Assembly: GCA_903813345.2 (NCBI GenBank)
Contig: CAIIXF020000007.1
Coordinates: 2,363,730 to 2,427,729 of the forward strand
Reading direction: 5' to 3'
Source of the DNA: Owenia fusiformis
Lineage: Eukaryota; Annelida; Polychaeta; Sabellida; Oweniidae
DNA: 64,000 nt
A model generated the notes under the pieces. The model was not told the origin of the DNA. It was given only the letters and a program-made list of their open reading frames with translations, and searched no databases. Each line of letters starts with the position of its first letter. Position 1 is the stretch's first letter. Positions 1-64,000 of the stretch are shown here, piece after piece. The position numbers and the translations under genes were made by a program.

Positions 1-138
1 TTTTAATCAAAAAAGTATCCAGATTTTTATTTTTTAATTGAGATGTATGGCCAACCGAGGTTGAACTGCAAATTACACTAAGTACAGTTCATGCCTCCCT
101 AGTTACTAACTGCCACCTTTTTGGTTCTTTAATTTTAG

Positions 139-344
139 GAGATGTCATGGATCTCCATTGCAACTCTTAACATGCTCAACTTTGTACAGGCCATAGTGAT
201 GAATGGGGGGCATCTAGGGGGATCTATGTACTGTGCCTGGTACATAACACATGACATGGGGCTCACAGTGGGGGATTTCGTTTTATTCATGTCATACCTT
301 AGTCAGTTATATGGCCCTCTCTCCATGCTTGGATCAAACTATAG
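139..344 (+). CDS. ABCB6: ABCB6 alternative exon A (last two transmembrane helices)
   Basis: Acceptor AG at 137-138, donor GTAAGA from 345. The 206-nt exon starts at a codon boundary and ends with two bases of a split Arg codon, exactly as the 4639-4847 exon does. It encodes [11 protein letters not shown], a hydrophobic stretch, then [20 protein letters not shown] and an ending SMLGSNYR. About 38 of 69 aligned residues match exon B. It departs from the vertebrate ending NWFGTYYR, so it looks like the derived copy. Including both exons breaks the frame. It could instead be a relic of a broken neighbouring gene copy, but the frame is open and both splice sites are good. Confidence 0.8.
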
Positions 345-2836
345 GTAAGATTGAAGGGGATTGCAGTTTCCTTGCAGGAATTAAACCATTGATCTAAAAA
401 GGCATCTTGATTCACAAGGTTTTGATTGTTCCTACCTCACCTTGATAAATCTGCCCGATTTAACCGACCACTGTGTAAATAAACCCCTGCTGAGTTCACT
501 CTCAATATTGCTCCTCCCGGCAGTTGCCGCAGAGTTTTGTGAGACGCCACAAAACCAATCAGCCAATCAACGATGCGATATTTATTCAGACATTTTCAAT
601 ATTTTGTCATGTGACAAAGCAGAGCGTTCTGATTGGGTCTGTGGATATAATTCATGTTCCTCCAGTGCCCTTAATTTGCACAATTTCACTGGAAAAGAAA
701 AGTGTTTATATAATACTGTAGATAGCATTTATTGAAAAGATTTTACGAGGTAGTTTACTTGTCTGCCTCAGGTCTGGCCTTAAGCTTGCTCTTGCCAAGT
801 TTGAATCCAAACAAGAAAACTCTCAACTTACAATTTCAAAAGGTTAGTATAGGAAAGATTTCTTCAGAGAGTACCAGCTTGAAAGGTTGGTTTTAAGAAC
901 TGCTGGAAAAATTAGTGTGAGAAAGATCAAAAACCAGACCTAACTCTTGCTGGAAAGGCTGGTAGACAAAGAAAGCTTCAGCTTGAAAGGTCAGTATAAT
1001 AGAACAGAAATCATATAATCCGAAGAATGACTGTGAGTGCATAGCTGTAAGTACATAGTATAGCATACACATCTCTTTACCAAGACCCATCTCACCATCC
1101 CAATCTTTCTTTGAACATCCATCAGATTGATAAGAGATTGACACACATATTATAGCATCTTCTTCATCTCACACAGTTTCTTCTTGTAATATACCACTAT
1201 GGTCTTATAGTTTACTAACTGGTAAATCAAAGGGTTTTACTTCTGTTTGCGTGATTAACTTCTGTGTTCTTTACATTAAAACTAAATGTTAACTTGTCAC
1301 TGTTATGCAAAATCTTAATTGATGAACAATTTATTTTGGTAAGTTCAATCAAGGAATCAGTTCAATCAACGCATATAGTTCAACCGGCAGTTTCTTCTAT
1401 TTATGATTCAATGGTTAGTCCAATTGACAATCAGTCCATGCTTAGGTTTCATTAACAATCAGTCCAATCAAAGGTTAGATCAATCAACAATCAGTTCAAT
1501 TAACATCTAGTTCAATCTGCAGTTTGATCATCATATCTTTAAAGGGTAACAAATACATCCTTATACCACTTTCACACTAGATATAGGACATTCTTCCCAT
1601 GACTTTCCATTCATCACATGGCTTCAATCTTTGACTGTTACAAGTCAATTTCTATTTAAAACTTTCATTAGTGTGTGTGGTATCCAAATGATTATGGCAT
1701 GGGGTGTGATGATCAGTGCAAAGGACCTGGCTATACCATAGTAGTTTATATCTGTCTTGATTTAAAAATTTTCTTAAGAAGCATCCATGCAAAACTTTTT
1801 GAACAATCTGTCCCTAATACTACACATTTATGCTACTTCCTGTATTATCAGAAGTAGCATTAATGGTGTGATAGTTCCAGCAAGTGGTCATAAATCACCG
1901 ATACTACACATACCAATGTACCTATATACTAGAAATATAGGAGTATTAGAATACACTATATTGAATATTTCACATCTTTTTACTGTAGCATGTTTTTTAG
2001 GCTTAGATATAATGGCTGTTGTAGATGAGGTCTCATGGAGATTTCATTGATAAGTTCATTGTATTGTTTAATGAACAAGATTGCTTTAAGGGAAGACTGA
2101 TAGATTTGATTTGGAGTTCCTCTCTCTAGTGATATAATGAAACCCTCCATCTGTCCATCAGTCTGTCCTTCCATCCATCTGTCTCTCCTTGAAGAAACTC
2201 AGATACTAGATTATGGTAAACTAAATGGGAAAACAAATTTTGTTCATTGTGAATTATTTCTCAGTGATGTTGCCATTTTGTAGTTGTTTGTTTCTTGACA
2301 TATTGTTTTGTATTAACCCTTAGCTAATATTCTGTTTACTAATGTGCATGCTAACAAATTCAGTTATCATAACAAATAATTGAATTTAATTAAGCTAGTC
2401 CCTTTGTGCTTGTCTTGTATCTTGCTTTAAACTTATATCATTAAGCTTTGTCTCAAAAGTTTTAACTAAATCATGCTGCACCAACTATTGCTGACAGAGC
2501 ATGATGCTTTTTGAATGTTTTCTGAAAAATAGAGCATATTTTTTACAAATGAATCAGCCTTTTCTTATAGTCCTGTATACAAGCTTGGAACAGTGCTCAT
2601 ATGTGAGCTTGTTTTAAATAAGTCAGCTCAGCTCAGTTACAAGCTTGACTGAATACTTATGGCTTCTATGCTGGACTATACGAATAAAATTAGTTCCCTG
2701 CAGAATTTCTTGCTTAAAGATGCTGGTGGACATAGGAACACTCTCTGGACAATCGTTGACACCCCCTTTTATTATTTATTATGTCCCCACCACATAGTGT
2801 GGGGCCATATTGTCGGCCTAGGCGCGTCCGTCTGTC

Positions 2837-2867
<31 letters not shown>

Positions 2868-5800
2868 CTGTCCGTCTGTCTGTCCGTACGTCTGGGAGTT
2901 TTCTCCAAAACCGCTGCAGATATCACCTTCAAATTTTCAGGGATAATTTATGAGTGCATACAGATGTGGATGAAAAAAAATTAACTCGATACCTACTTCC
3001 TGTCGGCCATTTTGAAGTCAAATGCTAAAATCCTTGTCTGCAAAGTTTAAGAAAAACGGCTTCACAGTTGCTTTTAAAACTTTAACATCTTGTTCAGCTC
3101 ACTTCATTCTAGATCTGATTAGGTTTTGGACCTGTTAGCTCAGTCATGTCAGCCATTTTGAATGTTTTAAGAAAAGTTAGCACACGATAATACTTTCTAT
3201 CATATTGAATGGTGTTTTTCAGTTTTCATGCTTTAACTTTTTAGTAGCTTTATAAATAATTTCAGGTGTACTTTGTTGTAAAAGCTTATGTTATTGTTAA
3301 CAGTAGGTATATGTGATAATTTTGTAAAAAGATTTCAGCAAAAACTCATAATCACTTTTTTATTGTCGGCCATTTTGGATTTTTCCGTCCTAAAATCTTG
3401 TCTGTAAAGTCTTGTCTACGCGTTTTCAGGTGAACCGTTTGGTAGATCAATTTCAAATTTTCAGGGATGATTCTTAGTATGAGAATCTAGATCTGATTAG
3501 TTTTTGGGCATTCTGGGTAAATGTCAAGGCAGCCATTTTGGATTTCCCGTCCTAAAATCTTGTCTGTAAAGTCTTGTCTACGCATTTTCAGGTGAACCGT
3601 TTGGTAGATCAATTTCAAATTTTCAGGGATGATTCTCAGTATGAAAATCTAGATCTGATAATTTTTACGGCATTCTGGATAAATGTCAAGGCAGCCATTT
3701 TGGATTTTCCGTCTTAAAATCTTGCCCGTAAAGTCTTGTCTACGCGTTTTTAGGTGAACCATTTGGTAGATCAATTTCAAATTTTCAGGGATGATTCTTA
3801 GTATGAAAAACTAGAACTGATTAGTTTTTGGGCATTCTGGGTAAATGTCAAGGCAGCCATTTTGGATTTTCTGTCCTGAAATCTTGTCTGTAAAGTCTTG
3901 TCTACGCATTTCCAGGTGAACTGTTTGGTATATCAATTTTAAATTTTCAGGGATGATTCTTAGTATGAAAATCTAGAACAGATTAGTTTTTGGCATTCTG
4001 GATAAATGTCAAGGCAGCCATTTTGGATTTTCTGTCCTCAAATCTTGTCTGTAACGTCTTGTTTACATGTTTTCTGGTTAACTGTGTGAGGGATCAATTT
4101 CAAATTTTCAGGGGTGGTTCTTAGTATGAAAATCTAGAACTGACTAATTTTTTGTCATTCTTGGTAAATTTTAAGATGGCCATTTTGGATTCTCCGTCCT
4201 TAAATTGTGTCGGTAAAGTCTTGTCTACTCATTTTTAGGATAATCATTTGACAGGATTACCCATAGGTGGGGACATATTGTACACATTTGTGTTCTTGTT
4301 ATTTAATAGGTTTTTATGGTTATATCTTATATCTCCTTGGACTATTTTAAGTGCATAGTATGTTCAATAATTCTTGTAAATACTCAAGACAACTTGAACA
4401 TCAGCAAACACAATTCGAAAGAGCTGACATTCGTGGTCTTGATTGTGCTCTCCTTTGTCTGAATGCATCTTTAACATATGAGATGGAACATTACACTATA
4501 CCTTTATGACACCACAGAATATCAGGCCCATGCCTGTGCTGAGGCAACTGTGATAGTCACCTCAGCCTGAATTTTGTCTCAACACAGGCTTGATTATGTC
4601 TCTCTTAGATTAAAGCCTTCTTTTCTCCTGCCCTGTAGCAATCAGAATGGGTGTCTACCTCCACCTTGAACTTGCTCAATACCATACAGAACATTATCAT
4701 CACTTCCGGTCTCCTGGCAGGGTCCCTACTGTGTGCATGGTACGTATACAAAGGCTATGGGGGCCTGACAGTAGGAGACTATGTCCTCTTTGCTTCATAC
4801 CTTATACAACTCTATGGACCTCTCAACTGGTTTGGAACATATTACAGGTATGTATAGAGATTTGATTTGATTTCTTGAGGGTTGTTTATTTTAAAATTAT
4901 GTCACTGGGACCCTTTCTCATAGAAATGTTGGTCATTTATTTCTGAGCTTGTTTGACCCTTGAAGTAAAATATAGGCATTATAGGCTCCTATTGACCATA
5001 TATGTATCTAGTCGTGTATGTAAAAAAAGTTTTTTTTTATGCATTGTATTAATGTTTCATCCGAATAATTGGTTTATATGTGGACTTTGTAGAGCCCATG
5101 GTTTATGGAAATTCAGAAAATATGTGAATGAAATATGACTGTGTTCTCAAAAAGTAACATTCAATGATTCGTGTAAGATAATTAAAAAAAAATATAAGAT
5201 TAAAAGAAACATGTGAGACACTTGTGGGAATTGAACCAAGGTTGAATATAACAGTTATGACAGAATAACAGAAATCACGTAATTGTTCAGTTTTGGCAAA
5301 AATAGGCATATAATCAACCTGGGGAGATTGTGTAGAGGTAAAAAGCTGGATTGCGCTAGTGGAAGAGCTCGGTGGGATTTGAACCCACAAAGTTTCTGTG
5401 GCAGAGAAATATCTTAACATTAGATTACGAAGTATCCACTATGCTTTGCCAGCCTGGAGATTCAGTTGACAGAAATAAATATATAAAGTTAGTTCTATAT
5501 GATGAAATCTATGCTGATTCATATAGGTCACATGACCATATGAGATAAGCTGATTGGTTTGTCTAGTTGATCAATTGATGTTGTTTATACGCATATAACT
5601 CATTATTGATGAATAGGCATGATAAATAAAATAAAATGTTCAATAATTCTTAAAATAATCCAATAAACTGTAAAAGAAATAAAAGTCTATGCACTGTATT
5701 GTGTCGAGACTTAAACTAGAAGTGCCCTATGAACACATAATGTATGATATACAAATATTGATTATTTGATCAATACAACAACCAAGGTACTAGTAAAGCG

Positions 5801-8800
5801 AATAAGGTTTATCAATCCCACAGTTCCTTATGACATCTTTCAATATATTTCATGTTTACTTTTATTTTTCAAAGGATAAATATTCACAACCTCGTATCTT
5901 CCCTATTATTTTGAACTCATCATATTGAATTTTTATACAATTTAAATTTTTTTACCATAACACAATTAATGAGGATCAGTCATGAATTATGGGAAAGTAC
6001 CTCCTCTTAGTACAGGTATAAAGGATAATTTTCAAGCAAAATATTCCTGGTTGGCTTTATCGTGTGGATACTTCGTAATCTAATGGTCAAGATAATTTAC
6101 TCGAAATAAATTCATGTTGGTTCGATTCCAACCGTAACTCTCCACTGATGCAATCCAGCTTTTTCATGTTGTTTCTTTGACCATCATTTGTTGATTTGAA
6201 TTCTGTTGATTTCAGACAGAATTAGTTAAAATCTGTATTCATTTTTGCTTTCATGTTGGTAATGGAAAATGCTGGTGTGGGTTCAAATCCAGAGCTATGT
6301 CATTTTTCTTTCTACTTTATTTCATATTCCCTAAATGAAGCACCCAAATCTTACTTAGTGAGCACTACTACCTTGTGATCTTTAAAAGATGATTTTGCAA
6401 TTTTTAGTTAGATAGTTAAAATCTGGAGTGTAGACAGATTTTGTACTTCCATTGAACACAACTTTTAAAGCTTACTGTATAAGTGGTAATTTTGACTTAT
6501 CATTTAATTTGTCTATTGCCTAATTTTTGCCATGTTCAGAAAATTAAATGTCAGAAATATCATACATCGTAATCTAATGGGAATCCAAACGGAAACTTTC
6601 CACTGATGCAATCCAGCTTTTCCATGTTGTTTCTTTTATATTTGACCATCATAAGTCGAGCTGAAATCCACTGATTTCAAATGGGAATGTTAAAAATGTG
6701 TGTGCATTAATAATGCAAGAGAAAAGCATGAGGTTCAAATCCAGGGGAACGTCATATTTTTTTTATGGCTCGATCTGTTTTATTCTTTCTACATCAATGA
6801 AAAATGTCCACAAATGTCTTGCAAACTTTCATTTATATCCAATTGCTTATGTTCTATTGGGGTTATTTTGGGACAATTTTTTGGACAAATCTTAATAAAT
6901 ATCATCTTGGAACACTAATTCGAAAAGGTATAAAAGCATACACTTAATATGTACATCCTTTGTATAACATGTTGATTTGAAGGGTGACTTTGTAAGGAAA
7001 TTTTTCGATGTGTTACAATTCATTGGAAATATTTTGATCTTAATATGATAGTATAAGTATACAAAATCGATAAATGAAATTTTTTTTTGCTGACTCATTA
7101 AATTAAATTAAATTACTCTATAATCAGATAAATTAAATCCATTTAATACTAAATTTTCATAAAAACCCAAGTAGTGATTTTTAATCGGTCCATAGTGAAC
7201 ATCATTTCTCATATGCGCCATTAAGACGTACATGTGTATAAAGAAACTCTAGTTAACACTTGCTTGCAGTAAGTGTTTGTTGTGGCTCCAGATATTACTG
7301 CCTTTGCATTTCAGAATGATCCAGCAGTGCTTCATTGACATGGAGAACATGTTTGATTTATTTGATGAGCCTCTTGAAGTGAAAGATGCTCCAGATGCAA
7401 AACCTCTAGTAGTCACCAAAGGCATGATTGAGTTCAATGATGTTTGCTTCCATTATCAACCAGAGTAAGTAGCAATATTACATAAGGATTGTTATATAAG
7501 GATTGTTATATAAGGATTGTTTTTTTGTGGTGTCAGTTGGTGTTTGGTGGCTGGCATTTGGCATCTGTAACAAATGGCTGGTGGTGACAATTTGCATTAC
7601 ATGTACATTAGTTCTACCACTATTAATTATTAGTTAATAATGCAGATTTTGAACAATAGATAAAGATTTACCTGTTCTTGACTTTCTCCTTTACCATTCC
7701 AGTAAATCATGGCACTATTTTTATTTGGAAATATCATTACATGTACCCTTTAAATAACCTACAACATCATGAATTATGTCAGTATTACCTGGTTTATTTA
7801 GCAAAGGCAGAAAATGAATGCAATGAAAATTATTAGATTCTTGGCATTCTTGATTGTGTACATGTTCTTGGTTATTAAATATTTTCAGAAAACAGATCCT
7901 GAAGAATATCACATTTGTAGTTCCACCTGGACAAACATTTGCTTTGGTGAGTACATAATTATATTTAGATTTAGTACCAAGTTTTAAATTTAGTACCATT
8001 ATAATTGTTGAACACAAGTGCAGAAGTACATGTACTTACTTTTGTATATGAAATAAGTGATATTTAATCCGAGTGGTTCATTTGCTGAATGGTCAAATAA
8101 ATTTTATCATTTTTCTAATTTTAATTTTCCTGATGACAAGAATCTTCCGATTGGATATATATTTATATCTTTTATTGACTCTTTAGATGTCATATCATGA
8201 CATATTAGTCACTAAGGTAGAGCAGTTCTTCCCATTGTCGAGTTGAAAAACTGGTATCTTTATCCTGGCTAGAACCATAGACAATTCTAGGATAACATTA
8301 TGAAGATAATATTTCCAACATTTGATTTTCAGAATCTGGCAAACATTAGGCAATAGGCAAATTAAATGATCAGGCAAAATTACCACTTTAACAGTAATGT
8401 TTAGGAAAATATTCAACAAACTTCTAGAGGTACATGTACATATATCACTTTGTTCAACACTTATTACTCTTTCCTGCATTTAATTGATTTTAACAATTTT
8501 AAAATAACAATTACCATCCGATATGTCAACAACAAGTGTGTTTGTATTTATATTGCAGTGCAACTTCATTTCTAACAATTTCAAACAATCTACATAATAT
8601 GTGTCATTTAAGACATTCCTTATTCATTAAGGCATTCCTTACACTGCGATCTGAGATGTTGATTATTTTCATAAATTGTTTTACTTGATTTAAATATCAG
8701 TATTGCTTTAATGTTAAGGTTGGTCCATCAGGCAGTGGGAAGAGCACAATCATCCGGTTATTGTTCCGTTTCTATGACATCCAGTCTGGGAGTATCAAAT

Positions 8801-11370
8801 TTGATGGTCAAGATATCTCTACTATACAGCAGAACTCCCTGAGGCAAAATATTGGTGTTGTTCCACAAGACACTGTTCTTTTCAACTCTGATATAAGGTT
8901 TGTATTCTTGATTTACTATCCACCCTGTTTCTGCATCTGCCTCACTCAGTCTTATGTCATGAAATTTATTCAGTTGGAAATTTGTAATTATTAGAACTTT
9001 ATGGTATTCAAATAAATGGCATTTTCATTTACCAATTTTTACATTTTTATGTACATGAATTAGTTTCTTGATCAAGTTTATGATCCCAATCCTTGTTTAC
9101 AATATACATCCCAGTTATCTTCCCAGCATTAAAGCAACTGGATGCTTCACCTATTGTAATTTGGAAAGTACATGCCACTTTGTAATAATTTGTTTACATC
9201 ATGTCAAAATGATGAACAATTAGCATATTTTGAGTTTTGACATATTTGTGCCTGATGAATTTGAGTAAAGAGATTTTGACAAATGTGTTTATATTCTTTC
9301 ATAATTGTGCTAAAGAAACATACAATTAAATAGTACAGTAAACTGTCTGTACCTGGTATATGGAATAGTCACTTGCTATATTGTTTCTTGTAGAATTACG
9401 TTCTTTACAGAGGAGGTTTATTGTTCTATTAAAAACTGTTCCATTAGAGGTGCTAATTACGTATAGATAGGTGTTTTATCGGACAGGCTTCACAATAATG
9501 ATTACTTTTTCCAATTGTAGATACAATATCCGCTATGGAAAAGTGACAGCCTCAGACGATGCAGTTGAAGACTCGGCAGCGGCTGCCGATATTCATGATA
9601 AAATCCTAACGTTCCCTGAGGGTTATAATACAGTGGTGGGAGAGAGAGGGTTGAAGTTGAGTGGGGGTGAGAAGCAGCGTGTTGCTATAGCTAGGACCCT
9701 ATTAAAAGCACCTGCCTTTGTATTGCTGGATGAGGTGAGTTTCTCTGACATGACTGGTATGAAATTCTAGATCAAAAAAGAAAAAAAATAGATTTAATAA
9801 TTTAAAAAAATCAAAAGAGACATTTTATTCATACAAATGAACATTTTGAAAAATTTCAAAATTTTGAAAACTTCAAGGATTGGGTAATTTCAACCATATT
9901 GCCTATTTTTCATTTGGTCAATTTCAATTACACATATAGAGTAATACTTCATGCTTTACTAAACTGCAGGCAACTTCAGCATTAGACACTCAAACAGAAA
10001 GAAACATCCAGGCCTCCCTGGCCAAAGTGTGTGAGAACAGAACAACTATAGTTGTGGCTCATAGACTGTCAACCATCATAAATGCTGATCAGATATTGGT
10101 CTTGAAAGATGGAGAAATCAGAGAACGTGGAAGGTATGGACAGTTTGCATATTCTGTAGAGCTGCATAATTTGATCATTGTTTTATGTGACTAGCATTTT
10201 CTAATCGGTTTAACAAATGGTTACACTTTATAATTGGAACCGAGAAGTGTCATGTTAAGGCTTTGGTGTCATGTTAAGGCCTTGTTTATACCTCTAGTTA
10301 TCCCACCGAACAAAGATCGAGGGGGATATAGAAAAGCCGTCCGTTCGTCCGTCCATTCGTTCGTCCGTCCGTTCGTGTGTCCGGGCAATAAATCAAATAC
10401 CGGTTGACGGATTTCATTCAAATTTTATAGACTTATGCCTTATGGGTGTAGGACCTCTGCTCGAGAAGGAATTTTGAATATGGCCACTTAATTAAAAATG
10501 GCGGCCATTTTTCGGAAAAAATATTATCTTTGATAATTCAAATACCAGTGGATGGATTTGGTTCAAATTTTATATGCTGTTGTCTGGGTACAAAGGAGCT
10601 TTGCTCAAGAAGACATTTTCAAGATGTTCATTTTTCGTAATAAAACGTTATCTTTGATAACTCAAATACCATTGAATGGATTTGGTTCAAAATTTACATT
10701 CTGATGCCTAGGGATATAGGAGCTCTGCTCAAGAAGGGACTTTCAAGATGGCAGCTTAATTCAAAAATGGCCACCATTGATAACTCAAATACCAGTTGAC
10801 GGATTTGGTTCAAATTCTATATGCTGATGCCTAGAGATAAAGAAGTTCTGCTCAAGAAGACATTTTCAAGATGGCCACTGAATTCCAAAATGGATTGTCT
10901 CAAATTTTATATGGCCGCTATTTATCAAAACATGTTTTGTTTGGTGGAATCTGCTACTCCGTGGAGTTGCTGTTTTTCTAGTTATCAGATGTTTTTTAGC
11001 CAAACATGCCAATCAGGGTTTCTAATATTGACGGGACATACCTGAGCTCATTGATAAGCAACTTCCCTTCTCATTGACTAATGTCTCTAATATAAACCCT
11101 ACCAAACTCACCTTGATCTCCAAGATTCTAATTTTTCCAACCTCACCTTGTCACTATGAGTAAAATACAGAAAATATTTATTTTGAAGTGTTTTACAAGC
11201 CATTAATTTGTCAAATCAATGTTCATCTATTGTTCTATTCCAGACATGAAGACCTGTTAATGCAAGGTGGACTCTATGCAGACATGTGGCAACAACAACA
11301 GACTAAATCTGATGACAATAGTGAGAATGGCTTTCCAACTAGCAGCACTGAAGAGAAAAAAGACCTCTAA
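139..11370 (+). CDS. ABCB6: ABCB6-like ABC transporter, 3' part of gene (5' end outside window)
   Basis: Exons read by eye: 139-344 or 4639-4847 (alternatives), then 7315-7464, 7889-7946, 8719-8897, 9521-9734, 9970-10133 and 11244-11370 (stop TAA 11368-11370). All junctions are GT-AG and phases agree, giving 366 residues with the 4639 exon. The protein runs from the last two membrane helices into a full nucleotide-binding domain: Walker [11 protein letters not shown]-loop VVPQDTVLF, signature [13 protein letters not shown], Walker B/D-loop LLDEATSALD, H-loop VVAHRLST. The motifs [20 protein letters not shown] and GGLYADMW are what I know of vertebrate ABCB6 rather than ABCB7 or ABCB8. ABCB6 is a homodimeric half-transporter linked to porphyrin export, reported in mitochondria, lysosomes and plasma membrane. 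The N-terminal half lies before position 1. The family call is firm; the substrate is inferred from the family. Confidence 0.95.
345..2780 (+). other. ABCB6 intron, first part: weak tandem repeats only
   Basis: AT-rich. Around 1340-1530 there are about ten degenerate copies of a 17-18 nt motif built on CAGTTCAATCAA. Around 830-990 short AAAGGTNAGTATA-type repeats occur. No coding exon or further copy of the duplicated ABCB6 exon is visible. Confidence 0.5.
2781..4276 (+). repeat. Dispersed repeat with short terminal inverted repeats, GTCY microsatellite and 162-bp tandem units
   Basis: Begins ATGTCCCCACC and ends GGTGGGGACAT, an 11-bp inverted pair. Just inside the left end is a GTCC/GTCT microsatellite (about 2826-2890). 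From about 3360 to 4250 a unit of about 162 bp repeats five to six times, each containing GCCATTTTGGAT, AAATCTTGTCTGTAAAG and TTTCAAATTTTCAGGGATGA. No protein is coded, so it is a non-autonomous element. It lies between the two alternative ABCB6 exons. Confidence 0.75.
4639..4847 (+). CDS. ABCB6: ABCB6 alternative exon B (canonical version)
   Basis: Acceptor CCCTGTAG ending 4638, donor GTATGT from 4848. The 209 nt start in phase 0 and end after two bases of an Arg codon that is completed by A7315. It encodes a helix with [13 protein letters not shown], a short loop, then [20 protein letters not shown] and GTYYR. This is very close to vertebrate ABCB6 as I know it, so I take it as the default exon. 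It is one codon longer than exon A, in the loop between the helices. Confidence 0.92.
5358..5440 (-). repeat. tRNA-Gly-like module of a SINE (minus-strand copy)
   Basis: Read on the minus strand it shows paired ends (AGTGGA/TCCACT), an anticodon arm TTTCT-CTGCCAC-AGAAA with anticodon GCC (glycine), and a T arm GTGGG-TTCAAAT-CCCAC that also gives a pol III B box. The D arm is weak and extra bases sit between the T arm and the 3' end. I therefore call it a tRNA-derived SINE head or pseudogene, not a working tRNA. Confidence 0.6.
6062..6310 (+). repeat. tRNA-derived SINE-like repeat, copy 2
   Basis: Starts GTGTGGATACTTCGTAATC and has a perfect B box GGTTCGATTCC at 6119-6129 inside a paired T arm (GTTGG/CCAAC). 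It goes on with GATGCAATCCAGCTTTT and ends with a second B-box-like GGTTCAAATCC before a T-rich tract. It belongs to the same family as the minus-strand copy at 5358-5440. Confidence 0.6.
6555..6770 (+). repeat. tRNA-derived SINE-like repeat, copy 3 (head damaged)
   Basis: Repeats the order of copy 2 about 495 bp further on: CATCGTAATCTAATGG, then CCACTGATGCAATCCAGC, then GGTTCAAATCCAG and a T tract. Part of the tRNA-like head, including the first B box, is lost. Two copies in the same order and orientation suggest a local duplication. Confidence 0.55.
7525..7598 (-). repeat. Short interspersed repeat, family A (copy 1)
   Basis: Minus-strand copy of a roughly 130-bp repeat marked by TGCAAAATGTCACCACC at the left, GCCATTTGTTACAGATGC in the middle and TATGTCACCACTT...GGTGACATAA at the right. 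It lies in the ABCB6 intron after the 7315-7464 exon. Only the left two thirds is clear. Confidence 0.6.
8719..10133 (+). other. ABCB6: Exons coding the core of the ABCB6 nucleotide-binding domain
   Basis: Three exons. 8719-8897 opens directly with Walker A ([10 protein letters not shown]) and runs to the Q-loop ([10 protein letters not shown]). 9521-9734 carries NIRYGKV, the helical subdomain ([13 protein letters not shown]), the signature [13 protein letters not shown] and Walker B up to LLDE. 9970-10133 carries [14 protein letters not shown] (D-loop) and the switch His in VVAHRLST. All ATP-binding and hydrolysis residues are present, so the domain should be active. Introns split Walker B from the D-loop, between LLDE and ATSALD. 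Confidence 0.95.
10295..10986 (+). repeat. Dispersed repeat, family B (copy 1)
   Basis: Head CTAGTTATCCCACCGAAC followed by GGGGGATATAG and a GTCC/GTTC microsatellite. Then come tandem units of about 125 bp with GATAACTCAAATACCAGT, GGATTTGGTTCAAATTTTAT and CAAGATGGCCAC. The tail is CTCCGTGGAGTTGC...CTAGTTATCAG. Head and tail both recur in the minus-strand copy near 38900-39682. It is non-coding and lies in the last ABCB6 intron. Confidence 0.65.
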
Positions 11371-12735
11371 ATATGAATATAATATAAATCGAATTCCTAA
11401 ATGGAGTTGACTTTAGAGTAAACCTATGATGGCGGAGATATGACATCATGACAGTGAAGAACAGATATGATTATGCGGTGAACCTCTATTATGTTACTAG
11501 ATTTGTATATTTGACATGAGTAATGCAAGTTTAATAGAGACCATGGATCTGATATTAAGGATTTTTAAATACCCAATCTAGTGTGCAGCTTTATTGAGAT
11601 GTGGATCGTTTTTGAATGAAATATATACGTTGAAAGGGAAACATTTGTCAAAGTTATGTATTAGACTGTACATAATTGACAGATTTGGCATAATAACACC
11701 ATACCTTTATTAGCAGTATATTGAGTTACATAAAGTTCTATTATATTTTGAGTATTAGTTACCATGGCAACAAATTAAGATAGTTGCAATTTGACTAGTT
11801 TTCGCTCTTATATTTTATACATATGTACATTCAGGAAGTTACCTATATACATTTTCAACCTATATGCTGAATATGCTTGCTGATGTTATCTTTATTATGA
11901 ACTCATTTATTTTATACACCCCAATTTAATGAGTTTTACATTATGTAAAAAAATGTTAAAGGTTTGATATGTTTCTCAATAATAGTAGCAGATGAGAGAA
12001 ACCTGATTCAGGTCCTTTAAAGGGACCAGAAAGCATAGAGAAGAGTTAAAGTAGAAAAATTGTCAGTTTTGCATTTTTCTTTTTCTGAAAAGTTACAGTT
12101 CTGAATTTATTTCAGAGTAATCCTTTAATTTTTTGGGTTATCTCTCAAAATAAAAAGGGGATGTACTCTCTTCCAATTTTAATCAATCTGGATATTTTTG
12201 CGTTTGAAATCTCATATATCAGATAATAAAATGAGGATTTTTCTAAGAAACATTGACAAGGTTTTTGTTAAGATATTGTTGCTAACATTTTTCATTATCT
12301 ATCCCTTCTATTTTATTTGAGAGCTTGCTTTTTATTTTATTGATTAAATGAGGTCTGCTTTTAATTAGAAATCCTCTTTTAATACGAGATGAAGACTTAA
12401 ACATATTATGAATTCAATTATTGAATTGCTCAAATCAGAGACGTATAAAACATTTTTTTTTACATGTTTTATATGTCTCTGCTCAAATTGATTTTTATGT
12501 ATGAAATCTCGGTGAAGAACTATATCACTGTATATGTAGCCTATTAAAAAGTATTTGTGCATACATTATTGTGTATACATTAAATGCTTTCTAAAAAGTT
12601 TAAGAAAAATATACCCTTGTTTTAACACAGATTAAAGTTTCATTTAGTGAAGGTGAAACATTTTAATCCATGGCTAAAGCAAGACATGTAATTGTTCTTT
12701 CTACATTGTTTTGATTATTTTTAAATAAAAGTGTC
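11371..12735 (+). terminator. Presumed ABCB6 3' untranslated region and poly(A) signal
   Basis: AT-rich non-coding sequence follows the stop. An AATAAA hexamer is at 12724-12729, and another candidate within ATAATAAAATG is near 12225. Which one is used cannot be told from sequence. No gene is visible between here and the FTCD stop at 16003. Confidence 0.4.
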
Positions 12736-12867
12736 GAATCGCACTATCATATATTATTTGTATTTTGATGAAGATTCCATGGAGCTATCAAGACAGAACG
12801 TCATAATAGCTTGAAACTCAGATTAACAAACTACATGTACTAACGGCATGTGTACACTTTTAGGTAA

Positions 12868-13000
12868 GGCATTTAATTTGCAAAATGTCATCACCTACCA
12901 TTTGCTACAGATGCCAACCATCAAACACCAACTGCTGGACACCTTCCACAAAAAATTTAGAGACCATAACTATGTCACCACTTCCTGGTTGTGACATAAC
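12868..13000 (+). repeat. Short interspersed repeat, family A (copy 2)
   Basis: Runs GCATTTAATTTGCAAAATG, CACCTACCATTTGCTACAG, GATGCCAACCATCAAACACC to TATGTCACCACTTCC and GGTTGTGACATAAC. It is one of the more complete copies and lies in the convergent intergenic region between ABCB6 and FTCD. Confidence 0.65.
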
Positions 13001-14020
13001 AATAAGATCCAATGGGGCAGAACAAAAATGCATCTTTCTAATGAACTATAATGTCAAATACAGCCATACAACAATGGGGGTTCTGCTCATCTTTTCATCT
13101 GGAGAGTGGAAGTGAAAAATATTTTTGCTCTGCACATATTTTTGAGAATTTATATTGCCTGCAATGTACTCCTTCATATCCATTTATGGGTATACCATCC
13201 TTGTTCTTCCATAGAACGTCTCATGTAAGCTCTTCTCAACATAAATATGAATGTAATGAAAGGTCAATGGTTCCATTAACAGGTCAAGGACATCAGTACA
13301 AGATGTATTTGGAGATCAATTCTGAAAGCCATATATTTAGGCTATTATCTCATGCTAAGTCTCAATGTTTCATTCTTGGGGTAAAAACACAATTCAGGTT
13401 TAAAAGATTCACATAACTATCTGTGTATGCAATATAGCATTAAACATTTATTAACATAATGCTCATCTATAACAATTACTTGATAACATCTGATCTTCAC
13501 CCATAATCTATTTGGGAATTCTTGGTGAAAATCAGACATTTCAGAAAATAAAGATAATGGCAAGCGAATACTGAAGCAAATTCAGATTTAATACTGAAGT
13601 AAACAATTTATTGAATTTTGCGTATATTTGGCACATACTAATTGATATACATGTACATGTACACATATGAAAACCATTCTAAAGTGAACATGCATGGCTG
13701 TAATATCCTTGCATTACAGGCACCCCACTATAACCTGTGTAATGTCAACACCTTAAAAGTGAGAATCCCAAATGTGAACACTTAGGGAACCATCTTACCG
13801 TAAAATACAGTTGGGACAAAAAATAAAACTCAACCCTCAAAAGTTGTCACAATGAGCTAAATTCTAAATTTCATGTCTCAAACTCTCCCAAGCTGTAGAA
13901 AAATAATTCCCATTCACTTTAAGTAGCACAATAAATGAATCCAAAGCTTCATACCTGCAAATGATGGATAAATCCCTACCACATCGAATGAATGTTTTCG
14001 TGAATCGCCATGTTTGTGAT

Positions 14021-14150
14021 CCAAAGAGGATTGACTCCCAGAATGCAACATCAGGTAACCTTATTTACTCGTGACAGATTTCAAAATGGCGGAACAGCAT
14101 TTTGAAAGCTGACACGTGTCATGTTGCATTCTGGGAGCCAATCCACATTG
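14021..14150. repeat. Short foldback (hairpin) repeat
   Basis: Left arm CCAAAGAGGATTGACTCCC and AGAATGCAACAT is matched inverted by ATGTTGCATTCTGGGAG, CCAATCCACATTGG on the right, with about 70 bp of loop. The stem is near perfect over about 25 bp. It is likely a MITE; no clear target duplication was found. Confidence 0.6.
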
Positions 14151-15006
14151 GCGACGTAATCGGGCTCCAAAATCACCTCAACATTTGAAGAGTTGGCATT
14201 AACATGTGAATGTCCACTTCAAATTTTTAAGTTTTTATTTGTCATTATGGACACAAATCCCACTATATCTGGACTTACTAGGATGGAGAAAATAGAGCAC
14301 TGAATACACTGAGGTAAGAATTTATTACATGTGGAACAGCATGTAATTTCCATAGCTTTTGTAATTCTTTATGTCCCCCACTGTAATGCTTTACATTCAC
14401 ATTTGTTACTGACCATACCAAGCTTAAAAACTTTACAATGTCAATCAAAATTATTTTGCTTTAAAATAGTTCTCAATAAAGTATAAAATACTGTATCAAA
14501 ATATGCAAAATGTGAATGTTCAAAACTGTACAGAATATTCTTTAAATAATACTATTCTCATGTATCAAGCAAACAAACACATACCAATTTGTAAAAATAA
14601 CAACATTGCATTCAATAAACAAAAAAATATGGCAATTATTTTCAAGCTGTCAAAGATAAAGCTTGACATAATAATAAATCTATAAAATAATATATCTAAC
14701 AAGTGTAAAATCACCAACAATTACAAGGCAACATTTAATTACATATGCTTTTTATGTTATCGCTTAATATTATATAGGTTCAAGAATAAATTAATATCTT
14801 CATTACATAATCATAATACATCATTACAATGCTGGTTTCTATTATTTGGAATGTTTCAACTTTAAAGTTCTACTCTGCAACCTACTGAGACTAATTGGCC
14901 TGTCCATAAAGTTGGTTTGACTTTTAAAATTTAATACATGCATACATCGTGTGTCTGGCTTACACTTTTCAGTGTTCATACATATCAGGCCACACCAGAT
15001 CAATGC

Positions 15007-15113
15007 TAGCCTTGCCCAAGTCGGTATTTTTTTTACTTATCTGATCTTGAATTATTACCGGCGGTCATAATAGAAATCAAGATAAGTAAAAGAGACCGAC
15101 TTAGGCAAGGCTA
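15007..15113. mobile_element. 107-bp MITE with 9-bp target duplication
   Basis: The ends are inverted copies of TAGCCTTGCCCAAGTCGGT (right: CCGACTTAGGCAAGGCTA), and inner arms TTTTACTTATCTGATCTTGA also pair. It is flanked by GATCAATGC at 14998-15006 and again at 15114-15122. A 9-bp duplication suggests a Mutator-like or Merlin-like source. Confidence 0.8.
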
Positions 15114-16002
15114 GATCAATGCGACCTTCTAGAATACAAGTTGTGTTTTGTACATGATATGGTAGATTATGAATCTATCAGCTTTTCATTATATGGACCC
15201 TATAATTGTACAAAGGCTGAGGTGTAAAAAAATATATGTACATATAGTCGTTGTTGTAAATATTTCTAAAAATCATCTAAGAGCAGTTTATTCAAAATAT
15301 ACATATGGCATTACTAAAAGTGGTTCAAAGTTCATTTATTGTAGCTTTTACAACATTTCCAATAATATCTGCAAAATTTGGGTTGACAAATAGAGAACCT
15401 CAGTATCATAACTTACTGGATTCCTTGTACTATGCCAACTGTTTCTGTATATGTATTAATGTATATATTCATATAAGTGTTTAATATAATTATATAACTA
15501 TACATTACTTCAATTATGTATGACTTCTTGATTATTTTTGTCACTAACAATTCTGTGTAGTGCCCCAAATTAAACCTAATTTTGTATATATAATGGAAAA
15601 CATGGTATAATAACAATACCTTTACTAATGGTTATACTTGTGTAAGTAAAATACTGGACATGCATACTATAATACTGCTTCACAAGAAAAATAATCAAAT
15701 TTTTCATACACACCTTATCTTCCTCTCTTCGTTCCTCGATTATTTTAAAATCACACAGAATAATTGCGTAAATGAAGAATACATATGTAAATGAAACTTT
15801 TTCTGTGGCATCTACTTTTCAAACACAACACATGTGAAATAATATTCAAGCTGCAGTACATCTTCTAGACTAAGAATTAAATGTCATATAAGTAAATGAC
15901 ACAATCATCAAACCAAATTCCTTCCATTTTCACATTGAGTGACTTCACTCAAAAGTGCATTCTACTTGACTTTTTCTGCCAATGGAACTATTTCTTAGGG
16001 GA

Positions 16003-19000
16003 CTACTTTCTTTCTGCTAATATTTTCAGAACCTCAGCACAACCCTCTTGTGCTTTCTTCAGTTCAGCATTAATCTCAGTTTCAACCTGGAAAATAAGCA
16101 TTAAAATTAAACAATCTATTCAACCCATTGATATACAGTACGAAGTGGTTTGAAAGTTGTATTAAGCATGAGACAGCATTAACATGCAAAGTGTCACCAC
16201 CTGCCATTTGTTACAGATGCTGACTGCCATTTGTTACAGACCCCGAACACTGTCCACAAAAAGGTTGGAGATTATAACAATATGTAATCTCACCACTTTT
16301 GGAGGTGACATAATGGTGGAGTTGTAGAATATAATGAAGTATTTTACCCTTGTTTTGTATTCCTGGTCAGAGAGATCTGCTATATTAGTCATGACATTGT
16401 AATAAGCCCCCCACACTCCAGTCTCTACACAACGGGCCCCAACCTAATAACATGGTATATGGAGTATATTTATTAACTGTAACATACGTAAGTATTAAAT
16501 CAATAGTACACAGATGAATGACTTAAATATCTATCAAGTTCCATGGAGAAACAAAATTTTGATTTTCAAAAATATTAAACTTACGGACGATTAAAACACA
16601 GATTTCTGAAAACTTTAAAGCAAAATATTCATTATTACCTGGAGATCTGATTTACAGTTAATGTTTCCAACTTTTGCCATCTCTATCATAGCTGGCCATA
16701 TGTCATTGGCAGAAGTGGCTGTGGACATAGGTACTGCAATAGCAGTCTGTATACCCTCCTGTATTGCAGCCTCTTGTCTGAAGCAATATGAAGAGAGTGT
16801 AAACATTTTGTTCTTTTGAAGAAAGCAATCTTTTTGAAGAATACTATAGTATCACACATTAATACATATTGGCCAGTAAACCAACAATTACAGGCCCGTA
16901 GCCAGGATTTGCCAAGGGGGGTTCAGTTTTCAAAAATTTCCAGGGGGGGTTCACATTTGACAATTTTGGCCCAAATATGGCTAAAATCACTTGAAAATCA
17001 AAATCAAAATGTGGTGTAAAACTGCATGATTTTGAAAGAATTTTTGGCCAGGGGGGGTTCGCCCGAACCCTGCGAAACCCCCTGGCTACGTGCCTGAATT
17101 AAATACAGTACTATAGCTCTAAATTACAGAAATTACTCAAATTGTAATAATTTTACAAATTGACCAACAAAGATTTGAAAACACTGCTAATTGTTTTCAT
17201 TACAAATCAGGCAATATATAGGATATCAGAAAAAACAAGTGAAACTTACAATTTCTTTTCTTCGTCTGAGGTTTTAGGCAACTTCAAAGCAGCCTGAAAA
17301 TGGCAGTTTGTGTATTTTAAAAAGATAAAAATTCAATACAAGGATTTGACAAATGCCAACTTAATTATATCATATTTTGAAAATTATTTCAATCTACATG
17401 TATTTTGGCCAAGGATGAAAGGTATAATATTGTAGGTAGTATTCCTAAATGAAAAGAATACAATATGCAGAAAATCTCTTATGAAAATATATTTCCCAGG
17501 CAGTAAATAAGCAAGCCTCTAACCATATATTTATTGAATGCAGCAGCATCGTCATCTATCTTTGGAATGAGATCTTTGGTTGTCTGGTACAAAGGTGGGA
17601 GGAGTTCCCGCATCTTGCTGTCTAGGGCTGCAAACTGCTTCTTTCCATAGGTCAGAAAACCCACCATTGTGCCTAAAGATGTCCCCTGGAGAAGGTAGAG
17701 ACAAGTTGCAGATTCTAAGGCATAATCTTGTGTATTTTTGCGTAGTTGGTGAGGGGATTTGTACATTTTGATTAAAGTGCTGGGTGAAAATCATGTTAAG
17801 TGTACTTTTGTTTTTAATTCAGTGCAAAACAAAAAATATGAGAATGACAAGTACATGTGGAGTATCTATCTCACGAAAGGTTGCTGAAAATGGGCTTTTT
17901 GATAATAATGTGAAGCAGAAACAAGTTCACTGTTCTCTAAGCTATACAGGGGATATATATTATCAAAGCTAAATGTTTTGTACAATGTTGTGCTTATTCT
18001 AATTAAATGTGTTAAATATTATCATTACCAATGCGGCAATTAGGGCAGACACTGAGCCACCCCCTGGAGAGGGAGACCTGGCCCCTACAGTCATCACAAA
18101 GTCCCTCACCCCAAGGCTTGCCAGAGGTCCCGTTGTCTCATCATCCAACATATATCTAAAAACAGGCTTTGCAAATCATTTACTTGTTTTTAGACAGTGT
18201 AGAGGGCTAACTGGTATTTGAGTTAGGCTATCAAATGTTACCCCCCCCCCAGTTTTTGTTCATGTGAAATCTAATAAATTATGCTTCAGGCCAAAATCAT
18301 TTAAAAATCATTGAAATCTTTAAAATGAGATTCAAACATTTTAAAAGAGGCAAGAGAAGCTTGAACTGGTGATATAATGTCATTTTGTCATATTATTTCA
18401 TCAAAAGTGCATCATTATATTACATAAACATTGAAACAATGCCATCCTCAGCAAGTATAACTGATTATTCATCAAACAAACAAAAATAAAATGAAATGCT
18501 GAACTTGTGAAGATGGTGAAAATGTTCTTTCCAAAGAAATTCTTTGACAAAACAGGACTATAAAACTCTACAAAAAGCATTTTAAAGACAAAAATAATTA
18601 TGATTAAAACCTTTTACTTAAACAGATATAAGATAGATAAAAATAGTTTGGAAGGTAAATTTTTCTATAAACATGTATTTACTGAGAAATATGAATACAG
18701 AACTGATCAATTTCTATGAAAAATCAGTTTTTAAATTGCCTTAGAGAGTGACCAGATCAGCTTGACCTTGGAGTTTTAACACAGGCCATCAATTTCATGT
18801 TCCAAATATAGAGCTGTCAATCAAAATCCTGAACAATGTGAAGGAGTAAAAGTTATTTTTAGTTTGATTGAAGTTGATGATCTTCAGAATTGTTCTCAGA
18901 ATCAGAATTAGAGTTTTGTAACAATCCTCAATGCATTCATAAAATATTCTTTATAAAATATACATAGGTCATCATGACCTACTTGTAACAGACATTGACA

Positions 19001-22000
19001 AACTTATTATATAGGACAATAAAACAAATCAATAATCATTCGCAAATAGGACTAGAAGATGCAATCAAATCTGTCAACCTTTATATGAGTTATCACCAGG
19101 ACAGACCAAGAGAAATAGATGGATGGCTTTTCTATTTTCCTACTATATGTTACCACCTGCCATTTGTTACAAATGCTGACTGCAAAATACCAAACATAAA
19201 CCACCAAATGCTGAGAACTAGCTCCCAAACACCAACAGCCAAACACTCTCTACAAAAAGTTTGAGACCCATATGTCACCACTTTTGAGATCAATTACAAA
19301 CATTTCAAAACATTTGTGTAAATTATGAATAAAAACTGTCAAAATAAGAACAAGTTGAATAGGAACTATATGACAGGCATTCAGTGCAAATATTTATCGC
19401 TCTGGGTCCCAAATTCCCAATGTAATCTGTATATACCCTCTATCACTCCCCCCAGTTTTCTGTGAGTTAAAATGCTTAATCTGCAAGTGAAATTAGTGAA
19501 TTCTGCAAGGGGAAAACGCTAATTCTGATGAAATTCTGCGGAAAATATCATAATAGATATAAAAAACTAGAAAATATCGTGATAGTTACGCAGTCAGTCA
19601 CTACGTCACTACTCAATACATGCTGCCATCTTGCGACAAACGATGAAGTTTCAATTCCCATAATTTGGTCAATTTTGGATTTGACTAAAAATGTGTCAAA
19701 TTGTTACAGGTACACTGACCAAATAGAACCTTTTGAAAATATATCTATTCTGCAGAAACTTCCACAGAGATTGGCAAAAATAGTTGATTCTGAGAGGCAA
19801 GGGCAAATTCCATCCGTGCTCTGCAAACACAAAATCCTGCTGGGGCCAGTGCTCTATAGAACATTGTAAATACATGTGGCTTATCTGTGAGCCATCATAT
19901 AGAAATACATGTACAGGCTCATTTGGGTGCACCCCAGTTGTCCGAAACCCAGTTCTCCGAAACCCAGTTGTCCGAAACCCAGTTCTCCGAAACCCACTTG
20001 TCCGAAACCCACTTGTCCGAAACCCATTACTCCGAAAAATATAGTCATAATTTACCAGAGAAAGGGGAGACGTACTAAGCTTAGGCCAGTTTCATGCCAT
20101 GTATTTGGCCAAATTAATGGCATGGACGCATTCTGATGTTCATAGATCTCTCTCTCTCTCACTTTGAATTGCATCCATTGCACGCGTTACCAGAATGGCA
20201 GGAACGGGGGATTTATTTTACATTGTGATTCTAAAAAAAGGTTATCAAAACACAATATATATTACGGAACAGTTTATCTTATCTTCTTCAATTTCTCTTA
20301 TATAGGCAAAATAAAATGAATCAATTTTAAACAGATAAAATAAGTTTACGCATATAGACTAGTACTTTAAGAATAAAACAGTATACATATTACGTTGTCA
20401 AAATATTTCGTCGTATTTAATTTCTTAGTCTCTGTATTTTATCAAATCGTAAAAGAACAAAACATTCTTAACTTAATCACTTGGGATCAACTGGAAACGA
20501 AGGCAGGCTGTCCTCGTATCAAAATGGATGTTCTCCCATTCGCAAGAAGTTTCATTTTCGCCATGTACTCACTTCATCCTTTTAATTTAATCTCTATTTC
20601 TCGAACAGAGTACGTAAATGAAGAATAAGTTTTGGTTTCAAAAGATGTACATGTCAACTTTACTAAATAAATGCCCACTGGCTTGGGAAAGCTATTTTTC
20701 CTTTTATGAACGCTCATCACCCATTGGAAAATTGTTGTTCCCTCTCAAAAAAGGCCCATGGGCCATAAAGAAAATTGGTTTAAAAATTGTAGACCCCTAT
20801 CTATATATGTTGTGTAAACGCCATTTTACAATGAGAATAACATAATTTAACTTTGTTTGTTTGAACATCTATATCACCTGTATATGAACTTTCGTAGGCT
20901 AAACATTAAACAATTAACGTCGTGACTTAGCATATTTAGCCTAATTTTGCAATGATGTCAACGTTATCCCAATGTTATGTTGTGATTCGCAGAGGTTGCG
21001 ACAACGAGATTCGTTTAAAAAAATTGTATTTTTCAAATAAGATCCCCTAATTTTCGGAGAACTGGGTTTCGGAGAACTGGGTTTTGGAAAACTGGGTTTC
21101 GGAGAACTGGGTTTCGGACAACTGGGTTGACCCCGGCTCATTTTACAGTAATCTCAACTGAAGACTAACCAAATTAATAAAATATTTTGAACCATGATTA
21201 AAATACCTCTACTATAACCACAGGCCGGTATCGAAATTTTTGTCCGCTATGACGGAGCATGCTATTTTGCATAGAAACACTAAGAAACCCGCACAATTTA
21301 TTTTTTTACTAATATGTTTCGCTATACCGAAGAAAATTACTTACTCCATGCAATGGATATATCATTTGTGGGTAACCTTAACTTCTGTTTCAAGTCCAAC
21401 AACGCTAAGAATAAAAGCTATTGAAAATGGTGCCGGAGTATCATACTCCAAAATGTACCATTTCTTTTTAATGGTACAATATAGTGACACGATAATATTT
21501 ACATATGTTTTCAGCATAAGTTTGAAAGTATTAATGAGATCTTGATGTATTGGGTATTTTCAATTTTTTTTATAAAAAAAATGTTTATATTTATTGTCCT
21601 TAATTGGACTTAATTTCAATCAGAAGTTAAAGTTACCCATAAATGATATATCCATTGCATGGAGAAGGTAATTTTCTTTGATATAGCGAAACATATGAGT
21701 AAAAAATAAATTATGTGGATTTCCTAGTGTTTCTATGCAAAATAGCACGCTATACCAGCCTGTGATAACAGGACGTTAAGCTGGCCATTTTTTATACCAA
21801 AAACCATAATGTAATATGCTCTTATTTGGCTTAAATTTTGCAAAGCCTATTTATAACCACCCCTCACCCCTATGTAAAGCAAAGATTATAGCAAACAATG
21901 AAACATGAGAGCCCAAAGTATGCTTATTTAACTCACCTTTTTAACACATATCTTTAAATTGAACAATTAAGCATTTCAGCATCAGATGTCAATGTAATTT

Positions 22001-25000
22001 GAAAATGTAATTTAAAAATATATGGTCCAAATTCAAACAAATTGTTTGACAACATTCAATACACACTTACCTAAAGAATTGAATAGAAAGTGATATAAAT
22101 GTAAGATAGAAAGGAGTTAACTTACTCTATGATTCTTTCCTTGGGATTAAATCCTCCTAAAGATCCAAGGCCAAGTTTACTGACCACCTGCAACATACTA
22201 TAATTACTGTACATATATGTCAGAGTGAACAATGAATATGTTGAAGCGTACAATAAACAATGAAAGTATATGAGTATGGAATACATATGTCCAAGTGAAT
22301 AATAAACATGTCCAAGTGAACAGTAAACATGTCCAAGTGAACAGTAAACATGTCCAACTATACAGTTAGGGTAAACATGTCCAGGTGTACAGTAAACATG
22401 CCCAAGTGTACAGTAAATAGGTCCAAGTGTACAGTAAACATGTCCAAGTCTATGGTAAACATGGCCAGGTATATGGTAAACATGGCCAAGTTTATGGTAA
22501 ACATGCCCCAGTGTACAGTAAACATGCCCAGGTGTACAGTAAACATGCCCAAGTGTACAGTAAATAGGTCTAAATGTACAGTAAACATGTCCAAGTGAAC
22601 AGTAAACATGTCCAAGTCTATGGTAAACATGGCCAGGTATATGGTACACATGGCCAGGTATATGGTAAACATGGCCAAGTATATGGTAAACATGTCCAAG
22701 TGAACAGTAAACATGTCCAAGTCTATGATAAACATGGCCAGGTACATGGTAAACATGGCCAAGTATATGGTAAACATGTCCAAGTGAACAGTAAAGATGT
22801 CCAAGTGAACAGTAAACATGTCCAACTATACAGTTAGGGTAAACATGTCCAGGTGTACAGTAAACATGTCCAAGTGAACAGTAAACATGTCCAACTATAC
22901 AGTTAGGGTAAACATGTCCAGGTATACAGTAAACATGTCCAAGTCTATGGTAAACATGGCCAAGTATATGGTAAACATGTCCAAGTAAACAGTAAACATG
23001 TCCATGTGTACAGTAAACATGTCTGAATGAAAAATGAATATGTCATGGTAAGGTGTAAACTGTACATGGAGCTTTTTGCCCAATTTTGCCCAAGTATACA
23101 ATTAACATGAAAAGGGATCACTGCTTTCAGAACATTGTAAATGTTGTGTATAACGAGCAACATGTAAGAAATATCCTTTCCAATAGTTTGATTCAAATCA
23201 TCTACTACCAGTCTCTGAAACTCGTAGCAGAGATGAGAAACACAATATTTTAGTAAATAACATTAGGAAGGTACTTACCAGTCTGACTTTCTGGTCCTCC
23301 TCAAGTAAGAATAGATTATCTTTCGTCATGTAGTAGTCAGCAGCTTGCAGGATACACTGTAGGGGAACTAGACCAACAATCTGTGATCCAACCACTGCCA
23401 AGTTCAACTCCTGTAAATGGAGGAGGATTACAATGAGTGTGTTGATTGTGGTTATAATTATTCTATAGTGAATAGAATAGAGCGGTGAACAGAATTAGAA
23501 ATATGACATACGTGTATCATCTCATTTACTCGAGGCAAATGAAAACTTGAGATCCGTATACCATCTTAACACATATTTTTTACATAAATTCCTTATATAA
23601 TACATTGTACATGTACATGTACCTGAACATCTTGGCTTTGTATAAAAAACCTCCTACCTCATACCCACCTACCCACCTACGTGGAACATGATACAGTCTT
23701 TGAAGGGTTCAATTTTAAAGATCTTAATTTATTAAATCAAAGTTTATGATGAATTATACATGCATTTGTAACGACCCTTGATAGCAAGTTGCTACTACAT
23801 CCCAGCTGGGTACGATTCCCACTCTGGGCATCGAATTTAGCACACTTTCTTTCAATTTCTTTATCTGGCTTGTTGGACCTATGCTCACAGTCGTTTCGGT
23901 TATCTATTCCTCTGGGGTGCCCCCGGGTTATTACACATTAAAATGCATCCATATGCCTTTATTTATGGACTTGTCATCTGTCTAGTCATAAAATAAAGCC
24001 GGAATTGTAGAAATGTTAATAATTTGAGCTATTTTGAGATTTAATAATCTTTAAAATTGAACCCTTCAATGACTGTATCATGTTCCACGTAGGTGGGTAG
24101 GTGGGTATGAGGTAGGAGGTTTTTTATACAAAGCCGAACATTTACAATTGACATAAAAATTAAGGGTGAACTAATTTCTTTACTGAATCACCTGAGCATC
24201 TTTACAGCACTCCTCATATACAGTATGTATGGGGGTGATCTCATAATCTGTAATGTTAGTTGACACTTGAGCAATGTTGGACTCATCTAGATACCATCCA
24301 ATACCCTGGACATTCTTTAATCTGCCTGGCTAAAATTATTACAAACACAAGGACATACAAATAAACAGGTATACATACGTCTGGTAGATTTTAAGTTTAC
24401 ATGTAAAATGCTAAAATAGAGACTATACTGAGACTCATATTCTCCAGAACTGTCCGTCAAAGAGATGCTGACAGCTCTTTTACGTTTCAAACTATAATCT
24501 ATAGTATGTAACCACTTTCTTTTAGTAGATTGATGTAGGTTTCTGGGGAGGGACATTTTTGATAAAAAAATTCACATTTTGAAAAAGAAGGTTTCATAAT
24601 GAGAATGGAAATTTGGTAGTGAAAAAAATGGTTAGAATTTTTGGGCAAACTTTGATGACAGTGTTTGATTTTTCGCAAGAGAATTCAACAGTACCTGGTC
24701 TGCACCTCTCCCATTCTCTCTGATGTTCAGAGCAATTCTGTGTGCCTGCTCCTTGGTGGACAATACATTCACATTGTATGCAATCAGGAACTTACGAGCC
24801 CCAGTAGCAGTGGCACCCCAGTTAGGAATAAACTCACTAGGACCAAAATCTGGCGCCCATTCTGGTTTTGTTAGCTATAACAAGGGATATCATTATGGTT
24901 TACTGAAAGTATGTGAGTTTGTTCATATATAAACACTCAAGAAAATAGGATTTAAGTATGGTATTCCATCTTTGCCTTGTGTGCTAAATGTTAAATCAAC

Positions 25001-28000
25001 TATAAACCATCCACTTCTCCAAATAAAAGGTCTAAAATCCACGATTCAGATCTTGTATTATATTATATACTTGTGTGTTATATACCTTTTCTTGCAAGGC
25101 TTCATATTCTCCAGCTCTGACATTAGGCAGGAGTTTCCTCTCATCCTTACTGGCTGCCTCTCCATACAAATATACTAAAGAAACAGTTTGTATATTCTTA
25201 TTTATTTATTTATTCTATTTCTCATATTGGCACCTAATGTGCGATTTCGCCAATATCTGTCTTTTATTATATCATATGGGTATATGGTGACATAAACAGA
25301 TTCATGAATATTTGAATATGAATACAATTTCATCAAACAGACCAGCATCCTCAGGCAGGTAGCCAGGGGGGGGTTGCAGGGTTCGGGCGAACCCCCCCCC
25401 CCCCTGGCCAAAAATTCTTTCAAAATCATGCAGTTTTTCACCATTTTGAGCACTTCTCTAGTGATTTTAGCCATATTTGGGCCAAAATTGTCAAATGTGA
25501 ACCCCTCCTGGAAATTTTTGAAAACTGAACCCCCCTTGGCAAATCCTGGCTACGGGCCTGATCCTCATAAAACCTCATTAGCACCCAGAAAATGAGAAAA
25601 ATCATTTTGATAATATTGTGAGATTTTTATCACCCACATGAATGAACACTGTCCCCCTACAGTCTTGAGATGTGATTACAAGGACTAGATGAAAACTCAC
25701 CAGGTACTCCTAGATCCTCTGCTAGCATGGAACCAAAGATCTTGGCACACTTTACGCAATCTTCCATTGTAACATTCTTCACAGGGATGAATGGACACAC
25801 GTCTAGAGCTCCCATTCTGGGATGTTCTCCTACAAAAAGTTCCAAATAATTCTGTTGTCATCCTACCGATACTTTAACCTGCACATCGCAATATGTGGAC
25901 ATATATTATTTTCATATAACCAACAAGATGACTTGTGCTCTAATATAGATTTGGTGTGGTAAAAAACTGTTTTTTCTTTGTATACCAAAGCATAACCATT
26001 TAGTTGAAAAATTCAAGCGGGGATTTGAAGAACAGTCATCTGTGTGGTGAGTGTGCATTCTTACACTAGACCATCTACTGGGTGTTCAAAAAAACGCAAC
26101 CCAACAAAGAAATCTCTATATCTTGAAAAATACTGGTTCAATTATGTTCATTTTTTCAGGAAAGAAAGAAGAGACTGTGTATGTATAGCTATTGTAGATG
26201 GTTAGTTGTAAAACATGATGCCTTAGACACCTGCTCAAAAGACAGTTGTACTAGGAAAATATGAAAAAAAACAGTCAGGGGTGACTGCAACCCCAAAACA
26301 ACTCAATAACTTCCTAACCATAGTGATTTGGCTCTTCAAATTTGGCACAAATCATCTTCATTCACTGTATGGTAAATGTGTAGAGTAATATCAGAATCAC
26401 TTCAGGGACTTTACAGTCATGGTTGAAATGTTTTCCCTTTCACCCTGGTTCAGGCAGACTTAAGAAGGCATTTTGAACATGACTGTAAAGTCCCTGGAGT
26501 GATTTTGATGAAACTCCACAAATTCACCACACATTGAATGAGAATAATTTGTGTAAAATCTGAAGTGTCAAAACACTATGGTTAGAAAGTTATTTGGTTT
26601 TATTGCTGTGACAGTCACCGCTGACTGCGTTTTTCGTATTTTCCTTGTACAACTGTCTTTTGAGCAGGTGTCCAAGGCATCATGTTTTACAACTTACTTA
26701 CAACAGGAGCTATACATACACAGTCTCTTCTTTCTTTTCCTTAAAAATGAACATAATTGAATTAGTACTTTCCAAGATATAGTGATTTTCCATTCGCGTT
26801 TTTCATATTTTCCTAGTTCAACTGTCTTTTGAGCATGTGTCCAAGACATCCTGTTTTACAACTAACTAACAATATGAACACAATTGGATTAGTATTTTCC
26901 AAGATATAGCTATTTCTTTGGGTTGCGTTTTTTTTAACACCCAGTAGGTATTTATTAATCTTAGATGTAATTTAATGGCTTATGCATATTAATTCAAACA
27001 TTCTAATTCAGTAGTGATGTCATATTCAAAATTTAGAAACCTTCTAAAAGTCAAATTGTCTGCGACAATCCAAGCGATAGAAAGGAACAATCGTCATAAT
27101 GACACATTTATCGTGAGTACTTAACCAGATTTGTCCCCTTTGTTCACCATTGTATATTCTTTCATTATTGCTCGAAATCTTACAGTTGACCCCGGAACAA
27201 CCTAAGATTGTGATGTGCAGGTTTAATATTAGGCGGGCAGAATTGGAGGTCCAAAAAAAAGTTTAATGTACAGTTGCAACATATTCTCGTATTTGGTACC
27301 GTTGGAAAGCTTGTGGTGCCTAGATTTGAGATCCACTTGTTAGCAATTACAAAATGTTGGCCGAATGTGTCTAAAACGCCCGTTTCCATGGTAACTACAA
27401 AAATATGGTGTTAATAAGCAGAAAATTGTTTTTATGCATAACTTCACTAATATTGCTCTGATCTTAATGAAATTGGTATCAAATTAAAGAGAATTAAAAG
27501 TCCCATTTTTGAAAATAACATTTATGCAAATTAGCTCATTTGCATATTGATTGTGACGTCATCACTGCATTATTTTGCGTATTTTTGATAAACGAGTATA
27601 TTTATTTCAGTACAGTAATGTACAGTTGCAACATATTCATGAATTTGGTACCGTTGGAAAGCTTGTGGTGCCTAGATTTGAGATCCACTTGTTAGCAATT
27701 ACTAAATGTGGGCCGAATGTGTCTAAAACGCCTGTTTCCATGGTAACCACAAAAATATGGTGTTAATAAGCAGAAAATTGTTTTATGCATAACTTTACTG
27801 AAATTGCTCCGATTTTGATGATATTGGTATCAAATTAAAGAGAATGGAAACTTCCATTTTTGAAAATAACATTTATGCAAATTAGCTCATTTGCATATTG
27901 ATTGTGACGTCATAACTGCATTATTTTGCATATTTTTAGAAAAATGAGTATATTTATTTCAGTACGGTAATTTGAAGTAACAACATATGAATGAATTTGG

Positions 28001-31000
28001 TACGGTCAGAAAGCTCATGATTCCTAGTTTTAAGATCTGCTTAAAGCAATTCTGAAAAGTGGACCGAAGGCGTCTAACATGCCAATTTCCATAGTAACCA
28101 CAAAATATGGTGTTAATAAGCAGAAAATGTTTTCTCATGCATAACTTTACTAATATTGCTCCGATTTTGATGAAATTGGTATTAAATTAAAGAGAATTAA
28201 AAGTTCTAGTTTTGGAACTTACTTTTATGCAAATTAGCTAATTTGCAAATTGATTGTGACGCCATCACTCCATTATTTTGTATATATTTTCGAATACATG
28301 AGTACATTTGATTCAGAATTTCTGATTGCAAATCCAAGAAAACGAAACACTACATGTACGTTCATTTTGGCATCGCTAAAAATGGGCATAACTTTGATGT
28401 TCTTTGCCCCAGTCAACTTACAAATCATAAAAAGGGACTCATTTGGAATAACCCAAGCATCTGTCTCGAGGTGGTGGGAGAGGTGTCCACTATTATGTCA
28501 AGGTCACTGTTCCACAGCTGAATGACTCTAACTGCCATTAGCTTCATTCAAGATGCTTGCCGAAATTCTTTCGTTTTCAATAAACCCCCGTTTCAGCTAA
28601 ACTAAGTTAAGGAAAAGTGAAGGTATAGTATATTGTAATTTTCGATAGGCACTGACTTCAGTGAATCAATTATTTTCTATTTCAAGGCTTTATTTGAGTT
28701 TGCTTTTCTTGCTGGGTTCTTAGGTTTTAGTCTCTTCCCTTTGGCGCTTGTGCTTAGATTTTCACTAAATATTGCACTGATTTTGATGAAATTGGTATCA
28801 ATTAAAGAGAATTAGGGAGTTCATTAGGAGAAATTACATTTATTCATGTTAGCTTATTTGAATAATCTTTTTAAATGCCCTTGGTTTTGCAAAAAGTGGG
28901 GTGTCTACAAAACAAAGACCTAAGACCTAAGACCTACAAAACTAAGACCCCCCACGTTATAAAACTAAGACCCTGTTATAAAACTAAGACCCCCCATGTA
29001 ATAAAACTAAGACCCTGTTATAAAACTAAGACCCCCCACGTTATAAAACTAAGACCCTGTTATAAAACTAAGACCCCCCACGTAATAAAACTAAGACCCT
29101 GTTATAAAACTAAGACCCCCCACGTTATAAAACTAAGACCCTGTTATAAAACTAAGACCCCCCACGTTATAAAACTAAGACCCTGTTATAAAACTAAGAA
29201 CCCCCACGTTATAAAACTAAGACCCTGTTATAAAACTAAGACCCCCAACGTTATAAAACTAAGACCCTGTTATAAAACTAAGACCCCCCACGTTATAAAA
29301 CTAAGACCCTGTTATAAAACTAAGACCCCCCATGTTATAAAACTAAGACCCCCCACGTTATAAAACTAAGACCCTGTTATAAAACTAAGACCCCCCACGT
29401 TATAAAACTAAGACCCTGTTATAAAACTAAGACCCCCCACGTTATAAAACTAAGACCCTGTTATAAAACTAAGACCCCCCATGTTATAAAACTAAGACCC
29501 TGTTATAAAACTAAGACCTCCCACGTTATAAAACTAAGACCCTGCTATAAGAATCAGTCACTGTGCCTTGCTCTGCTCGCCACAAGGTAGTCTTGCCTCT
29601 GGGCCTTGTGTTCCCCAGTAACATACAACAGCGGATTATATAAAAATGGACTGTAACAAATACCCAGATTTGTTGATTTTTAAAAAAAGTAATTTTTTGA
29701 TATCACTTTTTTAAAAAGTGATATCCCATTTTATGCTAGCATAAAAAGTGATGTCCCATTTTATGCTGAGCTTTAATGGTAGTTCAAGATTTAAGACCCA
29801 TCATTCTGGCACAGATTGCTGAACCATTGTTAGTTAAGAATTCCTAATAGAATTAAGAATTATTAGCTGAAACTGAGTTGTTTTGCCCTAGCAAACAATT
29901 TTCCAACTTGTAGTTCAACTTCTTCTGTCTATTTGTTGACAGTCTGTGATGTCATCATCAATCATCACAATAGAAATGAGGTAATTCACGATGACATCAC
30001 AAAGTACTCTGATGACATCATCAAGCATCACAATGGAAACGAGATAATTCATGATGACATCACAAAGCATCTCTGTCATAGATAGAACTCTGCCACATTT
30101 CTTAGAAATCAAACTACTATGTGACATCATAGATAATCTCACTGTCACAGATAGAATTCACCTAATTCCCATTGTGATGATTGATGATGACATCACAGAC
30201 TGTCAACACATATAGACAAAAATGAATTTCAAATGCATATTGGGATATTGTTTGCTAGGACAAACAGAACAGTTTCAGCTATTAATTCTTAATTCTATTA
30301 GGAATTCTTAACTAAAATAAGTTCAGCAATCTATGTGAGAAAGATGGGTCTGAAATCTTGAACCAACCTGTTACTAGGGAAAACAAGGGTCAGTGGCAAG
30401 ACTACCATATGTGTATGTTACTAGGGTAAACAAGGGCCAGAGGCAAGACTACCATGTGTAGAATCTTTATGTTAGTGGGGAGAATCTGTATATTAGAAGG
30501 GAACACAAGGGCCAGAGGCAAGACTACCATGTGTAGAATCTTTATGTAAGTGGGGAGAATCTGTATATTAGAAGGGAACACAAGGACCAGAAGCAAGACT
30601 ACCATGTGTAGAATCTTTATGTAAGTGGGGAGAATCTGTATATTAGAAGGGAACACAAGGGCCAGAGGCAAGACTACCATGTGTAGAATCTTTATGTTAG
30701 TGGGGAGAATCTGTATATTAGAAGGGAACACAAGGGCCAGAGGCAAGACTACCATGTGTAGAATCTTTATGTAAGTGGGGAGAATCTGTATATTAGAAGG
30801 GAACACAAGGACCAGAAGCAAGACTACCTTTTGTAGAATCTTTATGTTAGTGGGGAGAATCTGTATATTAGAAGGGAACACAAGGACCAGAAGCAAGACT
30901 ACCTTTTGTAGAATCTTTATGTTAGTGGGGAGAATCTGTATATTAGAAGGGAACACAAGGACCAGAAGCAAGACTATCTTTTGTAGAATCTGTATGTTAC

Positions 31001-34000
31001 TAGGGAACACAAGGCCCAGAGGCAAGACTACCTTGTGGCGAGCAGAGCAAGGCACAGTGACTGATTCTTATAACAGGGTCTTAGTTTTATAACGTGGGGG
31101 GTCTTAGTTTTATAACAGGGTCTTAGTTTTATTACGTGGGGGTCTTAGTTTTATAACAGGGTCTTAGTTTTATAACGTGGGGGGTCTTAGTTTTATAACA
31201 GGGTCTTAGTTTTATAACGTGGGGGGTCTTAGTTTTATAACAGGGTCTTAGTTTTATAACGTGGGGGGTCTTAGTTTTATAACAGGGTCTTAGTTTTATA
31301 ACGTGGGGGATCTTAGTTTTATAACAGGGTCTTAGTTTTATAACATGGGGGGTCTTAGCTTTATAACAGGGTCTTAGTTTTATAACGTGGGGGGGGGTCT
31401 TAGTTTTATAACAGGGTCTTAGTTTTATAACGTGGGGGGTCTTAGTTTTATAACAGGGTCTTAGTTTTATAACGTGGGGGGTCTTAGTTTTATAACAGGG
31501 TCTTAGTTTTATAACGTGGGGGGTCTTAGTTTTATAACAGGGTCTTAGTTTTATAACGTGGGGGGTCTTAGTTTTATAACAGGGTCTTAGTTTTATTACG
31601 TGGGGGGTCTTAGTTTTATAACAGGGTCTTAGTTTTATAACAGGGTCTTAGTTTTATAACAGGGTCTTAGTTTTATAACGTGGGGGGTCTTAGTTTTATA
31701 ACAGGGTCTTAGTTTTATAACGTGGGGGGTCTTAGTTTTATAACAGGGTCTTAGTTTTATAACGTGGGGGGGGTCTTAGTTTTATAACAGGGTCTTAGTT
31801 TTATAACGTGGGGGGTCTTAGTTTTATAACAGGGTCTTAGTTTTATAACGTGGGGGGTCTTAGTTTTATAACAGGGTCTTAGTTTTATTACGTGGGGGGT
31901 CTTAGTTTTATAACAGGGTCTTAGTTTTATAACGTGGGGGGTCTTAGTTTTATAACAGGGTCTTAGTTTTATAACGTGGGGGTCTTAGTTTTATAACAGG
32001 GTCTTAGTTTTATAACGTGGGAGGTCTTAGTTTTATAACAGGGTCTTAGTTTTATAACGTGGGGGGTCTTAGTTTTATAACAGGGTCTTAGTTTTATAAC
32101 GTGGGGGGTCTTAGTTTTATAACAGGGTCTTAGTTTTATAACGTGGGGGGTCTTAGTTTTATAACAGGGTCTTAGTTTTATTACGTGGGGGGTCTTAGTT
32201 TTATAACAGGGTCTTAGTTTTATAACGTGGGGGGTCTTAGTTTTATAACAGGGTCTTAGTTTTATAACGTGGGGGGTCTTAGTTTTGTAGGTCTTAGGTC
32301 TTAGGTCTTTGTTTTGTAGACACCCGCAAAAAGTGTTCAACTTGCGAGGTGTTTCACTTCAGGGATTTATAGTACAGATTAAAAGAAAAAAGACAAATGT
32401 CAAGACTTTTATACGTTTATTTGTCAGTCCCATTAATACTTCATACGAGGTAGCTAGACAGAGTTCAAATTTTATTTCCCTCTGCTTCCTTGATCAGCCC
32501 CTTGGATCTCCAAACATTAATTTTAGTTTCTTTCGAAATACTGGCAAAGATGGCTGTTTAAATATGGGTTCACACAATGTTTACCATCAAAATAATATCA
32601 AACTTTATTATTAGGTGAAATTTAGTGCATGGAACACATGGCAGAAAATTTGGAGCAGGACATTGACAAAATGTATCTATGTGTGCAATTAATTAATGCA
32701 TATCTGGAAAATAATAGGTTGTTCATTAAATCAACTTCAAAACGACAGTTTAATTTATGAAAATGAATAGGCTAATCCTGTGGCCGACAGCCGATAGTTG
32801 CACAAGTGAACTCAAGCTAAGATTGCAGTTTTAAAGTTTCCTTTAAATGGGGATTTTGTTCTTGTTTTCTAAAAACGACAGTGACATTGTCTATTGGTAT
32901 GTTTATATCTTAATCAAATATAAAGATTTGAATGGCCTAAGTGCTTTAACCCTCGTGTGTACATTCGGGGTCGGATTTTCCCCGGTACTTCTCTGCCAAG
33001 AAAAAAACTTTTTATTGCCGTAGTACCTATAGCTATAGATAATATATCATTTTTGGTGCAAAATTCGAGGTGATTGGGGGTAATTTGGCTGAGTTAGGAT
33101 GGTGGGAACTTTTTCAGATATTGCTTGAAAATCACACCATCTCTATGGTTTCATAGAATAAAAATATAAGCTGGCTCTTTTACTTTCTTTTGGATAAAGA
33201 CCATATAGTATACTAAATACCTTTACAAATAAGGCATATTACAAGGTAATCTGACTTTTATTGACTGAGATATGAAGTTTTCAATATTATATTGTGTGGG
33301 CTAGGAGGATGTAGAAGAGAGATGTTGGGAGTCCCCCCCCTTCGAAAATTTTGATATGATCATGTTACATAGCATGTATTTTATTGCACAGTGTATAGCA
33401 TGATAGCATAGTATGTACCAAGGTAGCATATCATGTAGCATAGTAGCATAACATATAGTAGCATAACATGTAACATAGCATGAAGCATGATAGCATACCA
33501 TGTAGCATAGCTGGTAGCATAGTAGCTTAACATGTAGCATAGCATAGTAGCATAACGTGTTGCATAGCATGTAGCATTACTTATTGCATAACATGTAGCA
33601 TGGTAGCATTACTTGTTGCATAACATGTAGCATGGTAGCATAACATGAAGCATAGCATGTAGCATGGTAGCATAACATGCAGCATAGAATGTAGCATCGG
33701 AGCATAACTTGTAGTATAGCATGTAGCATAGCTAATACCATAGTAGCACAACATGCAGCATATCGTGAAGCATAGTAGCATAACATGTAGCATATTTTGT
33801 AGCATAGTTAGTAGCATGGTAGCATAACATGCAGCATAGAATGTAGCATAGTAGCAAAACATTTAGTATAGCATGTAGCATGGTAGCATAACTTGTAGCA
33901 TAGCATGTAGCATAGTAGCATAACATGTAGCATAGCATGTAGCATAGTAGAATAACATATAGCATAGCATGTAGCATGGTACCATAACATGCGGCATAGT

Positions 34001-37000
34001 AGCATAACATGTAGCATGATAGCATTACATGCAGCATAGCATGTAACATGGTAGCATAATATGTAGCATATTTAGTAGCACAGTAGTATAACATGCAGCA
34101 TAGCATGTAGCATAGTAGAATAACATATAGCATAGCATGTAGCATGGTAGCATAACTTGTAGCATAGCATGTAGCATGGTGGCATAACAGGTAGCATAGC
34201 TAGTAGCATTACTTGTAACATAGCATGTAGCATGGTAGCTTAACATGTAGCCAAGTGAACATGCTAGTGAACAATAGTAAACATGCTAGTGAACATTAGT
34301 GAACATGCTAGTGTACAATAGTGAACATGCTAGTGAACATAGTGAACATGCTAGTGAACAATGGTGAAGATAAGTGAACATGCTTGTGAACATAAGTGAA
34401 CACGCTTGTGAACATAAGTGAACATGCTAGTGAACATAAGTGAACATGCTAGTGAACATAAGTGAACATGCTAGTGAATTTTTGTGAACATGCTAGTGGA
34501 CATAATTTAACATGCTAGTGAACATGCTAGTGAACAATAGTAAACACCTAGTTAAGAATAGTGAACAAGCTAATAAACAACAGTGAACGTGCTACTCAAC
34601 AATAGGTGGCATGCTAATGAACAATAGTATACATTACATAATCTTAAACAATAGTGAACAGGCTTCCCAAAATATTAAGAACTTAGGATAAAATATTTGC
34701 AAGGGACTTAACTTTTTTGCGAGGTCCATGGGTCGACAAGTATTTACAAATGGTTATTCTTTACACTATGACCCTTTGTTTGATATACTATATGTCTTTA
34801 TTTCTAAATATTCAATTTCAAACCCGATTTGATTTGTGAGGGCTAACACTTTATGCTAGGGTCGTGGATTGACAAGTAATAATAAATATCTAATCTATGA
34901 ACGATGCGCTTTCGTTTGATATACAACACGACTATATTTATTTATCTTCAATTTTTAACCTATTCCAAACCCCGACCCACGGGCCGTCCATAAACTCGAT
35001 ATGGAAATAAGCTCATCCGGGCACCTTTCCTACGTCTTCTATTCACAATTCCAATTTATTTGAAATGCTACACAGCCATACTCTAGTCAACTTAACTTTT
35101 CAAGATTTTTCAAATGTGCCCCTTCCCAGGGGCGCTGTCGGGTGACATTACCATCGTCATACATATCACTCGTGTTTGAATGGGTCGGGGGATTCCGGAA
35201 GTCGTCAGCACAGTCAGAATGAGACAATAATGACCTCAGAATACAGATAGACAACCGATAAACGTGTAGGCGCGAACACCTTTTCACAATATATGGGGAG
35301 GGGGGCACGATCGAGGGTATTCCATAGATGGTGCACTCTCAGCCATCTCGTAACGCTAGTACACCTTTGGTACAGTCAAACCTACATTTAGGCACTGGTT
35401 ACCTCTCGGTATTTTCCGTAATTCTACAAGAAAAGACCTATACTACTCTAGCCTACTTTGTACATTTCTTTCCAAACCGCCATTCTGATTTCTCGCTAGA
35501 AAATGTCAACTTAAGGATAACAACAAGTTCTGGTTGATACAAAAGGAGCTGATAACTTACAGACTTTTGAAAATTGACTTATAATACTGTGACCCAAAAG
35601 CAGAACCCTCCAAAAATATCCTTTATTATAACATATGTAATCAGCTCAATTTTTATTTCAAAATACCCTCATGAACGTTTATTACGAGGGAAAGAATCCA
35701 TTCAAATTGACCTTGTCCAAGTGTGTCATTAAGTGAAACTCCTATATGTTATATACATACAAGTATTTTCTACTTATTACAGATCTCTACAATACTTGTA
35801 ATGCCTTGAAATAGAAATACCTTGATTCACTGAAGTCAGTGCCTATCGAAAATTACAATATACTTTACCTTCACACGTGTCACAGTTCCACAGCTGGATG
35901 ACTCTTCATTCAAGATGGTTGCCAAGATTCATTTGTTTTCGATAAATCCCCGATTTCAGCTAAACTACATTGAATCTTGATTCCCTATGCAAATTAATAA
36001 AATACGATTGTATTCATCCACAAATGAATGCCCAAACACCTGCAATATTAGAGAATTTTAGAGAAAACAGCTTCACTAAGAATGACTCTAACCATGGGCT
36101 TTCAATTTCGGCAACCAGCTGTAGAACAGTGACCTTGACATAATAGTGGGGCTATTCCAAATGAGTTCCTATTTGTCATTCGTAAGTTGACTGTGGCAAA
36201 GAACATCAAAGTTATGTCCATTTTTAGCGATGCCAAAATGAACATACATGTAGTGTTTCGTTTTCTTGGATTTGCAATCAGATTGATTGAAGCACTTTCA
36301 AAAAATATAAACTAACTTTTTATTACACGTCACCTTAAGAGAAGAACATACTTACGCAATCAATAAAGAAACTCCTAGATTGACACATTTGAAATAGATA
36401 ACAATTGTCTTAAACTGGATGAGTGATATTTGCGATTGATGTGCGGCAGGGTAAGAGCTATCGCAACCTTTTGGCCAGTTGCGATTGGAACATCTTTCAA
36501 ATATGCGATTGTGTTGCGCATACAGGCTTAGGGGTTGATACAAATCCTGATTGTGATTCTCAAAAATTGCGTTGCGTTGTGTTGCGCTTGCGAATCTGCA
36601 TTGCGACGAGCGAGTGAGGAGGCATTATAAGTTTTCTAACGGTACAAAATTAATTCAAATATCGTAACTGTACAGTACCATACTGAATCAATATACTCAT
36701 TTATTTGAATACATGCAAAATAATGGAGTGATGACGTCACAATCAATATGCAAATAAACTAATTTGCATAAAAGTTAGTTCCAAAACTAGAACTTTTAAG
36801 TCTCTTTAATTTAATACTAATTTCATCAAAATCGGAGCAATATTAGTAAAGTTATGCATGATAAAACATGTTCTGCTTATGAACACCATATTTTTGTGGT
36901 TACTATGGAAATGGGCATTTTAGACACATTCGGTCCAATTTTCATAATTGCTTACAAGTGGATCTCACATCTTAGCACCACAAGCTTTCCAGCGGTACCA

Positions 37001-40000
37001 AATTCATGAATATGTTGCAACTGTACATTACTGTACTGAAATAAATATACTCGTTTATAAAAAAATATGTAAAATAATGCATTGATGACGTCACAATCAA
37101 TATGCAAATGAGCTAATTTCCATAAATGCTATTTTCAAAAATGGGACTTTTAATTCTCTTTAATTTGATACCAATTTTATTAAAATCAGAGCAGTATTAG
37201 TAAAGTTATGCATAAAACAATTTTCTGCTTATTAACACCATATTTTTGTGGTTACCATGGAAACAGGCGTTTTAGACACATTCGGCCCACATTTCGTAAT
37301 TGCTAACAAATGGATCTCAAATTTAGGCACCACAAGCTTTCCAACGGTACCAAATTCATGAATATGTTGCAACTGTACATTACTGTACTGAAATAAATAT
37401 ACTCGTTTATCAAAAAATACGCAAAATAATGCAGTGATGACGTCACAATCAATATGCAAATGAGCTAATTTGCATAAATGTTATTTTCAAAAATGGGACT
37501 TTTAATTCTCTTTAATTTGATACCAATTTTATTAAAATCAGAGCAGTATTAGTAAAGTTATGCATAAAACAATTTTCTGCTTATTAACACCATATTTTTG
37601 TGGTTACCATGGAAACAGGCATTTTAGACACATTCGGCCCACATTTCGTAATTGCTAACAAATGGATCTCAAATCTAGGCACCACAGGCTTTCCAACGGT
37701 ACCAAATTCATGAATATGTTGCAACTGTATATTACTGTACTGAAATAAATATACTAGTTTATCAAAAAATACGCAAAATAATGCAGTGATGACGTCACAA
37801 TAAATATGCAAATGAGCTAATTTGCATAAATGTTATTTTCAAAAATGGGACTTTTAATTCTCTTTAATTTGATACCAATTTCATTAAAATCAGAACAATA
37901 TTAGTAAAGTTATGCATAAAAACAATTTTCTGCTTATTAACACCATATTTTTGTGGTTACCATGGAAACGGGCGTTTTAGACACATTCGGCCCACATTTT
38001 GTAATTGCTAACAAGTGGATCTCAAATATAGGCACCACAAGCTTTCCAACGGTACCAAATTCGAGAGTATGTTGCAACTGTACATTAAAAAGTACTTTCC
38101 TGGCACTTTTGAGCCATCATTCCGACTACCTATATTGGAATAACAACACAAGTCGTTTTAAGCAAATATTTGAATTTTTAATTGTTTACAAGTATTTATT
38201 GGAGAAACATATATTCCTAATAGAATTAAGTGGTGGACATTTTGAAAACAAGGCATAAACATGCAAAATGTCATTTGGATCAGATGCCAATCATCAAATT
38301 CCAAACACCATCCACGAAAAATGTTAATAGCATTATGTCACCACTTCTGGTAGTGACACAATAGGTGAGTTTTCAAACCTGTAGACATACATTGTAGGGG
38401 GCTTTTTGAATTGATAATTAACAAAAATAATTCAAAACTCCAGAAAAGTATCAGCAGAGGCTATAAAAAGTGCCATTATTTCTGACAGACAGACAAATAG
38501 ATGGACGGACAGACAGACAGACATTTAAGTGAGTGATTGCAATAGCTCGCACCATGTAAGCTAAAAAGAGAGCATGGACTAAATTTCAAAGATTGACTTA
38601 CCACTATGATGAGTCATATCTATTAGCTGTGATGCTGCCCGTGCTGCAGCCAAGGCCCCATGTACAACATGCTCTGGAGACCCAACAAAAGTATAAACAG
38701 TTCTATTGGTAGATACTCCAGGGTCAACATCTAGTAGACTGCAGCCTTCGGTTGCAGCAATAGCAGTAGCAATAGCCTCAATAACCTAAGAAATAAAGAA
38801 TATAAGTATAGAACATTGATATAGAATCATAGCTATACCTATGTTCCATAAATCAGGAATTTCACAAACAACTGGCACCTTTCTCATATCATAGTATTAA
38901 CTAGATAACGGCAACTCCGCAGAGTAGCAAATCCCAATGAACAAAATATCAATTAGCGAATTCCAATCAATTATACTCATTACTTTGGTTAAAATTGAAA
39001 AAATTAGATTTTAGAATTGCGAATTCCTGCAGAGCAGCCATTTTGAATTTTCTGAGATACAAATCTGAAAAATAATACCATAATTGTGATCTACTCCAAA
39101 ATTCCTTCAATTTGAGTATAATATAGCCATACTTTGAAGGGATCGAAAAATTATTGCGAAATTGTACACTAGATGGCCATTTTGAATTCTACAAGGCTCG
39201 AATCAGAAAAAAAGATACAATATTTGCAATCTACTTTTAATTGCCTTTCATTTGAGTATAATAAAGATATACTTTAGAAAGATCTAAAAATTAGCGAAAA
39301 TTTCTGTTTTCCTGTCCCCCCATACACGGCCCCTGGGGGTCAGGATGAAAAACACGGAATATATGTGAAATAGATAAATGTTGTGAATATACTACCAAAA
39401 TTTCAAACAATAATATTAATCACTTTGGTTCAGAATGAAAAATTTATGATTTTTGCGAAAAAGTCCCGTCATTTTTAAAGCGGCGGCCATCTTGAAAATT
39501 TTTTTTTTACGTAAAATTATTCACCAATATACATCTTTCCACTAAATATGAAGAAAATCCGTCTTCGAGTATTTGAGTTATCTTCCGGACAGAAGGACTG
39601 ACTGACTGACTGACTGACGGACAGATGGACGGACGGAGGGCTTCACTATATCCCTACCGAACTTCGTTCGTTGGGATAATTACTGGAATTGCATGTAAAA
39701 AGTAGGCATAACATGCAAAATGTCACCACCTGCCAACCAAACACCAAACTGGGCTTGCCTAAATCAAACTGCAATTCATAAGCACTACATGTATTCTGCA
39801 GTCAACTGAATACTATTTTCGGAAGATACCAAAGCTGCCTGTCAAGTCAGTTCAATGTCAATTGAATCCTACGACCACTTTACATTGTGGACCACAAATG
39901 TATTGGAGGTCGTAGGATGCAATAAAGTATATCAGTATATGCATATATCTAGTACATGTATATGTCATCCCTCATCTCAGTCCCATGTCCGTCATCTCAT

Positions 40001-40422
40001 CCATCATCAAAGATATCAATAAAAAAAATAGTACCATCTGGGCTCACATGGTGTTGCTCTTAAAAAGAAATGGTCGCCATATTGAAAGAAACTTGTAGAC
40101 ATTGTTGATAATCTAGAAATAAAGGTACCTGTATGATTTCAAGCAAATTGAGGGAACACTTGTGGAGTCATGACAAAAAACGAGCTGAAAACCAGAAGGA
40201 GTGGCCATTTTGAATGTTTGCGACTTGTTTCGCCGAAACTTGTAGGCCATTGATAGCGTCTAAATTAAGGTAGCTGTAATTTGAAGCAAATTGGTGAAAA
40301 ACGTGTGGAGTTTTAACCAAAAAAGAGCTGAAAACCTGAGTGTTACGCAATAAATTTGGCTGCCATTTTGAAACAAGCTAGGCGAGCTTTTGAGAGGATT
40401 TCGAATTAGCTACCAATGTGTT

Positions 40423-40464
<42 letters not shown>

Positions 40465-42231
40465 TGGATGACAACAATAGCTCAACCATGTGAGCTAAAA
40501 AGTATGCAATAATTTAAGGTGAATGATAGTCCAGGACCATAAAACCAGTGCCCCCCCAACTATCGGCCAAAAATTGAGACACAGTGCTGTCACCTCCGTA
40601 TTTTGTCCAGGTCATCTCAATAACCATCTCAATACTCAGATAATGTAACGAACCAGAGGTTCGCAATTTTAACGTAGCAGTTACATCGGCGTTCAGTATT
40701 TTAGCGCATCCTTTATTTTTCTACCGCCATGTCATCTCAATTCGAGCGTTGTCATTTTGTTTTCTGTTACACATCAACTCAGTTTCGTGCCTACCAACTC
40801 ATTTTTCATTATCTCAATTATCCAGTCAAATATTAAGGGCTGTGAGTGTGAGCCATTCATTAGCCAATCAAATCATAACATCTTTTATATTTGTAATGAC
40901 CCGAGGGCGCCCCAGGGGAATGTCTAACTAACGAGCATAGTGTAACAAGCCAGATAAAGAAATTGAAAGAAAGTGTGCTAAATTCAATGCCCCGCGTGGG
41001 AATCGAACCTAGGACCCTTGGATCCAAAGTCTGATGCTCTACCGATTGAGCTAAAGAGGCTTAAGCCACTACAGCTGGGCCGTAGTAGCAACTTGTTATC
41101 AAGGGTCGTTACACTATCTCCCCCTTTGAAAGGACCACGCCCTCGTGGTCAGCCCTGCTTTCCTAGCAGTGACTACCACACACACACGGGCGCAAAGGAT
41201 ACAACCAATGCTTTGATCCCACATCTGACACCAATGTAATGACCCGAGGGCGCCCCAGGGGAATAACTAATTAACTAACAACTAACGAGCATAGTGTAAC
41301 AAGCCAGATAAAGAAATTGAAAGTAAGCGTGCTAAATTCAATGCCCCGTGTGGGAATCGAACCTAGGACCCTTGGATCCAAAGTCTGATGCTCTACCGAC
41401 TGAGCTAAAGGGGCTTAAGCCACTACAGCTGGGCCGTAGTAGCAACTTGTTATCAAGGGTCATTACATATTGACCGTCCAAGCTTACTTCGGTCCAAAGC
41501 CTTCTCTATATTCCGGCTTTGAGTACAAAGATTGAGCTGCCTTGGTATTGTAAATATTGTAAATCATTGTGTCACACGCACAGTAAATACGGCATAATAA
41601 TATGAAATATACCTCTATGTATAGATTTGAGATACATCAGCACACATCTCCGTCTGAATCTATTGTTATATTTGATTTCTTTAAGCGAGAATAATTTCAA
41701 AGTTTCCTCCATTTATTCACGTCCAGAATTGGAAGCGATTTTTAGCTACAGCGAGTAAATTTCACCATGCGTCAAACTCCGAAAAGAAATTTTGAAATAC
41801 AGACAAGCAACGCTTCATCCTAAATATAATTAATATTCTTAAAAATATTTATAAAATTTATTAAAAATGATTTCTAGGTGCGTGTAGCAATTTTTACATA
41901 CGAAATACGAGTCAAACGAAATCAATGAAGTTACATCTAGCTGTAAGCTAGAGACTCGAGTAAGTCCAAGCAGTGACAACCACCTGTAATTTCTGGAAAT
42001 CTTGAGTTGGCGGCATTAAATCAAGTTAATGTCACAGTAGTGTATTGACTAATTGAGTCAATTGGTTCAGAATTCTGAAATTCCAAATGAAATTGATGAT
42101 TGATTCAAAATTCAGGCTGGAATTATTTTTTAGATATTTAGTCAGAGACAAGATTATCATTATACGTCGATGATCACCTCTTTGTGTTGGCCTTCTGAAA
42201 AGTTAGGTACACATTCCACAATTCTGGCCAT
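16003..42231 (-). CDS. FTCD: Formimidoyltransferase-cyclodeaminase (complete, 14 coding exons)
   Basis: Coding exons on the minus strand: 42231-42178 (ATG 42231-42229), 38785-38602, 25829-25701, 25174-25086, 24874-24695, 24329-24192, 23410-23279, 22187-22126, 18155-18029, 17685-17524, 17293-17250, 16777-16639, 16443-16348, 16086-16003 (TAG). All are GT-AG and every phase joins, giving 539 residues against about 541 in vertebrates. The enzyme moves the formimino group from formiminoglutamate to tetrahydrofolate, then deaminates it to methenyl-THF: cytosolic, end of histidine breakdown. Landmarks: [10 protein letters not shown] near residue 5, [14 protein letters not shown] with the catalytic His at residue 82, [43 protein letters not shown], then cyclodeaminase [30 protein letters not shown] (Asp 411 matches the family's catalytic Asp) and GAYYNVMTN. 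All key residues are present, so it should be active. Introns 1 and 2 (3.4 and 12.8 kb) are filled with repeats. Confidence 0.97.
16175..16314 (+). repeat. Short interspersed repeat, family A (copy 3)
   Basis: In the last FTCD intron. Shows GCATTAACATGCAAAGTG, CACCACCTGCCATTTGTTAC, AGATGCTGACTGCC, CTGTCCACAAAAAGGTTGGA, CTCACCACTTTTGG and AGGTGACATAAT. Close to the family consensus. Confidence 0.65.
16891..17096 (+). mobile_element. 206-bp MITE with 5-bp target duplication (copy 1)
   Basis: Terminal inverted repeats CAGGCCCGTAGCCAGG (left) and CCTGGCTACGTGCCTG (right). It is flanked by AATTA at 16886-16890 and 17097-17101. Inside are runs of G and the phrase GGTTCGCCCGAACC. A second copy, inverted, lies at 25352-25560. 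No protein is coded. Confidence 0.85.
18156..19915. other. FTCD intron: family A copy, otherwise nothing recognised
   Basis: AT-rich, with a C tract near 18241. A family A repeat copy spans 19139-19290 (TACCACCTGCCATTTGTTAC through TATGTCACCACTTTTGAG). No exon is visible. Confidence 0.5.
19925..21134. mobile_element. 1.2-kb foldback element with tandem 15-bp ends and 9-bp target duplication
   Basis: Left end holds about eight 15-bp units of the type CCCAGTTGTCCGAAA / CCCAGTTCTCCGAAA (19933-20038). The right end holds about five inverted units (21053-21127). GGCTCATTT flanks both sides (19916-19924 and 21135-21143). The outermost bases form an imperfect inverted pair (GGGTGCACCCCAG against GGGGTCAACCCAG). 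The middle is AT-rich and non-coding. The long duplication and tandem inverted ends resemble Mutator-like foldback elements. Confidence 0.8.
21219..21764. mobile_element. 546-bp foldback MITE with 5-bp target duplication
   Basis: Ends CACAGGCCGGTAT and ATACCAGCCTGTG are inverted. Longer inner arms also pair: GCTATTTTGCATAGAAACAC with GTGTTTCTATGCAAAATAGC, and CCATGCAATGGATATATCAT with ATGATATATCCATTGCATGG. ATAAC flanks it at 21214-21218 and 21765-21769. Starting with CAC and making 5-bp duplications recalls Transib elements, but this is only a suggestion. Confidence 0.8.
22256..23035. repeat. Minisatellite, about 21-bp unit (AAACATGTCCAAGTGNACAGT type)
   Basis: About 35 imperfect copies of a roughly 21-bp unit with sub-variants (GTCCAAGTGAACAGT, GCCCAAGTGTACAGT, GGCCAGGTATATGGT) in a higher-order order. 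It sits in an FTCD intron only about 70 bp from the acceptor of the 22126-22187 exon. Long open frames across it are an artefact of a unit length divisible by three. Confidence 0.9.
23631..24136. mobile_element. 506-bp inverted-repeat element, interrupted by a solo LTR
   Basis: About 90-bp arms pair almost perfectly: GGCTTTGTATAAAAAACCTC on the left is inverted as GAGGT...TTTTTATACAAAGCC on the right, and both carry GTGGAACATGATACAGTC and GAAGGGTTCAATTTTAAAGA. AACAT flanks both sides (23626-23630 and 24137-24141). Its centre contains a later insertion at 23767-23935. Confidence 0.75.
23767..23935 (+). mobile_element. Solo LTR of the TRIM family, 4-bp target duplication
   Basis: Starts TGTAACGACCCTTGATAGC and ends GTTATTACA, with CATT at 23763-23766 and 23936-23939. 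It matches the LTRs at 40892-41467 (opposite orientation) but lacks about 60 bp of their tRNA-like module, keeping a GGTACGATTCC B-box-like core. A solo LTR is what remains after LTR-LTR recombination. Confidence 0.8.
25352..25560 (-). mobile_element. 209-bp MITE with 5-bp target duplication (copy 2, inverted)
   Basis: Left end CAGGCAGGTAGCCAGG, right end CCTGGCTACGGGCCTG. ATCCT flanks it at 25347-25351 and 25561-25565. It is the reverse complement of the 16891-17096 element throughout, with an expanded C tract near 25389. Confidence 0.85.
26078..26944. mobile_element. Foldback element with TA flanks (mariner/Tc-like MITE)
   Basis: Left end CTGGGTGTTCAAAAAAACGC is inverted as GCGTTTTTTTTAACACCCAG on the right, each next to TA. 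Long inner arms pair (for example GACTTTACAGTCATG with CATGACTGTAAAGTC around 26410-26495). A second partial right arm at 26760-26944 duplicates the GAGCAGGTGTCCAAGGCATC region. It lies in FTCD intron 2. Confidence 0.65.
27232..28330 (+). repeat. Left array of 352-bp satellite units
   Basis: Three units with a 352-bp period (for example CAGTTGCAAC at 27271 and 27623). Each carries TTGGTACCGTTGGAAAGCTT, CCATGGTAACCACAAAAATA, TGCATAACTTTACTAATATT, GAGCTCATTTGCAT-like sequence and GTGACGTCA. The same unit, inverted, forms the 36640-38088 array. Confidence 0.85.
28331..28888. other. Inner part of the left arm of the large inverted repeat
   Basis: Segments near 28320-28400 (GATTGCAAATCCAAGAAAAC), 28400-28520 (GTCAAGGTCACTGTTC) and 28645-28690 (GGCACTGACTTCAGTGAATC) are found inverted at 36100-36290 and 35800-35870. 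No coding sequence is seen. Confidence 0.65.
28899..32325. mobile_element. 3.4-kb foldback transposon with 10-bp target duplication
   Basis: Starts GGGTGTCTACAAAACAAAGA and ends with its exact inverse, flanked by GCAAAAAGTG at 28889-28898 and 32326-32335. The left arm carries about 14 tandem 42-bp units, each two half units of the type CTAAGACCC..TTATAAAA (28940-29548). The right arm has nearly 30 inverted units (31072-32287). Inside, a further inverted pair (GAATCAGTCACTGTGCCTTG with its inverse near 31045-31065) encloses 75-bp tandem repeats (30446-31030) and GATGACATCA-rich palindromic DNA. No transposase is coded, so it depends on another element. Duplication length suggests a Mutator-like source. 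Confidence 0.88.
30446..31030. repeat. 75-bp tandem repeat inside the foldback element
   Basis: About eight units with a 75-bp period (AGACTACCATG at 30446, 30521 and 30596). Each carries GAATCTTTATGT, GTGGGGAGAATCTGTATATT and AGAAGGGAACACAAGG. Seventy-five is divisible by three, so it yields a spurious open frame on the minus strand. Confidence 0.85.
32336..33365. other. FTCD intron 2: nothing recognised
   Basis: AT-rich sequence between the 3.4-kb foldback and the satellites. A GC-rich phrase CATTCGGGGTCGGATTTTCC is at about 32964 and a C tract near 33332. No exon or RNA gene is seen. Confidence 0.4.
33366..34250. repeat. Satellite of TAGCATAACATGTAGCATAG type
   Basis: Degenerate tandem repeat built on GTAGCATAG / CATGTAGCATGG, unit about 10-12 bp grouped in about 24. 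The overlapping open frames rich in Met, Leu, Cys and Tyr on the minus strand ([10 protein letters not shown] type) are translations of this repeat and not genes. Confidence 0.9.
34251..34660. repeat. Satellite of GTGAACATGCTAGTGAACA type
   Basis: About 17 imperfect copies of a 20-24 bp unit ending in CATGCTAGTGAACA(A)TA. It joins the previous satellite directly, near 34250, suggesting one grew beside or out of the other. Confidence 0.85.
34661..35799. other. FTCD intron 2: nothing recognised
   Basis: Mixed-composition DNA with a short G tract near 35297. No exon, repeat array or RNA gene was recognised. The open frame at 35087-35308 has no features of a known protein. Confidence 0.4.
35800..38088 (-). 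repeat. Right arm of the large inverted repeat, with 352-bp satellite units
   Basis: From 36640 to 38088 about four units repeat with a 352-bp period (GTTGCAACTG at 37014, 37366, 37718 and 38071). They are the reverse complement of the units at 27232-28330. The inner part (35800-36300) inverts segments found near 28320-28690. TGACGTCACAAT occurs once per unit. Confidence 0.85.
38253..38362 (+). repeat. Short interspersed repeat, family A (copy 5)
   Basis: GCATAAACATGCAAAATGTC, a shortened centre, CCATCCACGAAAAATG, then TATGTCACCACTTCTGG and GTGACACAATA. It lies about 240 bp from the FTCD exon at 38602-38785. A fragment of the same family is at 39704-39750. Confidence 0.55.
38900..39682 (-). 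repeat. Dispersed repeat, family B (copy 2, inverted)
   Basis: On the minus strand it begins TTATCCCAACGAACGAAGTT, GGGATATAG and a GTCC/GTCAGT microsatellite, and ends GCGGAGTTGCCGTTATCTAG. Head and tail are the same as in the 10295-10986 copy. The body carries GGCGGCCAT-type phrases. Confidence 0.65.
40033..40501. repeat. Dispersed repeat with (GACA)n microsatellite, family C
   Basis: Bounded by GGCTCACATGGTG on the left and CCATGTGAGCTAAAAAG on the right, with a pure (GACA)n tract near 40423-40462. Related pieces are at about 38455-38570 and, in the other orientation, at about 56537-56625 (TTGGCTCACACAGTGAGCCT and GTCCGTCC tract). Confidence 0.6.
40892..41467 (-). mobile_element. Complete TRIM (miniature LTR retrotransposon) with tRNA-like module in its LTRs
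   Basis: Two LTRs, 40892-41113 (222 bp) and 41235-41467 (233 bp), start TGTAA and end TTACA on either strand. TATT flanks the whole (40888-40891 and 41468-41471). On the minus strand the first LTR is followed by TTGGTGTCAGATGTGGGAT, complementary to a tRNA 3' end ...TCTGACACCA of tRNA-Leu type (primer site). The second LTR is preceded by the purine tract AAAGGGGGAGATAG. Internal DNA is only 121 bp and non-coding, so reverse transcriptase must come from elsewhere. Each LTR contains pol III A-box-like TAGCTCAATCGG/TAGCTCAGTCGG and B box GGTTCGATTCC spaced as in a tRNA. Confidence 0.9.
42178..42231 (-). CDS. FTCD: FTCD first coding exon
   Basis: ATG (42231-42229) opens [18 protein letters not shown], followed by donor GTGATC after the Glu codon and joining in phase 0 to [10 protein letters not shown] at 38785. 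The strong match to the conserved N-terminus [10 protein letters not shown] fixes the start. It is too short to show as an open frame. Confidence 0.95.
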
Positions 42232-42422
42232 CTTGAACCTTCAGAATATTAATATTTTCAACAGAATGAGTTTTAAACTTTGAAACGACCTATTTTGCAA
42301 GGTGCCTGTGAAAAACGTCACAAAGTTTTGTGTAGAAATATACGCACGTTTTGCTTACGTCATTGTTTTGTGCGATGTGACGTATTACACAACCATCTTC
42401 ATCTTTTGTGAATTTTTTAAAG
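42232..42422. promoter_or_regulatory. Candidate shared promoter between FTCD (-) and ZMYND11 (+), with CRE-like sites and a leader-exon donor
   Basis: Sits just upstream of the FTCD start. Holds three CREB/ATF-type half sites: ACGTCA 42315-42320, TTACGTCA 42355-42362 and TGACGT 42378-42383. At 42423 a consensus donor AAAG|GTAAGT follows. On the plus strand it could end a non-coding ZMYND11 leader exon spliced to the acceptor at 49043-49044. The ATG exon there begins only one base before the start codon, so an upstream leader exon is needed. Role inferred. Confidence 0.45.
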
Positions 42423-42812
42423 GTAAGTCACATTTTGGCGATATTTAGACATGAATTAGCTGCAATCTATGTATTAGACACTAAGCATAGAAACAAATAA
42501 TATCTGTGCATAATTTGGTATGCATTTTGTGGTGATATTAGCTCGAACTTGAGCAAAATCTGTCGAAATTATTATTTGATTCCCAGTTTTCATGTTTTGC
42601 ATTCATTATTTTCATTTTCAACCACTACCAACCCCTAACTTATACCAAATCAACAAACTGTGCCTCAGTATGTTTGTTTGTCATTTGAACCTTGATTTCG
42701 CTTTACCATTTCACTAACAGTATTGTAAACATTGATGTATGGAAATTGTCCATCTTTACTCACTTCGAGAGCCATGTTAGATTTTGAAACTTATGGCTCT
42801 CGAACGGAGAAA

Positions 42813-43303
42813 TGGACAGCTGAATAATAGTGACCTTTGCAACACGAATTAAGTCGATCAGCGGCTTACTTTTGTTCTCTAACTATGTCATACATCATCA
42901 TCATCCTTCCGTGCGAGTATTGGAGCGCTGAAGTACTTCCTTTTCGACCAAGACTTGTAATTGTTAGTGGAGTGAATGTTTTTTCTGCCAAATTCCAATA
43001 TGGCGTTTTCTGCTTGGACATTTTTGTAAATCTACGGAGGTTGTCTGAACTTAACTCATTCTCAAAATTCATTTCATTCATTGTGTATCGTTTCGTTGCT
43101 CCTAGCAAACCGCCATATTGGAAATGGGTCGAAAAAAAAATTCACTCAATGAACAATTTACAAGTCTTGATTGAAAAAGAAGTATTTCAGCGCTCCAATA
43201 CTTGCACGAATTGATGATACTGATGTAAGACACAGTTAGACCAAAAGTAAGCAGCTGGTTGACTTAATTCGTGTTTCAAAGGTCACTATCATTCAGCTGT
43301 CCA
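42813..43303. mobile_element. 491-bp foldback element downstream of the shared promoter
   Basis: TGGACAGCTGAATAATAGTG on the left pairs with CACTATCATTCAGCTGTCCA on the right. Arms continue for about 200 bp (AACACGAATTAAGTC, GTATTGGAGCGCTGAA and CCAATATGGCG are inverted on the right). The open frame at 42837-43214 is a by-product of the arms. No target duplication was found. Confidence 0.7.
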
Positions 43304-46300
43304 AGTGCGCCTTGGGAAAGCTATTATATCAGAATCCACATAGCTTTCGCAGGAAGCAAGTCCATCCAGCAATGTTACATGCAATAATTCAAGTAAATGC
43401 ACTTCTTGTTTGACATGGACTGGTGTATTTTTAACCAGCAAAATACGTAGCAGATGGTGTGCCCCAGCTCTGAGGGGTTGGGCAATCAGTATTTTAAAAT
43501 CTGAGTCTTAGGCAGATATAAAAGGAATTTTAGTCTGTATCTGGCAAACAATGGGCTTTCTCTTGAAAGCCTGGACAGACTGACCAGAAGTCAGTCAGTC
43601 AACCTTACACACTGTCTTCTGGAAATTGCAGGCAGTTATGAATTCTATGTACAAAATTATCAGTTTAAAAAGCATAACTTCACAAAAATAAACATTTTAA
43701 CACTTCAATCCCGGGACTTCAATTAGGTAATAAGGTATAATTAAATCATAAAATGATGTAAAAAGTAACATAGTATATTGTCAAGTGAAAAGTTATTAAG
43801 GTAAATCTGCATGTTCTGAATTTTGCTGTAATTAATTAATTAAATAAATTTACAACATCAGCCACTTTGAATATCAAATCCCGTAAACAAATATTTTTTG
43901 AATACCAATTTTAACATACATGTATATACTTGACTTATAGTCTGACATTTTCAGCTAATTTTCAAAAAATGTTAGATGTCAGAATTAAAGGATATAATGT
44001 AGTCTGAGAGGAATTTTACATAAAAATGAAAAAATCAAGAAATTTGGATATCTGCAAGATATAAACCAAAGAGAATTGGAAGCCGTTATACAAACTCAAT
44101 AATCCGTTGCCTGGCTTAGACCAATTTTGTAACAATATTACTCATATTATGAAGACTAGAACTGCTGAGGAAGCTTGAATACTACCAAAATATTTGTAAT
44201 GACCACGTCTTTCAATGAAATACTTGGTCCAAAGTAAACCTTATTGAAATATTCTTACTAAATTGTTCCACTGCAGAGTATCGAGTTTGAATAATGGCTG
44301 CCAATCCTTTTTGATATAAACATAACTTAGATAAACATAATTATTATATATAATTATCATTATTTATTATAACCTTACCATACAAATAGGAGTGTAGTCG
44401 ACAAGTTCGATAAGTTATTGGGCTGCTCTCAATATTTGAAATCCATGGCTAAAAGTCATAAGAAATGTTTACAGGAACCTCTTTTCCGAGCTATGTGATA
44501 CTTTTTTCAAACATAAATTATTTATACTGAGTAGGTAGCCACATTGACCACACTATCTTTAGTAGTTCATACTTCACATTTGGATAAGCTAGTCAAAAAA
44601 GTAAAAAGATTAAGTTTACCACAGCAAGGTCACTCTAACTTTGATTTGTCAGACAAACCCTTATATTGGCTTGATCGGCTCATTACTTTACATCAACAAT
44701 AATGTACCCTTGTTGTGTAGTGGTATCTTACTCTATCATTAAGAATAAGTCTCTATGGTTAACTCAATGACAAAACCAGATATTTTTTATCTAAAGTCAC
44801 CCAGATTTTTTGGTAATTGTAACATATCTTAAAAAGCAAATTGCTATTGATATTTGATAGTGTAGTTTACATCTCGTTATGAATAAAATATACTTTGGGG
44901 TTATTAAGGATGAACATTTTGACTATTAGCCCAAAGATAATCAAATATGGTTTTTTGGAAATATTTTAGTTTTCAAAAACTACACATTGAATTTTTGATA
45001 TTAGAATTTAATCTAAGACATTTCTTTAGTCAGTAATTTATTTTGAAGACTTGTTTATAGAGATAGTGAAGGAATTCAGAAATATTTCCTTCAAAAAATG
45101 CCTCATCATTTTCCAGGAATAGTTTGGTCAGAATGACTTCATGTATTATTTAGGACTTTTAGGTTAACTTGATTTGTTCTAACTCGAGAGAAAACAAGAA
45201 GTCACATGGATAATTTATTATGTGCAAATTTACAGACATATCAGTGAATTCACCATCATAGAAGTAAATATATAAATCCTGCATTCACTCCAGATTATAA
45301 GAAGTAGACTTGAGTACAAGACCACATTGTAGTGTTGACCTTGCCTTTATATTAGCAAAATAAATATTTTACCCGTAAATTGAATTTAATCTTTTGCTCA
45401 ATGTTTTTTATTTTGGTTTAAAAAGGTGATCAATATACCAGTAATATAATAGCAAAGACAAAAACATATTATGTATAACTATTCCTCAAATAAAATATAA
45501 ATGATAAATATAAATGAAATAAAAAATATTGGATCCATAGACCTAATAGTAAATATGTATGCAGGTTATTGATTACCCTTGGCAACAGCTTAGTGTCATC
45601 TAAACTCTGAAATTAAAGAATATATTTTTTGATGAGTTAATATCAGATCAGACCTAGTAGTCTAAAGGTCACTACACTATATTCAGTCTATGAAATAAAT
45701 AGCCAACATTAATTTTATATTTTAACTCCCATTTGAAAAGCCACAGAAGCTCCATTTTAGGTCAGTAAGATCTTTGTCTCATGAAAATCAAAAAATTAAC
45801 CATAAAATTCAGAGAGTTAAGTATATCTTTACAATGGGTACCCTGGGTAATTATTGATATCCAATATGTACCAAGTAGTTAGAACAGTATATATCAATTT
45901 ACTTCGTTTAACAATGGATCAACACTGCATAACTCATAGGCCTACCTCAATGTAAAGAATTGCTTGTCTAAATATTGATGATCTTGGATTGTTTCTTCAG
46001 TTTGGTGTAAACAATATTTTAATGAGGTTCTAATTCTAATTTACTGTCATAAATGATTATATTCCATTTATGAATATGATCTCTGATCAAGGCTGTTATT
46101 TAAGCGTTGGTTTATTAGAAATGAAATGAAAAATGTGGGATGCCAGTCTTGGTGTATTAATATCTAGTTTTTCTAATTAATCAGAAAATAAGCTCCAGCA
46201 CTAAAACATATAGCAATCCAAAAATAGGAAATTGGGTAAGAATCCCAAATTCATAAATCTTTCCAAAGAGAAATTAATGCATTAAGTGCCATCAGTCTTT

Positions 46301-46478
46301 TCAGAGCCGAGGAATGGCATATTAAGCAGTCACATTAATGCTGCCTTCTTTTACGGATGAGTTTTCTTACCCAGCTGACAGCGTCAATTTCGGCATTATT
46401 TAGCTGACACAAGTTTTGTGCAAGCAGTTTCAATAAGATAAAATGTTCTGCATTGGCTTGATTGGATTTGTAGAAAAA
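43304..46478. other. Presumed ZMYND11 5' intron: nothing recognised
   Basis: Three kilobases of AT-rich DNA with no exon, tandem array, RNA gene or clear transposon that I can identify. Confidence 0.4.
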
Positions 46479-46577
46479 GTGGTGACATATTGTTGTGACA
46501 TTTTTGATGGTGACATTTTATGTCTGGTATATCAGCATTTTGCATCTGTAGCAACCAGGTGGTGACATTTTGTCATA
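46479..46577 (-). repeat. Short interspersed repeat, family A (copy 7)
   Basis: Minus-strand copy showing GGTGGTGACATTTTGTCA, GCATCTGTAGCAACC and, at the far end, AGTGGTGACATATTG. Another fragment, TGGTGGTCAACATCTGTAAC, is near 56629. So all three gene regions hold copies of this family. Confidence 0.55.
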
Positions 46578-46609
46578 CTGAAGGAAAGACAAATAAAACA
46601 CATTGCCTT

Positions 46610-47860
46610 GTTATTATCCCATTGAACATAGTTCAGGGGGTGAGAACCTCATTAATTTGTCTGTCTAGGAGATAACTCAAATACTGGTTGAACGATTTCG
46701 CTTGATTTTATAAACTGATGCCTTATCACCCCATGCAGACAGATCTTCTAAAATTACATTTGTATGATGTTTGAATGATGCAAGATTCGACATTCATCGG
46801 GAAAGTAGAAATATTTTGTCAGCTATGAAGCAAATTGATTTTTTACTGCTAATAAATGGTCAAGGACAGTTACAGTGAGTTCTATGTATGAGAATAGCAT
46901 GATGTCTTGATATTTCAAGGTAACTCGTATGAAAAGTGATGGCTGTGATCAAAATTATGATGTAAGGATAAGACAGTAATGAAATGTTTGTAGATTTCTT
47001 TGAAAAACTAAGAAATATACATCACATATTGAATTTTTCAAAACAGAAAAAAATGTATACATGTTTATTCTGTTTTGAAAAATTCAATATGACCAAGAAA
47101 TCTATAAATATTTCATTGCGGTTTTATCTTTACATCGTCATTTCAATCACTGTCATCATTTTTCGAATGAGTTACCTTAAAATATCAAGACAACATGCTA
47201 TTCTCATACTTAAAGAACTTAATGTGACTGTCATTCATCATTTATTAAGCAGTAAAAATTAATTTGCATCGATGGGTGACAAATTGTTTCTGCTTTCCTT
47301 GTGAATGTCGAACCTCACATCATACGAATGTAATTTTAGGCGATCTGTCTGCATGGGTGATTATGGGCACAATAACTCAGCTTGAGAATGAATTTTCAAT
47401 ATGACAACTCATATCAAAATTCTGGCAATATTTTGTAAAAAATCTGATCATTGATAATTCAAGTATACAGTTCTTGAGTCATGAATTCTTTAAACATTTA
47501 TTGCTGATGCCTTATGACCCCTGCTTAACAACATTTTCAAGATGGTACAATAATGCCTTAAGGGAATAGAACTTAAATGTTTGTGAATGAATTTCTATGA
47601 TGGCTGCTCATTTTAGAAGAGCTTCTACTTTTTGTGAAATATTGAATTTTTGATAACTCAAATGCCAGTTTTCAGATTTGGATCAGATTTTATGTGCTGG
47701 TGACTTAATGGCTAAAGAATGAATTTTCAAGATGGCTGCTAAATTCAAAAGAGGCACCATATTTTGCAATAAACACATTTTATATCTCAAATATCAGTGA
47801 ACAAATTAGGTCAGATTTTATATGCTAATGGATTTTAGGGTATACGAACAATAATCCAAC
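46610..47860 (+). repeat. Dispersed repeat, family B (copy 3), split by a foldback element
   Basis: Head TTATCCCATTGAACATAGTT, then GATAACTCAAATACTGGTTG and units with AAGATGGCTGCTAAATTC-like phrases up to about 47830. A foldback at 46727-47363 splits it at the CCTTATCACCCC... / ...GGGCACAATAACTCA junction. Confidence 0.6.
46727..47363. mobile_element. 637-bp foldback element nested in family B repeat
   Basis: ATCACCCCATGCAGACAGAT on the left is inverted as ATCTGTCTGCATGGGTGAT on the right. The arms pair for about 300 bp (AAATTACATTTGTATGATGT, GAGAATAGCATGATGTCTTG), turning near 47050 at TTGAATTTTTCAAAACAGAA and its inverse. It codes no protein. Confidence 0.75.
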
Positions 47861-47863
47861 ACA

Positions 47864-49044
47864 ATCCATTGTAGTTGAACATCTTTGATTTGAGATGTCC
47901 ATCTTAAAGATGGCGTTGCTATAAAGACATACTGTATACTAACTGCATGTAAGATTATTATTTATTCCATTGTAGATACTTTCTTTATCTTTATTTGCTA
48001 GGCTGTTTGTCACTAGTGGTTTAATAAGAGTGGTATGGTAGATATACATGATATCCCTGACTCATTTAAACCCATGGTCAAATGTGAGAAAATCCCCAGC
48101 CTTGAAGTGTATAGGCTTGAAACTAAAGACAAGAGGTACAATTGCTAGATTTTTGGATGGTTTTGATGGGCAATTTGTATTGTCACCTAAACATATAATA
48201 GCTGAATATTGTTTTCTGGGATTTTTTGGGTTGAGGTGTATTAGTTACTTTGTGTCATTTTTTAAGACATACATACATGAGTCTGTCTGTTTTTTTGTTA
48301 GATGTGTGGTGTTTGCCATTTCTACTTGTTTTTCTGTGAACAATTCTTTAGGTTATTTTATTTCCATGTATGCGATATTGCAATATTACATACATATGAA
48401 CAAACAAGTTTTGCATATTATTGACTTGTGGGGATACATTTTAGACAGTGGATATTTACATGCAAAATTGTAATTACATGAATGTAGTGGCGCATGGGCA
48501 TACTTTTTGTTTTAGATTAGGTTATAATAATAGATATGAATAATTGCTCTAGCAAAAGAAACTGTTGATGCAAGGACATTATTTTTTACAACTAATAGTG
48601 CTTCATACTTCATGTAGCATTATGGTTTTCTTTTTCATTGCTAATTCATTGTAATTACATTGAACAAATTAAGACATTTTGAATACATTTTATTTGTTTC
48701 AATGAATCCGATGAATGTTAATCATTTATGAAGAAATTATTTCCAGCATTTATTTCATTGAATCACTTAAAATACATCCCCAAGGTCAAGGTAATCATTT
48801 TATTCTGTGTCTATGGATGATTTTAAAAGCAGAATTAGCTAATCATGTATAATAATTTAATAAACCATATTTCCGTCCAAATACATGGAATATACTACTA
48901 TTACTCTACTTTTGAAATATTGCTTTATTTTCCATAAATGCTGCATAGACCTTCTGTTAATACAGTTAATTTAGTAACCCTGACCTCATTAGATTCAAGC
49001 AAATCGTATCTGTTATATTCCTCATAATGTCTGTGTTGTTCCAG
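47864..49044. other. Sequence upstream of the ZMYND11 start exon: nothing recognised
   Basis: AT-rich. A 141-codon open frame at 48048-48473 is hydrophobic and Cys/Phe-rich, matches nothing I know and lacks gene context. It ends in the acceptor TTGTTCCAG at 49036-49044. Confidence 0.4.
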
Positions 49045-49045
49045 A

Positions 49046-52000
49046 ATGGTGCGTCCCATTAGGAGAAGATGGTGCCAGCCACCCATAGCTGAGAAATTCT
49101 GGAAGGCAATTATTTATATACGACAACAGAAGCAGATCCCTAACAATGAAAGGATCTGTCGTTATATGATGCGGGAACATGAGATGACAAAGAGTGAATG
49201 TGAAACGGAGCTTGATTATGCCGTAAAAGATGGTCTTGTGATGAACTATAAAATGATTGGATCTAAGGGTGTTAAGACAGGCATAGAGCAGGAGGGATAT
49301 AAACTACCAGAATCAGATTTTTCTGTGGTAAGTGACCCATTGATGCCTGGTAGTCTGAGGCTGAGATTGGTAGTTGTGAACTATCATGGGCGTAGGGCTA
49401 TATTTTGAGTTGGTACGCCCACTTAGGGATGATCTTGGGGGGAAATTTTTTTCTGAATACATTATTTGATGCAATCTGAGTGTTCAACTTTTAATTGTTC
49501 TATTCTGATAAAACCATGACCACCACTTTTGTTTTCAAAATACTGCCTTTTGTGTTATTAATCCAAATGTATTGCATCAGTTTGCTTGAAATTGTACAGG
49601 CAGCTAAGTCTATTGGTCAAAAATAATGTCTAGTAATTGCTGACAGGTCATATTTTCAGCTCTTTTTAACAATTGCTCAATATCAATATCAATTTGCTCG
49701 AAATCGTATCTTAATTTTTAAGTTAACAGCACTTTTTACAAGTTTGAACAATTTATTTTCCAGTCTGAGCTTGGAAGCCACGATTGGTATTGTTTTGAGT
49801 GCCATGATACAGGGGAGGTCCTCCAGTGCTCCGACTGCTGGAGAGTCTACCATACCTCATGTACAGGGGAGGATTGGTCAGGAGTCACCTTCAAGTGCAC
49901 CCTCTGCAAGGAAATTGACGTAAGTGATTTTATCTTGAACTTTGTCATATCAATAAATTGTTGATGAATGCTAGAATGAAAATGTTCCCCTGTTAAGGTT
50001 CATGTACAAGCCTTGCCTGATTATTTTGATTCTGCGCACTGTAGCTAAGAATTTAGGTTAGATAATATGAAATCTTTAATTTGCATTTTTCATACAGTGA
50101 TCTGTACATAATCATACAGCTAACCCTTCTAGTTTTCTGAGTAACTAACTGACTGATGAGCAGTGTTATTGGTACACTGTGCTAATGTAATGATTTATTT
50201 TTTCTCTAGGCCAGCAAAAGAAAAGGAAAAATATCCCGTAAAGAAATAAACAAACTTTTGTACTATGTGGTGAAAAGATTAAAAGAAAAGGTATGCTTTT
50301 GTTGATATAAACAAGAAAACATTTGTCTACATTTTAGATGTTAGTTATTAAGACCTAAGACTTCCAAAAAGACATTACTTAAGGGGAGAGAGGGGCTCTA
50401 GTCCCTCTCCCCTAGACCACATTAACTAATTTTAATTAATAGATATCAATGGTATATTTCTTTGTAAAGCTAATTTCTGGCCCATCTTGTGAAATGAAAG
50501 CTTTGTGTTATTGCAATCAATACAAACATGCCAAAATTTAATATTTTAGACCAAGGAACTGCACAGAATGGGTTCAGAGCTGGAGGACCAAAGATTCCAC
50601 AAGTTCCTCTTTATGCTGATGGATCTGAACACAATGGAGCAGAAGACAAAGGACAGAATGTACAGGTACTTACCTGAGTTCCTGGGAGATGCAAAGACTG
50701 TCCTACACAACACAAAGCTCATCTATGGAGGTATGTTGGCTCTATCTTATTTATTTCTGCTATTTCTTGTTTTGTTTTTTAAGATCAGATACAAAGAATG
50801 TATAATTACAGGTGAATCCTGCTAATAATTCATAAATTTAGCTCTTACTTGGTGATTATTCAAATTTTGGAAATAAGTGCCTGTTGAAATATTTCATTGC
50901 ATAATATAATGTGTAGAATTTAAATAGGAACCATGTAGTAAATTTAAGTAGATACTTTCATGAAAACATTGGATGTCTGAATGTTAGGGATAGCTCTTTT
51001 AATTTTTCAATATCTTCTCGTGTTGTTTGCAATCAAACTAAGCAGACTCCCTTTTCGATTTTGCTGTTTACATTAGTCTACATGTATGCGTTTAATCTTT
51101 ATGTAAACCTTTATGATTTGTTCAATATTCTGTGCTTTTTTCCTTGAAGATAGCATTTTATTTCTATTGCAATTTCCTTAACTTACAGTGAGTGTGACAT
51201 ACTTTAGTTATCAAGGCTTATTTAATTACAATCACCATTTTTTATTTAATCATACACCAAGTCTGGACACCCTGTATAAAGGTATTTACTTTGTAAGCTT
51301 TTGATTGAGCAACTGGAAAGAGGGAGAGGGGGGCTGCTCAGGGGACTTACTGTGATTCTGTAATTTTTAAATGTGTTTTTTTGTAGAATATTAAAAAAAT
51401 GTTTCATTTCTAAAATTTACCGCAACCCTGAGACAGGGAAAACAGAGGAGACACAGATATTTTTAATAATGTGATGGGGAGGGACTCACAAAATACTATA
51501 CTACATGTATAATACAAAAGTGTTTTCTGAACGGTAACCAGAAAAATGTCAAAGGGAAAATATAAAAATCTGTAGTAGCCCTGAACTGGTTGAGGAGGAA
51601 GGGGCACACAGACTTGGTGTAAAATTATGATAAAATAAATATATTTTTATGTGTATTCTGTACTGTGGTGTCCTGGTGCTATTTCTGAGCCTATTCTTGC
51701 AGCCAAACATGAGTTGAGTAAACTAGCTGATGCAGTCATGGTGGATTGTAGATATGATGTAAGTGTTGTGAATATCACCTCAATCGTGGTAGGTTTTTAG
51801 AGATGTCATGTCTTAGGATCAAGAGAGTGATGAGTGGTTGTTTGGAAATTTGGGTACTTCTTTATTATCTTTTCTGCAATTCTTATCTTGAATTTTCCCA
51901 AATTCTTGATATTCAAGAACAGCGAATAATAAAACTCAAATGTTACCTTGGGCTAGACATTACAAACTACTTGTGACTGTCTGGTTCTGATTCTGAGTTT

Positions 52001-55000
52001 CAAACTTTGATGATAAACTGTTCCTGAAGATCTTAGAAGGTCTTGCTATCTGCCTTTCTTTAAGCTTACTTAAGAAGACAGGCACTCTGTCATATCTCCA
52101 TGGTACCAAGTCATGACTCTACTAGAAATCTACCTGACAGGAGCCTTCACAATGTATAAATGACATGTGGTTACAACATGGGTTTCAGCTGTAGACAAGA
52201 AAAGCCTCTATCTCAAGGAAAGATTAATAAAACTCTAGACCCAACATTTCAGCAACTATTTCCCAGTTTCCTGATTCATAACTTACCATAGAAAAACTAC
52301 ATTTATATTCGATGAAAACTTCAATTGAAATCCATCGAGCGTGTCATTTGTACAGTGTAATGGTTCCATAAGCTAAGGATTAATAACACTGTGTATAAAA
52401 TTGTTCTTCTTTACAGAGTATGGAGAGTTAGCCATGCTGGCTGATGCAATGATTTACGATTGTAAATATGACGTAAGTTGGGACGTGCTTGCTATTGTTA
52501 CATAATGAGTTGAGCGCGTCACTGTGTACTGTAGAGTAGCATGTTGCCTGTGGCCTCACCTTCCACGTTTCATTCTCACTATATAGGGGACCCTCAATAC
52601 ATCATGATGAATATTGATATGCAACAGTGATATTGTATTCATGTCATGATGCAAATGAAATGAGCAATGATATAGCATGAAATAAAAGTGACTTTTCCAT
52701 TCGAAAAATATCTCTAAATCTGCCGTTTAGTATCATTTCCACAGAAATGTGTATCATGAGACATTTTCAAAGCTGCAAACTATACATGAGTTAGCAATAG
52801 CAATTAGTAATTTAGTAATCTCCCTTTAATTCTCATCTCCATTGAAATCTTATTATTAAGGTGGACATAGTATTTAATGTAATGTACAAAGTTTATTTAT
52901 TGATAGTTCACCCTACTCTGCCTACCTTCATTTAATGTGAATTAAAGTGTATAAAAGGATCATATTTTCTCTACAGATATTTGATAACCTGGTATTGTGT
53001 AATGAATTGTAGTTTTAGATGATTTAGAGGCCCTTTAAATGATTGAGGTTTTGATTCAGTTGCTTTAAAGAATAATACACATGCCACTTTTTAATAGTAG
53101 CACTATGCTTATTTTGTTTCCTACTGACATGATGCATGTATTGTACTGGTACATCGTTTCATTAGTATTCTGTATGCATCATCACAATCATGTGGATCAG
53201 GGAGCAAATCTATCTAGATCAACACTCTGCTTCATCTAAATATAAATATATTTTGTGTCTAAATCACTTATATCACAGAAATGATTTTTATTCACAGTCA
53301 ATTGATATCACAATCGCATAATCATCATTGTATCATCATCATTTTGTATTACAATCATTTGAAGCACAATCATTTTGTATCATATGAATTTTATATCAAA
53401 GTTATTTTATATCATAAACCTTGCAGCACAGTATATGCGCACTTTGGTTGCAAAATACTAAAAAAACAATGCACCACATGCTACACATTTCATTATATTA
53501 GTATTATCAAATAAAGTTACCCAAATTTTGTTGTCAATCATCCAATACCAATTTTGTGTCTTTTTTAATTAGATGTCAGTTTGACGAATTAATCTTTCTT
53601 GAAATAGCCTGTACAATTTGTACTTTAGTTCGTTACTTTACGTTTCTAGCATACATGTTAGTCACTAAAACATAGGTGTATTTTTCAACAACGCCTACAA
53701 TGTTTTCCTCTTGAGGTGTGTATATGTTTAAAGGGGCAACAAAGACCTAAGAGACAAGTTGAGTTTAGCTTTTAAGAACATCAGCTTTGCTTTGATTTTA
53801 GGCTATCTAACAAAGATTTTGGAAAGTGAATATATCTTATTTCATTTCTTAGACTAATTCATTCCTGCATCTTATATCATCTCATCAAAAACATATATAT
53901 TCTAAAATTCCAAATTTCAAGATATTTTTCAAAGAATAGAAGGATAGAATATTGCTTCCGTTTGTGCTCTCTATCCATTGCTGCCTCTTTAAGTTATTTA
54001 GTATCATCTTAATTGTATTTCTGTATAGATTTATCCTATATTAGGTTCAAGATATTTAATTGGAATTATGTTTGCAAATGTTGTATTATCCAAGGAGTAA
54101 TTCCAATATTTTGAAACAACTATAGGATATTTTAAATACAATATTCCTGCTATTACAAGATGTTAGGCCATAATTTGCCTTCTGTTGCAAATCAACACTT
54201 TACATTAAAAATTATTTTGTACAGTATACCTCAGATATAAAGCTTTAAAATATAAATCCCTCTCCCTAATGATTGTACCATTGTGTTTCGCGCTACATTA
54301 TTGTCGTTAAAAATCATTCTCAGATATTCTATTTTTTGACACAGATAGTTTCAGTAGTACAGAATGTCCAATGAGAACTGATAAAAATGCTTTAACTTTT
54401 TGTTTGATTAGATAACCACCAGAAAGGTAGAGCAATATACAATTATGCGACAGTTGTCAATTTTAGGTACAGGCCAGAAATATAAAACAATGAAAAAGCC
54501 TTTTTATCAGTCCATATTGAACATTGTAGGAATACGTGTATATTGCTGTCTTAAGTATGATGCCCTTTACTTCATATAATGTTCACTGTATTGGTGTTCT
54601 CTATTCGTGTGAATATGGAATTTGTATTTTATTTTGAGAACTTGTGTGCCAAGAATAATTAAAATCAACTATAGAAGCTTAATATTAGTATAATTATCAT
54701 AGCTTTCTTTCTGTACAGTATTTTAAATAATGCATCTCTGGATGAAATTGTGACCAGTTTCACTTTTGGTACAATTGATAAGCTTAGTTATGATGATTCC
54801 TCTGTATGTATATATTTTGTATATTGGTAATCTTAAGTGCTAAGTTCCATACCTGAGAGATTTTAGTTCAATTTATATGTAGTAAATATCAATGTTTCAG
54901 CTGGCAGAGATCCGTCAGTGCAAGGATTGTTATTACTTCAGTAATGCTAAGCCAAAGAACTGGTTCGCTGAGCCATGTGTGAGTAAACACCTTATTATGT

Positions 55001-58000
55001 ACAAAATTCACAACCTTAATTTATATTTTAGTACATTTTGAATCCTTCTGGGACCTTTATCAACTCTTTTTTAAACTGAACTAATAAATAAAGCACTACA
55101 TAACAATAGAATAAATACAATATTACGTCATACTAATCGATTCAAAATGTACATGTACCCGAATATAAAACAAAATGTTAAGATTTAACATATTACCGTA
55201 ATACGCTACCCGAATATATATGAATATAGGTTGAATTGAAAAAAAGGTTTTTGTATATATACAGTTTAATACAGGGTGACCCAAAAATGCAACTCTGTTT
55301 TTTTAAATAACTTTGTAATTTGTATGATCGATTGATGTGATCTGGTAGATGTTTGATATTGTGCTTGAAATCAGAGTAACTGCTAGAATTTACATTGAAA
55401 TATCTACAATTTTTTCAAGGTTTTTTGGAACATATTTTTTCCGAACAAGTCACATCCACTTGGAATTTTTACATAGTAATGCGTAAAAAATACAATTAGA
55501 TGTTAAATTTGATGATGTTACATTTCGAACCTAATATTTATGTATTTTTCCAGTCACCACCACATGAACTAGTATGGGCCAAGCAGAAAGGCTTCAGTCA
55601 CTGGCCTGCCAAAGTCATGAAGATAGAAGGCAATATGTATGATGTTAGATTCTTTGGGGCTCTCCATCAGAGGTAGGTGTATAGCCTTAATAGCTCACAG
55701 GTTTCATGAGTTTGATAATAATTTTAGAGGATCAACTCTCATGAGATTATACCAGATTATATGATGATATACATAGAAGTTATTTACTGGGGGGCATTAG
55801 ATATGGGTTTTATACTGAGTGGCAATATGTTACTTCCTGAGGGACCAAGGACAATATCATACTGACCAAAGTATAAAGCCCATATTCAATTCCCGTCCAG
55901 GAAATAGCATTTGAAATCATGATATCAAATGATTGAGTGATGATTTAAGTATCTTGTGATGATCTTTTTGTCTCTACCATCAGAGCAAACCTTCCCAAGA
56001 CTGCCATCAAACCAATCAGTTTGAGTGTAAGGGAGATTGGCGCAAAACGCACGCAAGGATTCATCAAGTCTTGCGAGGAACTGCAACGTCATCAGGCCCT
56101 CTGTGCCAGAGCTCTTCAACAACAGGAAGATGGTGAAGAAGATGAAGAATCGGATGAGGCCCCAGATTTGACGTTTCATGCGGCTGGATCACCCCAACCT
56201 ACTCCCGATTCTCCACAACCTAAGCGTGAGAAGAACAGAGTTAACAGCATGGAGATATCCAGCTCTGTTACGTCAATTCCTGAGAAACCAGTCGCAACCC
56301 CTGAGTCATCGCTAGTGACATCTAGCGAGGATAAAGTCTCTGCCTCTTACCCAGCTAAAAGGCTTCATGTACAAACACAGACATCTAAAAAAGTATGTCA
56401 TTTATATATATTTATTATGTATATATTCATCACCATAAAACAGTGACTTATAATTTAAGCCACCACTGTTTTTGCTCTGCATCAGCAGTATCAGTGTCTT
56501 TTGTAACATTTGCTGAATAAACAATGTGATGACATCTTTTTGGCTCACACAGTGAGCCTATGGGATTGACCAGGCGTCTGTCTGTTGGTCCGTCCATCTG
56601 TTGGTCCGTCCGTCCTTTTGTGTATGGCATTGGTGGTCAACATCTGTAACAAACTATGACAGTTTTTATAACCATCTGCAATGACTATTGAACCATGTAT
56701 TGCCATGTATACATGTGGATGGAAACCTTGTGGGTTTTGTCATCAATTAAGTTTATTTTCACTCTTAAGTACATTGTTCATAAAAATTAAAAGTTGTAAT
56801 GTTTTATTTTTAAGTTGATATAAAATGCAGTTGATGGATAACATTGCAATTGGTATAGTAATGAAATAAACGTATTGTTTAAAATGTAATTTTTTCTTCC
56901 CAGCTTGCCCATGGTAAGTCACGATCGGCACAGACAGAACCAGTTGATGACAGTGAGGCAACTCCAGCTGAGCCTGCAGGATCAATACCAGCTGGAAAAA
57001 ATTGTGATTGCGATAAAAAATACAACAAGATGTTAAAGGACCAGAGAGAAAAACAGCAAAGAAAACTTAATGATGAGAAAGAGAGGGGGCTCCAAGAGTT
57101 GTCTGATAGAGTAAGAATAGGCTCAATACTGTTTTGATTCTTTTACATTTACTTACAAAATTTCTCTTGTAAGTCAAAATTCTTTCTAAAAATACAAACA
57201 AAAAGATTGGAAACTAATTTTTGGGGATTTAGAATGAGTGGAATTTAAAATCTAGGAAAACTAATAAACTTATTTCAGTTTACACAAAATCAGTTTCCTG
57301 CTTAAATACTCTGATTGTGTACATCTATGTGTTTTAGTTGAAGAAGGACTTTGAGCAGGACAAACAACAAGCCGTGTCACGTGCAGTCTCTAAAAACCAA
57401 CGTGAGATCGAAATTGCCAAACGCCAGACTGAGGAGCGTTGTAAAATAGAATACATGGAGGAGATGAAGAAATTGGCTCAGAAACATAAAGAAGCCATCT
57501 CAGCTACAAAGAAAAAACAATGGGTAGGTTGATTATTACTAGTCTCAACAATGGAGTGAAATATGCAGGGTTGCATCGGGGTATCATTCCTTATTGGCAG
57601 ACAATTTAAACATACAGTAATGGACTAGATGCGAGTAGATATGATTTATGTCAAATATTCAAAATTCAGTCAACATGATGTCTTTGAAATCTACAAGTAA
57701 AAATATTTTCAGAAATATGGTTTTGAAAATTATTTATCAACTTTGAATATATAATTTTTTTTTGAAAATGTGACTTCTACACCCCCAATCCGCAATCAAA
57801 TTATCAGTGTGGAGTTAGTACTAATTTAGTGTGGAATTAGAGATTCCCATAGAGCCCATGTTATAAAACCACAAAAAGTTAAATATCTCTTCTTGTATTG
57901 GACAGATAAAATTTTCTTTTACTGGACATATTTTAATTTGCATAACTATTAGATATATAAGGGTGATATGAAAATCGAACGACTAAAACAGATGAATATT

Positions 58001-61000
58001 AAGTTAAAGGGAACTTTCTACTATACCCACCATGCTATCTACCCTGAACAAGCCACCTGGTGGTGAAACTAGTAACTACCTACTCGCATCTGATTCATTG
58101 ATCTCAGGATGAATTTGGCCACGCTGATATTCAGCCTGCCTTGAGTGAATTCATTTAATTGATGGATGTGTAATTATGTTGGCCTCGAAGCGTGAAAAAA
58201 TATATATTTGCATCTTTTACTCCATTGTTCAGTGAAGTTCTGGATACACAACAAGAGTAAATCAGATGCGCATAGCTGGAGTATCCATGCCTTGTATTCC
58301 ATATAAGACAAGCTTTAATAAATACAACTGTAGATTAGATTACTTTGCTATTCTATAATTGAAATTTTTAGTATAGTTTACTAATATTCACAATTTAAGT
58401 CTAATTTGCTATTCAATAATAAAATTGTAGTCTAGTTTGCCTTTTTGCTATTCAGAGTGCTATATTTATTTCTATTGTTTCATTCTTACTAATTTTGTTT
58501 CTATTAATTGATTTGAATATTTGATGTATTTTAGGGGCCTCGTCAAATATGAATGGGTTAGAATGGGTTAGAAGCCAGAAAAAATATTGCACTTTGAGTG
58601 GATAATGTAACTTTGATTTAACTAACGTAACTGTTCGATAAAGTTTTTCAAAAAGTAAAATGTAGCAAACAGTGGAGGGAGTCTGAGGCTTCATGAAATC
58701 AGTTTTGCAAAAATAAACATAGGTGCTTTGACCTGGCCCCTTATAGTTGTAATAAACAAAACATGATTCTACTAATATGTTTGATGAGTTTTATATGTTT
58801 GTCAGTCTACATGTGATATTTTCTCAGTATTCCAATTTAGGTGGGCTGAGTAGAATGAAAAATCTGGCTCCATTTCTCAATTATGCTTAATAGAGAAACG
58901 CTTAAATCCATTTTTGTACCAATGAAAATCATGAGGCACTCTGTTAAACCAGTAGTTAAATGTCATTGAAAGAGAATTTTTGACTTGGAAATACCATGGG
59001 CTTTCAAATAAAAGCCCATGGAAATACTCAAACGGTTTTTTATTTTTAAGAATTCCTAAATCAATTGTTGTAACCATAGATATAATGATATCAAAGTAAG
59101 AAAAACTATGGACTTCAGGAATTCTTAATTTTACATATAATTTGCAGTATAACATAAGTTGCAGAAATGGCTGGTTTTCCCAACAAATGGTTATTTCAGT
59201 CCTGAAACTGACTTTACATGTATTTAGTTTCTAAGCAGACATTGACCTTTTGAAACATTGTTTTACTGTAATCCCTGCCCACCTTAATAAAATTTGAATG
59301 CATTCTACTTCACCCACCTTTATGTCTAATCTTGTATTTGGGAATGGTAATCTTGATGTATGTATGTCAGTTTGTTGTGACCACAGGTTGTCTTAACTTG
59401 TTTTAAATTCACATTTGATTGTTTTAACACATAACTTTGTCCTGAGCACACGGGTTCACTGAGATGCAGAAATGTTTGAACAGTAAGTAATGAAGTATGG
59501 GTGATGGTACAAGGTGGTAGTAATGGGCCAATGGATATCATTATATTGAATAATATATTACTACAAGTCTTGTCTGTATTCAGCTTCATTTGGTGAGAAA
59601 ATGCCATGTATATGTCAGAGCACCAGTGTATGCTAAGATAAGCATTGTATGTCATGGTTTGTTTGTGTAATAACTGAATATGCATCATGTATTATTAATT
59701 GGAATATATTTTATATGGTTTGTTTGGGATACAGGTTCATTTTTATAAGATGTGTTTCAATGAAAATAACGGAATGGAGGAATGCGTTGGAATCAATGCA
59801 TGACTGGACATGGTTTTATTTTTTAGTTTGATTTATAATTTAATTTGTGTGGGGTTGATTTTCAGGTTTGGGGCTAAATAAATGTCATGTCTTGTTTTTG
59901 TCTCATTTTTATAAGGTATGGCTTCAAATATTTGAATATTGAATTAATGGAAACAATTAAGAATATCAAATCTAACAAATCAATTTCATATGACCTTTGA
60001 CCTTACCCAAGTGTCATAATTATATAACAGGTAGACATTTAGAAGTTCTAGTATGTTCAAATTATATGAAATCCAGACATCAGATCATACTCTCACTCAA
60101 TTAAAGAAAAGTATATGAAATATCTCAACCAATCTTCAATCTGGAGCAAAGTTCTGAGAAATTATTGTCGGTTCATTATCAATTTTATGAATTTTCATGA
60201 AATTCAATTTTCTGTTTTGCGTATATTTGGAAAAAGAGACAATTGATTAGATGAATGGTCAATCACAAAACACTAGGGACGTGAAAATCATTCATTTTCC
60301 GATAGAGAAAATTCTTTGCATCATCATGTAATACTCACAATTTTGGCTAAGGTTATCTTTTGATTTCTGATATCTGTTATTTATTGAATTATATTAAATG
60401 TCAGTAGCTTTAACTCTCATCTTCAGTGACATTTATATATTTTATTTCATAATGATATGTAAATTACAGAATCAGTAGTTCCAGAAATTGAAATTAAGTA
60501 CCAAAATCATGAAACTTCTTGCACATTTTTCCACTAACAGTTTTTCAAGTGTCAATAATTACTGAAATTATGGTTGTATTCTTGTCTATTGTTGCCAATT
60601 ATCTATTGTCACCAAGATTATTTTAATGGTATTTAGGATGAGAAAATGTAGCTCCTAGACCTTAAAAATCACCTATGCAACTTTCTGGCACTTTTAACAC
60701 CATTTTATTTCAATAGGCTGTTTTCTAAACTCAAAGTACTGGCTATATTCTACTGGAATAGTAATACTATTAAATTGTACTCAATTGTGCTTTTGAATGT
60801 GTTTCAGTGTTACCTGTGTGAGTCTGAGGCCACCTACCACTGTTGTTGGAATACAAGTTATTGCTCCACCAAATGCCAGCACGATCATTGGCAGAAGGAA
60901 CATAAGCGTGTCTGTAGAAGGAAGCGCTAAATCCGAGTCTTAACAACATATTAACTTGTACCAGTCTAAGGATAAGATATATCATAAAATGTTGTTGAAA

Positions 61001-62818
61001 ATTGGCTGATGACAGGGGAAAATATATGGTGGACTAGTTCAGCTTGCTATTAGTTGAATTATCGACAGGAGAAAGTTTTAAGTGTAATAGTCATAAGGCC
61101 TGGTTTTAGATTCAAGTCAACATGCTAAAATAGTCATGCAGTGTGGTTTCTTACCTCAATTCTGCAGCTTGCATTTACTGAGAAGTGTTCAAACATATTG
61201 AATCCATGAGGCTGAGTTATTAATATATGTATGCCACATGGACCAGGCTTTAAATTAATTATACGATAGTCAGAGTATAACATGGGTGCGGCTTAAGTTA
61301 AAACATACAACTAAAGGGCTATCCCATCATGGACGCACCTCAGGATCATTGAGGTATAAAAATTCTGATATCTGTAAGGTGTTTGTTTGTGTAAAGGGAT
61401 GACATGTTGTAATCCAGGGATTCCAGAAGTCTTGAAAATTAATTTTCAGAAGAAAAATTGAAGTTCCCTCAAAAATTGAAATATCCATGTTGGACTCCTC
61501 CCTCCTGGCTACTCATAGACTGAAGACTGCAATAGGCTCAATATTAAAATGAATTAGCTTCATTAAAATGAATTTGCTTCATGAAATTAATAAGAAAAGG
61601 TGCTTTGGGCATGAAGGAGAATATTTAAAGTCACATTAGTTATACCATTTATGTATAATAGTTATATTATAACATTACACTGTATATTCAGAAGCTCTAA
61701 GCTTTTGACTTGCATTTATAAAGTGAGACTGTCAGCATATATAGAGTCTCTGCTCAGCCATAGTTGATAACCAGATGGTGAATTATATAAATGCATTGGA
61801 AAATACTTTATGAATACATGTAATAGGAATATTACACAGCTGGAGAAATGCAAGGGATGGATGGATATAATGCATGGAGAGAAAATCGGGAAATGAATAT
61901 GGATTACAGATTTGTTTTAGTTTCTTTAGGAGTGTAGAAAGATATATCTTTGAAGAATTATTCCCCTCTTCTAATGGTAGGCAGGTTAATATGCTTCAGG
62001 GTTCAATTGTTTTAAATTTTGTGATTTTCTTATCTATCATTAAGAATTTCTTTTCGATATTGTACTTTTTAGTTTCTTATCAACCTGTATAAGTCAATAC
62101 TCTGTCAGGGCCTTGTTAAAGTACAGAGACCACAGGAATATGTTTCATTTTGTAGGTGAATGGTTTTATGAGTAAAACTAGTGAGGTTTCACTTTATGTA
62201 AATTTACATGGAATCTGATTGGTGTAACGTAATAAGTTTGAACCAATCAGATTAGAGAAACCTTTAACTTCTGGACTGATGTTACTTTTGATATCACCGA
62301 TCAGATATAATAAGTTTACATATTGTGATAAACTCAAGTTTTTCATTAAATTGTGAATTGTTTGTTTCATATAAGTTGTTTTGTAAGAGGTGGAGGAGCT
62401 TTTTGCTTGATTTGGCACCATTTAGTTCAGATAGCATTGTAATCATTGAGGCTGATTTTCTGTATTTTGTAATTTATTTGTACTTGAGACTGTTTGCTAC
62501 AGTACTTTGACTCTAACTTAACTGTCCTAACTTTACTGGAATGTTCAACCTCATTTTATGGAATTGGTTCCTGTGTTATGGTGAAGGATCTGTTGCCACT
62601 TTCCTTTTTTTGTCTGAGTCTTGATTCTTGTTGTGTTTCCACTACAGTATACCACTATTGTCCCGTTTATATGTAATTTAGCTTGTTGGTTGTAGTGTTT
62701 CCACTGTGATGAAGAGGCCATGTACCACTGTTGCTGGAACACTAGCTACTGTAGTATCAAATGCCAGCAAGACCACTGGCACAAGGAACACAAGCGAGTA
62801 TGTCGCCGTAAACGATGA
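49046..62818 (+). CDS. ZMYND11: ZMYND11 (BS69)-like chromatin reader, complete coding region
   Basis: Exons: 49046-49327 (ATG), 49764-49919, 50210-50290, 50550-50730, 51703-51758 or 52417-52472, 54901-54978, 55554-55672, 55984-56392, 56904-57110, 57338-57523, then 60808-60930 (TAA) or 62696-62818 (TGA). All are GT-AG and in phase, giving 625 residues (human about 602). Order: N-terminal winged-helix-like domain (1-94; [17 protein letters not shown]), PHD finger (about 100-143; [20 protein letters not shown]), bromodomain (about 150-252; LLHNT-type [19 protein letters not shown]), Cys-rich linker ([18 protein letters not shown]), PWWP (about 281-330; [22 protein letters not shown]), acidic/Ser-rich linker, coiled coil (about 475-583), MYND finger (586-621). 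In vertebrates this family reads H3.3K36me3 and restrains transcription elongation; the PWWP cage aromatics (Phe, Trp, Phe) are kept. ATG lies one base after the acceptor, so the leader exon is further upstream. Confidence 0.96.
49764..49919 (+). CDS. ZMYND11: ZMYND11 PHD-finger exon
   Basis: Codes a full zinc-binding set: [25 protein letters not shown] and FKCTLCKE, i.e. Cys pairs, a His and closing Cys pair in the PHD order. It is flanked by phase-0 introns (acceptor TTTCCAG, donor GTAAGT), so the finger is one modular exon. Confidence 0.95.
51703..51758 (+). CDS. ZMYND11: ZMYND11 alternative bromodomain exon A
   Basis: Acceptor TTCTTGCAG, donor GTAAGT, 56 nt. It completes the Gly-Ala step (G|CC) and reads [19 protein letters not shown], the last bromodomain helix before [10 protein letters not shown] at 54901. 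It is an alternative to 52417-52472, with the same length and phases and 10 of 19 residues identical. Using both would shift the frame. Confidence 0.85.
52417..52472 (+). CDS. ZMYND11: ZMYND11 alternative bromodomain exon B
   Basis: Acceptor TCTTTACAG, donor GTAAGT, 56 nt. Reads [19 protein letters not shown] after G|AG completes Glu. It lies 658 nt after exon A. Differences fall on the helix surface and its start (AKH/EYG, SK/AM, VMV/MIY), while LADA and DC.YD are shared, as expected for a swapped helix. Confidence 0.85.
52473..54900. other. ZMYND11 intron: nothing recognised
   Basis: Long AT-rich intron. I looked for a third copy of the LADA..DC.YD exon and saw none. There is no repeat array or RNA gene that I can support. 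Confidence 0.45.
55554..55672 (+). CDS. ZMYND11: ZMYND11 PWWP-domain exon
   Basis: Codes [14 protein letters not shown], then [10 protein letters not shown], then [12 protein letters not shown]. The motif that gives PWWP its name is HWPA here (FWPA in human as I know it). The three aromatic cage positions that hold trimethyl-lysine are kept (Phe in KGF, Trp in HWP, Phe in RFFG), supporting H3K36me3 reading. Confidence 0.93.
57524..60807. other. ZMYND11 intron before the MYND exons: nothing recognised
   Basis: AT-rich. Short hairpins are present (GGGCTTTTATTTGAAAGCCC-type near 58990) but no family I can name. The open frames at 58452-59831 overlap on both strands and show no conserved features. 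Confidence 0.4.
60808..60930 (+). CDS. ZMYND11: ZMYND11 alternative terminal MYND exon A
   Basis: Acceptor GTTTCAG, 123 nt, ends TAA. Codes a full MYND finger: [31 protein letters not shown], ending RRKR. All zinc ligands are present. It joins the KKKQW exon (ends 57523) in phase 0. It differs from exon B at 8 of 40 residues, mainly YLCES / FHCDE and the T/I and HDHWQ / QDHWH positions. MYND binds PxLxP peptides of corepressors. Confidence 0.88.
62696..62818 (+). CDS. ZMYND11: ZMYND11 alternative terminal MYND exon B
   Basis: Acceptor GGTTGTAG, 123 nt, ends TGA. Codes [35 protein letters not shown]. It is the closer of the two to the human finger as I remember it ([16 protein letters not shown]), so it is probably the ancestral copy. 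It has the same length and phase as exon A, 1.8 kb upstream. Confidence 0.9.
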
Positions 62819-64000
62819 GACCCCAACCAGGGTGCAACCTACACTTCAGCACAGGGATAGATACAGTTAATGTCTGTTTGGACCAGCTGATTTTCTCATT
62901 TGTAAACAACTAGTATGTAAACAACTGGTCTGTAATCATTTTGTGGAGGTCAAAATTGCATTAGGAACTAGTTGTTTTCCCATAGGTGTTGAAGATTTCA
63001 GCTGGTCCATATAGAAATTCACTGGTTATTGTTTTGACTTGGTTGTTTTTATGTTGCACCCTGACTCCACCACAGAGTAAAAATACATTGAATAAGGTTC
63101 ATAACAGCCAGGATTATTGGTGTTTTAAGTGCTTTGAAATACTTTTCAAATGATTGTGTCTCAATTGTGTATAATGCCTGCCTGTATCTGCCAGTAAGCA
63201 TGTTGATTAATGAGAGCAATGTAACGATCATTGACATGATAGAGATACCCTTTCATATTAACACTTCTAAATTGTGCTATTATTAATCCCTTGTGATATT
63301 GCCATTGTATGTATCTTGATATACTGTGGCATCAATGCCAAATTGGTATGATAGGGTACTTATTTTAATTTTAATCAAATGTAAACAATTGTAAGGATTT
63401 TACACACGATTAGTCTACATTTTGTAACTGTCCAGACAATGGTGACATTCCATTGATTAATGCAGTCGTCAAGATATCTTATTAGTCAAACTGTTCAGAC
63501 ATACCTGCCTACATCCCATCATTCTTGGCATTTTGTCTTGTTATTACTCGATGTTGATGGTTAGAACTTGTCATGTGACATGTACTAGGTGGGTAGGGTG
63601 TGGGCTTAATTGATGATGGGGTATTAAAGTGATTGAAATGTGCCATTTGCCACTCAGATATCAATCAGTGTTATTGAGGATTGTTAATTAGCATGATCCA
63701 TTGTAACTACAGGGTGACCAAGAACAACAAACATGTGCTGTTTTTAGCCTAACTGTCTTTGCTGTGAATTCTTTAATTTTGCATCATTAATCTCGTGTCC
63801 CTATCTTGGCTTGCATGCTTATTCAATGAGTGTTTAGTGAGAATGCAGACACTGCAAAGATCGTAAGTTTTGAGTTTAACATTGTAAAAATCTGTTAAGA
63901 ATTCCCAAATAGGGTTTGATGCATAAGTAAAGAGTACTTAATCAAGCAATTATACCACACCTTGTATGTTCACCTTCATTGTTCAATTCATTAAATTAAA
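62819..64000 (+). other. Presumed ZMYND11 3' untranslated region
   Basis: AT-rich, non-coding. An ATTAAA-type hexamer occurs in GTATTAAAGTG near 63620, but no signal stands out. The transcript end may lie inside or beyond the window. The stretch 60931-62695 would serve as 3' UTR for the isoform ending in MYND exon A. Confidence 0.4.

Follow-up and report, generated by a model that had tools for sequence, protein, structure and literature searches.

The window analysed here, a 64,000-nucleotide stretch of the Owenia fusiformis genome, carries on its forward strand a gene whose joined exons give a single 625-aa frame with, in order, a SAMD1-like winged helix, PHD finger, bromodomain, PWWP domain, coiled coil and C-terminal MYND finger, the PHD and coiled-coil Pfam matches being under the cut-off. 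This is the domain order of ZMYND11 (BS69). The gene model comprises the following features:

49045-62818, + strand: ZMYND11 gene model, ATG at 49046 (domain matches, joined frame)
49045..49327, + strand: first coding exon, SAMD1-like winged helix (joined frame; Pfam SAMD1_WH, 3.4e-12)
49764..49919, + strand: PHD finger exon (joined frame; PHDvar_NSD, 6.3e-5, under the Pfam cut-off)
50210..50290, + strand: linker coding exon (joined frame)
50550..50730, + strand: bromodomain exon, 5' neighbour of A and B, ending in phase 1 after ...HNTKLIYG (frame, Pfam)
51703..51758, + strand: exon A, 56 nt, (G) plus 19 residues, net charge -1 (splice sites, frame, similarity)
52417..52472, + strand: exon B, 56 nt, (G) plus 19 residues, net charge -4 (splice sites, frame, similarity)
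54901..54978, + strand: 3' neighbour after the swapped helix, Cys-rich (zinc-finger) stretch, starting in phase 0 (joined frame)
55554..55672, + strand: PWWP exon, first part (Pfam PWWP, 2.6e-8; joined frame)
55984..56392, + strand: coding exon, remainder of PWWP plus linker (joined frame; the PWWP match extends into it)
56904..57110, + strand: coding exon (joined frame)
57338..57523, + strand: coiled-coil exon, ending in phase 0 with ...KKKQW (joined frame; ZMYND11_CC, E 0.002, under the cut-off)
60808..60930, + strand: terminal exon a, MYND finger variant, stop TAA (joined frame, Pfam search)
62696..62818, + strand: terminal exon b, second MYND finger, stop TGA (joined frame, Pfam search)

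The naming of the gene as ZMYND11 in the original prediction was borne out by this order of Pfam domains and by comparison with solved structures. In the PDB, the nearest structures to the bromodomain with exon A, to that with exon B and to MYND finger b were those of ZMYND11, ahead of ZMYND8, and both bromodomain forms align without gaps to human ZMYND11 (4ns5; E 5.0e-20 with A, 1.6e-19 with B). The human protein is likewise gapless against the MYND finger and shares with the annelid gene a Tyr at the acetyl-lysine-binding Asn position, which also fits the naming. Its PDB chains have one MYND version and one helix version, from which 4n4h/4n4i depart at two residues. No intronless ZMYND11 copy was present among the four matches in the assembly.

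Exons A and B had been proposed as mutually exclusive exons for one bromodomain helix, and their coordinates, 56-nt length, equal phases, good splice sites, 658-nt spacing and identity at 10 of 19 residues all proved correct on rechecking. They are thus adjacent homologous exons of the same length and phase in one gene, with ordinary U2-type GT-AG sites (both donors GTAAGT; acceptors ttcttgcag and ttctttacag). Either exon alone leaves one open frame, whereas A and B joined, which shift the frame as predicted, or neither exon, lead to an early stop, so that joint inclusion and joint skipping are unproductive, with decay of such transcripts presumed. The two exons are identical at 34 of 56 nucleotides; in 20,000 draws of random 56-nt pairs from the introns around them, leaving out pairs that nearly overlapped, the mean was 15.9 identities and the maximum 30. 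Of the AG-N56-GT or GC stretches in the window, 199 read through without a stop in the required frame (103 on the + strand and 96 on the - strand, A and B included); A scores 53 against B by BLOSUM62, and the other 197 reach at most 11 against any of four references. With the splice-site requirement lifted, the highest score that any other + strand 19-mer in the window reached against any of five references was 29. Chance resemblance was rejected on the basis of these identity and BLOSUM62 scans, which the pair far exceeds. Duplication in the assembly was also rejected, since the introns differ and a search of the assembly DNA with exon A plus flank gave one match, the ZMYND11 locus. Within 50731-54900, no further helix exon rose above background (next best 19-mer, 23). 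Pattern scans for relatives in genome_contigs and viral_contigs gave 76 and 4 matches, respectively, none of which was confirmed. Neither COX1 nor hemocyanin gave a match in the assembly; the hemocyanin result is uninformative, since control genomes gave none either.

The slot occupied by A and B is evidently ancestral, because the ZMYND8 (RACK7) gene of this genome carries a single 56-nt exon there, with the same phases. ZMYND8, in this genome and in human, resembles ZMYND11 in having a related PHD-Bromo-ZnF-PWWP plan with a MYND finger, but the local gene differs in its single copy of the helix exon, a second copy being absent from the 3421-base interval (no N; next best 22), and in having one MYND match on its contig. 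In addition, the acetyl-lysine position is Asn in human ZMYND8 (PMC5177622), and the local ZMYND8 reads IIFNG there, unlike the Tyr of ZMYND11.

The reading that we favor, with a probability of roughly 0.78, is that A and B arose from a single ancestral 56-nt ZMYND11 exon by tandem duplication and are used as mutually exclusive exons. The spliceosome would join A or B in a ratio set by tissue or stage, and nonsense-mediated decay would remove double-inclusion and double-skip transcripts; exclusivity is best read as being enforced at least by the frameshift together with probable transcript decay. This kind of exon arrangement is already known. Exons Ab and 3 of U2AF1 are, like A and B, tandem duplicates, and differ at a small number of residues, some of them in a helix. 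A U2AF1 transcript that contains both exons, or lacks both, carries a stop codon and is degraded (PMC5224494); the corresponding ZMYND11 transcripts would likewise gain early stops. The U2AF1 pair, in another gene and domain, was shown by experiment (PMC5224494), whereas the ZMYND11 pair is known from sequence alone. Among human mutually exclusive exons, 87% of swapped regions fall in secondary structure elements, and the main text of that survey makes no mention of ZMYND11 or the bromodomain (PMC5740500). In the literature searched (titles and abstract openings), no earlier report of either the A/B or the MYND pair was found.

A different use of the same frameshift would be that the second exon acts mainly as a poison switch, with both-or-neither transcripts targeted for decay to lower the dose of ZMYND11 and the two proteins being secondary. 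The exon length is not a multiple of three, the early stop lies 5' of several later junctions, and the degradation described for U2AF1 offers a precedent. We nevertheless consider this unlikely, as a pure poison exon needs neither the retention of 10 of 19 residues nor a full open frame when included alone.

Slightly less probable again is that just one exon is used, the tandem duplication having left the other as a decaying or near-silent relic. Both exons retain AG, GT, length and frame despite 22 of 56 changed bases, a divergence of ~0.56 (Jukes-Cantor). Under simulated neutral decay, none of 20,000 copies kept frame, AG/GT and similarity at a distance of at least 0.75; at 0.5, 0.29% passed with indels ignored and 0.015% with indels, and at 0.3 the figures were 6.7 and 1.3%, respectively. 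Changes also concentrate at third codon positions (11/19 versus 11/37 elsewhere), although at p 0.04 this signal is modest taken alone, and the dN/dS signal of so short an exon (pS 0.62, pN 0.33; 6.5 silent changes) is weak by itself. A relic would be easier to accept if the duplication were younger than saturation implies, and the flanks, which are at or close to background, leave some room for this: the 300-nt stretches lying 5' of the two exons show a slightly raised score, reached by 3.9% of background non-coding pairs. Mono-nucleotide shuffles as high as the upstream flanks numbered 0/200 for A/B and 4/200 for the MYND pair. Homology of the flanks was dropped as a claim, since what is significant by such shuffles is weakly unusual against real non-coding pairs (3.9% for A/B, 9.3% for MYND). 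Overall, neutral decay fits the A/B pair poorly, and the ancestral slot together with this constraint favors two working alternative exons.

Exclusivity might instead be built in independently of the frame, through intron RNA structures that compete or through a clash between splice sites (steric or U2/U12). Such mechanisms are known from other exon clusters (PMC5740500) and are about as improbable as a relic here, as the intron between A and B is 658 nt with ordinary sites and the top intron-intron duplexes showed no clear excess over shuffles (20/20, 8/20 and 3/20 shuffles as good or better). A scan for regulator motifs, made with no control, gave a few sites, from which nothing is claimed.

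As to what the alternative use of A and B could change, the original prediction of two bromodomain versions has to be qualified. With either exon joined to 50550..50730, the Pfam Bromodomain match exceeds its cut-off (31.2 bits for A, 27.9 bits for B), and the swapped segment, read correctly as a bromodomain helix, would by position be alpha-C, adjacent to the zinc finger within the Bromo-ZnF-PWWP unit. However, a switch in acetyl-lysine reading is unlikely on this evidence, because the Tyr lies in the constant upstream exon (HNTKLIYG aligned with human HNTVIFYG), as in human ZMYND11, for whose bromodomain acetyl-lysine binding was not found (PMC5177622). More probably, the swap makes no acetyl-lysine reader and alters packing or DNA/nucleosome contact, changing charge on a face that contributes to DNA contact in ZMYND8. 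The human ZMYND11 Bromo-ZnF-PWWP unit binds DNA (PMC6222470), and in human ZMYND8 the DNA-binding patch lysines K233/K239/K243, which were mutated jointly with R96 (PMC5177622), correspond to exon positions 4, 10 and 14. At these positions A has E, D and V and B has E, D and Y; no lysine is kept, so the argument for DNA contact is one from position and net charge only (-1 in A, -4 in B, -3 in human ZMYND11). The charge difference suggests tuned DNA or nucleosome contact, with form A predicted to bind DNA or nucleosomes more strongly than form B.

A second duplicated pair, which was not part of the original prediction, was observed at the end of the gene. The terminal MYND exon is also tandem-duplicated, a and b being homologous candidate alternative last exons, each with an acceptor and a stop, that have 32 of 40 residues in common. 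Exon b is closer to the human ZMYND11 MYND finger (34/40 identities) than is a (31/40). Silent sites between the two are saturated (pS 0.91, pN 0.14; third-position p 1.5e-6), and by these measures the case for selection is stronger than for A/B. Among 11 human contact positions, the MYND swap would replace Q547 by H and M531 by T.

Independent choice of terminal exon a or b could, combined with A or B, probably give up to four protein isoforms. Tentatively, and with considerably less confidence than we have in the A/B exons themselves, ZMYND11 may be viewed as a two-site combinatorial reader, in which the helix swap tunes the grip on DNA or nucleosomes and the MYND swap retunes recruitment of PXLXP partners; the gene would then supply four chromatin adaptors, their choices possibly coupled by cell type. 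Human ZMYND11 is a reader of H3.3K36me3 (PMC6222470). If both pairs are used, such a reader would be diversified by exon choice at its chromatin-facing and partner-binding sides within one gene, providing a natural swap experiment on the role of ZMYND11's non-acetyl-lysine-binding bromodomain. As for candidate poly(A) signals that separate use of a and b would call for, no AATAAA occurs in 60927-64000; ATTAAA hexamers lie between a and b at 61543, 61562 and 62345, and after b at 63623, 63990 and 63995.

Exons A and B, two alternative 56-nt versions of a bromodomain helix exon, are a genuine, selected tandem pair in a chromatin reader, and they are most probably used in a mutually exclusive manner. 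A second duplicated pair sits at the MYND end of the gene. Exon pairs of this kind are already known; this gene, this helix and the double arrangement as exon pairs appear unreported in the literature searched. The original prediction had named the gene ZMYND11, and sequence comparison with solved structures upheld that identity. The bromodomain stretch matched ZMYND11 structure 4n4g best (E 4.6e-20 with A, 1.5e-19 with B) and human 4ns5 closely (5.0e-20 and 1.6e-19), all without gaps, and ZMYND8 structures ranked behind. The domain set agrees, with a SAMD1-like winged helix, bromodomain, PWWP and MYND above the Pfam cut-off, and a PHD and a ZMYND11 coiled-coil match both below it. The source assembly comprises 498 Mb in 525 contigs. 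Spliced as A with a or B with b, where a and b are the terminal MYND exons, the following exons form a single open frame of 625 residues:

49045-49327, 49764-49919, 50210-50290 and 50550-50730, + strand: upstream exons, then A or B
51703-51758, + strand: exon A, 56 nt, entry phase 1, exit phase 0, donor GTAAGT, ordinary acceptor
52417-52472, + strand: exon B, 56 nt, entry phase 1, exit phase 0, donor GTAAGT, ordinary acceptor
54901-54978, 55554-55672, 55984-56392, 56904-57110 and 57338-57523, + strand: exons past A/B, then a terminal exon
60808-60930, + strand: terminal exon a, acceptor, phase-0 join to ...KKKQW, own stop
62696-62818, + strand: terminal exon b, acceptor, phase-0 join to ...KKKQW, own stop

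The equal lengths and phases, good splice sites, 658-nt spacing (the A-B intron) and identity at 10 of 19 residues that were originally reported for A and B were all reproduced; at the nucleotide level 34 of 56 positions are shared. The frame is kept with A alone and likewise with B alone, inclusion of both breaks it as predicted, with a stop four codons into B, and skipping of both leads to a stop in the next exon. Transcripts with an early stop and several junctions downstream are expected to decay, and since several junctions lie beyond these stops, that fate is expected of both aberrant forms. Frame and decay would in principle be sufficient to enforce the choice, as in U2AF1 (PMC5224494). 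Exons not divisible by three occur in 377 human clusters (60%) (PMC5740500). Steric clash between the splice sites is unlikely given the 658-nt intron; the sites are ordinary GT-AG, and competing intron pairing showed no clear excess, with shuffles as good or better in 20/20, 8/20 and 3/20 cases.

Chance resemblance was rejected. The window holds 199 AG-N56-GT or GC stretches open in the needed frame (103 + and 96 -, A and B included), and the BLOSUM62 score of A against B is 53, versus 11 for the best of the remainder against any of four references. With splice sites disregarded, the highest score of any further 19-mer on the window's + strand was 29 against any of five references.

That A or B is a neutral relic of duplication is also unlikely on the sequence simulations. 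Neutral copies were simulated in 20,000 runs per distance, a pass being retention of AG, GT, an open frame and the score of 53. At distance 0.3 a copy passed in 6.7% of runs (1.3% with indels); passes fell to 0.29% at 0.5 (0.015% with indels) and to 0/20,000 at each of 0.75, 1.0, 1.3 and 2.0. The observed divergence of 22/56 corresponds to about 0.56 (Jukes-Cantor). Differences between A and B fall at 11/19 third codon positions versus 11/37 others (p 0.04; pS 0.62, pN 0.33). Compared in register across 100 nt, the adjoining introns show identities of 22% and 32%, against 28.5% for random sequence. In 300-nt gapped alignments the flank downstream lies at background level, and 3.9% of background pairs score as high as the flank upstream.

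The case for selection acting on both copies is stronger for a and b, probably alternative last exons, than for A and B. They share 88/120 bases and 32/40 residues, with silent sites saturated (pS 0.91; pN 0.14) and changes of 4, 6 and 22 (each of 40) by codon position (p 1.5e-6). Their upstream flanks are at a level reached by 9.3% of background pairs, and the stretches past the stops are at background. A whole-genome family search, in which 39 candidates were scored, found three ZMYND11/8-type MYND matches, two in this gene and one on another contig (C1), the latter belonging to ZMYND8 by its position near bromodomain exons. Of 11 EBNA2-contact positions taken from work on human BS69 (PMC4742278), b keeps 11 and a keeps 9, having T in place of M531 and H in place of Q547; that source places Q547 among BS69-specific interaction sites and describes M531 as acting via its backbone. 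ATTAAA motifs are present in the interval from a to b and also downstream of b, and no AATAAA was found in the scanned region (60927-64000).

The 56-nt slot itself is ancestral. In the ZMYND8 paralogue on C1 the segment is likewise bounded by a phase-1 intron upstream and a phase-0 intron downstream. Between these introns lies one exon of 56 nt, LHHKLTAAAKMILKVCKHE, whose score against the human ZMYND8 segment is 63; no second copy was found in the whole inter-exon interval (3421 bases, no N; next best score 22). A and B share 10 identities with each other, each shares 4 with human ZMYND11 and 4 with local ZMYND8, and A shares 5 and B 4 with human ZMYND8. This greater mutual closeness fits a duplication within the ZMYND11 lineage after its split from the human line, although a stretch of 19 residues is too short for proof. 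Of the two copies B may have changed more, as A is somewhat nearer in score to the human references (33 versus 18 against ZMYND8, 12 versus 8 against ZMYND11) and to the Pfam bromodomain (31.2 versus 27.9 bits).

Two acetyl-lysine specificities are an unlikely outcome of the swap. This is because the constant upstream exon ends in HNTKLIYG, with the same Tyr that human ZMYND11 has where ZMYND8 carries the acetyl-lysine Asn; acetyl-lysine binding was not found for the human protein in the cited account (PMC5177622). In ZMYND8, joint mutation of R96, K233, K239 and K243 abolished the DNA shift, the same section giving no single-residue results (PMC5177622). Counted from N228, the residue of bromodomain mutant N228F, these three lysines map to exon positions 4, 10 and 14, which are K, K, K in local ZMYND8, E, D, V in A and E, D, Y in B. 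Segment net charge is -1 in A, -4 in B, -3 in human ZMYND11, +1 in human ZMYND8 and +3 in local ZMYND8. Potentially, the swap would alter electrostatics and packing on the bromodomain face where the ZMYND8 lysines map. The Bromo-ZnF-PWWP unit of human ZMYND11 binds DNA with low-micromolar affinity (PMC6222470). Of the ZMYND11 bromodomain sequences listed from the PDB, three are distinct, and two of these (4n4g and 4n4h/4n4i) differ within the aligned stretch only at two acidic residues at the segment start.

Elsewhere in the window, formiminotransferase-cyclodeaminase exons lie on the strand opposite ZMYND11 at 17479-17787 (-) and 23198-23491 (-) (Pfam FTCD_C, FTCD). The ORF list contains long repeat arrays in opposite orientations at 28875-29590 (+) and 31132-32358 (-), with an IQILPTNIK-type array between them at 30402-31067 (-). 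Two further repetitive arrays at 33301-34285 (-) and 22122-23042 (-), one reading ATCYA.., have long open frames that are probably meaningless. An ABC transporter exon lies at 9492-9770 (+) (Pfam ABC_tran), and frames at 7253-10194 look to be part of the same gene, which we take to be of ABCB6/ABCB7 type.
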